Shown here: piece after piece, positions 1 to 64,000 of the stretch
How the letters are laid out: the number at the start of each line of letters is the position of its first letter
How positions within the stretch are numbered: the stretch's first letter is position 1
From: Roseivivax marinus
Lineage (GTDB): Bacteria; Pseudomonadota; Alphaproteobacteria; Rhodobacterales; Rhodobacteraceae
Direction: 5' to 3'
Assembly: GCF_900109705.1 (NCBI RefSeq)
Contig: NZ_FOAI01000003.1
Coordinates: 186,001-250,000 of the forward strand
Length of the DNA stretch: 64,000 bases
The notes under the pieces: model-generated
Database searches by the model: none
Told to the model about the DNA's origin: nothing
What the model saw: only the letters and a program-made list of their open reading frames with translations
Made by a program: the position numbers and the translations under genes

Positions 1-120
1 GCGTTCGCGGACGGCGCGGGCATCGAGATCGGCCAGACCCGCGGCGAGGCTGCCATGGCACCCGAGGACCTGGGCGCGGTGGCGAGCGGCATGACCGTGC
101 TGGTGAGCTGCTGGGACTGA
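1..120 (+). CDS. C-terminal end of an unidentified protein (5' end outside window)
   Basis: An open frame enters from the left edge and ends at TGA 118-120, giving 39 residues that finish in VLVSCWD. The visible tail is alanine- and glycine-rich and contains a stretch reading GIEIGQTRGEAA. It has no membrane segment and no motif I can name. It converges on the minus-strand EamA transporter gene 43 bases downstream. The frame has the GC-rich third positions of real genes here and no internal stop, so a genuine gene end is likely, but the function cannot be told from this fragment. Confidence 0.55.
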   Translation, partial: AFADGAGIEIGQTRGEAAMAPEDLGAVASGMTVLVSCWD

Positions 121-163
121 TCGCGGCGCGCGGGCAGGCCCCGCGCGTGCTGCCCCGCGGGAC

Positions 164-1096
164 CTATCCCGCGCGGCGGCGCGCGAAGATCGCGGCCAGC
201 GCTCGCCGCTGGCTCAGTGCGATGCCGCCGAGGATCAGTGCCGTTGCGGCAAATAGGCCGGGTCGCACCGGTTCGCCAAGGATGACGGCACCGAAGATCA
301 CCGACCAGACCGGCACCTGGTAGTTCGTGAGGCTCATGAACACAGGGCCGGCGCGACGCACCACCAGAACCCGCAGCATGTTCGCCCCCGCGGTCGGCAC
401 GACGCCCAGAAGCACGATCCAGCCCAGCGTGACCGCGTCGGGCAGGGCGGGCGGACCTTCCAGCAGAAGCGCCAGCGGCACCACCACGGCGCTCCCGATC
501 AGCAGGCTCGTCGCGGCGAGGCCCAGAGGATCGACCGGGGGCAGCCGCCGGATCGTCACCGAGGCCACCCCGTAGGAGCATGCCGCGCCGATGCAGGCGA
601 GCCGCCCCACTGGTTCCAGCGGGTCTCCGGTCGCCCGAAGTGCGTCTCCGCCCAGCAGCAGCGCCACGCCGGCGAAACCCACCAGCAGCCCCGCCACCCG
701 GTCGAGACGCAGCGCCTCGTCGCGCAGCAGCAGGTGTGACAGCGGCAGAACGATCAGCGCGATTGCGGCCATCGACACGCCCGCGAAGGCCGAAGTCACG
801 TGGGTCTGGGCCCAGGCCAACAGCAGGAACGGAACCGCCGTCGAGAAGGCGCCGACGATGGCCAGCCCGCCCGGACTGCGCGCCGCGGTGGTGAAAAGCC
901 GTCCGCTGCCGGCGAGGCGCCAGATCGCGGCCGTGACGGTCGCGGCCGTCACGACACGCCCGGCGGCGAGCCAGGCTGGCGTGACACCCGCGAGTGCGAG
1001 TTCCGTCACGAGGAACGTGGCGCCCCAGACGATGCCGAGGGCCACGACCGACAGCCAGTCGGTGGCGGCGGGACGCGGGGGTGCGGGATGGTGCAA
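164..1096 (-). CDS. EamA/RhaT-family (drug/metabolite) transporter
   Basis: This is an inner-membrane permease of the DMT superfamily with about ten hydrophobic helices arranged as two EamA repeats. The first starts near VALGIVWGATFLV and the second near ACSYGVASVTIRR and YQVPVWSVIFGAVILGE. The substrate is not predictable; relatives export amino acids, nucleotides or other small molecules. I place the start at a TTG at 1096 because a GGAGG stands eight bases upstream, giving 310 residues, the usual family length. A further in-frame TTG at 1138 would add 14 residues with no good ribosome-binding site. It appears monocistronic. Confidence 0.8.
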   Translation of the reverse strand: MHHPAPPRPAATDWLSVVALGIVWGATFLVTELALAGVTPAWLAAGRVVTAATVTAAIWRLAGSGRLFTTAARSPGGLAIVGAFSTAVPFLLLAWAQTHVTSAFAGVSMAAIALIVLPLSHLLLRDEALRLDRVAGLLVGFAGVALLLGGDALRATGDPLEPVGRLACIGAACSYGVASVTIRRLPPVDPLGLAATSLLIGSAVVVPLALLLEGPPALPDAVTLGWIVLLGVVPTAGANMLRVLVVRRAGPVFMSLTNYQVPVWSVIFGAVILGEPVRPGLFAATALILGGIALSQRRALAAIFARRRAG

Positions 1097-1202
1097 GGAT
1101 GGGCCTCCGAGGGGGATCGCCCCGGCACGGGGCGGCAAAAGTCTTTGCGGATGGGCAATGCGCGGTTAGGCTCGGGACGCTACCGCGTGACAGGAGGACA
1201 TC

Positions 1203-1286
1203 ATGGACGCATTCTTCATTCTTCCGCTTCTCATCCTGCTTGGCCTCCTCGCATTCTGCGTTCTGCAGCTACGCAAGGATATGTGA
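1203..1286 (+). CDS. 27-residue single-helix membrane microprotein
   Basis: A very short ORF starts at ATG 1203 behind a strong AGGAGG and stops at TGA 1284-1286. The product begins MDAFFILPLLILLGLLAF and ends with the charged tail LQLRKDM, so it is one hydrophobic helix with a short basic C-terminus. A second small ORF 70 bases downstream has the same N-terminal pattern (MDA, F-I-V/L-P, leucine/isoleucine-rich helix), which argues that both are translated and related. I do not recognise the family. The size and shape resemble accessory subunits of membrane complexes, but no partner gene is adjacent. Confidence 0.55.
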   Translation: MDAFFILPLLILLGLLAFCVLQLRKDM

Positions 1287-1356
1287 GGACAGGGCAAGGA
1301 ACGGGCGCGCGCCGGTGAGGTTTCCCTAGGGTCACCACAACCGGAGGAGTATCCCC

Positions 1357-1515
1357 GTGGACGCCGCATTCATCGTTCCCATCCTGGCCCTGATCACGAT
1401 CCTGGCTGGTATCCTGTTCGCCATGAAGTCGCAACGCGACGTGGAGAAGGCGCGGCAGGATCCCAACGATCCCAACAGCGCGCCGGCCGCCGATGGCCCG
1501 AAACCGCGCAGCTGA
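1357..1515 (+). CDS. 52-residue single-helix membrane microprotein
   Basis: A GTG start at 1357 follows CCGGAGGAG with good spacing; the stop is TGA 1513-1515. The product begins MDAAFIVPILALITILAG, a single membrane helix, followed by a charged region (KSQRDVEKARQD) and a disordered tail rich in Asn, Pro and Ala. It looks like a longer version of the 27-residue protein encoded just upstream, and a clean intrinsic terminator follows, so the two probably form one short transcript. The function is unknown. Such ORFs are easily missed by gene callers. Confidence 0.6.
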   Translation: MDAAFIVPILALITILAGILFAMKSQRDVEKARQDPNDPNSAPAADGPKPRS

Positions 1516-1542
1516 ACCAGTGCAGCCGCGTGAAGGACGAAG

Positions 1543-1567
1543 AGCCCGCAGCGATGCGGGCTTTTTG
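1543..1567 (+). terminator. Rho-independent terminator after the microprotein pair
   Basis: An 8-bp stem AGCCCGCA (1543-1550) pairs with TGCGGGCT (1555-1562) around a GCGA tetraloop and is followed by a run of five T. It lies 28 bases after the second small ORF, which supports that ORF being transcribed. Confidence 0.85.
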
Positions 1568-1811
1568 CCGTGTGGGTGGAATTTTCTGGCAGGTGTCCAA
1601 AGCGCGGACCGACATTGAACGTCCGTCAGCGCCTCCGCGTCGCCCATGAACCGGTCCAGCGTCGCGGCGGGTGGCCAGGCTCCGCAACTGCTCGAGAGAA
1701 AACGAGGCCACGCTTTCTGTCCGGCTTTTTCGGCCGCTCGGCGTGGGGCGCAGCCTATGAGGATTGCTCCCCGCTGCGTACAGGTCCGCGGCGATCAGGC
1801 CGCGAATAAAC

Positions 1812-1847
1812 GTCAAACGGGGCGCGAGCCCGAAAGCCCGCACCCCG
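1812..1847 (-). terminator. Probable terminator of the OpgC-like gene
   Basis: Bases 1818-1829 pair with 1836-1847 in a 12-bp GC-rich stem (two G-U pairs) with a six-base loop. Read on the minus strand it is followed by TTT and a moderately T-rich stretch. It sits 35 bases beyond the stop of the OpgC-like gene. Confidence 0.6.
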
Positions 1848-1881
1848 CCGATGTCACTTCAAGCTCTTTCCGGTCAACCGG

Positions 1882-3093
1882 TCACCGCGCTGCCACCGGG
1901 GCCGCTCCGTGGCGGACGGACATGTCTGCGCGCGCCTTGCGGGCGCTGGTGACCCGGGCGTGCCACCATGCCACCGCGAAGAGCGGCAGGACCGACGCCA
2001 GAACGGCGAGGTTCGACACGATGGGTCCGGCCGAGCGGCCCTCCATTCCCCACATGATGAGGTAGACCAGCACCACGTGCGCGGTGAACACCTGCAGCGA
2101 ATGCTGGCCGAGGAACACCAGCGGGCGCCGCGTCATCAGCCATGTCAGGCCGCGGCCCACTGCGCGGATACCGCGGTTCGCGCTTTCGGGCCCCACCGCC
2201 ACGAGGAACGAGATCACGTAGAGGTCCAGCAGGAAGTTCGCGAGGAAGATCGCGTCGAGATTGCCGCGGTCGAGCCGGTCCCAGATCAGGCGGCGCAGCT
2301 CGATGTCGAGCCAGCCGAGATTCACCGCGCGGTCGAAGAGCGCGAAGACCACCATGCCGCCGACGCCGGCCCAGAACGCACGCCGGCCCCACACGGTCCG
2401 GAAGAAGCTGGTATCCAGCTTGTCCCGTGCGAACAGGAAGCCGAGGTAAAGCGCCAGGAAGTAGATCGTCTGCCAGGCGAAGACGTTGAAGTAGATGCCG
2501 ATGTTGATCGGCGTGCCGATGTCCCGCAGGAGACCTTCGACCGGGCGTTGCGCGTCATCGGGAATGCCTGTCTGGGCAAAGACCCACGCAGCGGCGCTCA
2601 GAACGAAGACCCACTTGGCGTGCCCCTTGGCGAACGCCAGCAGCGCGAGCGGTGTCAGCAGCATCATCCAGAGGTAAAGCGCGAGGATGCCGAGATGCAT
2701 CGAGCCGGTCACGAGACCGAGCGAGGCCAGCGTGAAGGTGATCGGCTCGGCCACGTACTGTCGCAGGACGCGCGGCTCGAAACCCCAGTAGGCCAGTGCC
2801 AGCGCAACGGCGGCAAAGCCGAGGATCATCGCGGCCTGGTAGGTGTAGATCGTCTTCATGCGCCCGAAGACACCGCCGACCATGCTGCGCACGCCCTTGC
2901 GGTCCATGCGCTTGGTGTAGACCAGCGCCACCACGAAGCCCGAGATGAAGACGAAGCCCTGCGCGTCTTCCACGAACCCGAGAGCGTGGTGATTCCAGCG
3001 TCCGAGGATGGAGCGGAACTCGCCCGTGGTATGGGCGATCATCATGAACAGCAGGAAGAACCCGCGGAACCCGTCGAATATGGTTAGGCGCAT
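1882..3093 (-). CDS. opgC: OpgC-like membrane acyltransferase
   Basis: A polytopic inner-membrane protein of 403 residues starting MRLTIFDGFRGFFLLFMMIAH. The N-terminal D-G-x-R-G followed by a helix ending in a conserved His is the hallmark of the OpgC/acyltransferase-3 group. About ten hydrophobic helices follow. OpgC proteins transfer succinyl groups to periplasmic glucans; other members of the fold acylate other envelope sugars, and no glucan synthase gene is nearby to confirm the substrate. The start at 3093 has a GGAG nine bases upstream; the frame continues 24 codons further but with a composition unlike protein. A strong hairpin follows the stop. Confidence 0.8.
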   Translation of the reverse strand: MRLTIFDGFRGFFLLFMMIAHTTGEFRSILGRWNHHALGFVEDAQGFVFISGFVVALVYTKRMDRKGVRSMVGGVFGRMKTIYTYQAAMILGFAAVALALAYWGFEPRVLRQYVAEPITFTLASLGLVTGSMHLGILALYLWMMLLTPLALLAFAKGHAKWVFVLSAAAWVFAQTGIPDDAQRPVEGLLRDIGTPINIGIYFNVFAWQTIYFLALYLGFLFARDKLDTSFFRTVWGRRAFWAGVGGMVVFALFDRAVNLGWLDIELRRLIWDRLDRGNLDAIFLANFLLDLYVISFLVAVGPESANRGIRAVGRGLTWLMTRRPLVFLGQHSLQVFTAHVVLVYLIMWGMEGRSAGPIVSNLAVLASVLPLFAVAWWHARVTSARKARADMSVRHGAAPVAAR

Positions 3094-3269
3094 GGCAGTC
3101 TCCGGTGATGGACCGCGCACTCCTCTGCGCAGCCCTGCACAAAAGCGCAATGCGCCAGAGCGCAAAAGGCTCCCGGAAAAAGTGTATTAAAGTGGCATTG
3201 GGCGGAGGACTGCTGCCCGGCAGCGCGTTTTGGGCGGATCGCGGCGCGAAAGCGGGCGCGTCTGGCGAA

Positions 3270-3767
3270 TTACGTGGCGTTTTTTGTATGCGTCGCGGGT
3301 GCGGCGCCCACCGGTCGGACGACCTCGGTCCGGAGCCTGTCGGCAGGCACGCGGGCCGGATCGTCGAGATAGACCTCCCAGACCGGCTGTCCCGGCTCGC
3401 GGCCTTCGGCGCGCAGGGCGGTGTCGAGCGCATGGTGGGTCTCGGGGAGGCGGTCATATGCACCCACGTGCAGCATCCGGGCGACTTCGCCTCCCGGCAG
3501 GACACCGACCTGAAGCCCGTCGGGTGCGGCCTCTGCATCCTCCTCGGACACCGGCCGGGCGCAGGTCGCGCGGAACTGGCCGCTGTCCTTGCGGTGGTAG
3601 ATCGCCACGGGCGGACCCTCGGGCGTGATTCCCGCAGACGCGAGACGGCGGGCCAGGTCGGCGAAAGCGGCACTGACGGACGTGGCGATCGCGACAGCGT
3701 CCCACGGGCAGACGACGGGCAGCGCGAGGTAGGGCTGGGTGGGTTGGTGCCTCAGTCTGAGGTCCAT
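3270..3767 (-). CDS. GyrI-like effector-binding domain protein
   Basis: A 165-residue soluble protein with the GyrI-like (AraC-effector-binding) fold. The typical first strand ends in a hydrophobic pair, the centre reads PEGPPVAIYH, the C-terminal half has RMLHVGAYDRLPETHHAL, and the end reads WEVYLDDPARVPADRLRTEV. This last pattern, a tyrosine and two acidic residues before Arg-T-E, is characteristic. Stand-alone members bind or hydrolyse small cationic or electrophilic molecules. No DNA-binding domain is fused. It is probably monocistronic; the ligand is unknown. Confidence 0.75.
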   Translation of the reverse strand: MDLRLRHQPTQPYLALPVVCPWDAVAIATSVSAAFADLARRLASAGITPEGPPVAIYHRKDSGQFRATCARPVSEEDAEAAPDGLQVGVLPGGEVARMLHVGAYDRLPETHHALDTALRAEGREPGQPVWEVYLDDPARVPADRLRTEVVRPVGAAPATHTKNAT

Positions 3768-3886
3768 GGCGCGGGCTCCGCAAGCTGCGCCGTGCGTCGC
3801 CGGCCGGATGTCCCGGCCGGACGCTGGCGTCGTGATCGTGGCGGGGACGCGTCACCGCGGTGCGCGCGCCCCCGCCGATCAAGACA

Positions 3887-5494
<1,608 letters not shown>

Positions 5495-5498
<4 letters not shown>

Positions 5499-5953
5499 TC
5501 GAACTCGACGAGACCGACCGCGCCATCGTGCGCGCGCTGGCCGCCGACGCCACGCTGTCGGCGGGTGCGCTCGGGCGCGAGCTGGGCCTGTCCCAGCCGG
5601 CGGCCTGGCGACGCATCAAGCGTCTGCGCGAGGCCGGCGTCTTTCGCGGCGCGCGGCTCGACCTCGACGGCGCGGCCCTGGGGTTCGGCGTCACCGTCTT
5701 TCTCGGCGTGAAGCTGGCCGCAAAGGGCCGCGCGAGTCTCGGCGACTTCGAACGCGCGGTGCAGGCGATCCCCGAGGTGCAGACGGTGGAGCACATCCTC
5801 GGGATGTACGACTACCGCCTGCGCGTGGTCGCCCGCGACGTGCCCGATTTCGAACGGGTGCTCCGGCGGCGGATCATGGCGCTGCCCGGCGTGGGCAGCG
5901 TCGATGCCAACGTGCTGCTGTCGGAGGAGCGAAGGCCTGGTCCGCTCGGCTGA
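5495..5953 (+). CDS. Lrp/AsnC-family transcriptional regulator (second of a tandem pair)
   Basis: A 152-residue protein of the same layout as its upstream neighbour: MIELDETDRAIVRALAADA starts the HTH, the recognition helix is SQPAAWRRIKRLREAG, and the RAM domain includes VEHILGMYDYRLRVVARD. It overlaps the upstream lrp-like gene by four bases. The two paralogues are clearly diverged in sequence. Whether they work as a heteromer, as in some archaeal and alphaproteobacterial pairs, cannot be read from DNA. The next gene, 84 bases downstream, is a class V aminotransferase. Confidence 0.92.
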
Positions 5954-6037
5954 AAGCCGGGGCCCGGTTTCCGCTTGGCGCACCGCGTGGCGCGGAGTAG
6001 CCCTGTGCGCGACACGAGACATGAAAGGAATGCTGCC

Positions 6038-7162
6038 ATGGCACTGCTCGACACCGTCGATCCCAAGGGCCTCGACGAGTTCTCGGTGGTCTTCACCGAC
6101 CGTTCGCTCAACCACATGTCGCAGGCCTTCCAGCAGGTGATGCGCGACCTCTCGGAGGGGCTTCGGTCGGTCTACAACGCCCACGCAGTGGCGATCGTGC
6201 CCGGCGGCGGTACCTTCGCGATGGAGGCGGTCGCGCGCCAGTTCGGGCAGGGCGCGGACATGCTGGTCGTGCGCAACGGGTGGTTCTCCTACCGCTGGAC
6301 GCAGATCTTCGAGGCCGGCGGGTTCGGCGGCGAAGTGACGGTGATGAAGGCCCGCCAGCAGGGCAACGCGACGCAGTCGCCGTTCGCGCCCGCGCCGATC
6401 GAAGAGGTCGAGGCACGCATCGCCGAGGTGAAGCCATCGGTCGTCTTCGCGCCGCATGTCGAGACCTCGGCCGGGATCATCCTGCCGGAGGACTACATCA
6501 CCCGCCTCGCCGCGGCGGCGCATGACGTCGGCGCGCTGATGGTGCTGGACTGTATCGCCTCGGGCTGCGCCTGGGTGGACATGGGCAAGACCGGCGTGGA
6601 CGTGCTGATCTCGGCACCGCAGAAGGGTTGGTCGTCGACGCCATCGGCCGGCCTCGTCATGCTGTCCGAGCGCGCGGCCGCGCGCATGGAGGAGACCGCG
6701 TCGAACTCGTTCGCGGCGGACCTCAAGAAATGGCGCGCGATCATGGCGGCTTACGAGAACGGCGGTCACGCCTATTACGCCACCATGCCCACGGACGGGC
6801 TCCGTGCCTTCCGCGACGCGCTGGCCGAGACCCGCGAGTTCGGGCTGGATGCGGCGCGCGACCGGCAGTTCGAGCTGGGCGCCCGCGTGCGCGAGACGCT
6901 GGCCGCACGCGGCCTCGCCTCGGTGGCGGCCGACGGGTACGGCGCGCCGGGAGTGGTCGTGGCCTACACCGACGACCCCGAGGTGCAGTCGGGCCGGGCC
7001 TTTGCCAAGGCCGGGACCCAGATCGCCGCCGGCGTGCCGCTGCAGGTGGACGAGCCCGAAGGTTTCTCGACCTTCCGCCTCGGCCTCTTCGGGCTCGACA
7101 AGCTGCGCGACGTGGACGGCACCGTGGCGCGTCTCGAGCGCGCGCTCGACGCGGCGCTGTAA
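6038..7162 (+). CDS. Class V aminotransferase (serine/alanine-glyoxylate type)
   Basis: A PLP-dependent enzyme of 374 residues starting MALLDTVDPKGL. The N-terminal glycine loop reads VPGGGTFAMEAVARQFG, the PLP aspartate lies in MVLDCIASG, and the Schiff-base lysine in SAPQKGWSSTP, the place of SQK in the serine-pyruvate/alanine-glyoxylate aminotransferases. The expected reaction is amino transfer between an amino acid (Ala, Ser) and an oxo acid such as glyoxylate. The exact substrate is not determinable. ATG 6038 is preceded by GAAAGGA; the frame is open further upstream. It follows two Lrp-type regulators and is followed by a hairpin. Confidence 0.85.
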   Translation: MALLDTVDPKGLDEFSVVFTDRSLNHMSQAFQQVMRDLSEGLRSVYNAHAVAIVPGGGTFAMEAVARQFGQGADMLVVRNGWFSYRWTQIFEAGGFGGEVTVMKARQQGNATQSPFAPAPIEEVEARIAEVKPSVVFAPHVETSAGIILPEDYITRLAAAAHDVGALMVLDCIASGCAWVDMGKTGVDVLISAPQKGWSSTPSAGLVMLSERAAARMEETASNSFAADLKKWRAIMAAYENGGHAYYATMPTDGLRAFRDALAETREFGLDAARDRQFELGARVRETLAARGLASVAADGYGAPGVVVAYTDDPEVQSGRAFAKAGTQIAAGVPLQVDEPEGFSTFRLGLFGLDKLRDVDGTVARLERALDAAL

Positions 7163-7175
7163 GTCGTCATGCGGA

Positions 7176-7204
7176 GCGCGCCCTGTGCGGGCGCGCGCCC
7201 TTTT
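7176..7204 (+). terminator. Probable terminator after the class V aminotransferase
   Basis: GCGCGCCC (7176-7183) pairs with GGGCGCGC (7189-7196) around a five-base loop. A T4 run follows after GCCC. The stem is strong but the T tract is short and displaced. Confidence 0.5.
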
Positions 7205-7241
7205 GCATCGGGTGCGCGGCGGGCCGCGCCCCCGAGACGTG

Positions 7242-7293
7242 CGAGAGGCGCTGCCTCTCGCGCTCTCCGGAGTATTTGGAACGAGAAGAAGGG
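7242..7293 (+). repeat. Dispersed intergenic hairpin repeat, copy 1
   Basis: CGAGAGG-CGCTG-CCTCTCG forms a 7-bp hairpin with a CGCTG loop (7242-7260), followed by CTCCGGAGTATTTGG and GAGAAGAAGGG. Three more copies with the same loop, the GGAGTATTT-like block and the AAGAAGG tail occur at 12615, 19554 (inverted) and 25624. All lie between genes. The arms differ between copies but remain complementary, which shows selection or origin as a structured element. Confidence 0.75.
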
Positions 7294-7299
7294 ACGGGG

Positions 7300-8091
7300 T
7301 CAGCCCTTGCGGCGGACGAAACCGCGGGCGGGATCGTAGCCCCAGAGCGCGAGCGCGAGGAACGCCGCGAGCGAGAGCGCGACCCAGCCGAGCGCCGCGA
7401 GGTTCCAGTCGAGATAGAGCGCGAAGCGGATCAGCTCGACCGCTTGGGTGAACGGGTTCGCCGCGCAGATGTCGCGCAGGAGGTCCGAGCTCTCGGCCAT
7501 TTTCCACAGCGGATAGAGCGCGGTCGAGAGGAAGAACATCGGGAAGATGACGAAGTTCATCACGCCCGCGAAGTTCTCGAGTTGCTTGATGAAGGACGAG
7601 ATCGCGAGGCCGAGCGCGCCCAGCATGAGCCCCGCGATCAGTAACGCGGGCAGGGCCGCCACGTAGCCCAGGGCCGGCATCTCGATGTCGAACAGCCATG
7701 CCACCGCCAGGAAGGCGTAGACCTGCAGGATGCCGATCAGGGTCGAGCCCAGGAGCTTGCAGAACAGCAGCCAGCCGCGCGGCAGCGGTGCCGTGAGAAG
7801 CAGGCGCATGGAGCCGGTCTCGCGGTCGTAGACCAGGCTCAGCGAGGATTGCATCCCGTTGAAGAGCAGGATCATCCCGCACAGGCCGGGGACGATGTAG
7901 GTCTCGTAGGTGATGTAGGTCTGGTAGGGCGGGATGATCGACAGCCCCAGCGCCGCGCGGAAGCCTGCCGCGAAGACCAGCAGCCACACGAGCGGGCGCA
8001 CGAGCGCGGCTAGGAAGCGCTCGCGCTGGTGCACGAAGCGCAGCGCCTCGCGCAGGACGATGGCCCGGAGCGCGGTGAGGTAGGCGCTCAT
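7300..8091 (-). CDS. ABC-2 type permease, PQQ-alcohol-dehydrogenase-associated (PedC-like)
   Basis: Inner-membrane permease of 263 residues with six helices. The stretch IIPPYQTYITYETYIVPGL and the segment LFNGMQSSLSLVYDRETGSM match what I know of the PedC-like 'alcohol ABC transporter permease' group found with quinoprotein alcohol dehydrogenases. The start codon overlaps the stop of the ATPase gene upstream by four bases (ATGA), so both subunits are made together. No PQQ dehydrogenase, cytochrome c550 or periplasmic partner is encoded in the window, so here the exporter stands alone; the substrate is unknown. A dispersed repeat lies just after the stop. Confidence 0.82.
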   Translation of the reverse strand: MSAYLTALRAIVLREALRFVHQRERFLAALVRPLVWLLVFAAGFRAALGLSIIPPYQTYITYETYIVPGLCGMILLFNGMQSSLSLVYDRETGSMRLLLTAPLPRGWLLFCKLLGSTLIGILQVYAFLAVAWLFDIEMPALGYVAALPALLIAGLMLGALGLAISSFIKQLENFAGVMNFVIFPMFFLSTALYPLWKMAESSDLLRDICAANPFTQAVELIRFALYLDWNLAALGWVALSLAAFLALALWGYDPARGFVRRKG

Positions 8092-8816
8092 GCGTCCTCT
8101 CCGGTGGTGGCGAGGAAGTAGTCGGTGAGGCTCTGCGCGCCGCGCAGTTCGCCGGCCTCGCCGTCGGCGCGTATGCGGCCCCGGTGCAGCACGATGAGCC
8201 GGTCGGTGTCGCGCACCTCGTCGGTGAGATGCGTGGCCCAGAGCACGGTCAGCCCGTCCTCGGCGGCGAGGCGGTGGACGTGGTCGACGATGGCGTGACG
8301 CGAGGCCGCGTCGAGACCCACGGTCGCTTCGTCGAGAAGCAGCACATCGGGGCCGTGGATCAGAGCGCGGGCGATCTCGGTCCGGCGGCGGTGACCGCCG
8401 TTGAGGTCGCGCGCCCGTTCGCCGGCGCGTTCCGCGATGTCGAGCCGCTCGAGCGCGGCGTCGATGCGGCGCGCCGCGTCGCGGCCCGACAGCCCGTGCA
8501 GTGCCGCGAAGTAGCGCAGGTTCTGGCGGATCGTCAGGTCGAGGTCGAGGGTCGGCGACTGGAAGACCACGCCCATGCGGGCCAGCGCCGCGCGGGGCTC
8601 GCGCGCGATGTCGTGGCCGGCGACCGAGATGCGGCCCTCCGCGGTGGTGAAAAGCCGAGTGAGCAGGCCGAAGAGCGTCGACTTGCCCGCACCGTTCGGG
8701 CCGAGCAGAGCCGCGAAGCGCCCCGGCGCCACGTCGAAGCCCGCGCAGTCGAGCGCGGTCTTCGCCCCGTAGCGGAAAGTCACGTCGCGCACGTTCAGGC
8801 CGCCCGTCCGGGTCAC
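8088..8816 (-). CDS. ABC transporter ATP-binding protein (PedA-like)
   Basis: A 242-residue cytosolic ATPase with Walker A GPNGAGKSTL near residue 38, Q-loop VFQSPTLD, signature LNGGHRRRTEIARAL in place of the common LSGGQ, Walker B VLLLDEATVGLD and an H-loop His in ATHLTDE. The LxGGH-RRR signature is, to my knowledge, a trait of the subgroup linked to PQQ-dependent alcohol oxidation. It starts at GTG 8816 behind GGGAGG. It partners with the permease gene that overlaps its stop. Upstream is a 187-base divergent gap towards the cox-like cluster. Confidence 0.85.
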   Translation of the reverse strand: MTRTGGLNVRDVTFRYGAKTALDCAGFDVAPGRFAALLGPNGAGKSTLFGLLTRLFTTAEGRISVAGHDIAREPRAALARMGVVFQSPTLDLDLTIRQNLRYFAALHGLSGRDAARRIDAALERLDIAERAGERARDLNGGHRRRTEIARALIHGPDVLLLDEATVGLDAASRHAIVDHVHRLAAEDGLTVLWATHLTDEVRDTDRLIVLHRGRIRADGEAGELRGAQSLTDYFLATTGEDA

Positions 8817-9003
8817 GTCCTGCCTCCCTCGGTCCCTCTTCCGCCGGGCAGACTAGACGCAGACGCGGGGCGGGGGAAAGGGCCACCATCGAAGGGGGCG
8901 GCGGAGGTGGTCGACCTTCGGGCCGCTCTCTAGGAGAATGGTCTAATATCCCGTGCCGGACGGAGACCCTAACCTCCGGCCAGATCAAGGAAGGACCACC
9001 CCG

Positions 9004-9531
9004 ATGCAGATGAGCGATTCCCGCGAGATCGAGGCCCCGCGCGAGACGGTATGGGCGGCGATCCTCAATCCCGACGTGCTGAAGGAATGCGTCCCCGGTT
9101 GCACCGAGCTGACCGGAACGCCGGACGAGGGCTTCGAGGCCACGGTCGTGCAGAAGGTCGGACCGGTGAAGGCGACCTTCAAGGGACAGGTCACCGTGTC
9201 GGACCGGGTCGAGCCGGAGAAGGTGACGCTCTCGGGCGAGGGCAAGGGCGGTGCCGCGGGCTTTGCCAAGGGCGACGCAAACGTGCGGCTCGAGGAAATC
9301 GAGCCCGGACGCACGCGCCTGCACTACGACGTGGAGGCCAAGGTCGGCGGCAAGCTCGCGCAGCTGGGCTCGCGCGTGATCGACGGCTTCGCCAAGAAGA
9401 TGGCGGACCAGTTCTTCACGCGCCTGCAGGAGGCCATCGAGGGCCCCGCGGAGGAGAGCGAGGCGCCCGAGGCCGAGGAGACGCCCGGCGACAAGAAGAA
9501 GGGCTGGTTCAAGCGCATGACCGGGGCCTGA
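9004..9531 (+). CDS. coxG: CoxG-like SRPBCC protein
   Basis: A 175-residue protein of the CoxG family (START/SRPBCC fold), beginning MQMSDSREIEAPRETVWAAI, with the family block NPDVLKECVPGCTEL and a later FFTRLQEAI. In Oligotropha the coxG product helps attach or mature CO dehydrogenase at the membrane. This protein ends in a charged segment (KKKGWFKRM) after an acidic stretch rather than in a clear transmembrane helix. It is the first gene of a coxG-S-L-M cluster, 83 bases before coxS. The start at 9004 has AAGGAAGG upstream. Confidence 0.85.
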   Translation: MQMSDSREIEAPRETVWAAILNPDVLKECVPGCTELTGTPDEGFEATVVQKVGPVKATFKGQVTVSDRVEPEKVTLSGEGKGGAAGFAKGDANVRLEEIEPGRTRLHYDVEAKVGGKLAQLGSRVIDGFAKKMADQFFTRLQEAIEGPAEESEAPEAEETPGDKKKGWFKRMTGA

Positions 9532-9614
9532 GGAAACGCCGCTTGACACCGGGGGCACCTCCGGGGGCAAGCTACTGACAAGACAGCCGATTGGCCATCC
9601 GACGGGAGGAATAG

Positions 9615-10100
9615 ATGACTGAAGTGACGATGAACGTGAACGGCCGCAAGGTGACGCGCAGCGTGCGTGGCAACGAGCTCCTCGTGGAGTTCCTGCGCGA
9701 GCAGCTGCGCCTGACCGGCACCCACGTGGGCTGCGACACCAGCCAGTGCGGCGCATGCTGCGTTCACGTGAACGGAGAGCTCGTGAAGGCCTGCACCATG
9801 TTCGCGGCCGAGGCCGACGGCGCCGAGGTGGCGACGATCGAGGGTCAGGCCAACGCGGACGGCTCGCTCAACGTGATCCAGCAGGCCTTCCAGGACTACC
9901 ACGGGCTGCAGTGCGGCTTCTGCACGCCGGGCATGGTGATGTCGGCGGCCTCGCTGCTCAAGGACAACCCCAAGCCCACCGAGGAGGAGATCCGTCACCA
10001 CCTGCAGGGCAACATCTGCCGGTGCACCGGATACCACAATATCGTCCGCGCGATCATGGCCGCGTCCGGGCAGGAGACGCCGGCGGTCGCGGCCGAGTGA
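9615..10100 (+). CDS. coxS: Molybdenum hydroxylase small [2Fe-2S] subunit (CoxS-like)
   Basis: A 161-residue iron-sulfur subunit. The N-terminal ferredoxin-type cluster is [15 protein letters not shown] plus a cysteine in LVKAC (residues 40, 45, 48, 60). The second cluster is bound by CGFCTPGM near residue 100 and CRCTGYHN near 135. It passes electrons from the molybdenum centre of the large subunit to FAD on the medium subunit. It has GGGAGGA before the start and lies between coxG and coxL on one transcript. Confidence 0.95.
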
Positions 10101-10233
10101 CGCCGACGCCCGCGGGAGACGCGCCAAGCGGCGCGACCGCGGGCCGGGGAGAGTAGGGGGCGCGCCCGCGCGGCGCGCCGGAGAGGACCAAGGCATCGGG
10201 CGGACATGGCGCCGCCACCCAGGGAGGATCGAC

Positions 10234-12600
10234 ATGCCGAAGGATCATGGCATCGGAGCCAGCAGCAAGCGCCGGGAGGACGTGCGCTTTCTCACCGGCA
10301 CCGGCAACTACACCGACGACATCAACGTCTACGGGCAGGCCTACGTTGCCTTCGTCCGCTCGGACGTGGCGCACGGGCGGATCAAGTCCGTGGACACCGC
10401 GGAGGCCGCGGCCATGCCGGGCGTCCTGCGCGTCTTCACCGGCTCGGACTTCGAGGGCGTGGGGTCGATCCCCTGCGGCTGGCAGGTCACAGACCGGCAC
10501 GGCGAGCCGATGAAGGAGCCCGCGCACCCGGTGCTCGCGCATGGCAAGGTGCGCCACGTGGGCGACCCGATCGCCGCGGTGGTGGCCGAGACGCTTCAGG
10601 AAGCGCGCGACGCCGCCGAGGCGGTGATGGCCGACATCGAAGAGCTGCCGGCCGTGGTCGACATGAAGGCCGCCGTGGCCTCGTCCGACACGCTGGTGCA
10701 CGACGATATCGGCACCAACCTCTGTTACGACTGGGGCTTCGTCGAGGACAACCGCGAGGCCGTGGACAAGGCGATCTCGGAGGCGGCGCACGTCACCACG
10801 CTCGAGCTGGTGAACAACCGTCTGGTGGCCAACCCGATGGAGCCGCGCGTGGCCGTGGGCAGCTACGAGGCGGCGGGCGACATGTCGACGCTCTACACCA
10901 CCTCGCAGAACCCGCACGTAATCCGGCTGCTGATGGGCGCCTTCGTCCTCGGCATCCCCGAGCACAAGTTGCGGGTCGTGGCGCCGGACGTGGGCGGTGG
11001 CTTCGGCACCAAGATCTTCCACTATGCCGAGGAGGCGTTCTGCACCTTCGCCGCGCGCGCCCTGAAGCGTCCGGTGAAGTGGACGTCGACGCGGTCCGAG
11101 GCGTTCATGTCGGACGCGCACGGGCGTGACCATGTGACCAAGATCGAGCTCGCGCTGGACAAGGATCACAACTTCACCGCGCTCAGGACCGAGACTTACG
11201 CCAACATGGGTGCGTACCTGTCGACCTTCGCGCCGTCGGTGCCGACATGGCTGCACGGAACGCTGATGGCGGGCAACTACAAGACGCCGCTGATCTACGT
11301 GAACGTGAAGGCGGTGTTCACAAACACCGTCCCCGTCGACGCCTATCGCGGCGCCGGACGGCCCGAGGCGACGTTCCAGCTGGAGCGCGTCGTGGACAAG
11401 GCCGCCCGCGAGCTGGGCGTCGATCCGATCGAGTTGCGGCGCAAGAACTTCATCACCGAGTTCCCCTACGCCACGCCGGTCGCGGTGGAGTACGACACCG
11501 GCGATTACAACGCGACGATGGACAAGCTGATCGAGATCGCGGACCTGGCTAACTTCGAGACCCGCCGCAAGGAGAGCGAGGGCCGCGGCAAGCTGCGGGG
11601 CCTCGGCATCAACAGCTACATCGAGGCCTGCGGCATCGCGCCGTCGAACCTCGTGGGTCAGCTGGGCGCGCGCGCGGGGCTTTACGAAAGCGCGACGGTG
11701 CGGGTGAACGCCACCGGCTCGATCAGCGTGATGACCGGCAGCCACAGCCACGGCCAAGGGCACGAGACCGCCTTTCCGCAGGTGGTGGCCGAGATGCTCG
11801 GCATCCCCGAGGACATGGTCGAGATCGTCCATGGCGACACCGCCAACACGCCGATGGGCATGGGCACCTACGGGTCGCGCAGCCTTGCGGTCGGCGGATC
11901 GGCGATGGTGCGGGCAACCGAAAAGATCATCAACAAGGCCAAGAAGATCGCGGCGCACCTGCTCGAAGCCTCCGAGGCCGACATCGAGCTGAAGGACGGC
12001 GCGTTCTCGGTCGCGGGCACCGACAAGTCGGTGGCTTGGGGCGACGTGACGCTGGCGGCCTACGTGCCCCACAACTACCCGCTCGAGGATATCGAGCCGG
12101 GTCTGGAGGAGACGGCGTTCTATGACCCGTCGAACTTCACCTACCCCTCGGGCGCCTATTGCTGCGAGGTCGAGGTCGACCCCGACACCGGCAAGGTCGA
12201 TGTGGTGGCCTTCGCCGCGGCGGACGATTTCGGCAACGTGGTGAACCCGATGATCGTCGAGGGCCAGGTCCACGGCGGCGTCGCGCAGGGCATCGGGCAG
12301 GCGCTGCTCGAGAACTGCGCCTACGACGAGACCGGGCAGCTGCTGTCGGCCTCGTACATGGACTACGCGATGCCGCGCGCGGACAACGTGCCGATGGTGA
12401 CCGTGGACCATTCCTGCCAGACGCCGTGCACCCACAACCCGCTGGGGGTGAAGGGCTGCGGCGAGGCCGGGGCGATCGGCTCGCCGCCGGCGGTGATCAA
12501 CGCGGTCATCGACGCGCTGCAGTCGGGCGGTCACACCCACGTCACGCATATCGACATGCCCGCGACGCCGAACCGCGTCTGGGCCGCGATGCAGGGCTGA
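10234..12600 (+). CDS. Molybdenum hydroxylase large subunit, form II CoxL-like
   Basis: A 788-residue xanthine-oxidase-family subunit that binds Mo-molybdopterin cytosine dinucleotide. It shows the typical blocks [18 protein letters not shown] at the N-terminus, DVGGGFGTK near residue 250, [15 protein letters not shown] near 500 and the C-terminal [12 protein letters not shown] with the catalytic glutamate. The active-site loop reads AYRGAGR at residues 370-376. Form I CO dehydrogenases instead have AYxCSFR with the copper-binding cysteine. This is therefore form II, whose physiological substrate is mostly unknown; a true CO oxidiser is unlikely. Genes coxD, coxE and coxF are absent here. Confidence 0.92.
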
Positions 12601-12614
12601 ACCAGAAGGGCGGA

Positions 12615-12663
12615 CCGGGGGCGCTGCCCCCGGGCCCCGGGATATTTTTGCCAGGAAGAAGGG
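12615..12663 (+). repeat. Dispersed intergenic hairpin repeat, copy 2
   Basis: CCGGGGG-CGCTG-CCCCCGG (12615-12633) is a perfect 7-bp hairpin with the CGCTG loop, followed by CCCCGGGATATTTTTG and GGAAGAAGGG. It lies between the coxL-like and coxM-like genes, inside what should be one operon. Confidence 0.8.
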
Positions 12664-12702
12664 CGCGCGCCTTTCCTCTTGGCGGTCGAAGGAGACCTGA
12701 GC

Positions 12703-13494
12703 ATGTACGCTTTCGAGATCGAACGCCCGACATCGGTAGCCGACGCCGTGTCGGCGCTGAGCGCGGACGAGGCGCAGCCGCTGGGCGGCGGGCAGACACT
12801 GATCCCGACGCTCAAGCAGCGGCTGGCGATGCCGTCGAAGCTGGTGAGCCTCGCGGGCATCGAGGAGATGAAATACGTGCGCCGCGACGGCGACGTTCTG
12901 GTGATCGGCGGCGGCACGACCCACGGGCGGATCGCGCGCGAGGCGGCAGAGCACTTTCCGGGACTGGCGGCACTGGCCGGCAAGATCGGCGACCCGGCGG
13001 TGCGCAACCGCGGCACCATCGGCGGCTCGATCGCCAATAACGATCCCTCGGCCTGCTACCCGTCGGCGGCGATGGCCTGCGGCGCGACCATCGTCACCAA
13101 CAGCCGCGAGATCGCGGCCGACGACTATTTCCAGGGCATGTTCACCACGGCGCTGGAAGAGGGCGAGATCGTCACCGAGGTGCGCTTCCCGATTCCCGAG
13201 AAGTCGGCCTACATGAAGTTCGAGCAGATCGCATCGCGCTTCCCGCTAGTGGGGGTCTTCGTCGCGAAGTTCTCCGACCGGGTGGGCGTGGGCGTCACCG
13301 GCGCATCGAACGACGGCGTGTTCCGCTGGACCGAGGCCGAAGAGGCGCTGGCCGGAAACTTCTCGGCCGATGCTCTTTCGGGCGTCACCGCGCCGCCGGC
13401 CTCGGACATGATCGCCGACTTGCACGGAACGGCCGAATACCGGGCGCACCTCATCCCCGTGATGACCAGGCGCGGCGTCGCGGCGGCCGCCTGA
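12703..13494 (+). CDS. coxM: Molybdenum hydroxylase FAD-binding subunit (CoxM-like)
   Basis: A 263-residue flavoprotein starting MYAFEIERPTSVADAV. FAD-binding motifs are LGGGQTLIP near residue 29 and TIGGSIANNDPSACYP near 105. It takes electrons from the iron-sulfur subunit and passes them to a quinone or other acceptor. ATG 12703 follows GAAGGAGA. It lies about 100 bases after the large subunit with an intergenic repeat between, and a strong hairpin ends the cluster. The order G-S-L-M differs from the M-S-L order of classical CO dehydrogenase operons. Confidence 0.93.
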   Translation: MYAFEIERPTSVADAVSALSADEAQPLGGGQTLIPTLKQRLAMPSKLVSLAGIEEMKYVRRDGDVLVIGGGTTHGRIAREAAEHFPGLAALAGKIGDPAVRNRGTIGGSIANNDPSACYPSAAMACGATIVTNSREIAADDYFQGMFTTALEEGEIVTEVRFPIPEKSAYMKFEQIASRFPLVGVFVAKFSDRVGVGVTGASNDGVFRWTEAEEALAGNFSADALSGVTAPPASDMIADLHGTAEYRAHLIPVMTRRGVAAAA

Positions 13495-13505
13495 GCGCGG
13501 TTGAG

Positions 13506-13532
13506 GGGCGGCGCGGGGTGCCCGCGCCGCCC
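13506..13532. terminator. Bidirectional hairpin between convergent genes
   Basis: A perfect 12-bp GC-only stem (13506-13517 with 13521-13532) closes a three-base loop. It occupies nearly the whole 43-base gap between the stop of coxM and the stop of the convergent ATPase gene, and can act for both strands. No long T run follows on either side. Confidence 0.6.
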
Positions 13533-13537
13533 TTCGA

Positions 13538-14077
13538 TCACGAGACTCGCGCCAGCACGAAGTCGGCGCGGTCCTCCACGTCTGATTTCGGCAACTCGAC
13601 CGGCCGGTAGCCCAACGAGGGATAGCTTGCCGCCAACCGGTCGGCTTCGGCCGCAGCCTCGGTGATGTCGTGGCGCCGCTCTGGCGTCTGTTCGTAGATG
13701 TCGGGCCAGGGCGGCGCGAACAGCACCGTGGGCGCGTAGGGATGCGCGCGCACCAGCGTCTCGAGGAACGGACCACCGCTCGCATGGGCGTGGGCCACCA
13801 GCGCGTCGATCAGGCCGCGGTCGAAGAAGACCGGCCCGTCGAGATCGCGCGCCTTTTCGTAGTCGTCCACCGCCAGCCGGATCGCGGCCTGCGCGAACCC
13901 CACGGGGTCGTCCCACGGCGTCGCCGCGCCGCCTTCGACAAGGCGGCGGCCGGGCTCGGGCACGGTGGCGAAGCCGCGCCGGGCCAGTTCGGCCACAAGC
14001 GCGGATTTCCCCGCCCCCGACGCGCCGGTGATCACGAAGAAGCGCCGGTGCGGGGCGGCGTCGCGGTCCTGCGGCAT
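13538..14077 (-). CDS. P-loop ATPase of the AAA_28/NadR-like type
   Basis: A 179-residue nucleotide-binding protein starting MPQDRDAAPHRRFFVITG. Walker A is GASGAGKSALVAEL near residue 19, an acidic FFDRGLIDAL near residue 83 resembles the kinase-type Walker B/lid of this group, and a histidine/glutamate-rich C-terminal part (ERRHDITEAAAEADRL) follows. The family includes small nucleotide kinases and unexplained ATPases. Its start overlaps the stop of a DUF2252 gene by one base (TGATG), so the two are translationally coupled and probably act on the same process. The substrate is unknown. Confidence 0.75.
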   Translation of the reverse strand: MPQDRDAAPHRRFFVITGASGAGKSALVAELARRGFATVPEPGRRLVEGGAATPWDDPVGFAQAAIRLAVDDYEKARDLDGPVFFDRGLIDALVAHAHASGGPFLETLVRAHPYAPTVLFAPPWPDIYEQTPERRHDITEAAAEADRLAASYPSLGYRPVELPKSDVEDRADFVLARVS

Positions 14078-15570
14078 CAGCGGTAGAGCTTCAGCGTCAT
14101 GTCGAAGGCGCCGAGCTTCCAGTCCTTGCGGTAGAAGTCGTGGTCGCGGCGCAGGCGCTCCACCGCTTCCTCGGCGAAGTTCAGGATGTCCTCGAAGAAC
14201 AGTTCCTGCGGCTCCATCGCCTCGACGATGCGCGGCTCGATCCGGTAGTCGAGCTGGCCCGCATCGTCCGAGCGCGCGTGTGCCTGCGCAAGGGCCATGC
14301 CGCAGGCGCGGGCATATTGCTTCCACGACTTCTTCGAGAGGTCGTCGAGGTCGATATCGTTGCGGAACGGTGCCCGCTCGCGGGACATGAAGCTCATCCC
14401 GTCGATCTCGGCCGCGCCGTAGAACACGTCGCCCGCGGCGAGATGCACCGCCTGTCCGTGGGCGATGCGGTCGCCCTTGTCACCGGCGTCGAAGTCGTTT
14501 TCGGGCACAAGTCCCGCGAGCGCCGACCGGCGGGCGCGCTTGAACTCGATGATGAGGTCGTCGGTCGCGTCCTCGCTCGGGCCCTCGAGCAGGACGTAGT
14601 AGCGCGCGAGGCCCAGCGACGCAGTGCCTTGGCCGTGCCGGATCGCCACGTCCTTGACCTTGAGAGAGCCGACGCGGGGGGTGTCGGTCACCCTGTTTGT
14701 CTTGGCGAGCTTGTCGATGTGGCCTTGGAATTCCTCGACGCGGCTGGACACGGGCGTCAGCTCGTCATTCGCCCGGAAGCCGCGGCCGGACTCGTTCAGG
14801 TAGCGCTTCCACAGCCACTTCTTCCGACCCTTGCGCGAGCGCTTGAACAGCTCCTTGATGACGTCGGGCGCGTTGTCGGGTCGCATCTGCTCGCGCGATT
14901 CGGTGTCGTTGCGGGCATAGAACGAAATGCCGTCGCGGTATCCTTTCAGGAACTTGCACGCGATCTTCAGCTGCTTCTTGCGGTCCATGCCGCCTTCTTC
15001 CTCGATCGCAAGGAGGAAGCCTGTGGCGCCACGCTTGAGGTCCCATGTGAACGGCGCGTAGAGCACGTCGTCGAAATCGTTGACCCCGAAGATCGGCACG
15101 TTGTCGGCGTTGGGCATGACGCCGAAATTCTCGGGGTGCACGTCGCCGAGGGCCAGAACGGTGGGCATCCTGGCGTCATCGCCGGCCATGTCGCGGTGGA
15201 ACAGCAGCGAGGTCCCGCGAAAGAACGAGAACAGCGACCCCGCAAGCTTGTAAAACTTCTCCTCTGCGCCCTCCGCCTTCTGGTCGATGCGGAAGGCATG
15301 GTCCTCGATGATCGTCTTGCGAACGTGGATGCGCCGGGCATGGCCGGTCAGCTTGTCCGGGCGCATGACGCAAGCGTTGCTGGCGTAGAGTTGTGCGAGT
15401 TCGCTGAATTCGTCGACCCGGTCGCCGAGGCGCTGCACGGGGGTGAACTGGCTCTCGTCGGGGCCGTCGGTCCCCTTCGATGCGTTGGATCTCGACGACC
15501 TGGACGCCGCGGATTTTGCGGAGGAGGAAGTCTTGCCGTTCGAATTCGACTTGGTCTTGGCCTCGGCCAT
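14077..15570 (-). CDS. DUF2252 family protein (kinase-like fold)
   Basis: A 497-residue cytosolic protein. An N-terminal low-complexity Ser/Lys/Ala segment (residues about 2-40) precedes the DUF2252 domain, which has LGDVHPENFGVM near residue 168 and VNDFDDVLYAPFTWDLKR near 188. These resemble the catalytic HGDxHxxN and DFD motifs of aminoglycoside-phosphotransferase-like kinases. No biochemical role is established that I know of. The start MAEAKTKS at 15570 has AAAGGG upstream. It is coupled to the P-loop ATPase gene downstream and divergent from an FAH-family hydrolase. Confidence 0.85.
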   Translation of the reverse strand: MAEAKTKSNSNGKTSSSAKSAASRSSRSNASKGTDGPDESQFTPVQRLGDRVDEFSELAQLYASNACVMRPDKLTGHARRIHVRKTIIEDHAFRIDQKAEGAEEKFYKLAGSLFSFFRGTSLLFHRDMAGDDARMPTVLALGDVHPENFGVMPNADNVPIFGVNDFDDVLYAPFTWDLKRGATGFLLAIEEEGGMDRKKQLKIACKFLKGYRDGISFYARNDTESREQMRPDNAPDVIKELFKRSRKGRKKWLWKRYLNESGRGFRANDELTPVSSRVEEFQGHIDKLAKTNRVTDTPRVGSLKVKDVAIRHGQGTASLGLARYYVLLEGPSEDATDDLIIEFKRARRSALAGLVPENDFDAGDKGDRIAHGQAVHLAAGDVFYGAAEIDGMSFMSRERAPFRNDIDLDDLSKKSWKQYARACGMALAQAHARSDDAGQLDYRIEPRIVEAMEPQELFFEDILNFAEEAVERLRRDHDFYRKDWKLGAFDMTLKLYR

Positions 15571-15710
15571 GAGCGTCCCTTTCCAGTGTTCTCGTTCTTG
15601 CGGGCTTGGGCCATGAAACGCGATGCGCCGACGGACGTTCCGGTGCCGGGGCTTTTCATTCCGGCCGTGGCGGGCCACGTTGGGCGCGGTCCCGACGGGA
15701 GATTGCACAC

Positions 15711-16400
15711 ATGGACACCTTTTTCGAACCTCGGCCGCAGCCGGCGCTCGCGGTCGCAGGCGCGGCGCGGCTCTACCCGGTTGGGCGGATCTTCTGCATC
15801 GGGCGCAACTATGCCGCCCATGCCGCCGAAATGGGCAACGAGGTGGACCGGGAGCGGCCGTTCTTCTTCACCAAGTCCAGCCACCACCTTGCGGCCTCGG
15901 GAACGCTCCTGCCTTATCCGCAGGGCACCGAGGACCTGCACCACGAGGTCGAGCTGGTGGTGGCACTCGGCTCCGAGCTGCGCGACGCCGGTCCCGAAGA
16001 TGCCGCGGCGGCCGTGTTCGGATACGGTGTCGGCCTGGACCTGACACGCCGCGACCTGCAGGCCCGCGCGAAGGAGCGGCGCCATCCCTGGGACGCGGCC
16101 AAGGACGTGGAAGGGTCCGCGGTGATCGGGTCGCTGACCCGCGCGGAGGACGCAGGGAGCCTCGAAGGGGCGAGCATTCGGCTCGAGGTCAACGGCGAGG
16201 TCCGGCAGGACGGCGCGCTGGCGGACATGATCTGGTCGGTGCCCGAACTTCTGGCCTACCTTTCGACCCTCTACACGCTGGCGCCCGGCGACCTGGTGAT
16301 GACCGGCACGCCGTCGGGCGTCGGACCGCTGGCCCCCGGGGACGTTGCGGTGGGCACCGTCGACGGGCTGAGCACGGTGCAGGTCACGGTGTCGGGGTGA
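15711..16400 (+). CDS. Fumarylacetoacetate hydrolase family protein
   Basis: A 229-residue enzyme with the FAH fold: IFCIGRNYAAHAAEMGNE near residue 26, the metal-binding pair in DLHHEVELVVALG near residue 79, a DLTRRDLQ block and VMTGTPSGVGPLAPGD near the C-terminus. Short members include acylpyruvases, oxaloacetate decarboxylases and ring-cleavage product hydrolases; the sequence alone does not decide. Homologues in this order are often called fumarylpyruvate hydrolase. It is divergent from DUF2252 and is followed by a convergent tRNA gene. Confidence 0.88.
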   Translation: MDTFFEPRPQPALAVAGAARLYPVGRIFCIGRNYAAHAAEMGNEVDRERPFFFTKSSHHLAASGTLLPYPQGTEDLHHEVELVVALGSELRDAGPEDAAAAVFGYGVGLDLTRRDLQARAKERRHPWDAAKDVEGSAVIGSLTRAEDAGSLEGASIRLEVNGEVRQDGALADMIWSVPELLAYLSTLYTLAPGDLVMTGTPSGVGPLAPGDVAVGTVDGLSTVQVTVSG

Positions 16401-16426
16401 AGTGCGCCGGGGCGAAGGCGCGATCC

Positions 16427-16503
16427 TGGTAGGCCCGGCAGGACTTGAACCCGCAACCAAAGCGTTATGAGCGCTCTGCTCTAACCAATTGAGCTACAGG
16501 CCC
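16427..16503 (-). tRNA. tRNA with CAT anticodon (Ile2 or elongator Met)
   Basis: A 77-base cloverleaf on the minus strand with encoded CCA. The acceptor is GGGCCTG/CGGGCCT (G1-U72 and one further wobble), the D-arm starts TAGCTC, the anticodon stem GAGCG/CGCTT holds the loop CTCATAA, and the T-arm is GCGGG-TTCAAGT-CCTGC. The anticodon is CAT. The paired first base and the lack of a GGG anticodon stem exclude initiator tRNA. The GGTTCAAGTCC T-arm resembles the lysidine-modified Ile2 tRNA more than elongator Met, so I lean to tRNA-Ile(CAT), but this is unsettled. Confidence 0.93.
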
Positions 16504-16632
16504 CCAGGGTGCGGGCATGTTGCAGTCCGTGCGCGCCTCGTCAAGGGCGGGACCGGCGTGCGGCGCAACGGCATTGCCGAGCGGCGTGAAACGCTTTACC
16601 CGCGCAGCGAACACCAGCGCGGGGAGCGAGAG

Positions 16633-17675
<1,043 letters not shown>

Positions 17676-17679
<4 letters not shown>

Positions 17680-18263
17680 CGCGCGTCGCCATCCTGATCT
17701 CGGGCGGCGGGTCGAACATGGTGACGCTGGCAGACAGCATGACCGGCGACCACCCGGCGCGGCCCTGCCTGGTCCTCGCGAACGATCCGCAGGCCGGCGG
17801 TCTGGCCAAGGCCGCGGCACGGGGCATCCCGACGGAGACGGTCGACCACCGCCCCTATCGCGGCGACCGTCCGGGCTTCGAGGCCGAACTGACCAGTCGG
17901 CTCGAGGCGGCGGCGCCCGACGTCATCTGCCTCGCGGGCTTCATGCGTATTCTCACCGCCGACTTCGTGACGCGGTGGGCGGGCCGGATGCTCAACATCC
18001 ATCCCTCGCTCCTGCCGAAATACCGCGGCCTCGACACTCATGCGCGCGCCATCGCGGCCGGCGATGCCGAGCATGGCTGCTCGGTCCATCTGGTCACGCC
18101 CGAACTCGACGACGGTCCGATCCTCGGCCAGGCGCGGGTGCCGGTCGAGGCCGACGACACGCCCGAAACCCTTGCCGCTCGGGTGCTGGTGCAGGAGCAC
18201 CGGCTCTACCCGGCGGTCCTGCGCCGCTTCGTCGAGGGCAGGCGTGACCGGCTGGACCTCTGA
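17676..18263 (+). CDS. purN: Phosphoribosylglycinamide formyltransferase
   Basis: Transfers the formyl group of 10-formyltetrahydrofolate to GAR in purine synthesis (195 residues). Visible motifs are ISGGGSNM at residue 8 for phosphate binding, [18 protein letters not shown] near residue 105 with the catalytic Asn and His, and the catalytic Asp in [12 protein letters not shown]. It overlaps purM by ATGA, so purM and purN are one operon, as in E. coli. Confidence 0.97.
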
Positions 18264-18363
18264 CCCCGCCGACCGGGCGGTGGTCTCGCCAAAGTCCGGC
18301 TTTGCACGCCCGACCGCGATCCGCTACGGTCGCCCAACCTTCTCCGCACCTCAACGGGACGCG

Positions 18364-19524
18364 ATGCACACGATCACCACCACCGAAGATCTTCGCGCGT
18401 TCTGCGAGCGCGCCCAAGGCCAGCCCTACGTCACCGTCGATACCGAGTTCCTGCGCGAGCGGACCTACTATTCCAAGCTCTGCCTGATCCAGCTCGCGCT
18501 GCCGTCGCGGGGCGAGGACGACGCGGTGCTGGTCGACCCGATCGAGGGCGCGGAGATGTCGCTCGAGCCGCTGATGGAGCTCTTCCGTGACACCTCGGTG
18601 GTCAAGGTCTTCCACGCCGCCCGGCAGGACCTCGAGATCTTCTACGTCGATCACGGCGTGATCCCGGACCCGCTCTTCGACACGCAGGTCGCGGCGATGG
18701 TCTGCGGCTTCGGCGAACAGGTGGGCTACGAGACGCTGGTCAAGCGCATCGCCAAGGCGCAGCTCGACAAGTCGTCGCGCTTCACCGACTGGTCGCGCCG
18801 GCCGCTGTCGGACGCGCAGAAGACATACGCGCTCGCGGACGTCACGCACCTGCGCGACATCTACGAGTATCTGGACCGGCGCCTGCGCGACACGGGGCGC
18901 CACCGCTGGGTGGTCGAGGAGATCGAGACGCTGACCGATCCGGCCACATACACCACGCGCCCCGAGGACGCCTGGCAGCGCATCAAGACGCGCTCGTCGA
19001 GCCCGCGCTTCCTCGCGCTGGTGCAGGAACTCGCGCAGTTCCGCGAATCCTACGCGCAGGAGCGCAACATCCCCCGCAATCGCGTCTTCAAGGACGACGC
19101 GCTGTCCGAGCTCGCCTCGACCAAGCCGCAGACCATGCAGGATCTCGGACGGTCGCGGCTGCTCCTACGCGAGGCGCGCAAGGGCGACATCGCCGAGGGC
19201 ATCCTCGCCGCGGTCAAGCGCGGCATGGACCGGCCCAAGGACCAGCTTCCGCAGGCCGAGCAGGGCCGCGACCGGCAGCACAACAACCCGGCGCTGGCGG
19301 ATCTCCTGCGGGTTCTCCTGAAGGCCAAGACCGAGACCTCGGGCGTCGCGCCCAAGCTGATCGCCAGTGCCTCGGACCTCGACGCCATCGCCTGCGGCGA
19401 CCGCGACCTTCCAGCGATGAAGGGCTGGCGCTACGAGGTCTTCGGCGAGGATGCGATGAAGCTTTGCGAGGGCCGCATCGCGCTGTCGGCCAAGGGGCGG
19501 ACCCTCACGGTCATCGACATCTGA
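18364..19524 (+). CDS. rnd: Ribonuclease D
   Basis: A 3'-5' exoribonuclease for tRNA 3'-end trimming (386 residues). The DEDDy exonuclease residues are seen in VDTEFLRERTYY near residue 21, FHAARQDLEIF near 86 and QKTYALADVTHL near 155. An HRDC domain follows at about 215-295 (FLALVQELAQFRESYAQERN). It starts at ATG 18364, about 100 bases after purN. A GC-rich tetraloop hairpin (19525-19540) begins directly after the stop. Confidence 0.95.
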   Translation: MHTITTTEDLRAFCERAQGQPYVTVDTEFLRERTYYSKLCLIQLALPSRGEDDAVLVDPIEGAEMSLEPLMELFRDTSVVKVFHAARQDLEIFYVDHGVIPDPLFDTQVAAMVCGFGEQVGYETLVKRIAKAQLDKSSRFTDWSRRPLSDAQKTYALADVTHLRDIYEYLDRRLRDTGRHRWVVEEIETLTDPATYTTRPEDAWQRIKTRSSSPRFLALVQELAQFRESYAQERNIPRNRVFKDDALSELASTKPQTMQDLGRSRLLLREARKGDIAEGILAAVKRGMDRPKDQLPQAEQGRDRQHNNPALADLLRVLLKAKTETSGVAPKLIASASDLDAIACGDRDLPAMKGWRYEVFGEDAMKLCEGRIALSAKGRTLTVIDI

Positions 19525-19553
19525 GCGCCCGGTTGGGCGCGGTGTGTACCCGG

Positions 19554-19620
19554 CCCTTCTTCTCGGTCGAAATACTCCGGGAGTGAATTGGCCGAAGGCC
19601 AAGAGAGGGCAGCGCCCTCT
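19554..19620 (-). repeat. Dispersed intergenic hairpin repeat, copy 3 (inverted)
   Basis: Read on the minus strand: AGAGGG-CGCTG-CCCTCT (19620-19604), then an extra small hairpin TTGGCCTTCGGCCAA that the other copies lack, then CTCCCGGAGTATTTCG and GAGAAGAAGGG. It lies between rnd and the convergent lipoprotein gene. Confidence 0.75.
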
Positions 19621-19716
19621 TGCCCCGTCGCCCGTCATCAGGACGCGCCGCGCGTCGAGGCCCGGGCCGCCACCGAAGCAATCACGATCGGAAAAGCGGG
19701 ATCCGCATCCAGCGGC

Positions 19717-20244
19717 TCAGCGGCTGCGGGCGATGGCGTTCTCTCGGCCCGCGACCTCGATCCGGCTGATCGTCGCCAGGTCGTTGTCGGTGAGCCAGAC
19801 GGCCGCGGTGGCCTTGCGCGCGTCGGGTCCCACGTTGCGCGGACCGGGGCGCTGATAGGCCGAGAGCGTATAACGCAGGACACCGGCAGGTGCCGCCTCG
19901 TCGGGCACGAGCCGTACGTCGAAGGGGCCGGCGCGGTTCGCGATGCCGGTGGCACGCACGATGGCACCGCCGGGGCGCCGCTCGATCAGCATCTCGTCGA
20001 TCACGGCCATGGGGCGCCCGGCATAGACGCCCTCCTCGCGATTGCGCCGGAAGATCGAGCCCGCGCGATTGCGCTCGGGGATCAGCGCGTTGCGGCCGGC
20101 GGCCGCCTGCGAGGGGGCCGCGTCCACCGCCACGGTGCGCGCCGGGCCGAACCAGTTGAACGGGTTGAGCCGGCTGTCCCGCACGGTGCCGCAGCCCGCG
20201 ACCGTGAGTGCCGAGATCAGCAGAACGCCCACAGAGGTCTTCAT
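19717..20244 (-). CDS. Putative lipoprotein, conserved hypothetical
   Basis: A 175-residue exported protein with a lipoprotein signal (MKTSVGVLLISALTVAGC; lipobox VAGC, Cys18). The mature part starts with a short N-P-F-N-W-F motif and continues with a small beta-rich domain (GVYAGRPMAVIDEMLIERR, then GPFDVRLVPDE). I do not recognise a named family; similar lipoproteins are, to my memory, widespread in Rhodobacterales. The position relative to rnd and sufE gives no functional hint. The membrane (inner or outer) is not decided by the +2 Gly. Confidence 0.8.
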   Translation of the reverse strand: MKTSVGVLLISALTVAGCGTVRDSRLNPFNWFGPARTVAVDAAPSQAAAGRNALIPERNRAGSIFRRNREEGVYAGRPMAVIDEMLIERRPGGAIVRATGIANRAGPFDVRLVPDEAAPAGVLRYTLSAYQRPGPRNVGPDARKATAAVWLTDNDLATISRIEVAGRENAIARSR

Positions 20245-20421
20245 CGCCGGTATCCGTCCGTTGCCCGCAGTGCGCCGTTGCCGGGCCGGTCACCCGCACG
20301 GCCCGTCCGGCGTAGCCCATCCGCACCGCTTTGAAAAGCGGCGGCGGGCGGGAGGGGGGCTGGACGCCGGGCGCCGGGCCTCTTAGGTCACGCCTGATCC
20401 CGGAACAGGAAGGACGTCCCC

Positions 20422-20832
20422 ATGGCACAGGCGGCATTCGAGGAAGTGGTGGAAGACTTCGAGTTCCTCGAGGACTGGGAAGACCGCTACCGCATGGTCA
20501 TAGAAATGGGCAAAGAGATGAACGGCTTGCCCGACGCTTTGAAGGTGCCTGCCACCAAGGTCGAGGGCTGCGCGAGCCAGGTCTGGCTGCACCCCCGGAT
20601 CGAGGACGGCCGCTTTCACTTCGAGGGCGACAGCGATGCCGTGATCGTGCGGGGGCTGATCGCGCTGCTGCGGCGGCTCTATGACGGGCTGGCCGTGGGC
20701 GACGTGGTGAACGTCGACGCCAAGGCCGAACTGGGCCGTCTGGGACTGGAAGAGAACCTGTCCTCGCAGCGCTCCAACGGGCTGCGCGCGATGATCGAGC
20801 GTATCCGGGGCATTGCGGCCGAGGCGGCCTGA
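20422..20832 (+). CDS. sufE: SufE-family sulfur acceptor protein
   Basis: A 136-residue cytosolic protein that accepts persulfide sulfur from the cysteine desulfurase SufS for iron-sulfur cluster assembly. The active cysteine is in VEGCASQVWLHP (Cys50). The N-terminal EVVEDFEFLEDWEDRY and the central VIVRGLIALLRRLYDG are typical of the family. A GGAAGGA precedes the start. The other suf genes are not in this window, so here it is a stand-alone gene. Confidence 0.95.
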   Translation: MAQAAFEEVVEDFEFLEDWEDRYRMVIEMGKEMNGLPDALKVPATKVEGCASQVWLHPRIEDGRFHFEGDSDAVIVRGLIALLRRLYDGLAVGDVVNVDAKAELGRLGLEENLSSQRSNGLRAMIERIRGIAAEAA

Positions 20833-20986
20833 GTCGAGGGGGGAACGGTTTCCCGCCTGCGGATCTTGTCCTGACGGACGTTCGGCGCCGGGTTCGTTTG
20901 CCGCCCGTCGTTATCGGTGAAAGGCACTCACGCTCGCAGCCGTAAGGCGGAGGATGGATCTCGCCCGACCTGTTCGCCGTGCCCGT

Positions 20987-22501
20987 TCAGCCGTTTCCGC
21001 CGTCTCCGAACCGGGCCGCATCGGCGGCCGCGCGCCGGATGGCGTTCGATTTGTGCACCGTTTCCTGGTACTCGGCCTCGGGATCGCTGTCGTAGACCAC
21101 GCCGCCGCCCGCCTGGATGTAGAGCTTCTCGTCCTTCACGATGGCTGTGCGCAGCGCGATGCACATGTCCATGTCGCCGCCCGCGCTGAAATAGCCCACG
21201 CCGCCGCCGTAGACGCCGCGCTTTTCCGGTTCCAGTTCGCCGATGATCTCCATCGCGCGGACCTTGGGTGCGCCCGACACCGTGCCGGCCGGAAGTCCCG
21301 CCAGCAGCGCCGAGAGCGCATCCTGGTCCGGGGCCAGTTCCCCGGTCACGTTCGACACGATGTGCATGACGTGGCTGTAGCGCTCGATCACGAATTTCTC
21401 GGTGGGGGTCACCGTGCCGATCTTCGAGACCCGGCCGACGTCGTTGCGGCCGAGGTCCAGCAGCATCAGGTGCTCGGCCAGTTCCTTCTGGTCGGCCAGC
21501 AGGTCGGCCTCGTGCGCGCGGTCCTCCTCGGGCGTGGCGCCGCGGGGACGGGTGCCGGCGATGGGCCGGATTGTGACTTCGTCGCCGAAGACCCGCACGA
21601 GGATCTCCGGGCTCGCGCCGATCACCTGGAAGCCGTCGAAGTCGAAGTAGAACATGAACGGCGAGGGGTTGGTGCGCCGGAGGCTGCGGTAGAGCGCGAA
21701 GGGGGGCAGGGGGAAGTCCTGCGTCCAGCGCTGCGACGGCACCACCTGGAAGATGTCGCCCGCGCGAATGTAGTCCTTGGCGGTCTCGACCGCGGCGCGG
21801 TAGGCCTCTGGCGTGAAGTTCGACACCGGCGGCGCCGCCTCGCGCGCCTCACCGAGGTTGCGGCTGGCCTGCGGCATGGCGCGTTCGAGGTCGCGCACCG
21901 CGTCCATGACCCGCTCTGCCGCCTGAGCGTAGGCAGCCCGGGCCGACAGTCCGTCCGCGGCCCAGGCGGGTGCCACAACCGTCACCTCGCCCTTCACGCC
22001 GTCGAGCACGGCCACCACCGAAGGCCGCAGCATCACCGCGTCGGGCAGCTCCAGCGGGTCGGCGTTTGGCTCGGGCAGACGCTCGACCAGCCGGATCATG
22101 TCGTAGCCGAGATAGCCGAACAGGCCCGCCGCCGATTGCGGCAGATCGTCGGGCAGGTCGATGCGGCTTTCGGCGATCAGGGCGCGCAGGGCCGAAAGGG
22201 GATCGTTGCCCTGGTCGTCCCACGCGTCGGGATCGAAGCGGGCTGCGCGGTTCACGCGGCTCGTCCGGCCCCGGCATTCCCAGATCAGGTCCGGCTTCAT
22301 CCCGACGATCGAGTAGCGCCCGCGCACCTCGCCGCCGGTGACCGACTCGAGCACGAAAGCGTTGGCCGCGCCGCCTGCGAGCTTGAGCATCAGAGACACC
22401 GGCGTGTCCAGATCGGCGGCGAGCCGGGCATAGACAACCTGGTTCTCGCCGCGCGCGTGGCGCTCGGCGAAGGCATCGAAGGCGGGGACGAGCGCGGCCA
22501 T
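20987..22501 (-). CDS. trpE: Anthranilate synthase component I
   Basis: Converts chorismate and ammonia (from TrpG) to anthranilate in tryptophan synthesis. The 504 residues include the N-terminal tryptophan-binding block FVLESVTGGEVRGRYSIVG, AGDIFQVVPSQRW, IRPIAGTRPRG, LAEHLMLLDLGRNDVGRV and LPAGTVSGAPKVRAMEII, all hallmarks of the chorismate-binding domain. The start at 22501 lies one base after the TAA of the ppiD gene, so translation is probably coupled. trpG is not in the window. Confidence 0.96.
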   Translation of the reverse strand: MAALVPAFDAFAERHARGENQVVYARLAADLDTPVSLMLKLAGGAANAFVLESVTGGEVRGRYSIVGMKPDLIWECRGRTSRVNRAARFDPDAWDDQGNDPLSALRALIAESRIDLPDDLPQSAAGLFGYLGYDMIRLVERLPEPNADPLELPDAVMLRPSVVAVLDGVKGEVTVVAPAWAADGLSARAAYAQAAERVMDAVRDLERAMPQASRNLGEAREAAPPVSNFTPEAYRAAVETAKDYIRAGDIFQVVPSQRWTQDFPLPPFALYRSLRRTNPSPFMFYFDFDGFQVIGASPEILVRVFGDEVTIRPIAGTRPRGATPEEDRAHEADLLADQKELAEHLMLLDLGRNDVGRVSKIGTVTPTEKFVIERYSHVMHIVSNVTGELAPDQDALSALLAGLPAGTVSGAPKVRAMEIIGELEPEKRGVYGGGVGYFSAGGDMDMCIALRTAIVKDEKLYIQAGGGVVYDSDPEAEYQETVHKSNAIRRAAADAARFGDGGNG

Positions 22502-22502
22502 C

Positions 22503-24350
22503 TTACTGCAACTGCGTCGCGACGGCGTTGAGCGCCTGCTCGTCCACCTGGACACCGGCGCGCGACTGGATGTCGGTCACGAAGGCCTCGAACAGACCGG
22601 CGGCGATGTCCTCCGCCGCCTGGTTGCGCAGGCGATTGGCGATCGCGGCAGCCTCGTCACTCTCCATGTCGGCATCGACCACGCGGTCGAGCTGGACGAT
22701 TGCGACCCGGCCAAGTCCGGGCAGAACGGCGACATCGCCCTCTTCCATCTCAAAGACCTCGGCCACGGCGCCCTCGGGCAGGCCGTCCACGGTGGTCGAG
22801 CGCGCGACCGCGTCAAGCGAGCTTGGCGTGAGACCCGCGGCCTCGAAGTTCTGACCGCCGCGGATTGCATCGGCGAGCTCCTCGGCGCGGCCCTGCAAGA
22901 GCTCGGTCACGCGGGCGCGCTGCCAGCCCGTGCGGACCTGGTCGCGCACCTCGTCGAGCGGGCGGGGCGCCTCGGGGAGAACCTCGTCGACACGCGCCGC
23001 GAACACGCCGCCGTCGCCGAGCTCGATGATTTCGGGATATTCGCCGGGGGCCATGCTCGCGATGGCTTCGCCGAACGCCGGGTAAGAGGTGATGCCGTCG
23101 CCGTTCTGGCCGGCATAATCGACCTCGCCGAGTTCCATGTCGGTCTCCGAGGCCAGATCCTCGAGCGTTGCGCCGCCGACGAGGCGGTCGTCGAAGTCCG
23201 ACGCGTTGGCCTGGATCGCGCGGCGCGATTCGTCCAGAACCAGGCTGTCCCGGAGGGCGGGCTTGGCCTCCTCGAAAGAAGTGGACTGGGCCGAAAGCTG
23301 CGCATTCACGCGGAAGAGCGCGGGGCCAAGCGACGAGGGTGCGGGGCCCGCGACCTCGCCGGTGCCCACCGAGAACACCGCGTCGGCCGCGTCACCGAGA
23401 TCGTCGCGCGACACCACGCCGAGATCGGTATCGGCGAGGTCCAGCCCGCGTGCCTCCACGAGCGTCTCGAAGTCGGTTTCGCCGGCCTCGATCCGGCCCG
23501 CGGCGTCCTGTGCGGCGTCCTCGGACGAAAAGACCAGTCGCTCGACAAGGCGACGCTCCGGCATGTTGAATTCGCTCTCGCGCTCCTCGTAGGCGGCGCG
23601 CAGGCGATCCTCGGAAATCTCGACGGTGTCGACCAGCATGTCGGGGGTCACCCAGGCATAGGTGACGCGCTTGGTTTCGGGGCGCGTATACCGGTCGATG
23701 TTCTCGTCGTAATAGGTCTGGAGGTCCTCCTCGGACGGCTCCGGCACCTCCTGGTCGAGGTCCGAGCGGTCGAGGCTCGCGAAGGTGACGTCGCGTGTCT
23801 CGGCGGCGTAGGCAACGATGGTGTCGACGTAGGATTGCGGCATCCGGGGCCCGGCGACGATCCCGCCCTGAAGGAGCGAGCGCGCGGTTTCGGCGCGCAG
23901 GTCTTCCTCGAATTCGCCCTCTGAAAGACCGGAGTTCTGCAGCGCAAAGCGGTAGGCCTCGCGGTCGAACTGCCCGTCGGGGCCCTGGAACGCGCCGATC
24001 TGGGCGAGCTGGTCGGCCAGCACCTCGTCGCCCACGGACAGGCCGATGCGGTCGGCTTCCCAGTCGAGCGACGTTTCGGTCACCAATTGCGCCAGCACCT
24101 GCCGATCGACGCCTGCATTGCGCAGGTCCGAAATCGACACCGCCTGGCCGTTCTGCTGCTGGATGCGGCTGATCTGGTTCTGCAGCGCGCGGGCATAATC
24201 CTGCGCCTCGACCTCGGTGTCGCCCACCGAAGCCACCGACCCGGAGGAGCCGGTGAAGCTGGTCGCGCCGAAGCCGATCAGACCCAGGAAGAGGAGGCCC
24301 ATGAGGCCCCACATGAAGACCTTGGAGAGGCCCTTGGCCTTGAGTGCCAT
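22503..24350 (-). CDS. ppiD: PpiD-like periplasmic peptidyl-prolyl isomerase / chaperone
   Basis: A 615-residue membrane-anchored folding factor. An N-terminal anchor (FMWGLMGLLFLGLIGFGAT, residues 13-31) is followed by a SurA_N-like chaperone region (ALQNQISRIQQQNG), a parvulin-like domain in the middle (around RLVERLVFSSEDAAQDAAGR) and a C-terminal helical region. PpiD binds secreted proteins emerging from SecYEG. It has AGAGGGGAA upstream and heads a two-gene unit with trpE, an arrangement with no obvious functional logic that I recall as common in this order. Confidence 0.88.
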   Translation of the reverse strand: MALKAKGLSKVFMWGLMGLLFLGLIGFGATSFTGSSGSVASVGDTEVEAQDYARALQNQISRIQQQNGQAVSISDLRNAGVDRQVLAQLVTETSLDWEADRIGLSVGDEVLADQLAQIGAFQGPDGQFDREAYRFALQNSGLSEGEFEEDLRAETARSLLQGGIVAGPRMPQSYVDTIVAYAAETRDVTFASLDRSDLDQEVPEPSEEDLQTYYDENIDRYTRPETKRVTYAWVTPDMLVDTVEISEDRLRAAYEERESEFNMPERRLVERLVFSSEDAAQDAAGRIEAGETDFETLVEARGLDLADTDLGVVSRDDLGDAADAVFSVGTGEVAGPAPSSLGPALFRVNAQLSAQSTSFEEAKPALRDSLVLDESRRAIQANASDFDDRLVGGATLEDLASETDMELGEVDYAGQNGDGITSYPAFGEAIASMAPGEYPEIIELGDGGVFAARVDEVLPEAPRPLDEVRDQVRTGWQRARVTELLQGRAEELADAIRGGQNFEAAGLTPSSLDAVARSTTVDGLPEGAVAEVFEMEEGDVAVLPGLGRVAIVQLDRVVDADMESDEAAAIANRLRNQAAEDIAAGLFEAFVTDIQSRAGVQVDEQALNAVATQLQ

Positions 24351-24401
24351 GTCCGCGCGTTCCCCTCTGCCGCTGTCTCGGATAAGTCGGTCCGGCGCTG
24401 T

Positions 24402-25595
24402 CTAGTGGCTGTCAGGGGGGCTCGCAAGGGGCCGCTCGAACGCCGCGAGGCGCGCGAAGAGCGTGGCGATCTGGTCCGCGTCCACGTTCGCGAAGGCGAT
24501 GCGGACCTCGCGGGCGCCGGCGGGATCGCCCTCGGGACGGAACATCGTGCCCGGCAGCAGCAGGACCCCGGCCTCGCGCACTAGGTCGCGGGCTAGGGCG
24601 TCGGAGGCGATGTCGAACGGGTGCGCGAGATAGGCGAAATACGCGCCCACGCCCATCAACCGCCAGCCGCGCGCCTCCAGTACCGGCATCTGCGCCTCGA
24701 TCGCCGCCCGGCGCGCCAGGATCTCGGCCCGTTCGCCGGCCACCCAGGACCCCAGATGGCGCAGCCCGTGCAGCGCGGCAAGCTGGCCCAGCTGCGGCGC
24801 GCAGATCGCGACGGTGTCGAGAAACTTCTCGGTCTCGGCCAGAAGGCGCGTGTCCGCGACGATGGCGCCGACGCGGTGGCCCGTCAGGCGATAGGCCTTG
24901 GAAAACGAGTAGAGTTGCACCAGCGTCTCGTCCACGCCGCCCGCCAAAAGGTCGTGCGGCGCGCCGTCGCGGCTGTCGAAGTCCCGGTAGGTCTCGTCAA
25001 CGATCAGCCGCAGCCCGGTCTCGCGGGCGAGATCGCGGAAGGCCGCGAGCGTGGCGGCGGGATATTCGACTCCGCCGGGATTGTTGGGCGAGACCAGCGC
25101 GATCGCGCGGGTGCGGGGCGTGACGAGAGCGCGGGCGGCCTCGGCGTCGGGAACCAGGTCGGCCCCGGTGCCGAGCGGCACCGCGCGGACGCCCGACATG
25201 TCGAGCCACATCTTGTGATTGAAGTACCACGGCACCGGCAGCAGCACCTCGTCGCCCTCGGTGCAAAGCGCCGCGACCACTGCCGCGAAGGCCTGATTGC
25301 AGCCCGCCGTGATCGCCACGTTCTCCGACGCCACGGCCCCGCCGTAGCCGGCGGTGAACGCCTCGGCCAGTGCGGCGCGCAGCTCGGGGTGGCCGAGCAC
25401 GGGGCCGTAGAGGTGCGTGGCGGGGTCGTTCAGCGCCTCGGCCATCGCCGCGCGCAGTTCCGGCGGGGGCGGGTCCACCGGCGCGGCCTGGCTCACGTTC
25501 AGGAGCGGCCGCTCGGGCGGGAAGGTGACGCCCTCAAGCCAGCGGCGCGCCTCCATCACGGGCGGGGCGAAGGTGGTGGCGGTGCGGCTGGTCAT
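24402..25595 (-). CDS. Class I/II pyridoxal-phosphate aminotransferase
   Basis: A 397-residue fold-type I enzyme. LYGPVLGHPELRAALAEAF is the substrate/PLP entry block near residue 63, AITAGCNQAFAAVVAAL follows, the Asn and Asp ligands sit in LVSPNNPGGVEYP and LIVDETYRDF, and the Schiff-base lysine is in YSFSKAYRLTGHRVG. Substrate specificity cannot be deduced; such proteins range from aspartate to aromatic aminotransferases. The start MTSRTATTF at 25595 was chosen because upstream codons run into the repeat copy 4. A short gap separates it from ppiD downstream. Confidence 0.87.
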   Translation of the reverse strand: MTSRTATTFAPPVMEARRWLEGVTFPPERPLLNVSQAAPVDPPPPELRAAMAEALNDPATHLYGPVLGHPELRAALAEAFTAGYGGAVASENVAITAGCNQAFAAVVAALCTEGDEVLLPVPWYFNHKMWLDMSGVRAVPLGTGADLVPDAEAARALVTPRTRAIALVSPNNPGGVEYPAATLAAFRDLARETGLRLIVDETYRDFDSRDGAPHDLLAGGVDETLVQLYSFSKAYRLTGHRVGAIVADTRLLAETEKFLDTVAICAPQLGQLAALHGLRHLGSWVAGERAEILARRAAIEAQMPVLEARGWRLMGVGAYFAYLAHPFDIASDALARDLVREAGVLLLPGTMFRPEGDPAGAREVRIAFANVDADQIATLFARLAAFERPLASPPDSH

Positions 25596-25623
25596 GGCGT
25601 TTCTCCGGTTGGAGAGGAGAGGA

Positions 25624-25672
25624 CCGGGGCGCTGCCCCGGACCCCGGAGTATTTCGCGACGAGAAGAAGGGG
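25624..25672 (+). repeat. Dispersed intergenic hairpin repeat, copy 4
   Basis: CCGGGG-CGCTG-CCCCGG (25624-25640) followed by ACCCCGGAGTATTTCG and GAGAAGAAGGGG. It lies between gpt and the aminotransferase, both on the minus strand. Confidence 0.8.
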
Positions 25673-25687
25673 CGGCCGGGCCGCGGC

Positions 25688-26191
25688 TCAGTCGTCGGCG
25701 CCGTGGTAGGGTTTGACGTATTGCAGCGCCATGTCCCACGGGAAGAAGATCCAGGTGTCCTGGCTGACCTCGGTCACGAAGGTGTCGACCTGCGGCTTGC
25801 CCTGGGGCTTGGCGTAGACGGTGGCGACATGGGCGTTCGGCATCGCGGCGCGCACAACTTCGAGCGTCTTGCCGGTGTCCACGAGGTCGTCGACGATCAG
25901 GATGCCGGTGCCGTCGCCCACCACTTCGGCGTCGGGGGACTTGATGATGCGCGGCTCCGCCTGGGTCTGGTGATTGTAGGATTTCACCGAGATCGTATCG
26001 ACGGTGCGGATATCGAGTTCGCGGCTGACGATCATCGCGGGCGCCATGCCGCCGCGGGTGATCGCGACCACGGCCTTCCAGCCGCCATCGGCCGGCCCGT
26101 GGCCCTGCAGGCGCCAGGCCAGCGCGCGTGCGTCGCGGTGCAGCTGGTCCCAGCTGACGTGAAATCCCTTCTCGTGCGGCAGTCGGTCCAT
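25688..26191 (-). CDS. gpt: Xanthine-guanine phosphoribosyltransferase
   Basis: Purine salvage enzyme of 167 residues that couples xanthine, guanine or hypoxanthine to PRPP. The PRPP-binding motif is [17 protein letters not shown] near residue 100, the N-terminal catalytic loop is [17 protein letters not shown], and the C-terminal WIFFPWD is typical of Gpt. It is the last gene of fabI-lysE-gpt, eight bases after lysE, with AGGT before the ATG. Confidence 0.94.
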
Positions 26192-26199
26192 GTGTGTTC

Positions 26200-26802
26200 T
26201 TACCTGTCGATCAGAAGTCGGAGCCCGAGCGCGCCGAGGATCGCCGCGGCGACGCGGTCGAGAGCGGGCTTGAGCGCGAGGTAGCCGTCGCGGGCGGGGC
26301 CGGTGGCCAGACCGAGCGCGACGGCGGCGTAGACCGTCCATTCGACCGCGAGGTGGTTGGCCACGATCACGACCTTTTCCCACCCGGTCAGGCCCTGCGG
26401 GAAGATCACCAGCAGGACCGAAGCGGCGAAGAGAACGGATTTCGGATTGGCGAGGTTCACCAGCAGACCCGTGCGGAAGGCCCGGGCCGGCACCGTGCCC
26501 GAGGCCTCGAGCGGGCGGCGCGCATCGCGCCACATCGTCCGCGCCAGCCACAGCAGGTACAGCGCGCCCGCGACCTTCATCACGACATAAGCCCAGGGGA
26601 CCAGCGCGAAGAGCGCGTCGAGCCCCAGAAGTGCGGCGGCGGTCCAGGCGGCCGCCATCGTGCCGAGGCCCAGCCCGGTCGCGATCCCGGCCCGCGGGCC
26701 GGAGACGAGCGCCGTGCGCAGGGCAAGCAAGAGCGCCGGGCAGGGGCTCGCCATCGCCGCCAGCAGCGTCAGGTTGAACGCGAGAAGGTGGGGCCAGTCC
26801 AT
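26200..26802 (-). CDS. LysE/RhtB-family amino-acid exporter
   Basis: A 200-residue inner-membrane transporter with six helices. The N-terminal [20 protein letters not shown] and the middle [19 protein letters not shown] are diagnostic of the LysE superfamily. Members export lysine, threonine, homoserine lactone or other amino acids; the substrate is not predictable. It is encoded 16 bases after fabI and eight before gpt, so it belongs to the same transcript. Confidence 0.9.
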
Positions 26803-26818
26803 GCCAGCGCCGCCCCCG

Positions 26819-27625
26819 TCAGGCCTTTTCGATGTCGGGGGCGTCAGGCGCCTTCATGCCGACGATGTGATAGCCCGCGTCGACGTGGTGGGTCTCGCCG
26901 GTGACGCCGGAGCCGAGGTCCGACAGCAGGTAGAGCGCGGACTTGCCGACATCTTCGGTGGTCACGTTGCGGCGCATGGGCGAGTTCAGTTCGTTCCACT
27001 TCATGATGTAGCGGAAGTCGCCGATGCCCGAGGCGGCGAGCGTCTTGATCGGGCCGGCGGAGATCGCGTTGACGCGAATGCCGTCGCGGCCGAGGTCCTC
27101 GGCCATGTAGCGCACCGACGCCTCGAGCGCGGCCTTGGCGACGCCCATGACGTTGTAGTGCGGCATCACGCGCTCGGCGCCGTAGTATGTCAGGGTCAGC
27201 GCCGAGCCGCCCTCGGTCATCATCTCGGCCGCACGCTTGGTCACGGCGGTGAACGAGTAGACGGAAATGTCCATCGTCGACAGGAAGTTCTGCCGCGAGG
27301 TGTCGACGTAGCGACCGCGCAGCTCGGACTTGTCGGAATAGCCGATGGCATGGACGATGAAGTCGAGCCGGTCCCATTTCTCCCGCAGCCCTTCGAAAAG
27401 CGCGTCGATGGAATCCCAGTCGCCCACGTCGCAGGGCAGAACGATCTCGGAGCCGAGGCTTTCGGCCAGCGGCGCCACGCGCTTCTTAAGGGCGTCACCC
27501 TGGTAGGAGAAGGCGAGCTCCGCGCCGGCATCGGCGCAGGCCTTGGCGATGCCCCAGGCGATCGACTTGTCGTTGGCCAGCCCCATGATGAGACCGCGTT
27601 TCCCCGCCATGAGTTCGTTTGACAT
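26819..27625 (-). CDS. fabI: Enoyl-[acyl-carrier-protein] reductase (NADH)
   Basis: Last step of each fatty-acid elongation cycle. The 268-residue short-chain dehydrogenase has the FabI-type nucleotide site [13 protein letters not shown] (residues 15-27) and the catalytic pair Tyr157 and Lys164 in YNVMGVAK, with [15 protein letters not shown] for the substrate loop. FabI is the target of triclosan-type inhibitors. ATG 27625 has GGAG upstream; it is divergent from pdxH and leads the fabI-lysE-gpt unit. Confidence 0.96.
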
Positions 27626-27728
27626 CCGCAATCTCCGACCGACTTTCCAGTGCTCGTCCTTTAGGACATGGATGTGCGACCATCAAGGGCGCCGCCCGGT
27701 GCGGCGCGGAGACCGGAGCAGGAAGACC

Positions 27729-28334
27729 ATGAGCGAACGCGGCGGCATTTTCGCGGGCGACGACCCCTTCGAGATCGCGCGGGCCTGGCTGGCCGAGGCC
27801 GAGGCGTCCGAGCCCAACGACCCCAACGCCATCGCGCTGTCGACGGTGGACCCGGATGGTCTGCCAAACGCGCGGATGGTGCTTCTGAAAGACATCGAGG
27901 ACGGGGCCTTCGTGTTCTACACGAACTACGGCAGCGCCAAGGCGCGCGAGATCGAGGCCGCCGGCAAGGCCGCCTTCGTGCTGCACTGGAAATCGCTCCG
28001 GCGCCAGATCCGGGTGCGCGGGCTCACCGAGCGCGAGGAGGGCGAGAAGGCCGATGCCTATTTCAAGAGCCGCTCGCTCAAGAGCCGGCTCGGGGCGTGG
28101 GCGTCGCGCCAGTCGGAGCCGCTGGACAGCCGCACGGCGCTCATGGCCGAGGTCGCGACGGTGACCGCGCGGCTGGGGCCGAACCCGCCGCGGCCGCCGT
28201 TCTGGGGCGGCATTCGAATCGTGCCGACCGAGATCGAGTTCTGGGCCGACGGCGCGTTTCGCCTGCACGACCGGTTCCGGTGGCGGCGGGACGGTACAGG
28301 GGCCGAATGGGCGATTCAGCGGCTGAATCCTTGA
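27729..28334 (+). CDS. pdxH: Pyridoxamine 5'-phosphate oxidase
   Basis: FMN-dependent oxidation of pyridoxine or pyridoxamine phosphate to pyridoxal phosphate. The 201 residues contain [20 protein letters not shown] and a basic FMN-binding stretch [14 protein letters not shown], an [11 protein letters not shown] block, and the C-terminal family signature [20 protein letters not shown] (trimmed). The start at 27729 follows GGAAGACC. It is divergent from fabI; a weakly AT-rich gap separates it from the cold-shock gene downstream. Confidence 0.95.
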
Positions 28335-28450
28335 GGGCATTCACGTAATTCTGCCGATGAACGCTTATCGTAAATAAGTGTATTGCGCCCATCTTTGAAT
28401 GTGTCCAAATTCGTGTCGTGACCTGTTGTTTCGTAATTGGTGAACGGCGC

Positions 28451-28984
28451 GTGAAACACGATCTTAATTTCGATGACCAGCGGACGATCACCGGAACGGT
28501 GAAATGGTTCGACCCCGGAAAGGGATTCGGGTTCGTCGTGGCGGATGCCGGTGGGCCGGACATCCTGCTCCATGCCAACGTGCTGCGGAATTTCGGCCAG
28601 AACTCGGTCACGGACGGGGCCCGCATCGACATCGCCGTGCAGAGCACGGAGCGCGGCAAGCAGGCCGTGCAGATCCTGTCGATCGCGCCGCCCGAAGAAA
28701 GCTCTTCCCAACCCCTGAGCGACGTCGACGAGATCGATGACGACATTCTGGCCGCCGCGCCGCTGGAGGCCGCAAGGGTCAAGTGGTTCGACAAGGTGAA
28801 GGGTTTCGGGTTCGCCAACGTGTTCGGCCGGCGCGAGGACGTGTTCGTTCACATCGAGGTGTTGCGGCGCTCCGGACTTGCGGACCTGCAGCCCGGTGAG
28901 GCATTGGCGATCCGGGTGGTCGACGGCAAGCGCGGCCGCATGGCGACGGAGGTGAGCGCATGGGAAACCGCGGTTTCGGAGTGA
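28451..28984 (+). CDS. Protein with two cold-shock domains
   Basis: A 177-residue nucleic-acid-binding protein with two CspA-like domains. The first (residues about 12-75) has TVKWFDPGKGFGFVV, and the second (about 108-172) has VKWFDKVKGFGFA; both keep the RNP1 (KGFGF) motif, and the second RNP2-like motif is VFVHIEVL. An acidic linker joins them. I take GTG 28451 (VKHDLNFDDQRT) as the start; another GTG at 28418 would add an unlikely MTCCFVIGERR. Such doublets act as RNA chaperones. It overlaps the following gene by 25 bases. Confidence 0.88.
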   Translation: MKHDLNFDDQRTITGTVKWFDPGKGFGFVVADAGGPDILLHANVLRNFGQNSVTDGARIDIAVQSTERGKQAVQILSIAPPEESSSQPLSDVDEIDDDILAAAPLEAARVKWFDKVKGFGFANVFGRREDVFVHIEVLRRSGLADLQPGEALAIRVVDGKRGRMATEVSAWETAVSE

Positions 28985-29457
28985 TCCGCACGGGGGCTGC
29001 CTTGGCCGCGCTGATGTTGGCAGGACCCGTCGCGGCCGAGTGCGCGGCCGACCGCATCGCTCTGCGTGGTGATTTCGGCAACGTGGCTTTTCAAGTGGAC
29101 GTGGCCGACACCGTCGAGGAGCGGGCGCAGGGCCTGATGTTCGTCGAGGAGATGCCGCGCTTCGCTGGGATGCTCTTCGTCTACGACCGGCCGCAGCCGG
29201 TGGCGTTCTGGATGAAGAACACGCTGATCCCGCTCGACATGGTTTTCGCCGATGCCCGCGGCGTGGTGCAGCGGGTCCATGCCGAGGCGGTGCCCGGCGA
29301 CCTGACCGGCATTCCGGGCGGCGACGGCATCCAGTACGTGCTCGAGATCAACGGCGGCATGGCCGAGACGCTGGGGATCGCGCCCGGCGCGCAGATGCAG
29401 CACCCGGCCATCTCGGACGCCGCGTGGGCCTGCGACGACGTCACGCCCGAAGGCTGA
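28960..29457 (+). CDS. DUF192 family secreted protein
   Basis: A 165-residue exported protein. A signal peptide (GAALAALMLAGPVAA) is followed by the DUF192 domain with GLMFVEEMPRFAGMLFVY and FWMKNTLIPLDMVF, the most conserved block of the family, and then GVVQRVHAEAVPGD. No function is firmly established. The start lies inside the end of the cold-shock gene, so the pair is co-transcribed and perhaps translationally coupled. A tRNA-Pro gene follows. Confidence 0.9.
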   Translation: MGNRGFGVIRTGAALAALMLAGPVAAECAADRIALRGDFGNVAFQVDVADTVEERAQGLMFVEEMPRFAGMLFVYDRPQPVAFWMKNTLIPLDMVFADARGVVQRVHAEAVPGDLTGIPGGDGIQYVLEINGGMAETLGIAPGAQMQHPAISDAAWACDDVTPEG

Positions 29458-29503
29458 AACGGCCCTTTTCAAACCCGGCCGGCGCCGCTAAAGGGGCCGG
29501 TGT

Positions 29504-29580
<77 letters not shown>

Positions 29581-29917
29581 TCCCTCCTAGATGATTGCTT
29601 TTCCTCACTATTCGGGCACCGCGCCACGGTTTCCGGCGCGGCGCGAGAAATGTCGGCGTCCGGCGGCACGGTTCGCCGCGAAACTGTCGCATTCTCGAAC
29701 TCGAAGGTAATGAGCCACCTCAAGCGGGGACATCGGGTTCGAGGGATGTTTGGGCGCGTCAGGTCGGAAAAGCAAGATTTTGCAGGCGACTCACACGTGG
29801 TGACTGGCCTTCTTCCGGCTACCGTCGCTGACCCGCAGAAATTGTTTACGCCTGTCAAATTGTCGCCTCTCTTGGCCAATATTAACCAAATAGAACAAAT
29901 CCCGGAAAGGGACGGCG
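29581..29917. other. 337-base intergenic region
   Basis: Between tRNA-Pro and the Cache-HAMP gene. The right half is more AT-rich than its surroundings (AATATTAACCAAATAG near 29880) and presumably holds the promoter of the next gene; a short inverted repeat TCAC-ACGTG-GTGA lies near 29790. I see no convincing gene or terminator. Confidence 0.5.
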
Positions 29918-31066
29918 ATGACACGGCGGCGGTTACCTCGACTCTCACTGGCACTCACCTTCTGGAACGGTCTTTTCCTGGCAATCGTCGCGGTCGCGGT
30001 GTTCGTCGGAAGCCACCGCCACGTCGATGATCTGGGGAACCGCATCCAGGAAGATCACGCTCTCAAGACCGCCCGGGCCGTTGCGCTGACCTTCTCGAAG
30101 GCGATCGATCGTGAATGGGAAAGCCTTCGCGCCGTTGCCGCCAAGATCGACCCGACCGACTATGCCTCGGCACGCAGCTTTGCCGACGCGGTGCTGGACG
30201 CAAGCTCCAGTGTCGCCTGGGCAGGGATTGCCGGGCGGGACGGTGTGGTGATCGCCGGGGCAGGGGGCATGCGCGAAGGTGACGATGTCTCCGGTCGGCG
30301 CTGGTTCCGCGAAGGCCTGCGCGGCCCGAATGCCGGAACCGTCTACCGGCCCGACGACGCCGAGGCCGAAGGGTTCGTGAACCTCTCCACGCCGGTTCTG
30401 GACGCTGCGGGAGAGCCGCTCGGCGTTGTCGTTTACCGCATCAGCACGGACTGGGTGGAGCGCTACGTCGCCGATGCCGCCGATACGCTGGGAATCGACG
30501 CCTTTGTCGTGGACGCCCAGAACAGCGTGGTGTCCCGTCATTTGCCCAACCACGCCTCGCCACTGACCGATCGCGAGATCATGACAAAACGGCTACGGAT
30601 GGAGCGCGGGCTCGTGGTCGACGGGATTTCGGGCGACGGGTTCGTCTCGGCACTGGTTCCCAACTTCTCTGGACCGAACAATCCGTCTCTGGGCTGGGAC
30701 CTGATCGTGCGTGTGCCCGAACGGTCGCCGGCGCTGATCGATGCGACCCAACCGGGTTGGGGCGTCGTGCTGGGACTGGCGATCGTGGGTGGCATGCTGG
30801 GCATCGTCTACCTTGTGAATTTCCTTCTCACGCGGTGCATCGCGGGCCTTGCCCGTGGAGTCGACGACCTGGCGCACGGTATCGTCAGCTATCCGTCGGA
30901 CCGCGTGAGTTCCCAGGAGGCCGAGCAACTGTCGCACGCTCTGACACTGCTTCAGACCGAGACGCTGAACCGCAATCGCGAGCTGGCCCGGGCACGGCGC
31001 AAGGAGGAAGAGGCGCAGGCAGCGCAGATGCCGCCTCCGAAGCAGCGCTTCCTGCGCTCTGCGTGA
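29918..31066 (+). CDS. Membrane Cache-HAMP protein without output domain
   Basis: A 382-residue inner-membrane protein laid out like a chemoreceptor or histidine-kinase input half. TM1 is at residues 13-32 (FWNGLFLAIVAVAVFVGS). A periplasmic dCache-like domain (about 40-280) contains WAGIAGRDGVVIA, then RWFREGL and VNLSTPVLDAAGEPLGVVV. TM2 is about 285-306 and a HAMP-like segment about 307-355. The protein then ends in a basic, Glu-rich coiled stretch and a Pro/Arg tail. No kinase, methyl-accepting, GGDEF or other output domain follows, and no stop-interrupted remnant is visible. It may bind a ligand and act through a partner. Confidence 0.75.
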   Translation: MTRRRLPRLSLALTFWNGLFLAIVAVAVFVGSHRHVDDLGNRIQEDHALKTARAVALTFSKAIDREWESLRAVAAKIDPTDYASARSFADAVLDASSSVAWAGIAGRDGVVIAGAGGMREGDDVSGRRWFREGLRGPNAGTVYRPDDAEAEGFVNLSTPVLDAAGEPLGVVVYRISTDWVERYVADAADTLGIDAFVVDAQNSVVSRHLPNHASPLTDREIMTKRLRMERGLVVDGISGDGFVSALVPNFSGPNNPSLGWDLIVRVPERSPALIDATQPGWGVVLGLAIVGGMLGIVYLVNFLLTRCIAGLARGVDDLAHGIVSYPSDRVSSQEAEQLSHALTLLQTETLNRNRELARARRKEEEAQAAQMPPPKQRFLRSA

Positions 31067-31138
31067 CACTGGCCGGCTGACGTAACGTCCTTCATCACCG
31101 CTGAAACCACGGCGCGGCCCGCATCGTGTTTAGGGGCG

Positions 31139-31312
31139 ATGACGCAAGACACCGAAGATCCCGCCGTCCCTCAAGTGGCCCGCGAACATGCGTGGGTGAG
31201 CGAGGTTCTGGCCGACCTCGAGACCTATGCTCGACGCAACGGCCTGCGCGACGCGGTGCCTGACATCCGCGCGCTACGCCGCCGGATCGAGGCGCTGACC
31301 ACGGACGCCTGA
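31139..31312 (+). CDS. 57-residue hypothetical protein
   Basis: A small ORF with ATG 31139 and TGA 31310-31312. The product is soluble and helical, with acidic start MTQDTEDPAVPQVAREHAWV, then SEVLADLETYARRNGL and RALRRRIEALTTDA. GC-rich third positions match the coding pattern of the region. A GGGGCG close to the ATG is a weak ribosome-binding site. It may be a conserved small protein, but I do not recognise a family. Confidence 0.5.
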   Translation: MTQDTEDPAVPQVAREHAWVSEVLADLETYARRNGLRDAVPDIRALRRRIEALTTDA

Positions 31313-31479
31313 CATCCGATCTCGGGCGCGCAGGCGTGACCCCGCTACCACATCTGGACTCACCAGCACCTGAGTCGGGCACGCGCGGGCCGGTGCTAAG
31401 CTTGTGTGCCTCCATTTCAGGCATGGTTCGGCGCTTGACCGATCCGTCCCTGAAGCTCTTGCAGACCCGGGGATAGCCC

Positions 31480-31488
31480 TGTGGAAAA
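31480..31488 (-). promoter_or_regulatory. DnaA-box-like site upstream of nrdJ
   Basis: TGTGGAAAA on the plus strand, TTTTCCACA on the minus strand, fits the consensus TTWTNCACA at every position. DnaA control of ribonucleotide reductase genes is known in other bacteria. A single 9-base match can arise by chance. Confidence 0.4.
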
Positions 31489-31580
31489 CCGCGTATTTCG
31501 CCGGGTTTCCCCGCAACCCCGTGGGTGGGGACTTGTGCAAGACTCAAAGCCTGCGGGCAGGGAGTGTGGCCCTTCGCGCA

Positions 31581-31613
31581 GTCAACACCAAATATAGCGA
31601 AATACTCGTTGAC
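31581..31613. promoter_or_regulatory. Inverted repeat around an AT-rich core upstream of nrdJ
   Basis: GTCAAC (31581-31586) and GTTGAC (31608-31613) flank an AT-rich core that includes ACACCAAATATAGCG, a partial match to the NrdR-box consensus (12 of 16 positions by my comparison). It may be the regulator site or promoter of nrdJ, although it lies about 190 bases before the start codon. Confidence 0.35.
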
Positions 31614-31805
31614 GATCGCCCGCGAGTCGCGGCAGTTTGTGCTGGCCGCCGGAGCGATCCACTAGATGTGGTATGGCCCCGCGGGCATGACAGCCAGACC
31701 GGTCCGACCGATCGTCGCCGTCCTCAGGGTGCGGCGGACCCTGGAGGCGTGTCCGGACGCGGTGGGGACAAACGCGCAGACAGTCAGAAGAGGGATACGG
31801 GGCAC

Positions 31806-34800
31806 ATGAAGATCGAACGTCATTACACCACGGCCGGACAGGACGCCTATGCGGGGATCGACTTCGTCACCACCGCGTCGGAAATCCGCAATCCCGACGG
31901 CACGATCGTGTTCCGGCTGGATGACGTCGAGGTGCCCGCGCGGTGGAGCCAGGTGGCCTCCGACGTGATCGCACAGAAGTACTTCCGCAAGGCCGGCGTC
32001 CCCGTCGCCCTCAAGCGCGTGGCCGAGAAGGACGTGCCCGAGTTCCTGTGGCGCTCGGTCCCGGCGTCGGCCGACACCGAGAAAAGCGGCGAGACATCGG
32101 CCAAGCAGGTCTTCGACCGTCTCGCCGGCGCCTGGGCTTACTGGGGCTGGAAGGGCGGCTACTTCTCGACCGAGGAGGACGCGCGCGCCTACTACGACGA
32201 GATGCGGCACATGCTGGCCAGCCAGACCGCCGCGCCGAACTCGCCGCAGTGGTTCAACACCGGTCTGCACTGGGCCTACGGCATCGACGGACCCGGCCAG
32301 GGCCACTACTACGTCGACCACAAGACCGGCAAGCTGACCCGCTCGAAGTCCGCTTACGAGCACCCGCAGCCGCATGCCTGCTTCATCCAGTCGGTGAAGG
32401 ACGACCTCGTCAGCGACGGCGGCATCATGGACCTGTGGGTCCGCGAGGCGCGCCTGTTCAAGTACGGCTCGGGCACCGGCACCAACTTCTCGTCGCTGCG
32501 CGCCGAGGGCGAGTCGCTGTCGGGCGGCGGCCGTTCGTCGGGTCTCATGGGCTTCCTCAAGATCGGGGACCGCGCCGCGGGCGCCATCAAGTCGGGCGGC
32601 ACCACGCGCCGCGCGGCCAAGATGGTGATCTGCGACGCCGACCACCCCGACATCGAGGACTTCATCAACTGGAAGGTCCGCGAGGAGCAGAAGGTCGCGT
32701 CCATCGTCGCGGGCTCCAAGATGCACGAGCAGATGCTCAACGGCATCTTCGCCGCGATCCGGTCCTGGGACGGCGCCGAGGACGACGCCTATGACCCCAA
32801 GAGCAACCCCGCGCTCAAGGATGCCGTGCGCGCCGCCAAGCGCGGCCAGATCCCCGAGACCTACGTCAAGCGCGTGCTGGACTACGCACGCCAGGGCTAC
32901 GCCTCGATCGAGTTCCCGACCTACAACACCGACTGGGACAGCGAAGCCTACGCCTCGGTTTCGGGCCAGAATTCAAACAACTCGATCCGCGTCACAGACG
33001 GCTTCCTGCAGGCCGTGAAGGATGACGCCGACTGGGAGCTGATCCGCCGCACCGACGGCACGGTCGCCAAGACCATCAAGGCGCGCGACCTGTGGGAACA
33101 GGTGGGTCACGCCGCGTGGGCCTGCGCCGATCCGGGCATCCAGTTCCACGACACCGTCAACGCCTGGCACACGTGCCCCGAAGACGGCGAGATCCGCGGC
33201 TCGAACCCGTGCTCGGAGTACATGTTTCTCGACGACACGGCGTGCAACCTCGCGTCGATGAACCTGCTGACCTTCCTGAAGGACGGCGTGTTCGACGCGG
33301 AAAGCTACATGCACGCCACCCGTCTCTGGACGCTGACGCTCGAGATCTCGGTGACGATGGCGCAGTTCCCCTCGAAGGAGATCGCGCAGCTTTCCTATGA
33401 CTTCCGCACGCTGGGCCTCGGCTACGCCAACATCGGCGGCCTGCTGATGAACATGGGCTACAGCTACGACAGCCGCGAGGGCCGGGCGCTCTGCGGCGCG
33501 CTGACCGCGATCATGACCGGCGTGGCCTACGCCACCTCGGCCGAGATCGCCGGCGAGCTGGGCGCGTTCTCGGGCTACGAGCGCAACCGCGAGCACATGC
33601 TCCGCGTCATCCGCAACCACCGCACCGCGGCGCAGGGCAAGACCGACGGCTATGAGAAGCTGGCGGTCAAGCCGGTCGCTCTCGATCACGCCGGCTGCCC
33701 CGACGCGCGCCTTGTCGAACTGGCGCAGTCGTCGTGGGACGAGGCACTGCGTCTCGGCGAGCAGCACGGCTACCGCAACGCCCAGACCTCGGTCATCGCG
33801 CCCACCGGCACGATCGGCCTTGTCATGGACTGCGACACCACCGGCATCGAGCCCGACTTCGCGCTGGTCAAGTTCAAGAAGCTCGCCGGCGGCGGCTACT
33901 TCAAGATCATCAACCAGTCGGTCCCTGCGGCGCTGGAAAAGCTCGGCTACCCGTCGAACCAGATCGAGGAGATCGTCTCCTACGCGGTCGGCCACGGCTC
34001 GCTTGGCAACGCGCCGGGGATCAACCACACCGCCCTGATCGGCCACGGCTTCGGACCGGCGCAGATCGAGAAGGTGGAAGGCGCGCTGGCCTCGGCCTTC
34101 GACATCCGCTTCGTCTTCAACCAGTGGACGCTGGGCGAGGAGTTCTGCACCAACGTCCTCGGCATCCCGGCCGAGAAGCTGACCGACCCGACCTTCGATC
34201 TGCTGCGGCACCTGGGCTTCTCGAAGGCGGACATCGACGCGGCGAACGACCACGTCTGCGGGACCATGACGCTGGAGGGCGCGCCGCACCTGAAGCAGGA
34301 GCACTACGCGATCTTCGACTGCGCCAATCCCTGCGGCAAGAAGGGCACGCGCTACCTGTCGGTCGAAAGCCACATCCACATGATGGCGGCGGCGCAGAGC
34401 TTCATCTCGGGCGCGATCTCTAAGACGATCAACATGCCCAACGACGCCACCATCGAGGACTGCCAGAAGGCCTACGAGCTGTCTTGGTCGCTCGGCACCA
34501 AGGCGAACGCGCTCTACCGCGACGGCTCCAAGCTGAGCCAGCCGCTGGCCGCCGCCCTCGTCGAGGATGACGACGAGGCCGCCGAAGTGCTCGAGACCGG
34601 CTCGGCCCAGGAAAAGGCGGCAGTGCTGGCCGAGAAGATCGTCGAGAAGGTGGTGATCAAGGAGGTCGCCCGCGGCCGCGAGAAGATGCCCGAGCGTCGC
34701 AAGGGCTACACGCAGAAGGCCATCGTCGGCGGTCACAAGGTCTACCTGCGGACCGGCGAATACGGTGACGGCAGCCTCGGCGAGATCTTCATCGACATGC

Positions 34801-35456
34801 ACAAGGAAGGTGCGGGCTTCCGGGCGATGATGAACAACTTCGCCATCGCGGTGTCGGTGGGCCTCCAGTACGGCGTGCCGCTGGAAGAGTTCGTCGACGC
34901 CTTCACCTTCACGAAGTTCGAGCCCGCGGGCATGGTTCAGGGCAACGACTCGATCAAGAACGCGACGTCGATCCTCGACTACATCTTCCGCGAGCTGGCG
35001 GTGTCCTACCTCGACCGCACCGACCTGGCGCACGTGAAGCCGCAGGGCGCCACGTTCGACGACCTCGGCCGCGGCGAAGAGGAGGGCGTGTCGAACGTCC
35101 GCGAGCTGTCCGAGACCACCGCGTCGAAGTCGCTCGAGGTGCTCAAGCAGATCAGCTCGTCGGGCTACCTGCGCAAGCGCCTCCCGCAGGAGCTGGTGGT
35201 GCTGCAGGGCGGCAACCAGACCGTCAGCTTCGCGCAGCCCGACAGCTCTTCCTCCGCGCTTTCGGCTGTCGTCGGCGAGGCCGAGACCACCGTGGCGGTC
35301 AAGTCCAAGGCCAAGACCGGCGTGGACGCGGCCACCAAGGCCCGCATGCAGGGCTTCGAGGGCGATCCTTGCGGTGAATGCGGCAACTACACGCTGGTGC
35401 GCAATGGCACCTGCATGAAGTGCAACACCTGCGGCGGGACCTCCGGCTGCAGTTGA
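31806..35456 (+). CDS. nrdJ: Adenosylcobalamin-dependent (class II) ribonucleotide reductase
   Basis: Reduces ribonucleotides to deoxyribonucleotides using coenzyme B12 to generate a thiyl radical, independent of oxygen. The 1216 residues carry the radical-site motif N-x-C-x-E in [13 protein letters not shown] near residue 469, the conserved NSNNSIRV near 385 and PTGTIG near 663. The C-terminus is a cysteine-rich tail ([18 protein letters not shown], then CGGTSGCS) that likely binds zinc and re-reduces the active site. It starts at ATG 31806 behind AGAGGG; the open frame extends upstream through non-coding DNA. It is monocistronic, with a strong terminator. It implies a need for cobalamin. 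Confidence 0.97.
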
Positions 35457-35466
35457 TGCGGCCCGA

Positions 35467-35496
35467 GCCGGTGCGTCTCCCCCCGAGCGCACCGGC
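35467..35496 (+). other. Hairpin directly after nrdJ
   Basis: GCCGGTGCG (35467-35475) pairs perfectly with CGCACCGGC (35488-35496) around a C-rich loop. There is no T tract; it may protect the 3' end or act together with the terminator that follows. Confidence 0.5.
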
Positions 35497-35525
35497 GACG
35501 GCGGTGTGACGCGCGACTTGCGACC

Positions 35526-35562
35526 AACGGCAGGACCTCCGACGAGGCGCCTGCCGTTTTCG
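35526..35562 (+). terminator. Rho-independent terminator of nrdJ
   Basis: AACGGCAGG (35526-35534) pairs with CCTGCCGTT (35550-35558) around a 15-base loop and runs into TTTTCGTTT. It lies about 70 bases after the stop. Confidence 0.8.
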
Positions 35563-35752
35563 TTTCAAGCAACCAACGCGGGGACCTGCGATGCTTCCTG
35601 AACGGTTTACCCGCGCGGTGCCAACGCCGCAGGTCGGCGCGCATGAGCGCCCGGCCGCCGTTGCGTCACCGCTGCGGCAACCGGCGCCGTTGCGGGGTCG
35701 GGGCCGGTGGGGTTAATCTTCGGCCGAGGCAAGAAAGCGGGATATACCGTCG

Positions 35753-36274
35753 ATGACAGTCAGGACAGTGAAACTGGTCGCGGCGGCGGCGCTCATGGCG
35801 TCGCTCGCGGCCTGTGGGGGGCAGCGCGAGCGCGTGCGGATCCCGCTTCTGCAACACAGCGAGGTCGATTGCATGGCGCGGGCCATGTATTTCGAGTCGA
35901 TCCGGTCGAGCCGCGACGGCATGGTCGCCGTGGGCAGCGTGGTGATGAACCGCGTCGAGTCCGACGATTTCCCCGATACGGTCTGCGGCGTCGTCGGCCA
36001 GCGCAACCAGTTCGCCCCGGGCGTCCTGCGTCGCAGCATGGACGGCGGTGGCTCGGAGCTGGCGCGCAGCTCCGCGCGGGCTGTCCTGCGCGGCGAACGG
36101 CATCCGATGGTCCAGAACGCGCGGTTCTTCCACGCGGCGACGTACAACGCCGGCTACAACAACATGCATTACGTGCTCAGCACGGGGGGCAACGCGTTCT
36201 ACGAAAAGCGCCGCCCGCACCTCGTCACGCGCCCTTCGCCGCCGCGCGGGATCGAGGGTGTGACCGGCCGCTGA
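35753..36274 (+). CDS. SleB-type cell-wall hydrolase (lipoprotein)
   Basis: A 173-residue exported peptidoglycan hydrolase of the Hydrolase_2 (SleB) family. A lipoprotein signal ends in LMASLAAC (Cys21). The catalytic glutamate lies in CMARAMYFESIRSS, followed by VGSVVMNRVES, FAPGVLRRSM and the conserved ARFFHAATYNAGYNN. SleB-like lytic transglycosylases act on peptidoglycan; in Gram-negatives the role is usually envelope remodelling. It converges on the RND operon, separated by 30 bases that include a hairpin. Confidence 0.88.
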   Translation: MTVRTVKLVAAAALMASLAACGGQRERVRIPLLQHSEVDCMARAMYFESIRSSRDGMVAVGSVVMNRVESDDFPDTVCGVVGQRNQFAPGVLRRSMDGGGSELARSSARAVLRGERHPMVQNARFFHAATYNAGYNNMHYVLSTGGNAFYEKRRPHLVTRPSPPRGIEGVTGR

Positions 36275-36297
36275 CCGCGCATCCCGAGGGGCGCGGT
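36274..36297. terminator. Possible hairpin terminator between convergent genes
   Basis: ACCGCGC (36274-36280) pairs with GCGCGGT (36291-36297). It overlaps the stop codon of the SleB gene and precedes GGCCGTTT. The stem is short; its role in either direction is uncertain. Confidence 0.35.
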
Positions 36298-36304
36298 GGC
36301 CGTT

Positions 36305-39300
36305 TCAGGCCGCCGCCTCACTCTTCCCGCGCTTTGCCGCCTTGCGCTCGGCCCTCGGCAAACGCCGGTCACGCAGCATCAACATGGCGGGCGTGACCAG
36401 CAGCGTCAGCAGCGTGGCCACCAGTAGGCCGCCGGCGATCGCGCTCGACAGCTCGGTCCAGTATTGCGTGGACGGCGCGCCGTAGAGGATCGTTCGGGTG
36501 AAGAAGTTGATGTTGAGCCCGATCACCATCGGCAGAAGCCCCAGCGCCGTCGTCACTGTCGTCAGCACCACCGGGCGCAGGCGCTGCGCCCCGGTGCGAA
36601 GCGCGGCCTCCAGAGGGGAAAGGCCCTGCGCGCGCAGCTCGTTGTAGGTATCGATCAGAACGATGTTGTTGTTCACCACGATCCCGGCGAGCGCGATCAC
36701 CCCCACGCCACCCATGACGATCCCGAAGGGACGGCCGGTGACGATCAGTCCCAGAAGCACGCCCGCGATGGAGAAGACGATGGCCGTCATGACCACGAAG
36801 GCCTGGTAGAAGCTGTTGAACTGCACGATCAGGATCACCGCCATCAGCACGATGGCCGCGGCGAAGGCGCTGCCCAGAAAGACCATGCTTTCCTGCTGGT
36901 CCTCGGTCTCGCCGGCGAAGGTCACGCTGGCGCCTCCGGGCAGTTCGGTGCCGGCGAGCGCGGCCTGCAATGCCGAGATCTGATCGGCCACCAGCGCGCC
37001 CTGCGCGACGTTTGCCTCGATGGTGGTCACGCGCTGCTCGTCGACGCGGCGGATGACGCCCACGCGCTCCTCGGGATCGAAGGACACGAAGTTCGAGATC
37101 GGCACCAGTCCGGCCTCGGTGGGCACCCGCAGGTTGCCCAGTTCCGCCAACGTCCGGTCGTCGCTGGGGAAGCGCACGCGGATGTCGAGCTCTCCGTCCG
37201 CGTCCGAGGGGCGGTAGTTGGTGACCGTGATGCCCTGCGTGAGGAGCTGCAGCGCCTGGCCCAGAAGGCTCACGTCCGCGCCGAACCGCGCGGCCTGTGC
37301 GCGGTCGACGTTGATCGCGACCTCGACGCCGGGCAGGGCGCGGGTGTCGGTGACGTCGGTAAAGCCGCCCACGCGGTCCATCACCGTCAGCACCTGCTCG
37401 GTTGCGGCAGCCTGCGCCTCGGGATCGCGGGCCGACACCCGCAGGTTAACGGGTTTGCCCGAGGCCGGTCCGCCCGAGTCGGTCTGCACCTGCACGTCGA
37501 TTCCGCCGATCCCGGCCATGTCCTGTCGGATCTCGTCGCCGATCTCGGCCGCGGGCGGGCGGTCCTGCCAGTCCACGAGATCGAGCTGGATGGTCCCGAT
37601 CACGTCCTCGTCCTGCTGGCCCGCGCCCATGAGCGTTCGGGCGTAGACGCTTTCGACGCCGTCTCGGCCGATCAGGCGCCGTTCGACCTGCCGCACGAGG
37701 TCGTCGCGCTCGTAGATCGAGAGGTTGTCGCGGGCGCGCACCTGAACCTGCATGAACTCGGGCTCGACCGAGGGGAAGAACGACACGCCGCGGCCGAACT
37801 GTCCGTAGATCGCGAAACTGCCGAGCAGCAGCGCGACGGCCAGCAGGACAGTCGTGCCGGGCCGAAGGATCGCGCGTTCCAGCATCCGCACGTAGATGCC
37901 GGTGGCGCCCCGGATGTCGCGCGGATCGCCCGCCTCGGCGGCATGAAGCGCGGCCTTGGCGGAGGCGGTCTGAGGCTGCACCTTGCCGATCAGGCCGCCG
38001 ATGACGGGGATGAAGATCAGCGCCATGAAGAGCGACGCGATCAGCGTGAGGATCACCGTCAGCGGCAGGAACTTCATGAACTCGCCGATGGTCCCCGTCC
38101 AGAAGAGCAGCGGGAAGAACACGGACAGGGTCGTCGCGGTCGAGGCGATGATCGGCCACGCCATGCGCTTGGCGGCCTCGGCATAGGCCGCGCGTGCACG
38201 GGCGCCCTCCTGCAGGCGGCGGTCGGCCAGCTCCACCGTCACGATGGCGCCGTCCACCAGCATCCCCACCACGAGGATCAGCGCGAACAGCACGACGATG
38301 TTCATCGTGTTGCCCATGACCCACAGGAGCGCGACGCCGGCCAGGAACGCCCCCGGTATCGACAGGCCCACGAGGATCGCGGACCGCAAACCCAGCGCGA
38401 AGACGATCACGATCATCACCAGCGCGATAGCCGCGATCACGTTGGCCTCGAGGTCCGAGAGGAGCGTCTTCACCTGCTCGGACTGGTCCTGAAGATAGGT
38501 GACATCGACGCTGTCGGGCCAGTCGACGCGCATTTCCTCGATGGCCGCGCGGGCGGCGGCGACGGTGTCGATGATGTTGGCGCCCGAGCGTTTCGTGACC
38601 TCCAGCGCCAGTGCCGGCTGGCCGTCGATCCGCGCGAAGCCCGACGGATCCTCGAAGGTGCGCCGAACAGTCGCCACATCCTCGAATGTCACGACGGTCT
38701 GGCCGTCGACCTTGACCGGCATCGCCATCACGTCCTCTAGGTCCTGGATCAGGCCGGGGACCTTGAGCACGATGCGCCCGCCGCCGGTTTCGATCGCGCC
38801 CGCGGCGATCAGGCGGTTATTGCGCTGAAGCTGATTGATGAGCTCGTCGAAACCGAGGTTGTAGGTCTGGAACACCGTGGGGTCGATCAGCACCTCGAGG
38901 AACTCCTCGCGCGCGCCGCCGATCTCGACCTCGAGCACGCCGGGCAGGGCCTCCACCTCGTCCTGAACCTGCTCGGCAAGGTCGTTGAGCGTGCGCTCGG
39001 GCACGGGACCCGACAGCACCGCGGTCACGATGGGGAAAAGCGCGGTGTTGATCTCGGTGACGGTCAGTTCGTCGGCGTCCTCGGGCAGGTCGGGCTGCAC
39101 CCGGTCGGCGGCCTCTCGCACCTTGTCGAGCGCCTCGTCCACATCGTCGCCGGCGGTGAACTCGAGCTGGACGCTGGCGAAGCCCTCGGTCGCCTCGGAC
39201 GACATCTGGTCGAGCCCCTCGATGGCGCCGAACTCGGCCTCCATCGGCTCGAGCAAAAGCCGCTCGGCGTCCGTCGGGCTGATCCCCTCGAGACCGGTCG

Positions 39301-39445
39301 AGACGTAGACCAGCGGCAGGGGGACTTCGGGATTGGCCTCCTTCGGGATCGACACGTAGGAAATGGCGCCGAAGGTGAGGATCATCGCGAAGAGGATCAT
39401 CACCGCGCGGCTGCGCGAAAAGGCAGCGTCGATGAGGGTGTTCAT
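36305..39445 (-). CDS. RND-family efflux permease
   Basis: A 1046-residue inner-membrane pump with the two-fold RND layout: TM1, a large periplasmic loop, TM2-6, then TM7, loop and TM8-12. The proton-relay aspartate of TM4 is in LILVVGMLVDGAIVTVE. The start MNTLIDAAFSRSRAVM is typical of proton-driven multidrug pumps of the AcrB/HAE1 type rather than metal pumps. It couples with a membrane-fusion protein and probably an outer-membrane channel encoded elsewhere. The start overlaps the stop of the fusion-protein gene (ATGA). Confidence 0.93.
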   Translation of the reverse strand: MNTLIDAAFSRSRAVMILFAMILTFGAISYVSIPKEANPEVPLPLVYVSTGLEGISPTDAERLLLEPMEAEFGAIEGLDQMSSEATEGFASVQLEFTAGDDVDEALDKVREAADRVQPDLPEDADELTVTEINTALFPIVTAVLSGPVPERTLNDLAEQVQDEVEALPGVLEVEIGGAREEFLEVLIDPTVFQTYNLGFDELINQLQRNNRLIAAGAIETGGGRIVLKVPGLIQDLEDVMAMPVKVDGQTVVTFEDVATVRRTFEDPSGFARIDGQPALALEVTKRSGANIIDTVAAARAAIEEMRVDWPDSVDVTYLQDQSEQVKTLLSDLEANVIAAIALVMIVIVFALGLRSAILVGLSIPGAFLAGVALLWVMGNTMNIVVLFALILVVGMLVDGAIVTVELADRRLQEGARARAAYAEAAKRMAWPIIASTATTLSVFFPLLFWTGTIGEFMKFLPLTVILTLIASLFMALIFIPVIGGLIGKVQPQTASAKAALHAAEAGDPRDIRGATGIYVRMLERAILRPGTTVLLAVALLLGSFAIYGQFGRGVSFFPSVEPEFMQVQVRARDNLSIYERDDLVRQVERRLIGRDGVESVYARTLMGAGQQDEDVIGTIQLDLVDWQDRPPAAEIGDEIRQDMAGIGGIDVQVQTDSGGPASGKPVNLRVSARDPEAQAAATEQVLTVMDRVGGFTDVTDTRALPGVEVAINVDRAQAARFGADVSLLGQALQLLTQGITVTNYRPSDADGELDIRVRFPSDDRTLAELGNLRVPTEAGLVPISNFVSFDPEERVGVIRRVDEQRVTTIEANVAQGALVADQISALQAALAGTELPGGASVTFAGETEDQQESMVFLGSAFAAAIVLMAVILIVQFNSFYQAFVVMTAIVFSIAGVLLGLIVTGRPFGIVMGGVGVIALAGIVVNNNIVLIDTYNELRAQGLSPLEAALRTGAQRLRPVVLTTVTTALGLLPMVIGLNINFFTRTILYGAPSTQYWTELSSAIAGGLLVATLLTLLVTPAMLMLRDRRLPRAERKAAKRGKSEAAA

Positions 39446-40623
39446 TCCGTGGCCTCCGCGGCGGCCGGCATCGCCTCGTCGCCGGGGGCCGCGGCCAGAG
39501 CGCCGCCGGCCTCCTCCTGCGGCTGGGCGCGCACCGCCTCGCCGTCGCGGACAAAGCCCTGACCCACCGTGATGATAGTCGCGGTGTCCTCGAGCCCCGT
39601 GACCCAGACGCCGTCGATGGCGGTGGAGACGATCTCGACCGGCTGGAATTTCACGCGGCCGTCCTCGACCGTCTTGATCCCGAGCGCGCCGTCGGGGTCC
39701 AGCGAGATGATGGAGGGCCGGACAAAATGCGCCTGCCGCTCGCCGGTCGGGATCGTGACCTCCGCGGAGATGCCCGCGGGGATCTCGCCGTCCTCGTTCG
39801 GAACCTCGATCTCCACGAGGAAGGTGCGCGTCTCGCTGACCGCGGCCGTTCCGACGAAGGTGACCTCGCCTTCGCGGGTCTGACCGGTGATGAAGTCGAC
39901 CGTGGCGGGTTGCCCGGTCCGGATCCGCGCAAGCGACTGCTGCGGCACCTGGATCGCGACGGTCAGGGGGGAATTGTCCACGAGCCGCGCGACCTCGTCG
40001 CCGATGGCGAGGTACTCGCCGTCGTTGATCGGCAGGCTCTCGATGCGTCCGGGGAAGGGCGCGGTGACAACGAGGTTGTCGAGCGCCTGCTCGGCGGTGG
40101 CGACCTGCGCCTCGGCGGCCGCCAGCGTGGCCTGAGCCTCGGACACCCGGTCCACGGTGCCGGCGCCGCGTTCGAGAAGCTGGCGGGCGTTGTCCAGTTC
40201 ACGCTGCGCGCGGGTGCGCTCTTCCTCGGCTTGCGCGAGGGTCGCGTCCGCCTGCGCCGCCGAGAGCCGCGCGACCACATCGCCGGCCTCCACGGTATCG
40301 CCGCGCGCGACCGGTAGGGCGGCGACCGTGCCGCTGGCCTCGGCGCTCAGCACGGTGTCACGCTCGGGCAGGGCCTGTCCTTCGGCCGAGAACCGCAGGG
40401 TCACCGGTTCGGCAGTGGTCTCGCGGACGACGACCGCGGGCGGCTCTGCCTCGGTCTGCTGCACCGGTTCGGGATCTTCCGAAGGCAGAACGAAGCCGCT
40501 TCCCATCCACAGCACGATGGCCAAGACGAGACCGGCTGCGATCCAGATCGAGCGAGAGGCGCCCCGGTCGGTCTCGAAGCTCAGATGGCGGGGCGTTCCG
40601 CCCGCATCGCTGTGGTCGTTCAT
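39442..40623 (-). CDS. RND efflux periplasmic adaptor (membrane-fusion protein)
   Basis: A 393-residue adaptor. TM anchor at about residues 25-45 (IWIAAGLVLAIVLWMGSGF), barrel/lipoyl part with EASGTVAALPVARGDTVEAG, a long alpha-helical hairpin rich in Ala and Glu (QAEEERTRAQRELDNARQLL), the second lipoyl half LVVTAPFPGRIESLPI, then a beta-barrel. The C-terminus is Ala-, Glu- and Pro-rich. It links the RND permease encoded downstream with an outer-membrane factor. Expression is probably controlled by the divergent TetR gene through a palindrome in the 84-base gap. Confidence 0.92.
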   Translation of the reverse strand: MNDHSDAGGTPRHLSFETDRGASRSIWIAAGLVLAIVLWMGSGFVLPSEDPEPVQQTEAEPPAVVVRETTAEPVTLRFSAEGQALPERDTVLSAEASGTVAALPVARGDTVEAGDVVARLSAAQADATLAQAEEERTRAQRELDNARQLLERGAGTVDRVSEAQATLAAAEAQVATAEQALDNLVVTAPFPGRIESLPINDGEYLAIGDEVARLVDNSPLTVAIQVPQQSLARIRTGQPATVDFITGQTREGEVTFVGTAAVSETRTFLVEIEVPNEDGEIPAGISAEVTIPTGERQAHFVRPSIISLDPDGALGIKTVEDGRVKFQPVEIVSTAIDGVWVTGLEDTATIITVGQGFVRDGEAVRAQPQEEAGGALAAAPGDEAMPAAAEATE

Positions 40624-40670
40624 GAATTCGTGTTCCCGTCATCGCTTGCGGCCGCGGCTCTGGGGTTACA

Positions 40671-40689
40671 TACCGACCACCGGTCGGTA
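40671..40689. promoter_or_regulatory. TetR-type palindromic operator
   Basis: TACCGACC (40671-40678) and GGTCGGTA (40682-40689) form a perfect 8-bp inverted repeat with a three-base centre. It lies between the divergent RND adaptor and TetR genes. ACCGACC-type palindromes are classical operators of AcrR-like repressors, so self-control plus control of the pump is the natural reading. Confidence 0.75.
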
Positions 40690-40727
40690 ATCAAGGGGGC
40701 CTCGCGATGATGCGAGGTGGACGACAG

Positions 40728-41432
40728 ATGAGCCTCAGACGACGCATGCCGCCCGAGGCGCGGCGCTCGGCGATCCTTGCCGCTGCGACGGAACTCATGG
40801 CCGGGCACGGCTGGGACACGGTCACGGTCTCCGGGATCGTGGACGCGGCCGAGATCTCGAAGGGGGGCTTCTATCACCATTTCTCTTCGAAGGACGCGGT
40901 GATGGAGGCGGTGATACGCGATTTGGCCGCGTCCGGCCTCGACTCCGCGGTGCGGGCGCTGGACACCACGGAGGGGGACGCGCTGAAGCGCTTCACTGCG
41001 TTCGTGACCGCAGGCCTCGACTGGGAGTCGGCGCGCGCCGAAACCCTCGATCAGATCGCCCGGATCGCAGCGCAGCGCGGCAACGATCCGTTTTTCGGGC
41101 GACTGCAGGAGAACGCCATCGAGCATCTGCGCCCGGCGCTCGTCGCATTGGTGCGGGCGGGGGCGGCAGAGGGGACATTCTCCATGTCGGATGCCGAAAC
41201 GGGGCCGGCGGTCGACCTGCTCCTTCATCTCCTGTTGTCGCGGTGGAGAACGATCGCAGAAGCGCGCGGCCACGCCCGCGCCGGGGCGCCGGATCGGGCG
41301 AAACGCATCGTCGCCGACCGACTGAACGCCGAGTCCGCCCTTATGGCGCGGGTGCTGGGCCTGACCGAGGCACAGGCCGCTTCGCTGGCGGAAGGCCGCA
41401 CGGGCTACGCTGGATCTTTGTCGGCGTCCTGA
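40728..41432 (+). CDS. TetR/AcrR-family repressor of the RND pump
   Basis: A 234-residue regulator. The N-terminal HTH includes ILAAATELMAGHGWDTVTV and the recognition segment ISKGGFYHHFSSKDAVMEAV, typical of TetR; the rest is an all-helical ligand-binding domain. It is divergent from the efflux genes with a palindromic operator in between, so it probably represses the pump and itself until a substrate binds. ATG 40728 has AGGTGG upstream; ATG 40707 with AAGGGGG is an alternative start and would add seven residues. Confidence 0.9.
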   Translation: MSLRRRMPPEARRSAILAAATELMAGHGWDTVTVSGIVDAAEISKGGFYHHFSSKDAVMEAVIRDLAASGLDSAVRALDTTEGDALKRFTAFVTAGLDWESARAETLDQIARIAAQRGNDPFFGRLQENAIEHLRPALVALVRAGAAEGTFSMSDAETGPAVDLLLHLLLSRWRTIAEARGHARAGAPDRAKRIVADRLNAESALMARVLGLTEAQAASLAEGRTGYAGSLSAS

Positions 41433-41445
41433 CGGCGCGCCGCGC

Positions 41446-43482
41446 TCAAACCGCCTTGACCAGACGCAGCGCGTCGTAGATCGCGGCGTGCGTGTTGCGC
41501 GCCGCCACGGCGTCGCCGATCCGGAACAGTTGGTAGGTGCCCTCGGGATTGCGCACGATCTCCTGCGGGCGTCCCTCGATCAGCGCCTCGTAGTCGACCT
41601 CGCCCTCGTTCGAAGCACCGGCGCGCAGATCGAAGTAAAGCTCGTCGAGCGGCCGCGTGCCGTGATTCACCACCACCTGGTCGACATTGCGCGTGCGGCT
41701 CACCCCGCCGTAATCGCTGCCGAGCGTGGCCACGAGGCCGTTGCCCTCGCGGGCCACACGGTCGAGGCGCCATGTCACGGTGAATGTCACGTCCTGCGCC
41801 TGGAGAGCGCGAAGCGCCGGCGTCAGCGACATCGACATGACCTCGGCGGCGATGGTGCGGTCGCGGCACACCACCTCGACCTTCGCGCCGGTGGCGGCGA
41901 TGGCCTCTGCGGCCTGAAGGGCAGGGTAGTCGCCGGCGTCGTCGTAGATCAGCACGTCGCGGCCGGGCTGCGCGTCGCCCGACAGGATGTCCCATGCGGA
42001 CACCACGAGGTCGTCACCGTCGGTCAGGATCTCGGTGTGGGGCATTCCGCCGGTGGCAACGATCACAACCTCGGGCGCCTCGGCCATCACCGTCTCGGCG
42101 TCGGCATAGGTGTTGAAGCGGAAGGTGACGCCCATGCGGGCGCACTCGGCCTCGCGCCACTGGACGATCTGCATCATCTCGGACCGGCGCGGGCTGCGCG
42201 CGGTCAGGCGGATTTGCCCGCCGGGCTGGGCCGCCGCCTCGAACACCGTCACGTCGTGGCCCCGCGCTGCCGCGACCCGCGCGGCCTCGAGGCCCGCCGG
42301 GCCGGCGCCCACGACCACTACCTTGCGACGCGTCTCGCCCGGCTGAACCTCCTGCGGCTGCTCCAACTCGCGGCCCGTGGCCGGGTTGTGGATGCACAGC
42401 GCCATGCCGCCCTGGTAGATGCGGTCGAGGCAGTAGTTCGCGCCGACGCAAGGACGGATGCGGTCCTCGTCGCCGCGCATGATCTTGGCGACGATGTGCG
42501 GATCGGCCATGTGCGCGCGGGTCATCCCCACCATGTCGAGCTTGCCCGACGCGATGGCGTGGCGCGCCGTGGCGACGTCCTGGATCTTGGCGGCGTGGAA
42601 GGTGGGGAACTGGGTCGCCTTGCGGATCTCTCCGGCGAAGTCGAGATGCGGAGCGCTGCGCATGCCCTGGACCGGGATCACGTCGGTCAGACCCGCGTCG
42701 GTATCGATATGGCCGCGGATCACGTTGAGGAAATCCACCAGACCGCTGTCTTTCAGGCGGCGCGAGATCTCCATGCCGTCCTCGGCGGTCAGTCCGCCGG
42801 GCAGGTCCTCGTCGCCGGTGTAGCGCACGCCCACGAGGAAATCCTCACCGCAGCGGGCCCGGATGCCCTCGAGCACCTCGAAGGTGAAACGCAGCCGGTT
42901 GTCGAGGCTGCCACCGTAGCGGCCATCCATGTCGTTGGTCAGCGGCGACCAGAACTGGTCCATGAGGTGGCCGTAGGCCTGCAGCTCTATCCCGTCGAGG
43001 CCGGCGGCCTTCATGCGCTCGGCCGCGTCCACGTAGTCGCCGACGATGCGCGCCACGTCCCAGTCCTCGGCCTTCTTGGGAAAGGCGCGGTGGGCGGGCT
43101 CGCGTTCATGTCCGGCCGAGACTGCGGGCAGCCAGTCTGCCTTGTCCCATCGGGTGCGGCGGCCGAGGTGGGTGAGCTGGATCATCACCGCGCAGCCGTG
43201 GTCGTGGCACTCGTCGGTGAGCTTCTTCATCCAGCCCACGACCTCGTCCTTCCAGGCCAGGATGTTGTTGAACACCGGCGGGCTGTCGCGGGACACCGCC
43301 GCGGACCCGGCCGTCATGGTCAGCGCGACGCCCGCGCGCGCCCGCTCCACGTGGTAGGCGCGGTAACGGTCCTTGGGCATCCCGTCCTCGGGATAGGCCG
43401 GCTCGTGGCTCGAGATCATCAGCCGGTTCTTCAGCGTCAGGTGCTTGAGCTGGTACGGCTGGAAGAGGGGATCGTTGGACAT
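41446..43482 (-). CDS. Old-yellow-enzyme-type NADH:flavin oxidoreductase, probable N-demethylase
   Basis: A 678-residue two-part enzyme. Residues 1-370 form an OYE-type TIM barrel that binds FMN (MIQLTHLGRRTRWDKADW, GLDGIELQAYGHLMDQFWSP). An iron-sulfur motif CVGANYCLDRIYQ with a later Cys in MALCIHNPATG follows. The C-terminal half binds FAD and NAD(P) (VVVVGAGPAGLEAARVAAA). The layout is that of trimethylamine dehydrogenase, dienoyl-CoA reductase and betaine demethylases. The CVGAxYC form, lacking the usual second cysteine of CxxC, is what I recall from N-methylproline (stachydrine) demethylases, so a methylated-amino-acid substrate is my guess. It is divergent from a TetR gene. Confidence 0.8.
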   Translation of the reverse strand: MSNDPLFQPYQLKHLTLKNRLMISSHEPAYPEDGMPKDRYRAYHVERARAGVALTMTAGSAAVSRDSPPVFNNILAWKDEVVGWMKKLTDECHDHGCAVMIQLTHLGRRTRWDKADWLPAVSAGHEREPAHRAFPKKAEDWDVARIVGDYVDAAERMKAAGLDGIELQAYGHLMDQFWSPLTNDMDGRYGGSLDNRLRFTFEVLEGIRARCGEDFLVGVRYTGDEDLPGGLTAEDGMEISRRLKDSGLVDFLNVIRGHIDTDAGLTDVIPVQGMRSAPHLDFAGEIRKATQFPTFHAAKIQDVATARHAIASGKLDMVGMTRAHMADPHIVAKIMRGDEDRIRPCVGANYCLDRIYQGGMALCIHNPATGRELEQPQEVQPGETRRKVVVVGAGPAGLEAARVAAARGHDVTVFEAAAQPGGQIRLTARSPRRSEMMQIVQWREAECARMGVTFRFNTYADAETVMAEAPEVVIVATGGMPHTEILTDGDDLVVSAWDILSGDAQPGRDVLIYDDAGDYPALQAAEAIAATGAKVEVVCRDRTIAAEVMSMSLTPALRALQAQDVTFTVTWRLDRVAREGNGLVATLGSDYGGVSRTRNVDQVVVNHGTRPLDELYFDLRAGASNEGEVDYEALIEGRPQEIVRNPEGTYQLFRIGDAVAARNTHAAIYDALRLVKAV

Positions 43483-43535
43483 GGCGCGGGCCTCGACTCG
43501 GGGGGCGGTGATGGAACCAGTCGTGGCAGAATGTT

Positions 43536-43564
43536 CATCTGTGTCAAGTTTGAGTTCACCGATG
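43536..43564. promoter_or_regulatory. Possible operator between the OYE and TetR genes
   Basis: CATCTGTG (43536-43543) and CACCGATG (43557-43564) form an inverted repeat with one mismatch and a 13-base spacer. A TTGACA hexamer on the minus strand lies at 43542-43547, which could be the -35 of the oxidoreductase gene. The evidence is weak. Confidence 0.3.
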
Positions 43565-43610
43565 TATATTCCCGTTGCGGAGGCGCCCGGGCTGGCCTAG
43601 GAAACGCCGC

Positions 43611-44255
43611 ATGAGCACATCCGGAACAGACGGCCCCTCCGGCCCTTCCGCAGACAGCGGCTGGCGCGGATCCCGCGACGTCTGGCTCGCCGCGGCCAAG
43701 GCGGCGTTCCTCGACGGCGGCCTCGGCGCGGTGCGCATCCAGCCGCTCGCCGCGGGGCTCGGGTTGTCGCGCACGTCGTTCTACTGGTTCTTCCGCGACC
43801 GCGCGGCGATTCTCGACGCCCTGCTGGACCTTTGGGATGTGCAGAACACCGACGCCCTCGTGGCGGCCACGGAAGCCTATGCCGAGACGGTGTCGGAGGC
43901 GGTGCTCAACGTGATCGCCCTCTTCATCGACGAGGCCCGCTTCGAGCCGCGCTTCGAGCTGGCAGTGCGTGGCTGGGCACACGGCTCGGACGCGGTGATG
44001 ACGCGGGTGAACCGGGCGGACGCTCGGCGACTCGACGCGATCAGGGCGATGTTCGAGCGGTTCGGCATTCCGTCCGACGAGGCAGACGTGCGGGCGCGCA
44101 CCGTCTACCTCGTGCAGATCGGCTACATCTCGATGCAGGTGCGCGAGACGCGCGAGGAACGCCTGACCCGCGTGGCCGACTACGTGAAGACATTTGCCGG
44201 CGCGGCGCCCACTCCGGCCGAGATGGCGCGGTTCCGCGCGGGGCTCGGTCTCTAA
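43611..44255 (+). CDS. TetR-family transcriptional regulator
   Basis: A 214-residue regulator starting MSTSGTDGPSGPS, a disordered N-terminus, then the HTH: VWLAAAKAAFLDGGLGAVRI and LGLSRTSFYWFFRDRAAILD. The C-terminal domain contains a WAHGSDAVMTRVNRADARRL block that I associate with regulators of catabolic oxidoreductases in this order. It is divergent from the OYE-type gene, which it most likely controls. The rhodanese gene follows after about 110 bases. Confidence 0.88.
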   Translation: MSTSGTDGPSGPSADSGWRGSRDVWLAAAKAAFLDGGLGAVRIQPLAAGLGLSRTSFYWFFRDRAAILDALLDLWDVQNTDALVAATEAYAETVSEAVLNVIALFIDEARFEPRFELAVRGWAHGSDAVMTRVNRADARRLDAIRAMFERFGIPSDEADVRARTVYLVQIGYISMQVRETREERLTRVADYVKTFAGAAPTPAEMARFRAGLGL

Positions 44256-44367
44256 CACGGTCCGCGGGGCCTCCGCTGGTGCTGGCCTTGTGCCGCGCGT
44301 GGTGCGAGGGTCGGGACGACGCAGAACCACGGGGACTACGACAATGACCATCAGGGAAGGCGACCGC

Positions 44368-44757
44368 ATGACCAGCCGCGAGTTGGTCGCGGCAGCCGAG
44401 GACGAGATCGAGACCGTTCCTGCGGCGGAGGCCGTGGCGCTGACCAGCGCCGAGGACGTGGTCTTCGTGGACCTGCGCGACCGCCGCGAGCTGGAGCGCG
44501 AGGGCCGGGTGCCCGGCGCGTTCCACTGCCCGCGCGGGATGCTGGAGTTCTGGATCGACCCCGATAGCCCCTATCACCGTGACATCTTCGACCGCGACGC
44601 GCGCTTCGTCTTCTACTGCGCGTCGGGCTGGCGCTCGGCATTGGCGACGCAGGTGGCGGGGCGGATGGGATTGGCCCGCGCGGCGCATGTTGGCGGCGGC
44701 TTCACCGCATGGCGCGAGGCCGGCGGACCGGTCGAGCCGGTCGCACCCAAGGGCTAG
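44368..44757 (+). CDS. Single-domain rhodanese
   Basis: A 129-residue sulfurtransferase-like protein. The domain begins with VVFVDLRDRRELEREGRVPG and the catalytic Cys84 is in FYCASGWRSALA; the end GGGFTAWREAGGPVE is typical. The CASGWRS loop is of the single-domain GlpE/PspE class. I prefer ATG 44368 (MTSRELVAAAEDEIETV) with AGGGAAGG upstream; ATG 44344 is possible. It stands at the left border of the sulfur island, so moving persulfide or thiosulfate sulfur is plausible. Confidence 0.87.
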   Translation: MTSRELVAAAEDEIETVPAAEAVALTSAEDVVFVDLRDRRELEREGRVPGAFHCPRGMLEFWIDPDSPYHRDIFDRDARFVFYCASGWRSALATQVAGRMGLARAAHVGGGFTAWREAGGPVEPVAPKG

Positions 44758-44797
44758 GGCGCCGGACGCGGACGGTCGTCGGTGCGCGCGGTCGTGG

Positions 44798-45484
44798 TCA
44801 GGCTTCGCCTGCCGAGCGGGCCAGCCGCGACAGGCCCTCGCGTCCGGTCAGGCGGACTTCACCGCGGGCCTGCTCGACCCAGCCGCGGCGGTGGAACTCG
44901 GCCAGCGTGCGCGAGATCACCTCGCGCGCCGTGCCAAGCTCGTTGGCCAGCGTCTGGTGGGTGGCGTGCACCACATCGCCGTCGGCCGACAGCTGCAGCA
45001 GCTTGGCCGCCAGCCGCACGTCCATGCGCTGGAAGACGATGTCGTCGATCAGGGTGAAAAGATCTGTGATCCGCCGGGAGTAGGCGGTGAAAATGAACTG
45101 TCGGAAAACGGTGGAACGTGCGGCCATGTCGTCGAAGGTGGCGCGGGGGATGGCGACCGCGGTCACGTCCGTCTCGGCGATACCGTCGGCCGCGTAGTCC
45201 TCGAACGCCAGCATGCAGGCTGTTGTCAGCACGCAGCTTTCGCCCGCGTGAACGCGATAGAGAAAGACCTCGCGGCCGGTCTCGGACTTCTGCTGCACGC
45301 GGACCGTGCCGTCGAGCAGCAGCAGAAGGTTGTCCGGCGTCTGGCCCGGTGCGAAGATCTGGGTGCCTGCGGGCACCTCGACCACCGAGCTTCCGGCCAC
45401 GAGGTCCGCGCGCAGGTCGGAGGGCAGTTGGCTCAGACCCGGAAACCTGTCGATCCAGCTCGTCGTGGCGGGGGCCGTGGTCAT
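44798..45484 (-). CDS. Crp/Fnr-family regulator
   Basis: A 228-residue regulator with an N-terminal cyclic-nucleotide-binding-type barrel (VPAGTQIFAPGQTPDNLLLLL, trimmed) and a C-terminal winged HTH whose recognition helix is ELGTAREVISRTLAEF. It lacks the N-terminal cysteine cluster of Fnr, so it is not an iron-sulfur oxygen sensor of that type. The ligand is unknown. It is oriented like the adjacent soxT-soxR-soxS group and lies 94 bases beyond the transporter gene, so it may take part in sulfur control. Confidence 0.88.
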   Translation of the reverse strand: MTTAPATTSWIDRFPGLSQLPSDLRADLVAGSSVVEVPAGTQIFAPGQTPDNLLLLLDGTVRVQQKSETGREVFLYRVHAGESCVLTTACMLAFEDYAADGIAETDVTAVAIPRATFDDMAARSTVFRQFIFTAYSRRITDLFTLIDDIVFQRMDVRLAAKLLQLSADGDVVHATHQTLANELGTAREVISRTLAEFHRRGWVEQARGEVRLTGREGLSRLARSAGEA

Positions 45485-45578
45485 GGGCGTCTGGTCTCCG
45501 TCGTTGGTTCGGGACAGGGATACAATCCGCGTGCGGCGCTGGCAAAGGGGCAGGGGCCGCCGAACCCGGGGCCCGGTG

Positions 45579-46622
45579 TCACACCCGGAAGAACGCCGCG
45601 CGGCCCTCGATCATCAGCTTGAGGCCGATCGCGCCTCCGATCCAGATGCCGCCCAACGCGACCGGGGCGGTGTAGGCAAGCAGCGCGAAGGCCGAGAGCC
45701 CCTGGCCGATGCTGCACCCCACCGCCAGCACCGCGCCCACGCCCATCAGTGCGGCGCCCCCGATCTGGCGGCGCAGCTCGCGGTGGTCGTCGCACGCCTC
45801 CCAGCGGAAGACGCCGCGCACGCGGCTGCCGATCCATGCGCCGCCGAGAACGCCGAAGACGGACCCCACGCCGAAGCCCGGGGGCACGCCGCTGGACAGC
45901 ATGAGCCAGACCATCGTTTCGCCCAAGGGCGCCGAGAACGTGTGCGAGCGCACCGGCACCGCGTCGAAACTTGTCGCCGCGAGGTAGGTCGTGCCGACGA
46001 ACCCCGAGACGATGGCGAAGGCGACGGGCAGACCCCAGAGCGCACGTCGGGACGCGCCGCGCAGCGCCACGAGCAGAAGCAGGCCGCCCGACACGATCCC
46101 GACGACGGACGCGGGGATCGACAGGAGAGCGCCGATGCCGTGGGCGATGCCCTGCGGGCTGTCGGCGAGCACCGGCGGGAACAGTGCCACGCGCAGCGGA
46201 CTGAGCGGGCCGGACAGGGTGGCCAGCGCCGCAAGGCCCATCACGATGACGATCACGAAGGAGCGCATTTCACCGCCGCCGAGCCGCGCCAGCGCGCCGA
46301 GGCCGCAGTTGCCGGCCAACGCCATGCCGATCCCGAAGGTCAGTCCGCCGATGGCTGCCGCGGCGAGGTCGGCGCGTTGCGCGAGGTAGACCGACGCGGT
46401 CGGGTCGGCCCAGCCCAGGGCCGCGGCGAGGTGCAACGCGAGGATCGAGGCGCCCAGCGCCACGCCCCACATCCGCAGGCGCGTCGCGTCTCCGGCCAGG
46501 TGAAAATCCTCGAGCGCGCCCAGCGTGCAGAAGCGGCCGAGCCGCGCCGAGAGGCCCAGAAGCAGGCCACCGAATGCGCCGACGACGACGCTCGCGGCGT
46601 CGCCCGACATCAGGTCCAGCAT
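45579..46622 (-). CDS. soxT: YeeE/YedE (TsuA-like) thiosulfate/sulfur transporter, SoxT-like
   Basis: A 347-residue inner-membrane protein with many helices and the conserved cysteine/glycine blocks of the sulf_transp family: LGRFCTLGALEDFHLAGD, ALAGNCGLGALARLGGGEM and LAVGCSIGQGLSAFALL. In TsuA these cysteines guide thiosulfate through the membrane. Homologues next to sox genes are called SoxT. The start at 46622 has GGGAGGAG upstream. It lies 58 bases after soxR in the unit soxS-soxR-soxT, so its expression should follow the persulfide-sensing repressor. Confidence 0.88.
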   Translation of the reverse strand: MLDLMSGDAASVVVGAFGGLLLGLSARLGRFCTLGALEDFHLAGDATRLRMWGVALGASILALHLAAALGWADPTASVYLAQRADLAAAAIGGLTFGIGMALAGNCGLGALARLGGGEMRSFVIVIVMGLAALATLSGPLSPLRVALFPPVLADSPQGIAHGIGALLSIPASVVGIVSGGLLLLVALRGASRRALWGLPVAFAIVSGFVGTTYLAATSFDAVPVRSHTFSAPLGETMVWLMLSSGVPPGFGVGSVFGVLGGAWIGSRVRGVFRWEACDDHRELRRQIGGAALMGVGAVLAVGCSIGQGLSAFALLAYTAPVALGGIWIGGAIGLKLMIEGRAAFFRV

Positions 46623-46680
46623 GTCTCCTCCCTGCCCGGACGGGGCGCGCCGCACGCGGTCGGCGCCTCCGGGCGCGGTC

Positions 46681-47076
46681 TCAGCCGTCGTCGTCCTTGC
46701 AGAACAGCTCGTAGACCGTCTCCATCATTCGGCGGGGTTTGTCGTCGGTCAAGCTGTAGTAGATCGTCTTGCCCTCGCGCCGGGGCTGGACCAGCCCCTC
46801 GAGACGCAGCCGGGTGAGCTGCTGCGATACCGCCGCCTGCCGCGCCGACAGGATGCGCTCGAGCTCGCCCACGGACTTCTCGCCCGTGGCGAGGTGGCAC
46901 AGGATCATCAGACGGCCCTCGTGACCGAGCGTCTTGAGGAAGTCGGCGGCCTCGCGGGCCTGCGTCATCATCCGCTCGAGGTCGGCGTCGGGCATGTCCG
47001 CATCGAAGCGGGGCAGGGGGCTGGTCGAGGCGATGGGTCCGTTCTCCGCGCTCTCGGGGACGTTCGGCGTGTTCAT
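46681..47076 (-). CDS. soxR: SoxR, ArsR-family persulfide-type repressor
   Basis: A 131-residue winged-helix repressor unrelated to the redox sensor SoxR of E. coli. The HTH is SARQAAVSQQLTRLRLEG, with a beta-wing RREGKTIYYSLTD. Two cysteines, Cys60 (RLMILCHLATGE) and Cys126 (VYELFCKDDDG), are 66 residues apart, the same spacing as the two sensing cysteines of SqrR (41 and 107), so a per- or polysulfide bridge is likely to relieve repression. It overlaps soxS by ATGA. Three ATTCACAGA sites in the island are its probable operators. Confidence 0.92.
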   Translation of the reverse strand: MNTPNVPESAENGPIASTSPLPRFDADMPDADLERMMTQAREAADFLKTLGHEGRLMILCHLATGEKSVGELERILSARQAAVSQQLTRLRLEGLVQPRREGKTIYYSLTDDKPRRMMETVYELFCKDDDG

Positions 47077-47492
47077 GGATCGGCGTCCACGGTCGCGGGA
47101 CGGCCGGCATCCTGTTGGTCTGGACCCCAGAGGTCGGCCTCTGTCAACATGCGTTCGACCATCGGCCAGAAGAAATCCTCTCCGGGATAGCCTTCGATGC
47201 GCGCGTGTTCAGTCCCGTCCTCCACGAGGATGAAGGTGGGCGTCAGCCGTGGAGGCGAGACGAGGTCTAGGTCATCGGGGATGGGCCGGGTGATGTCGAC
47301 CCGCCGGATCGGCGCAGCACGCCCGGCGTCGGTCTTGGGGTAGGCGTCGCCGACCTCGGCCTCCCAGCGGGCGCACCACATGCAGCCCTCTTCCTCCACC
47401 ATCACGAGTCGCACTTCGGCCGCCGCGTCGCGCGGCAGGCAGGCGGCCCCGAGTACGAGGCTTGCGATGATGGCAAAGGTGGTGCGTCCCAA
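47073..47492 (-). CDS. soxS: SoxS, periplasmic thioredoxin-like protein
   Basis: About 139 residues with a signal peptide (TTFAIIASLVLGAACLPRDA) and a thioredoxin-like domain with the redox pair in EEEGCMWCARWEAEVG. In Paracoccus, SoxS keeps SoxY active by reducing wrong disulfides. The start is unclear: no ATG lies near the signal peptide, and I use TTG 47492, which has no good ribosome-binding site. The open frame runs much further upstream but through the divergent promoter. Its stop overlaps the soxR start, and it is divergent from soxV. Confidence 0.85.
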   Translation of the reverse strand: MGRTTFAIIASLVLGAACLPRDAAAEVRLVMVEEEGCMWCARWEAEVGDAYPKTDAGRAAPIRRVDITRPIPDDLDLVSPPRLTPTFILVEDGTEHARIEGYPGEDFFWPMVERMLTEADLWGPDQQDAGRPATVDADP

Positions 47493-47521
47493 AAGTCGAA
47501 GCGTCCGATTGACCCAATCTA

Positions 47522-47545
47522 ATTCACAGATAATAATGTTTTGAT
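47522..47545. promoter_or_regulatory. SoxR-type operator, soxS/soxV intergenic
   Basis: ATTCACAGA (47522-47530) is followed directly by TAATAATG, which holds a -10-like hexamer for soxV, and then TTTTGAT. The same nine bases recur at 48921 and 51249. In related bacteria SoxR binds the soxS-soxV gap. Assignment to SoxR rests on position and repetition. Confidence 0.65.
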
Positions 47546-47574
47546 ATCGACGCGGCAAGGGGAGGAGTCGCGAA

Positions 47575-48318
47575 TTGTTCGAAGTCACGCTCGGCGGGGC
47601 CGCGCTGGCCGGCCTGCTGTCGTTCCTGTCGCCCTGCATACTGCCTATTGTGCCGTTCTACATCGGCTACCTCGCGGGCGCCGGGGCCGAACGCGCCGAA
47701 AGCGGCGCGTCGTCGGGGACAGCCGCGGCCGCGCGCCCGGCCTTCCTGCCGGCGATCCTGTTCTCGCTCGGGATCATCGTGGTGTTCGTCGCGCTCGGCG
47801 CCTCGGCCTCGTTCGCGGGCCAGTTCGTGCGGCAGTGGTTCGACGTGCTGCGCTGGATCGCGGCGGCGCTTATCATCGTGATGGGGCTGCACTTCCTGGG
47901 CGTGCTTCGGATCGGCGTGCTCTACCGCCAGTTCCGGGCCGAACCCGGCGACGTCACCGCGCTGTCGCTGCCCATGGCCTTCGTGCTGGGACTGGCCTTC
48001 GCCTTTGGCTGGACGCCGTGCGTCGGCCCCGTGCTGGCAGCGATCCTCTTCACCGCCGCGGGCACCGAGACGGCCGGACAGGGGGCGTGGCTTCTCCTTG
48101 CCTACGGCATCGGAATGACCGCGCCCTTCGTCCTGGCCGCCGCCTTCGTCGGGCCGTTCCAGCGGTTCATGGCACGCTTCCGGCGGCATCTCGGCACGGT
48201 CGAGAAGGTCACCGGCGGGATGCTTGTTGTCTTCGGCCTGCTCATCGCCACCAATTCAGTCAACCTCATCGCCCAGTGGATGCTCGAGACCTTCCCGGTG
48301 TTCTCGCGCTACGGCTGA
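47575..48318 (+). CDS. soxV: SoxV, CcdA-type transmembrane thiol-disulfide transporter
   Basis: A 247-residue inner-membrane protein with six helices. The redox cysteines are Cys21 in FLSPCILPIVPFYIGYL and Cys149 in FAFGWTPCVGPVL, the CcdA/DsbD pattern. It takes electrons from cytosolic thioredoxin to periplasmic SoxW (and probably SoxS). It starts at TTG 47575 behind a very good GGGGAGGAG. It is divergent from soxS with an operator in between and is followed by soxW after 22 bases. Confidence 0.94.
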   Translation: MFEVTLGGAALAGLLSFLSPCILPIVPFYIGYLAGAGAERAESGASSGTAAAARPAFLPAILFSLGIIVVFVALGASASFAGQFVRQWFDVLRWIAAALIIVMGLHFLGVLRIGVLYRQFRAEPGDVTALSLPMAFVLGLAFAFGWTPCVGPVLAAILFTAAGTETAGQGAWLLLAYGIGMTAPFVLAAAFVGPFQRFMARFRRHLGTVEKVTGGMLVVFGLLIATNSVNLIAQWMLETFPVFSRYG

Positions 48319-48340
48319 CCTCACCAGAAGGAGCCTTCCG

Positions 48341-48916
48341 ATGATCCGACGCCTGTTCCTGAGTCTCGCCGCGGCCGCCGCGCTCACGGTCCCCGCTTTT
48401 GCCGAGGTGCCCATGGGCGACGACGGCCTGCACAAACCCGACTGGCTGCGGGAGACCTTCCTCGACCTGCGCGAGGACCTCGCGGAGGCGAATGCCGAGG
48501 GCAAGCGCCTGTTGATCCTCGTCGAGCAGCGCGGCTGTTCCTACTGCCGCAAGATGCACGAAGAGGTGTTCACAGCGCCGAACGTCGAACAGGCCATTCG
48601 CGAGGATTTCTTCGTGCTCCAGATCAACATGTTCGGCGACATCGAGGTGACCGATTTCGACGGTGAGACCATGCCCGAGAAGGAAATATCGAAGCGCTGG
48701 GGTCTGCTCTTCACGCCGACGATGATGTTCCTGCCCGAGGAGGTCGCCGAGGATGCCACCGCCGCCGAGGCCGCCGTCGCCACCATGCCCGGCGCCTTCA
48801 GCAAGAACACCACGCACAACCTGATGACGTTCGTGACCGACCACGTCTACGAGACCGACGAGCCGTTCCAGAAGTATCACGCGCGCAAGCTCGAGGAGGC
48901 GGGAGTCAACGAATAA
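48341..48916 (+). CDS. soxW: SoxW, periplasmic thioredoxin
   Basis: A 191-residue exported thioredoxin with a signal peptide (FLSLAAAAALTVPAFA) and the active-site pair Cys66/Cys69 in VEQRGCSYCRKMHEEVF, followed by the cis-Pro region WGLLFTPTMMFLPEE. It receives electrons from SoxV. In Paracoccus, SoxW is not essential for thiosulfate oxidation itself but supports reactivation. AAGGAG precedes ATG 48341. Confidence 0.93.
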   Translation: MIRRLFLSLAAAAALTVPAFAEVPMGDDGLHKPDWLRETFLDLREDLAEANAEGKRLLILVEQRGCSYCRKMHEEVFTAPNVEQAIREDFFVLQINMFGDIEVTDFDGETMPEKEISKRWGLLFTPTMMFLPEEVAEDATAAEAAVATMPGAFSKNTTHNLMTFVTDHVYETDEPFQKYHARKLEEAGVNE

Positions 48917-48920
48917 ATAT

Positions 48921-48941
48921 ATTCACAGACGTGATATTGAT
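48921..48941. promoter_or_regulatory. SoxR-type operator, soxW/soxX intergenic
   Basis: ATTCACAGA (48921-48929) followed by CGTGATATTGAT, five bases after the soxW stop and about 70 bases before soxX. It matches the known location of a second SoxR site (soxW-soxX) in related sox clusters. AT-rich bases TATATT precede it and may be part of the promoter. Confidence 0.65.
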
Positions 48942-49009
48942 GGTTGCCAACGCGCGAACCCCGCGTCTACGCTAGGACACAAGGGCAGGGAGGCCCGAAG
49001 GGAGGAGAC

Positions 49010-49507
49010 ATGACTCGCATTGAACGACGCGCTGTCGGCGCGGCGATCGCCGCACTCATTGCCGCCGCACCGCTGTGGGCGGCGGAGGCCGTGGCTCCGG
49101 ACGCGGTGAACTTCACTGACGTCGGCGGAATCGCGGAGTCGCTGAGCGGCACCCCCGGCGATGTCGAGAACGGCGCCGCCCTGATGAACAAGGGCGCGGG
49201 CAACTGCATCGCCTGCCACCAGGTGACCGCTCTGAACGACCTGCCGTTTCACGGCGAGGTCGGGCCGTCCCTCGACGGTGTGGGCGAGCGCTGGGACGAG
49301 GCGCAGATCCGCGGCATCGTGGCCGACGCCAAGAAAACGTTCCCGGGGACCATCATGCCGTCCTTCTACAAGACCGGCCCCTACGAGCGGCCGGGTGACG
49401 GCTACACCGGCAAGGCCGCGCAGGGCGAACTCGATCCGCTGCTCACGGCGCAGGACGTCGAGGACGTGGTGGCCTTCCTGATGACGCTCGACACCTATCC
49501 CGAATGA
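49010..49507 (+). CDS. soxX: SoxX, monoheme cytochrome c
   Basis: A 165-residue periplasmic cytochrome with signal peptide (AAIAALIAAAPLWAA). The haem site CIACH is at residues 66-70 and the distal methionine is in GTIMPSFYKTGPY. With SoxA it forms the cytochrome that oxidatively couples thiosulfate to the SoxY cysteine. ATG 49010 has GGAGGAG upstream, and it begins the operon soxXYZA. Confidence 0.96.
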   Translation: MTRIERRAVGAAIAALIAAAPLWAAEAVAPDAVNFTDVGGIAESLSGTPGDVENGAALMNKGAGNCIACHQVTALNDLPFHGEVGPSLDGVGERWDEAQIRGIVADAKKTFPGTIMPSFYKTGPYERPGDGYTGKAAQGELDPLLTAQDVEDVVAFLMTLDTYPE

Positions 49508-49530
49508 CACCCAGAGAGGAGCACGCTCCG

Positions 49531-49950
49531 ATGACTTTGTCCCGAAGAGAGACGCTGGCCCTCGGCCTCGGCGCCTTCGCCGCCAGCTTCGTTTTGCCCA
49601 AGATCGCCACCGCCGCGACCGAGGATGCCATCGCCGCGTTCACCGGTGGCGCGGAACTCGGCCAGGGCGACCTGACCCTGACGGCCCCCGAGATCGCAGA
49701 GAACGGCAACACGGTGCCGATCGAGATCGACGCCCCGGGCGCCGAGTCGGTCCTGATCCTCGCCGCCGGCAATCCCAACCCGGACGTCGCGACCTTCAAC
49801 TTCGGCCCGATGGCCGGCGCGCACACCGCGTCCACGCGGATCCGTCTTGCGGGCACGCAGGACGTGATCGCCATCGCCAAGATGTCGGACGGCTCGTTCG
49901 TCGAGGCGCGCCAGGAAGTGAAGGTCACCATCGGCGGCTGCGGCGGCTGA
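49531..49950 (+). CDS. soxY: SoxY, sulfur-carrier protein
   Basis: A 139-residue protein exported by the Tat route (SRRETLALGLGAFAASFVLP). The carrier cysteine is Cys137 in the C-terminal swinging-arm motif GGCGG (residues 135-139), to which thiosulfate and later intermediates are bound. It pairs with SoxZ encoded 22 bases downstream, which lacks its own signal and is exported with it. Confidence 0.97.
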   Translation: MTLSRRETLALGLGAFAASFVLPKIATAATEDAIAAFTGGAELGQGDLTLTAPEIAENGNTVPIEIDAPGAESVLILAAGNPNPDVATFNFGPMAGAHTASTRIRLAGTQDVIAIAKMSDGSFVEARQEVKVTIGGCGG

Positions 49951-49972
49951 TCCGGACCAGAGGAGAGAGACA

Positions 49973-50302
49973 ATGGCAGAGAATGTGAAACCCCGCGTCC
50001 GCGTCCCCTCGTCCGCCTCGGCCGGCGAAGTGGTGACGATCAAGACGCTCATCAGCCACCAGATGGAATCCGGTCAACGCAAGGATTCCGAGGGCAACAC
50101 CATCCCGCGGTCGATCATCAACCGCTTCGTGGCGGAGTTCAACGGCGAGACCGTGGTGGACGTCAAGATGGAGCCCGCCATCTCGACCAACCCGTATTTC
50201 GAGTTCCAGGCGAAGATCCCCGAGAGCGGGACCATGAGCTTCACCTGGTACGACGACGACGGCTCCGTCTACGAGGATTCGCAAGAGATCACCGTGGGCT
50301 GA
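49973..50302 (+). CDS. soxZ: SoxZ, partner of SoxY
   Basis: A 109-residue immunoglobulin-like protein, MAENVKPRVRVPSSASAG at the start, VVTIKTLISHQMESG next, and YFEFQAKIPESGTMSFTWYD near the end, all typical. It has no signal peptide and rides out with SoxY. SoxYZ is the carrier on which all sox reactions take place. AGGAGAGAG precedes the ATG. Confidence 0.97.
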   Translation: MAENVKPRVRVPSSASAGEVVTIKTLISHQMESGQRKDSEGNTIPRSIINRFVAEFNGETVVDVKMEPAISTNPYFEFQAKIPESGTMSFTWYDDDGSVYEDSQEITVG

Positions 50303-50336
50303 GCCCGTTCGACGGCAGCAAAGGGAGGAGCTACCG

Positions 50337-51197
50337 ATGTCGAAGTCCGTATGGCTGGGCGGGTGCGCCGCCGCAGCACTGATGTTCTGTGCGCCGGCGA
50401 TCGTGACCGCGCAGGACGATGCCGCCGACCGAGAGCTCGTCATCAACGGCGAAATCGAGATCGTCACCGAGGCGGATGCGCCCGCGCATCTCGAGAACAT
50501 GTCGACGATCCGGTCCGGCTGGACCTTCCGGTCGCCCGAGACGCAGACCATGCAGATGGACGACTTCGACAATCCCGGCACTCTCGGGGTCGAAGCGGCG
50601 CGCGAGGCGTTTTCGGCCGATCTCGGCAACGGCGAGAGCTGCGCGGGCTGCCACGAGAGCCCCGAGGAACTCGCGGGCGTGCGCGCGGTCTACCCCAAGT
50701 GGGACGCGGACGCCGGGGCGGTCCAGACCATCGAGATGCAGATCAACGAGTGCATCACCGAACGGGCGGGCGCCGAGGCCTGGGGCTACGACAGCGGCGA
50801 GATGATCGACATGTCCGCGCTCATGTCCTTCGTGTCGCGCGGCGAGGCGGTGAACGTCGCCATCGACGGGCCGGCTGCCGAGACGTGGGAGAAGGGCAAG
50901 GAGATCTACTACACCCGGTATGGTCAGTTGGAGCTTTCGTGCGCGAACTGCCACGAGGACAACTACGACAACATGATCCGGGCCGACCACCTGAGCCAGG
51001 GCCAGATCAACGGCTTCCCGACCTATCGCCTGAAGAATGCCAAGCTCAACTCGGTGCAGGGCCGCTTCAAGGGCTGCGTGCGCGACACCCGGGCCGAGAC
51101 GTTCTCTCCGGGCTCGCCCGAGTTCGTGGCGCTGGAGCTTTACGTAGCGTCGCGCGGCAACGGTCTGTCTGTCGAAGGCCCCGCCGTTCGCAACTGA
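50337..51197 (+). CDS. soxA: SoxA, diheme cytochrome c
   Basis: A 286-residue periplasmic cytochrome with signal peptide (CAAAALMFCAPAIVTA). Two haem sites are visible, CAGCH at residues 102-106 and CANCH at 202-206, and the special cysteine ligand of the catalytic haem is Cys247 in FKGCVRDTRAE. This is the diheme type, as in Rhodovulum. With SoxX it couples thiosulfate to SoxYZ. A terminator hairpin directly follows, so soxA ends the soxXYZA unit. Confidence 0.97.
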   Translation: MSKSVWLGGCAAAALMFCAPAIVTAQDDAADRELVINGEIEIVTEADAPAHLENMSTIRSGWTFRSPETQTMQMDDFDNPGTLGVEAAREAFSADLGNGESCAGCHESPEELAGVRAVYPKWDADAGAVQTIEMQINECITERAGAEAWGYDSGEMIDMSALMSFVSRGEAVNVAIDGPAAETWEKGKEIYYTRYGQLELSCANCHEDNYDNMIRADHLSQGQINGFPTYRLKNAKLNSVQGRFKGCVRDTRAETFSPGSPEFVALELYVASRGNGLSVEGPAVRN

Positions 51198-51201
51198 ACC
51201 G

Positions 51202-51236
51202 AAAAGAGGCCTCCGTGCGGTGCGCGGGGGCCTTTT
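51202..51236 (+). terminator. Terminator between soxA and soxB
   Basis: AAAAGAGGCC (51202-51211) pairs with GGCCTTTT (51229-51236) apart from one bulge; the 3' arm ends in TTTT. It lies five bases after the soxA stop, ahead of a third SoxR-type motif. Confidence 0.65.
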
Positions 51237-51248
51237 CGTCCGAAACCC

Positions 51249-51270
51249 ATTCACAGATATGATTGTGATA
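51249..51270. promoter_or_regulatory. Third SoxR-type operator and -10 element at the soxB start
   Basis: ATTCACAGA (51249-51257) runs into TATGAT (51258-51263), a 5/6 match to the -10 hexamer. TCACA (51251-51255) and TGTGA (51264-51268) form a perfect inverted repeat with an eight-base spacer. The element ends only five bases before the soxB ATG and there is no ribosome-binding site, so a transcript from here would be almost leaderless. Confidence 0.6.
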
Positions 51271-51275
51271 CACCG

Positions 51276-52970
51276 ATGATCGCACGCCGCCACTTCCTCC
51301 AGGCCGGACTTGCCGCCTCGGCGCTCGTAGGCGCCTCGGGCTTCGGCAACTGGGCGCGGCTCGCCGCGCAGCAGAGCCTGACGCAGGACGACCTGATCGG
51401 CGGGCCGGGCAGCGGCACCGTCTCGCTCATCCACATCACCGACATCCACGCGCAGACACAGCCGATCTATTTCCGTGAGCCCGAGATCAACCTCGGCGTC
51501 GGCGCGGTGACCGGTCTTCCGCCCCACATCACCGGCGCGGCCTTCCGCAAGGCGTTCGGGATCAAGGACGGCAGCCCCCGCGACTATGCGCTGACCAGCG
51601 AGGACTTCGTGTCGCTCGCCCGGGCGTACGGCCGGATGGGCGGCCTCGACCGCATCGCCACCGTGGTCAAGGCGATCAAGGCCGACCGCCCCGACGCGCT
51701 GGTGCTGGACGGCGGCGACACCTGGCAGGGTTCGCTGCCCGCGCTCCGGACCGAGGGTGCCGACATGGTGCGCCTGTTCAACGCGCTCGGCACCGAGGCG
51801 ATGACCTCGCACTGGGAATTCACGCTGGGCTCCGAGCGGGTGCGCGAGATCGTCGAGGGAGAGCTCGACCCAGCCTTCCTCGGCGCCAACATCTTCGACG
51901 CGGAGTGGGACGAGCCGGCCTTCGAACCGATGAAGATGTTCGAGCGCGGCGGCGCCAGGATCGCCGTGATCGGGCAGGCCTTTCCCTACATGCCCATCGC
52001 CAACCCCGGCTGGATGTTCCCCGAGCTGTCCTTCGGCATCCGGCAGGAGCGCATGGCCGAGGTCGTGCAATCCGCCCGGGATCAGGGCGCGGAGGCGGTG
52101 GTCCTGCTGTCCCACAACGGCTTCGACGTGGACCGCAAACTTGCCGAGGACATTCCCGGCATCGACGTGATCCTGACCGGACACACCCACGACGCGATCC
52201 CCGAGCCGGTGATGGTCGGCAAGACCGCCCTGATCGCCTCGGGCAGCCACGGCAAGTTCGTCAGCCGGGTCGATCTTGACGTGGACGCGAGTGGTGTGAA
52301 GGGGATCGAGCACCGGCTGATCCCGATCTTCTCGGACGTGATCGAACCCGACGCCGACATGGCCGCGCTGGTCAATGAGACCCGCGCCCCCTTCGCCGAC
52401 GAGATGTCCGAGGTGCTGGGCACCACCGACTCGCTTCTGTTCCGTAGGGGCAACTTCAACGGCACCTGGGATGACCTGATCTGCAACGCGCTCATCGCGG
52501 AGCGCGAGGCCGACATCGCGCTGTCGCCGGGCTTTCGCTGGGGCGCCTCGATGATCCCCGGCCAGGAGATCACCCGCGAGGACGTCTTCAACGTCACCGC
52601 CATGAGCTACCCGGAGGCCTACCGTACGGAGATGACCGGAGAATTCCTCCACACGGTCATGGAGGACGTGGCCGACAACCTCTTCAATCCCGACCCCTAC
52701 TATCAGCAGGGCGGCGACATGGTCCGCGTGGGCGGTATGGGCTACCGCATCGACGTGGCCAAGGCTCAGGGCGAGCGGATCACCGAGATGACCCTGCTCA
52801 GCACGGGCGAAGCCATCGATCCGTCGAAGACTTACGTCGTCGCCGGCTGGGCCAGCGTCAACGAGGGCACCGAGGGGCCGCCGATCTGGGAGGTGGTCGA
52901 GAACCACATCCGTCGGCAGGGCACGGTCAGCATCGACCCCAACCAGAGTGTGGACGTGGTGGCGGGATGA
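51276..52970 (+). CDS. soxB: SoxB, dimanganese sulfate thiohydrolase
   Basis: A 564-residue periplasmic enzyme that hydrolyses the terminal sulfonate from SoxYZ as sulfate. It has a Tat signal (ARRHFLQAGLAASALVG) and metallophosphatase motifs: HITDIHAQTQP near residue 60, LDGGDTWQGS near 148, MTSHWEFTLG near 175, VLLSHNGFDVD near 275 and LTGHTHD near 300. The C-terminal 5'-nucleotidase domain starts near residue 370. The start lacks a Shine-Dalgarno; the alternative is translation of a near-leaderless mRNA. It overlaps the following DsrE-like gene by ATGA. Confidence 0.97.
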   Translation: MIARRHFLQAGLAASALVGASGFGNWARLAAQQSLTQDDLIGGPGSGTVSLIHITDIHAQTQPIYFREPEINLGVGAVTGLPPHITGAAFRKAFGIKDGSPRDYALTSEDFVSLARAYGRMGGLDRIATVVKAIKADRPDALVLDGGDTWQGSLPALRTEGADMVRLFNALGTEAMTSHWEFTLGSERVREIVEGELDPAFLGANIFDAEWDEPAFEPMKMFERGGARIAVIGQAFPYMPIANPGWMFPELSFGIRQERMAEVVQSARDQGAEAVVLLSHNGFDVDRKLAEDIPGIDVILTGHTHDAIPEPVMVGKTALIASGSHGKFVSRVDLDVDASGVKGIEHRLIPIFSDVIEPDADMAALVNETRAPFADEMSEVLGTTDSLLFRRGNFNGTWDDLICNALIAEREADIALSPGFRWGASMIPGQEITREDVFNVTAMSYPEAYRTEMTGEFLHTVMEDVADNLFNPDPYYQQGGDMVRVGGMGYRIDVAKAQGERITEMTLLSTGEAIDPSKTYVVAGWASVNEGTEGPPIWEVVENHIRRQGTVSIDPNQSVDVVAG

Positions 52971-53404
52971 AACAGGCACGGAGACTTTTCGCGGCATGCG
53001 CTCTCGTGGCGATGGGCACGGTGGCGTCGGCCGAGGGCGAGACCCACAAGGTCGCGGTCCACGTCGACGCGAGCGATCTGCACGTGATGAACATGGCGCT
53101 GAACAACGTGGCCAACCTGCAAAGCTACTACGCCGAGCAGGGTGACGAGGTGACCGTCGAGGTCGTCACCTACGGCCCCGGTCTCACGATGCTGACCGCC
53201 GGCAGCCCGGTCGCCGCCCGCATCTCGACCATGTCGCTGGAGGCCGGCGACCTGACCTTCTCGGCATGCGCGAACACGATGGCCGGAATGGAGAAGAAGA
53301 CCGGCCAGAAGCCCCAGCTGCTCGACGAGGCGCAAATCGTGCCCTCGGGCGTGGTGCGGCTGATCGAACTTCAGGAAGACGGCTACGCCTACGTGCGGCC
53401 GTGA
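52967..53404 (+). CDS. Secreted DsrE-family protein embedded in the sox operon
   Basis: A 145-residue protein with signal peptide (LFAACALVAMGTVASA) and a DsrE/DsrF-like domain: KVAVHVDASDLHVMNMALNN, LQSYYAEQGDEVTVEVVTYG and a single conserved cysteine, Cys101, in TFSACANTMAGM, the position of the sulfur-carrying cysteine in DsrE/TusD proteins. Those known carriers act in the cytosol; this one is predicted periplasmic. It overlaps soxB by four bases and is 17 bases before soxC, so it is made with the core Sox enzymes. The textbook Paracoccus cluster has no such gene at this place. A sulfur-transfer or SoxYZ-related role is inferred. Confidence 0.87.
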   Translation: MKQARRLFAACALVAMGTVASAEGETHKVAVHVDASDLHVMNMALNNVANLQSYYAEQGDEVTVEVVTYGPGLTMLTAGSPVAARISTMSLEAGDLTFSACANTMAGMEKKTGQKPQLLDEAQIVPSGVVRLIELQEDGYAYVRP

Positions 53405-53420
53405 GACGGAGGACCCGAGG

Positions 53421-54677
53421 ATGACCGATACGTCCCGACGCAATTTCCTGCGCGGCGCGGCGCTGGCCGGGGCCGGTGCGGCCGTGGGCGGGCGCGCGAT
53501 GGCGCAGACGCCCGATCCCGCGATCACCGAGCTGCCTCCCTGGCAGCAATATCTGGGCGAAGGCGTCGATGCCGCGCCCTACGGGATGCCGTCGCAGTAC
53601 GAGGCCCACGTGGTGCGCCGCAACGTGCCGTGGCTGACCGCCGATGCGACCTCTTCGGTGAACTTCACGCCGCTGCACGAACTGGACGGGATCATCACAC
53701 CGAACGGCCTGTGCTTCGAGCGCCACCACGGCGGCGTCGCCGAAGTCGATCCGGCCGAGTACCGGCTGATGATCAACGGCCTTGTCGATACGCCGTTGGT
53801 CTTCGATCTGCAGGATCTCATGCGCTTCCCGCGTGAGAACCGGATCCACTTCCTCGAATGCGCGGCGAACAGCGGCATGGAGTGGCGCGGCGCGCAGCTC
53901 AACGGCTGCCAGTTCACTCACGGCATGATCCACAACGTCATGTATACCGGCGTGCCACTGCGCCTGCTGCTCGAGGAAGCGGGCGTGAAGACCGCGGGCA
54001 CCTGGCTTCTGGCCGAGGGCGCGGACGCCTCCGCCATGACCCGCTCGATCCCGATGGAGAAGGCGCTCGACGATTGTCTCGTGGCGTTCAAGATGAACGG
54101 CGAGATGCTGCGCCCCGAGCAGGGTTACCCGGTGCGCCTCGTGGTGCCGGGCTGGGAAGGCAACATGTGGGTGAAGTGGCTGCGCCGGATCGAGGTCGGC
54201 GATCAGCCGTGGCATCACCGAGAGGAGACGTCGAAATACACCGACCTCTTCCCCGACGGGCAGGCCCGCCGCTTCACTTGGGAGATGGACGCCAAGTCCG
54301 TCATCACCAATCCCAGCCCGCAGGCGCCGATCACCCACGGGCCGGGTCGCATGGTGCTGTCGGGCGTGGCGTGGTCGGGCCGGGGCACCATCCCGCGCGT
54401 GGACGTGACACTCGACGGCGGCAACAGCTGGGTGCAGGCACGCATGTCGGGCCCGAGCTTCGACAAGTCGATGCACCGCTTCTACCACGAGTTCGACTGG
54501 GACGGCCGGCCGCTGCTGTTGCAGTCCCGCGCGCACGACTCCACGGGCTACGTGCAGCCAACCAAGGACATGCTGCGCGAGATCCGGGGCGAGAACTCGA
54601 TCTACCACAACAACGGCATCCAGACCTGGGCCGTCAACGAACAGGGGGTCGCCGAGAATGTCGAAGTCTCCTCTTAA
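53421..54677 (+). CDS. soxC: SoxC, molybdenum subunit of sulfane dehydrogenase
   Basis: A 418-residue sulfite-oxidase-family protein with a Tat signal (SRRNFLRGAALAGAGAAVGG). The molybdenum ligand is Cys147 in HFLECAANSGMEWRG; LVVPGWEGNMWVKWLRRIE is the typical dimer/cofactor block. With SoxD it oxidises the sulfane sulfur left on SoxYZ, giving six electrons without free sulfur globules. Its 3' end overlaps soxD by 20 bases. Confidence 0.97.
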   Translation: MTDTSRRNFLRGAALAGAGAAVGGRAMAQTPDPAITELPPWQQYLGEGVDAAPYGMPSQYEAHVVRRNVPWLTADATSSVNFTPLHELDGIITPNGLCFERHHGGVAEVDPAEYRLMINGLVDTPLVFDLQDLMRFPRENRIHFLECAANSGMEWRGAQLNGCQFTHGMIHNVMYTGVPLRLLLEEAGVKTAGTWLLAEGADASAMTRSIPMEKALDDCLVAFKMNGEMLRPEQGYPVRLVVPGWEGNMWVKWLRRIEVGDQPWHHREETSKYTDLFPDGQARRFTWEMDAKSVITNPSPQAPITHGPGRMVLSGVAWSGRGTIPRVDVTLDGGNSWVQARMSGPSFDKSMHRFYHEFDWDGRPLLLQSRAHDSTGYVQPTKDMLREIRGENSIYHNNGIQTWAVNEQGVAENVEVSS

Positions 54678-56076
54678 TCCGCTCGTGCCAACACTTGGCG
54701 GGATCGCGGCGACACTGGCCGGTGCCTACATCCTCGCCGACCAGTTCGTCGTGGACCTGCCCGCCCCCGCCCGCGGTGGGTTCGAGATCGTCCCGGCCGC
54801 GAACGCGCAGGAGGCCGCGACTCCGAACGGGGCCGCCGATGCGGCGCGGATGGACGACGCGGCCGCCACGTCGCGCGCCGACGCCGGTGACGCCGCACCC
54901 GAGGCCGAGATGCACACGGCGTCCGCCGAGGCCGACGGGTCCGCGGCCGCGGCATCCTCGCACGAGGGAGGATACGGCCTCGGCCGTCCGGCCCTCGACG
55001 AGGAAATCGCGGCCTGGGACATCGATATCCGGCCCGACGGGCAGGGCCTGCCCCGGGGCGAGGGCGACGTCTGGACCGGCGAGGAACTTTTCGTCGCGCA
55101 GTGCGCCATGTGTCACGGCGATTTCGGCGAGGGGGCGGGCCGCTGGCCGCAGCTCGCGCTCGGCACGGGAACGCTGACGAGCAATGACCCGGTGAAGACC
55201 GTGGGCTCGTACTGGCCCTATCTTTCGACGGTGTGGGACTACGTGCACCGCGCCATGCCCTTCGGCAATGCGCAGTCGCTGTCGGATGACGAGGTCTACG
55301 CGATCACCGCCTACATCCTTTACCTCAACGAGATCGTGGAGGATGATTTCGTCCTGTCTTCCGACAGCTTCGCCGAGGTCGAGATGCCGAATGCCGGGGC
55401 CTTCTACATGGACGATCGCGCCGAGACCGAGCTGCCCGAGTTCTCTCGCGAGGTGTGCATGGAGAACTGCAAGGAGGACGTGAAGATCACCATGCGGGCC
55501 CGCGTTCTCGACGTGACTCCCGAGGGCGGCGACGATGCCGAAAACGCCCCGAACGAGGCTGCGGCGCCGGAAGAGGCGATGGACGGCGGCGACCACGCTG
55601 CGTCGGACGAGGCCTCTGCGAACGACGCGGCCCCGGCGGAGGAGCAACAGACCGAGACCGCGCAGACTGCCTCCGGCGGCGCCGCGCCCGAAAGCGCTTC
55701 GACTTCCGAGACCGAGGATGCGCCGGAAGACATCCGGATCGTCGCCGCCGATCCCGCCCTGATCGAGGACGGCGCCAAGGTGTTCCGCAAGTGCCAGGCC
55801 TGCCACCAGGTCGGCGCAGATGCCTCGAACCGCGTGGGCCCGCAGCTCAACGGTCTGCTCGGGCGGACAGTGGGCAGCGCGGAGGGCTTCAGCTATTCCA
55901 ACACCTTCGAGAAGGCCCACGACGCGGGCGAGGTCTGGACGGCGGAGCATCTTGCCGAGTTCCTCGCCGACCCGCGCGGCACCTACACTGGCACCAAGAT
56001 GTCCTTTGCCGGTCTCAAGGACGACGCGGACATCGAGGCGGTCACCGCCTACATCGAAGCCGAGGGCGCCGAGTGA
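54658..56076 (+). CDS. soxD: SoxD, diheme cytochrome c of sulfane dehydrogenase
   Basis: A 472-residue periplasmic cytochrome. After an N-terminal hydrophobic segment (residues about 10-35) and a disordered Ala/Glu stretch, the first haem site is CAMCH (149-153). A long acidic Ala/Glu/Asp-rich linker (about 285-355) leads to the second haem domain with CQACH (379-383) and a distal methionine in GTKMSFAGL. It passes electrons from SoxC to the respiratory chain. Its stop overlaps the GTG start of soxE. Confidence 0.95.
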   Translation: MSKSPLNPLVPTLGGIAATLAGAYILADQFVVDLPAPARGGFEIVPAANAQEAATPNGAADAARMDDAAATSRADAGDAAPEAEMHTASAEADGSAAAASSHEGGYGLGRPALDEEIAAWDIDIRPDGQGLPRGEGDVWTGEELFVAQCAMCHGDFGEGAGRWPQLALGTGTLTSNDPVKTVGSYWPYLSTVWDYVHRAMPFGNAQSLSDDEVYAITAYILYLNEIVEDDFVLSSDSFAEVEMPNAGAFYMDDRAETELPEFSREVCMENCKEDVKITMRARVLDVTPEGGDDAENAPNEAAAPEEAMDGGDHAASDEASANDAAPAEEQQTETAQTASGGAAPESASTSETEDAPEDIRIVAADPALIEDGAKVFRKCQACHQVGADASNRVGPQLNGLLGRTVGSAEGFSYSNTFEKAHDAGEVWTAEHLAEFLADPRGTYTGTKMSFAGLKDDADIEAVTAYIEAEGAE

Positions 56077-56441
56077 CGCGCGCCGGGCTCCTCGCTCTCG
56101 CGGCGCTGGCTATGGCGGCCGGTGGTGCGGGAGCGCGGGCCGAGACGTCCCATGCAGAGGCGGCCATGACGCCCGGCGGCGACGAGATCGCCGGCATCCT
56201 CGCCCTCGAACCCGACCTTGGCTACGGCGCCTACCTCGCGTCGGACTGCACAAGCTGTCACGCCGATGCGGCCGCCGAGGGGATTCCTCGCATCCGTGAT
56301 CTGCCGACCGGTACCATCGTGGCGGCTCTGGTGGACTACCGGCGCGGCGCACGGCAGCATCAGGTCATGGAGACGATCGCGCGCAGGCTCGGCGATGAGG
56401 AGATCGCCGCGCTGGCCGCATTTTTGGGCGAGGCCGACTGA
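56073..56441 (+). CDS. soxE: SoxE-like monoheme cytochrome c
   Basis: A 122-residue periplasmic cytochrome with signal peptide (RAGLLALAALAMAAGGAGA) and haem site CTSCH (59-63), followed by PTGTIVAALVDYRRGARQHQ, a block seen in cytochromes that partner flavocytochrome c. It starts at GTG 56073 inside the soxD stop (GTGA). SoxE of Paracoccus is a larger diheme protein; this one is half that length. With the flavoprotein encoded 28 bases downstream it would form an FccAB-like sulfide dehydrogenase. Confidence 0.85.
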   Translation: MTRAGLLALAALAMAAGGAGARAETSHAEAAMTPGGDEIAGILALEPDLGYGAYLASDCTSCHADAAAEGIPRIRDLPTGTIVAALVDYRRGARQHQVMETIARRLGDEEIAALAAFLGEAD

Positions 56442-56468
56442 CGCCTCGCGCTTCAGGGAGGGACGGCC

Positions 56469-57731
56469 ATGACTTTCGACAGACGGACGGTGATCGGCGG
56501 GCTCGCCGCCGGCGCGGCGGCGCTTTCCGCGCCGATGGTGATGGCGCAGGGCGTCCCGCGCGTCGTGGTGGTCGGCGGCGGCGCCGGGGGCGCCACGGCG
56601 GCGCGCTACATCGCCAAGGGATCGCAGGGCGCGGTGAGCGTCACGCTGATCGAGCCGACGCGCCGCTACTACACCTGCTTCTTCTCGAACCTCTATCTCG
56701 GCGGTCTGCGCGAGATGGACAGCTTGGGCCACGATTACGGCACGCTGGCCGCCGAGTATGGCATCAACGTCGTGCACGACTGGGCCGTGGGCGTCGACCG
56801 CGACGCCAGAACCGTCTCGCTCGCCTCGGGCGGATCGATCCCCTACGACAAGCTGATCCTCTCGCCCGGCATCGACTTCAAGGAGGGTGCGGTTCCCGGC
56901 TGGGACGTGACCGCGCAGACCGCCATGCCGCACGCCTACAAGGGCGGCACGCAGGCGCAGCTTCTGAAGGCGCAGGTGATGGCGATGCCCGAGGGCGGCA
57001 CCTTCGCGATCGTCACGCCGCCCAACCCCTATCGCTGTCCGCCGGGCCCTTACGAACGGGTCTCGATGGTCGCCCACACGCTGAGCGAGGTGAACCCCTC
57101 GGCCAAGATCCTCATCGTCGATCCCAAGGAGGGCTACTCCAAGCAGGCCCTGTTCGAGGAGGGCTGGCAGGCGCACTACGGCGGCATGATCGAGCGGATC
57201 GGTCCGGATTTCGGGGGCACCAACGTGTCGGTCAATCCCGCAGAGATGACCATCGACATCGACGGTCAGGTCGAGAGCGTGGACGTCTGCAACGTGATCC
57301 CGGCGCAGCAGGCCGGGCATATCGTGCACGCCGCCGGCCTGACCGATGGCGACTGGGCCCCGGTGAACGCGGACGACCTCTCTTCGAAGACGGATCCAGA
57401 CGTGCACATCCTCGGCGACTCCGCGGCGCAAGGCGACATGCCGAAATCTGGCTTCGCCGCCAACAGCCAGGCCAAGGTCTGCGCTAACGCCGTGCTCGGC
57501 GCTCTCACCGACGCCCGTGTCTTCCCGGCGCGGTTCTCGAACACCTGCTGGTCGCTCATCGCGCCCGAGGACGGCGTGAAGGTCGGCGCAACCTACGAGG
57601 CGACCGAGGAAAAGATCGCCTCCATCGACAGCTTCATCAGCCAGCCCGGGGAGGACGCAGAGACCCGCGCGCAGACCTACCAGGAAAGCCTTGGCTGGTA
57701 TGCCGCGATCACGGCGGACATGTTCGGCTGA
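56469..57731 (+). CDS. soxF: SoxF, flavoprotein of flavocytochrome c sulfide dehydrogenase type
   Basis: A 420-residue periplasmic FAD protein with a Tat signal (DRRTVIGGLAAGAAALSAP), dinucleotide motif VVVVGGGAGGATAARYI, and two cysteines at the expected redox places: YYTCFFSNLYLGG near residue 72 and NPYRCPPGPYERV near 192. FccB/SoxF oxidise sulfide to sulfane sulfur with transfer to the cytochrome subunit. It has GGGAGGGA upstream and is the last of the sox genes on this strand, though a DUF302 gene follows. Confidence 0.95.
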   Translation: MTFDRRTVIGGLAAGAAALSAPMVMAQGVPRVVVVGGGAGGATAARYIAKGSQGAVSVTLIEPTRRYYTCFFSNLYLGGLREMDSLGHDYGTLAAEYGINVVHDWAVGVDRDARTVSLASGGSIPYDKLILSPGIDFKEGAVPGWDVTAQTAMPHAYKGGTQAQLLKAQVMAMPEGGTFAIVTPPNPYRCPPGPYERVSMVAHTLSEVNPSAKILIVDPKEGYSKQALFEEGWQAHYGGMIERIGPDFGGTNVSVNPAEMTIDIDGQVESVDVCNVIPAQQAGHIVHAAGLTDGDWAPVNADDLSSKTDPDVHILGDSAAQGDMPKSGFAANSQAKVCANAVLGALTDARVFPARFSNTCWSLIAPEDGVKVGATYEATEEKIASIDSFISQPGEDAETRAQTYQESLGWYAAITADMFG

Positions 57732-57905
57732 GGCGTGGTCCCGCGGCGCCGGATCGCGCCGTCCGCGCCCGCGGGCCAGCCACATGTCCGAACCGAACGG
57801 CCCGTCTGCCTCCGGCGGGGATATCGAGGCCAATAAGAAGGGGAGCGGCCGCGCCCTTGCCGGCGGTCGGGATCCCGGGAGCCAACAGCAGAAAGGAAAT
57901 ACGCC

Positions 57906-58346
57906 ATGTCCGTTCGTATCGCAGCCGCCGCGACCTGCCTCGCGCTGGGGCTGGCCGCGCCTCTCGCCGCGCAGGACGCGATCACATACGACTTCGAGGG
58001 CTCGTTCGACGACGCGACCTTCGCCGTCGAGAACGCCATCGTGAACCAGGGTCTCGTGATCGACTCCGTCAGCCACGTGGGCGACATGCTGGCTCGCACC
58101 GGCGAAGACGTGGGCAGCGCGCAGGAGCTCTTCACCGGGGCCGACATATTCCAGTTCTGCTCGGCGGTGGTGAGCCGTGAGGTGATGGAGGCGGATCCCC
58201 TGAACGTGGTGCACTGTCCCTACAGCATCGCCGTGACCGAGCGCGACGGCGCGGTCATGATCCTGCACCGGTCCTATCCCGACGGCGCCATGCAGCAGGT
58301 CGAGGACCTGCTGTCCACCATCGTCGCCGAGGCGGGCGGCAGCTGA
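57906..58346 (+). CDS. Secreted DUF302 family protein
   Basis: A 146-residue protein with signal peptide (ATCLALGLAAPLAAQ) and the DUF302 fold: DFEGSFDDATFAVENAIVNQ, then FQFCSAVVSREVMEADPLNV and CPYSIAVTE. The family is widespread near redox and sulfur genes, but no function is established. It lies 174 bases after soxF on the same strand, so it may be co-transcribed or have its own promoter. AGAAAGGAA precedes the ATG. Two cysteines (in FQFCSAV and VHCPYS) could form a disulfide. Confidence 0.85.
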   Translation: MSVRIAAAATCLALGLAAPLAAQDAITYDFEGSFDDATFAVENAIVNQGLVIDSVSHVGDMLARTGEDVGSAQELFTGADIFQFCSAVVSREVMEADPLNVVHCPYSIAVTERDGAVMILHRSYPDGAMQQVEDLLSTIVAEAGGS

Positions 58347-58400
58347 GCCCGCGCCGGCAGGGTGGTGGCTGACCGCGCTGGCCGCGGTCCGCGTGTCCGT

Positions 58401-59321
58401 TCAGAGCGGGGAAAAGCGGTAGGCCTCGCCGTCGCGCGAAACCGTTCCGAGGCCGCCGTCCGGCAGGTGGAAGCCCACGAAGGTCTCGCCGCTATCGGCC
58501 AGTTCCGCGAGCAGGGTGGTGCGTGTCTCGATCCCGCGCTCCGGGTCGTGGTCCGCGGGGCTCGGCCAATCGGGCCGCGCCAGCGCGAGGTGGCCGTTGC
58601 CGATGGCGTCGCCGACGACCAGCGCCGAGGCGTCGCCGTCCGTGATCCGCGCGCCCACATGGCCCGGCGTGTGGCCCGGCAGCGGCAGGAGGCGCAGGCC
58701 CGGCATCACTTCGGCGTCCTCCGCCACCCGCTCCAGCCGATCGCCCAGCGTCTCGATCCGTCGCGCGGCGCCGACGGCAAAGCTCTGGCGCGCCTCGCCA
58801 AGCGCATCGACCGTCGCCGGATCGGTCCAGTAGGCGGCCTCGGTCTCGGCCATGACGTGGCGGGCATTCGCGAAGAGCGGTTCGTCGAAATCGTCGAGCG
58901 CGCCCCAGAGGTGGTCGGGATGGCCATGGGTAAAGACCAGGTCGGTGATGTCGTCCGGCGCGAGGCCGAGGGCGTCGAGGCCTGCCGTGATCTCGCCGGC
59001 GGTCGGCATGAAACCCGCGCCCGAGCCCGCGTCGAACAGCACGCGGCGGTCGCCCGAGGTCCAGAGCGTCAGGTTGCACGGTGCCCGGGCCGCGCCCGGC
59101 TCGATCCCCGCCGCTTCGAGGATCGCGCGCGCCTCGTCCGCGGGCAGGTCGCCGATCACGAAGCTCTCGGGCAGCACCAGGTGCCCGTCAGAGACCGTTC
59201 GCAGCGTGCCGCTGCCGATCGTGGTCTCGGCCACCACCGCCGTGGCAATGCCGCCAACGGAGGCACACCCCGCCGCCGCGCCGAGCCATGTCAAAACCGT
59301 CCTGCGCCGAATGTCGGGCAT
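58401..59321 (-). CDS. Secreted metallo-beta-lactamase-fold hydrolase (SoxH-like position)
   Basis: A 306-residue protein with a Tat-like N-terminus (MPDIRRRTVLTWLGAAAG) that also has a possible lipobox before Cys18. The metal site HxHxDH is in FTHGHPDHLWGALDDF, with further ligands in LPGHTPGHVG and VVGDAIGNGH. Sox clusters of Paracoccus end with soxG/soxH of the same fold, one of which is a thiol hydrolase; here the gene is on the opposite strand behind the persulfide dioxygenase-like gene. The start at 59321 has GGAGGAG. Confidence 0.85.
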   Translation of the reverse strand: MPDIRRRTVLTWLGAAAGCASVGGIATAVVAETTIGSGTLRTVSDGHLVLPESFVIGDLPADEARAILEAAGIEPGAARAPCNLTLWTSGDRRVLFDAGSGAGFMPTAGEITAGLDALGLAPDDITDLVFTHGHPDHLWGALDDFDEPLFANARHVMAETEAAYWTDPATVDALGEARQSFAVGAARRIETLGDRLERVAEDAEVMPGLRLLPLPGHTPGHVGARITDGDASALVVGDAIGNGHLALARPDWPSPADHDPERGIETRTTLLAELADSGETFVGFHLPDGGLGTVSRDGEAYRFSPL

Positions 59322-59396
59322 GTCGAATCTCCTCCTTCTTCTTGTGCCGTCAGGATAACAGGCCCCGCCCAAGGCGGGCGAGGCCGGGCCGCCCGC

Positions 59397-60296
59397 TCAG
59401 AAGCGGTTTGCGGGAATCTTGAAGTAGCTGTTGCCGTCCGCCTCGGGAGCGGGCAGGCGGCCGCCGCGCAGGTTGACCTGAAGGGCGTGCAGCATCCGGT
59501 CGGGCAGGTTCAGGGTGGCGTCGCGGGCCTCGCGCACTTCGACGTATTTCTCCTTCGACACGCCGCCGCCGAGATGGGTGTTGTGGGCCTTCTGCTCGGC
59601 CACGGTGCTTTCCCAGGCGGGATCGTCGCGGCCCTCGGCACCGTAGTCGTGGCCGATGAAGATGCGGTGCTCGTCGGGGTAGGACAGAATCTCCATCAGC
59701 GAGTCGTAGAGCATCGCCGCCGATCCGCCGGGGAAGTCCGCCCGGGCCGTGCCGCTGTCGGGCTGCATGAAGGTGTCGTGCGCGAAGATCGCATCGCCCA
59801 CCACGTAGGTGATCGACCCCAAGGTGTGACCCGGGGACAGCAGGACTGTCGCGTCGAGATCGCCGATGCGGAACGTGTCGCCCTTGGCGAAGAGACGGTC
59901 GAAGTCGGAATCCACATCGAAGGCGTCAGGTTCGTGGTAGAAGTCGCGCCAGAGGCCCGCGATCTCGCGCACCTTCTCGCCGATGGCGGTCTGCACGCCG
60001 GTCTTCTCCTTGAGGTAGGAGGACGCCATCATGTGGTCGGCATGGGGATGGGTGTCGAGGATCCACTCGAGCGTGAGACCTTCCCGCGCGATCCAGTCCA
60101 GCGCCCAGTCGGCGCTTTCGGTCGAGGTGCGCGCACGGGCCGGGTTGAAGTCGAGCACCACGTCGATCAGCGCGCATCTGGACGTCGCCTCGTCGATGCA
60201 GATGTACTGGCAGCTGCCGCTGGCCTTGTCGTAGAAGCCGACGACCTTCGGGCTGCCGGGGCCGCGCGAGGGGCTGACGGAATGGGGGATGCTCAT
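59397..60296 (-). CDS. Persulfide dioxygenase-like protein (Blh/ETHE1 group)
   Basis: A 299-residue cytosolic metallo-beta-lactamase-fold protein. The iron/metal site is in ILDTHPHADHMMASSYLKEK, followed by LSPGHTLGSITYVVG and FIGHDYGAEGRD; the C-terminus reads LPDRMLHALQVNLRGGRLP. These blocks match the Blh group of persulfide dioxygenases, which oxidise glutathione persulfide to sulfite. It is encoded directly behind a SulP permease and in one transcript with the SQR fusion, so it is likely to consume the persulfide made by SQR. Confidence 0.88.
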   Translation of the reverse strand: MSIPHSVSPSRGPGSPKVVGFYDKASGSCQYICIDEATSRCALIDVVLDFNPARARTSTESADWALDWIAREGLTLEWILDTHPHADHMMASSYLKEKTGVQTAIGEKVREIAGLWRDFYHEPDAFDVDSDFDRLFAKGDTFRIGDLDATVLLSPGHTLGSITYVVGDAIFAHDTFMQPDSGTARADFPGGSAAMLYDSLMEILSYPDEHRIFIGHDYGAEGRDDPAWESTVAEQKAHNTHLGGGVSKEKYVEVREARDATLNLPDRMLHALQVNLRGGRLPAPEADGNSYFKIPANRF

Positions 60297-60312
60297 GCAG
60301 GTAGTCTCCGGT

Positions 60313-62052
60313 TCATTCTGCGGCGTCGGCCCGGTCGGGCCGCTGCGCCAGTGCTGTCCAGGCGTCGTATTGCGACAGGAACACGCGCCCGTTCAACTGG
60401 TCGAGGAAGTGCGTCGTCTTGAGCCGGTCCATCACCGGTCCCTTCACTTCCGAGAGGTGCAGGCCGACGTTCATGTCGGCCAGCCGATGGTTCACCGCCT
60501 CGAGGCTCTCGAGCGCGGAGTAGTCTATGGCGTTCACCGCGGAGCACATCAGGACCACGTGCTGCACCTCGCAGCCTTCGGTCACGCGGTCCTGCACCAG
60601 GTCCTCGAGGAAGCGCGCGTTGACGAAGTAGAGGCTTTCGTCGATGCGCAGCGTCAGGACGCGCGGATCGGTGTGGACATCGTGGCGGTCGATGTTGCGG
60701 AAGTGGTGCGTGCCGGGCACCAGCCCGACCTCGGCCACGTGTGGGCGCGAGGTGGTCCAGAGGTGCAGCAGGACCGACAGGATCACGCCGGAGGCGACGC
60801 CGATCTCGACACCCATGGTCAGGGTCAGCAGGATCGTGGCGGCGACCGCGGCGAAGTCGGCGCGGGAATAGCTCCAGGTCTTTTGCAGGATCGACAGGTC
60901 GACGAGGCTCAGGACCGCGACCACGATGGTCGCCGCCAGCGTGGCGTTCGGCAGGTAGTAGACCAGCGGCGTCAACGCCACTGCGGCGATGGCGAGGCCT
61001 GCCGCGGTGAAGGCGCCGGCGGCGGGCGTTTCGGCGCCCGCGTCGAAGTTCACCACCGAGCGCGCGAACCCGCCGGTGACGGGATAGCCGCCGGTGAAGG
61101 CCGCGCCGAGGTTTGCGGCGCCGAGGCCGATAAGTTCCTGGTCGGGATCGATGCGCTGGCGCTTCTTGGCGGCCAGCGTCTGCGCGACCGAGATCGACTC
61201 CACGAAGCCGATCACCGAGATCAGGATTGCCGGGATCAGCAACTGCCGGACAAGGTCGGCCGAGAGGCCCGGCATGGTCAGCGGCGGCAGCGCCTGCGGC
61301 ACCGAACCCACGACGGCCACGCCCCGGTCGGCCAGTCCGAGGGCCCAGACCGCCAGCGTGGTCACCACGACCGCCGCCACGGGCCCGGCCTTGGTCGCGA
61401 TGTCGGCTGCGAGCGGCCCCGCACCCATGCGGCGCAGCAGCGGCTTGAGCCCGCGCCGGACCCAGAACAGGAAAGCGGTCGCGGCGACGCCGATGACCAC
61501 GGTGATCGGGTTGATCCCGCCCAGGTGCGACAGCAGCGATCCCACCATCTCGATCAGCGTGTGACCGTGCGCCTCGACGCCGAGGATATGCTTGAGCTGG
61601 CTGGTGGCGATCAGGATCCCCGAGGCCGTGATGAAGCCCGCGATCACCGGGTGACTGAGGAAGTTCGCCAGAAAGCCCAGCCGGAAGACGCCCAGAAGGA
61701 CGAGGAACCCGCCCGAGAGTCCGGCCAGCGTCAGGGCCGCGACCGCATATCCCGCCGTGCCCTGTTCGGCGACCTGGCCCACCGCCGAGGCGGTGAGAAG
61801 CGACACCACCGCGACCGGACCCACGGCCAGCGCGCGCGAGGTCCCGAAGATCGCGTAAAGCAGGATCGGCGCGATCGAGGCGTAGATGCCGGCCTCGGGC
61901 GGCAGGCCCGCGAGCAGCGCGTAGGCCAGCGATTGCGGGATCAGCATGATCGTCACGATCACCGCCGCGATCATGTCGTTGGTCAGCGCCGAGCGGTCGT
62001 AGCGCCGTCCCCAGTCGAGGATGGGCAGGTAGCGGCTGAGGGTGCGGGGCAT
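60313..62052 (-). CDS. SulP-family anion permease with STAS domain
   Basis: A 579-residue inner-membrane transporter: 10-14 helices (PQSLAYALLAGLPPEAGIYAS near residue 40 is the SulP signature), GGYPVTGGFARSVVNFDAGA near residue 325 and a cytosolic STAS domain from about residue 440 (LTLRIDESLYFVNARFLEDL, AIDYSALESLEAVNHRL). SulP proteins move sulfate, bicarbonate or related anions. Between SQR and persulfide-dioxygenase-like genes, import of sulfate is not needed; export of sulfite/sulfate or co-transport may be the purpose, but direction is unknown. Confidence 0.92.
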   Translation of the reverse strand: MPRTLSRYLPILDWGRRYDRSALTNDMIAAVIVTIMLIPQSLAYALLAGLPPEAGIYASIAPILLYAIFGTSRALAVGPVAVVSLLTASAVGQVAEQGTAGYAVAALTLAGLSGGFLVLLGVFRLGFLANFLSHPVIAGFITASGILIATSQLKHILGVEAHGHTLIEMVGSLLSHLGGINPITVVIGVAATAFLFWVRRGLKPLLRRMGAGPLAADIATKAGPVAAVVVTTLAVWALGLADRGVAVVGSVPQALPPLTMPGLSADLVRQLLIPAILISVIGFVESISVAQTLAAKKRQRIDPDQELIGLGAANLGAAFTGGYPVTGGFARSVVNFDAGAETPAAGAFTAAGLAIAAVALTPLVYYLPNATLAATIVVAVLSLVDLSILQKTWSYSRADFAAVAATILLTLTMGVEIGVASGVILSVLLHLWTTSRPHVAEVGLVPGTHHFRNIDRHDVHTDPRVLTLRIDESLYFVNARFLEDLVQDRVTEGCEVQHVVLMCSAVNAIDYSALESLEAVNHRLADMNVGLHLSEVKGPVMDRLKTTHFLDQLNGRVFLSQYDAWTALAQRPDRADAAE

Positions 62053-62063
62053 TCAGGTGATCC

Positions 62064-62609
62064 TCACTGGCCGTGCTGGTGGCCCGGCCCGGAATGGTCG
62101 GTCTCGTAGCCCCGCGCCCGGGCGTAGAGCATGGTCTGGTGCCGGTCGAGCAGGGGCGCCGTGTGCAGATGCGCGGCGAGGTGGGCTGCTCGGAGATCGC
62201 CTTCGACGGCGCCGATGCGCGCGGTGGCCCGCGTGACGTCGTCCGGCGAAGGGGCAGTGTCGCCCGAGAACAGCGCGTCGAGGTCGGCCTCGGCGGCGAT
62301 CAGTGCCTCGCCGAGGGGCCGGACGACGGCGAGCATGTCCTGCCGGATCGCCTCGACCGCGTCGCGCGTCCGCGCGTCGAGCGACAGCTCATCCGCCAGT
62401 TCGAGCACGTGCAGCGGCCCCGGCCAGCCGTTCAGTTCGGCCGCGCGGGCATAGCCGAGACCGGCGCCCGTGCGCAGGCCCTCGGTCCGCTCCTCCGACA
62501 GCCCGGCGATGGCGCGCGTGTCCTGACCGGCATAGGGCGACGCGTCCTGCGCCGGGGCGGCGCCGGCAAGGCCGAGGCCGAGGACCGGGATCGAAAGAAA
62601 GCGGATCAT
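62064..62609 (-). CDS. Spy/CpxP-like periplasmic protein with His-rich tail
   Basis: A 181-residue exported helical protein with signal peptide (FLSIPVLGLGLAGAAPA). The mature start YAGQDTRAIAGLSEERTEGL, AELNGWPGPLHVLELADEL and the long helices that follow resemble a group of Spy/CpxP (heavy-metal-resistance-like) proteins common in this order. The C-terminus HSGPGHQHGQ can bind metal. It is encoded 11 bases before the SulP gene in the SQR operon. The exact role (chaperone or metal sensor) is unknown. Confidence 0.75.
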   Translation of the reverse strand: MIRFLSIPVLGLGLAGAAPAQDASPYAGQDTRAIAGLSEERTEGLRTGAGLGYARAAELNGWPGPLHVLELADELSLDARTRDAVEAIRQDMLAVVRPLGEALIAAEADLDALFSGDTAPSPDDVTRATARIGAVEGDLRAAHLAAHLHTAPLLDRHQTMLYARARGYETDHSGPGHQHGQ

Positions 62610-62663
62610 GGGGGTCTCCGTGGGGCGTGGGAGCGTCGGGCGCCGCGGCCCGACAGTCCAGTG

Positions 62664-64000
62664 TCACTCCGCCGCGACCTTCAGCGGCTCGGGCTTTGCC
62701 ATCCATTCCCGGCCGCGCAGCATCGCCTGCCAGTAGATCGGCGGCAGCATTCTTTCCTTCAGGAGCCATGCGGCGCGGGTGGGTTTGGTGCCGTCGATGA
62801 GCCACTTCGGGAAGGACGGCTTCAGGGTGCCACCGTATCCGAATTCGGCCAAGACGATCTTGCCGCGCTCGACCGTCAGCGGGCACGAGCCGTAGCCGTC
62901 GTATTGCGCCTTCGGCGCGACGCCCCGAATGTCGGCGATCACGTTCTCGGCCACCGTGGGCGCCTGCTTGCGCGCGGCCGCGGCGGTCTTGGCGTTCGGG
63001 GCGTTCATCACGTCGCCGAGCGCCCAGATATTGTCGTAGCTCTTGTGGCGCAGGGTGGACTGGTCGACATCGACCCAGCCCGCGGCATCGGCCAGCGGCG
63101 AGACACGGATGAAGTCCGGCGCCGTCTGCGGCGGGCAGACGTGCAGCATCTCGAACTCCATCTCCACGCGGCGTGGCTCCGCATCGGGCTCCGTGACCTC
63201 GAAGGTCGCCGTCTTCGCGGGGCCGTCCACCGCCACGAGATTGTGGAAGAAGTCGAGGGTGGCATCGTATTTCCGCACGTACTCCATGAGCGCGGGCACG
63301 TAGTCCTTCACGCCGAAGAGGACGCCGCCGGCATTGCAGAAGTGGATGTCGATGTTCTTTAGACGCCCGGTCCGGTTCCATTGATCGGCCGAGAGATACA
63401 TCGCCTTCTGCGGCGCGCCGGCGCACTTGATGGGCATGGGCGGCTGGGTGAAGATCGCGGAGCCGGAGGTCGTGCGCTGCACGAGCTCCCACGTGTAAGG
63501 CGCCAGGTCGTAACGGTAATTCGACGTCACGCCATTCCGGCCCAGCGTCTCGACCAGGCCTTCGACCTTGTGCCAGTCGAGCTTGAGACCCGGGCAGACG
63601 ATCATCCGGTCGTAGGTCACCACCCGGCAGCCGTCGAGGATGACGGCGTTGCGGTCGGGCTCGAAGGCAGCGACGGCGGCCTTGATCCAGTGCACGCCGC
63701 GGGGGATCAGGCTGCCCATTGTCTTGGCGGTGTCGGAGGCCTCGAAGATGCCGCCGCCGACCATGGTCCAGCCGGGCTGGTAGTAGTGGATGTCGGCGGG
63801 GTCGATCACCGCGATTTCGAGACCGGGCTTGCGCGCCTTGAGGCTGGCCGCGACGGCGATACCGCCTGCGCCCGCGCCGACGATCACCACCTTGTAGTGC
63901 GCGTCGCCGGTGTCGGTGGGCGTCTTGCCGCCATTGGCGATGCGGCGCGCGACGCCGGACATGTCGTAGCCCGCGGCCCTTGTCTTCGCGAGGATCTCGG
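62664..64000 (-). CDS. Sulfide:quinone-oxidoreductase-type flavoprotein, C-terminal part of a fusion (runs off window edge)
   Basis: The visible 445 residues contain an FAD-binding start KVVIVGAGAGGIAVAASLKA, a conserved YYQPGWTMVGGG, SQR-type cysteines in IKCAGAPQK and LHVCPPQ, and a C-terminal hydrophobic/basic region. An ATG at 63962 exists, but the frame stays open to the window edge and reads EILAKTRAAGYDMSGVARRI before it, which looks like the tail of a DUF442/TIGR01244 phosphatase-like domain. So the true gene is probably a fusion of that domain with SQR. It heads the operon with Spy-like, SulP and persulfide-dioxygenase genes. Confidence 0.85.
   Translation of the reverse strand, partial: EILAKTRAAGYDMSGVARRIANGGKTPTDTGDAHYKVVIVGAGAGGIAVAASLKARKPGLEIAVIDPADIHYYQPGWTMVGGGIFEASDTAKTMGSLIPRGVHWIKAAVAAFEPDRNAVILDGCRVVTYDRMIVCPGLKLDWHKVEGLVETLGRNGVTSNYRYDLAPYTWELVQRTTSGSAIFTQPPMPIKCAGAPQKAMYLSADQWNRTGRLKNIDIHFCNAGGVLFGVKDYVPALMEYVRKYDATLDFFHNLVAVDGPAKTATFEVTEPDAEPRRVEMEFEMLHVCPPQTAPDFIRVSPLADAAGWVDVDQSTLRHKSYDNIWALGDVMNAPNAKTAAAARKQAPTVAENVIADIRGVAPKAQYDGYGSCPLTVERGKIVLAEFGYGGTLKPSFPKWLIDGTKPTRAAWLLKERMLPPIYWQAMLRGREWMAKPEPLKVAAE

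Follow-up and report, generated by a model that had tools for sequence, protein, structure and literature searches.

The sox cluster in the 64,000-nt stretch of Roseivivax marinus DNA analysed here (the window) very probably contains, as judged from sequence comparison, a SoxR operator between soxA and soxB. In this cluster and in most of the relatives examined, a SoxR-type site lies at a near-fixed distance past the soxA terminator, which suggests that the distal half of the cluster, from soxB onward, probably has a SoxR-controlled gate of its own. A functional site would mean that one sulfur sensor governs SoxXYZA and, separately, the thiosulfohydrolase SoxB together with the sulfite dehydrogenase SoxCD. 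Whatever goes beyond the comparison of sequences in the following is what we infer from it.

The sequence ATTCACAGA occurs three times on the forward strand of the window (Table 1), compared to 0.10 copies expected from 100 shuffles, confirming the initial annotation, which had placed it at soxS/soxV, at soxW/soxX and again between soxA and soxB; six copies are present in the whole genome. A longer pattern, ATTCACANATNNGATTGTG, searched with up to three mismatches, yields five matches in the 4.01-Mb genome, three of which are the sox sites and two of which carry three mismatches each. The third site falls in the gap between the soxA stop codon (51195-51197) and the soxB ATG (51276). The cognate repressor is encoded in the same window by soxR, the product of which finds its best PDB matches in 6o8k-6o8o (also 13ct; E 7.3e-39) with both cysteines aligned, and scores 104 bits with the NCBIfam BigR model, below the cut-off of 155. 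We take entries 6o8k-6o8o to be SqrR of Rhodobacter capsulatus. A gene for a YeeE/YedE-type sulfur transporter (PF04143; 45579-46655) adjoins soxR in the place of soxT. For Hyphomicrobium, the signal to SoxR is reported to come via SoxT1B (PMC11582611).

Table 1. Features of the sox region, in window coordinates.
Feature	Positions	Strand	Details
soxR	46681..47076	-	ArsR-family repressor, SqrR/BigR group; both sensor cysteines kept
SoxR-type site soxS/soxV	47522..47541	+	ATTCACAGA; motif score 13.3
SoxR-type site soxW/soxX	48921..48940	+	ATTCACAGA; motif score 7.7, slightly below the cut of 8
soxX promoter, TTGCCA-N18-TACGCT	48944..48973	+	read off the sequence; aligned family elements GTTGCGT and TACGGTA
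Hairpin at soxA end	51206..51234	+	-26.5 kcal/mol; fold of 51198-51300; G/C core end 51232, T-tract 51233-51236
Probable SoxR-type operator soxA/soxB	51249..51268	+	motif score 19.9 (window among the training sites); 16 nt past the G/C stem
TATGAT, possible -10 of the window's lineage	51258..51263	+	kept in L081, not in L082
soxB	51276..52970	+	TIGR04486 809 bits, cut-off 550; ATG without Shine-Dalgarno

The soxA/soxB site in related clusters

The initial annotation had proposed that soxA-soxB gaps be compared across relatives, and two sets of loci provided that comparison. The training set consisted of the best 80 soxB loci of a longer list, 25 loci from further relatives and the window (106 in total), and the gap could be extracted in 103 of them. 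A 20-position motif, ATTCAnAnATGCGnATnTGT, was trained on these gaps; it is built on the ATTC-N8-GAAT core of the type recognized by SqrR (PMC9774250). The gaps split into 71 of 103 with scores of at least 11.6 and 32 of 103 with scores of at most 4.0, and merging two duplicate pairs (L031/L086 with the operator, L049/L088 without) places the operator in 70 of 101. The record titled Oceanobacillus, in the latter pair, has a contig (528389 bases) and a soxA-soxB gap equal to those of a genome of the window's family, and the title is probably wrong. Only 5 of 515 shuffled training gaps scored above 8. Because the motif had been trained on the first gaps, we also scored a separate hold-out set of 100 loci, each of another genus code of the family, from which 8 loci identical to training loci were removed; the remaining 92 are thus filtered by identity, not by kinship. 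Scores exceeded 8 in 71 of these 92 gaps and 11.5 in 67. An exact ATTC-N8-G[AC]AT core is present in 57 of the 71 training sites and in 61 of 71 hold-out sites, the latter taken from the first pass. Six loci (L132, L153, L154, L194, L201 and L206; scores 8.8-11.9) are weak positives that may be chance matches.

The neighbourhood of the gaps points the same way. Upstream coverage exceeded 4.5 kb for 95 gaps; within these, soxR adjoins all 65 operator-bearing clusters, compared to 22 of the 30 operator-free ones. The soxW/soxX site is more widespread than the soxA/soxB site: a score above 8 is found in 86 of 93 training clusters, namely in 64 of 65 with the soxA/soxB site and 22 of 28 without, the single miss in the former group being the window itself at 7.7. 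The third SoxR-type operator that the initial annotation had placed behind a terminator hairpin is therefore supported, being common to most related clusters and, where enough upstream DNA is covered, always accompanied by soxR. When mapped on a tree of 101 SoxA rows, operator presence takes 12 changes, compared to 27.4 with shuffled labels; by this measure, presence is clustered, yet with several gains or losses. Both Paracoccus pantotrophus and P. denitrificans lack a soxA/soxB site (best scores -10.2 and -9.0, respectively), unlike the soxW/soxX site, which both keep (14.7 and 10.9), so that work on Paracoccus would miss any such separate control of soxB. The hairpin tail holds 4 T in 8 positions in P. 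pantotrophus, with no run of three, and 0 in P. denitrificans; given the former count, we do not regard the T-tract as missing from the genus as a whole. In L014 and L019, the gap sites read ATTAG for ATTCA, with the right half kept and TTGTCA at -12 to -7, perhaps representing a transition from operator to plain promoter.

The aligned sites also indicate which repeat is likely to be read by the repressor. The initial annotation had singled out a perfect TCACA-N8-TGTGA repeat, which is indeed present (51251-51268; sole copy in the window, 0.01 expected), with its end 7 bases before the ATG rather than the 5 given there. As the SoxR dyad, this repeat, centred at 11.5 of the site, was rejected because the family sites are most symmetric about 8.5: among 66 distinct sites, the complementary fraction is 0.530 at 8.5, 0.471 at 12.5 and 0.420 at 11.5, and centre 8.5 corresponds to ATTC-N8-GAAT. 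The probable operator of the window has an exact left half; its right half reads GATT, a single mismatch where 99% of the 137 sites carry A, and the right half-site is deviant in the window's lineage (GATT, GATT, CAAT). A palindrome, ATGC/GCAT, centred at 12.5 overlaps many of the soxA/soxB operators of relatives and is absent from the window; it might serve a second mode of binding or a different protein.

Spacing between terminator and operator

The hairpin at the end of soxA in the window is followed by TTTTCGTC only, a short T-tract of TTTT, and a terminator scan listed nothing at this position. Among relatives, the distance from the end of the G/C stem to the operator is 15-19 nt in 63 of the 71 training loci and 68 of the 71 hold-out loci (hold-out mode 17, SD 1.3), a range that includes the window. 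This spacing was measured in two ways for the training loci, each giving 63 of 71, and by eye six of the eight outliers of one measure lie at 17-19 nt; a looser hairpin measure, in which stems run into the T-tract, gave 7-19 nt and was superseded by the G/C-stem measures. The distance from operator to start codon is loose, ranging from 16 to 128 nt with an SD of 12 in the training and 14.2 in the hold-out set, and positions -12 to -6 before the operator are weakly conserved in the 137 aligned sites.

In the training set, the stem is followed by a T-tract (at least 4 T in 8) in 62 of 71 loci with the operator and in 11 of 31 without it; the corresponding hold-out counts are 67 of 71 and 4 of 21. 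Counted by independent pairs, only four of which are well supported, the association between operator and T-tract is not significant. Kinship among lineages limits the weight of this association, and less so that of the constant spacing.

Promoter elements and the soxB start

At soxX, the profile of relatives contains GTTGCGT at positions 22-28 and TACGGTA at 47-53, directly downstream of the operator, a conserved promoter pair that differs from the standard -35/-10. The 137 aligned soxA/soxB sites, for which alignment on the operator is the part relied on, reveal no conserved -35 or -10, just the hairpin, the T-tract and the operator with an A-rich left edge. A promoter scan found none in 51150-51350 of the window, and promoter scores at the soxA/soxB loci (n=71) resemble those of shuffles, with a mean z of 0.30 for a generic model and -0.20 for a soxX-trained model, and with 8% and 4% of loci, respectively, above z 1.64. 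The generic sigma-70 model is weak, the soxX promoters being missed as well, and the absent -35/-10 lowers the claim of a standard soxB promoter, not of every promoter. Rfam gave no match within 44000-58000 of the window. The hexamer TATGAT, which agrees with the -10 consensus at five of six positions, was rejected as a general -10 because it is absent from the close relative L082, which reads TAGCAA there, and most of the family has a G/C-rich TGCG at this place.

The initial annotation had described soxB as lacking a Shine-Dalgarno sequence, and this holds: the anti-Shine-Dalgarno duplex of -5.1 kcal/mol equals background (59% of 2000 random stretches from 42001-58000 are weaker), compared to -6.4 to -12.6 for 11 other forward genes from soxV to soxF. 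Its near-leaderless soxB promoter is weakly supported. The 27 nt from the first base of the operator to the ATG are kept in the two closest relatives, L081 and L082 (SoxB identity 90 and 88%), but L082 does not keep TATGAT and carries GGTGA 4 nt before the soxB ATG. The same 27-nt spacing occurs in two other genera (L009 and L115), and more distant soxB loci of the window's own genus code have 67 nt (L098) and 48 nt (L100); elsewhere, the soxB start is mostly 30-50 nt downstream of the operator. An SD-like 4-mer precedes soxB in 51 of the 71 operator-bearing loci and is absent in the window and L081. Median duplex energies are weaker in operator-bearing (-5.4) than in operator-free loci (-7.4), with p 3e-5 when kinship is ignored.

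In L062 and L066, the ATG occupies operator positions 17-19 and the sole SD-like element, AGGA, lies inside the operator at positions 5-8, so that a message using that element cannot start inside the operator. The layout of L193 is the same; these three loci may belong to a single clade, and their arrangement could instead reflect leaderless starts. At the other end of soxB in the window, a DsrE/DsrF-like ORF (PF02635; 52967-53404) is placed between soxB and soxC with a 4-nt overlap with soxB; in Ruegeria locus L111, that interval lacks such a gene.

Mode of action and relation to known systems

How SoxR would act at this position is more finely balanced. Our leading reading, a gate at the soxA terminator that operates alone or with a weak promoter, falls in our estimate a little short of an even chance, and a promoter hidden beneath the operator has much the same likelihood. 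In the former case, SoxR would occupy the soxA/soxB site when no sulfur substrate is available, and polymerase arriving from soxX would be held with the 3' end of its transcript at the U-tract, whereby a leaky terminator would become tight. On taking up sulfane sulfur, SoxR would come off its operators, and some of the polymerases would then read through into soxB-F; a weak promoter under the same operator may contribute. On DNA bound by EcoRI E111Q, the polymerase active site is reported to stall 12-13 nt before the protein's site (PMC3913778), a distance at which a stall here would fall in the U-tract, with the 3' end in the window near 51236-51237, and natural roadblocks are reported to include ArsR (PMC10310618). 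Such a gate would explain the phasing, the missing promoter elements and the Shine-Dalgarno sequences. The short T-tract of the window and the deviant right half-sites in its lineage are points against it. A further point against it is that intergenic repressor sites usually mark promoters.

To the promoter readings of the site, taken together, we assign an even chance. In the simpler of these, soxB-F would be transcribed from a degenerate promoter of their own inside or just before the operator, where SoxR blocks initiation, and the soxA terminator would be real; the T-tract would be part of the promoter (a poor -35 or a UP-like element), such that its spacing to the operator would be fixed, and most relatives would have a normal leader. 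The general rule for operators is in favour of this arrangement, as are the co-occurrence of terminator and operator and the operator-to-start distance of most loci, which suits a normal leader; taken singly, we regard it as somewhat unlikely. However, a conserved -35 or -10 is missing from the aligned sites, promoter scores hardly rise above shuffles (insofar as the weak generic model can tell), the G/C-rich centre TGCG[CA]AT is unlike a -10, and L062 and L066 have their Shine-Dalgarno element within the operator. The near-leaderless start of the initial annotation, confined to the window's lineage, would use TATGAT as the -10 and begin transcription a few bases before the ATG under SoxR control. 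The close fit of TATGAT to the consensus, the missing Shine-Dalgarno in the window and L081 and the identical operator-to-ATG spacing in the window, L081 and L082 are consistent with such a start, but L082 does not keep TATGAT and has GGTGA, no better -35 than TCGTCC lies in range, and the promoter scan is empty. We consider it the less probable of the two, and unlikely. That the site is a functionless relic or a chance palindrome is very improbable: the mismatched right half-site of the window would suit this explanation, whereas position, phasing and the link to soxR recur in two sets of loci.

Returning to the terminator gate, a broader reading can be put forward, which we hold to be somewhat less likely than not. 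A persulfide-sensing repressor of the ArsR family may serve as an intrinsic-terminator switch, with SoxR ~17 nt past the stem holding RNA polymerase in the U-tract, such that a single sulfur signal would allow initiation at soxX as well as read-through into soxB-F. The terminator and operator would then form a module that is kept in most of the sampled related sox clusters and absent in the two Paracoccus species looked at. Their near-constant spacing makes the pair a simple example, open to testing, of a repressor that might work via termination.

In the mostly open-access literature surveyed, we recognised nothing that describes a SoxR site in the soxA-soxB gap and, by title and start of abstract, nothing on the soxB start site in Rhodobacterales. 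SoxR sites at soxS/soxV and soxW/soxX have been mapped in P. pantotrophus and Pseudaminobacter salicylatoxidans, as related by citing papers (PMC5748708, PMC10451225). The soxA/soxB site belongs to the same repressor group and has the same ATTC-type core, but unlike the mapped operators it lies behind a terminator at a near-fixed distance, has no visible promoter and has a G/C-rich centre. The core, which most of the soxA/soxB sites have exact or with GCAT, is likewise that of the SqrR/YgaV sites; however, the ygaV site is described at a promoter, whereas none is visible at soxA/soxB and the right half in the window is GATT.

A parallel in arrangement is YtgR of Chlamydia, which is reported to repress an internal promoter and also to end upstream transcripts (PMC6504234). 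As in the trpR-trpB gap, the putative repressor site considered here separates two genes of the same cluster and may be tied to the ending of the upstream transcript. YtgR differs in being of another repressor family and in having a reported internal promoter, and a phased hairpin with a U-tract goes unmentioned in the portions of that account available to us. ArsR, PurR and C.Kpn2I are cited as DNA-bound regulators that halt elongating polymerase (PMC10310618, PMC6237814). The C.Kpn2I roadblock involves no terminator, a word that is absent from its report (PMC6237814), whereas the soxA/soxB site is coupled to one.
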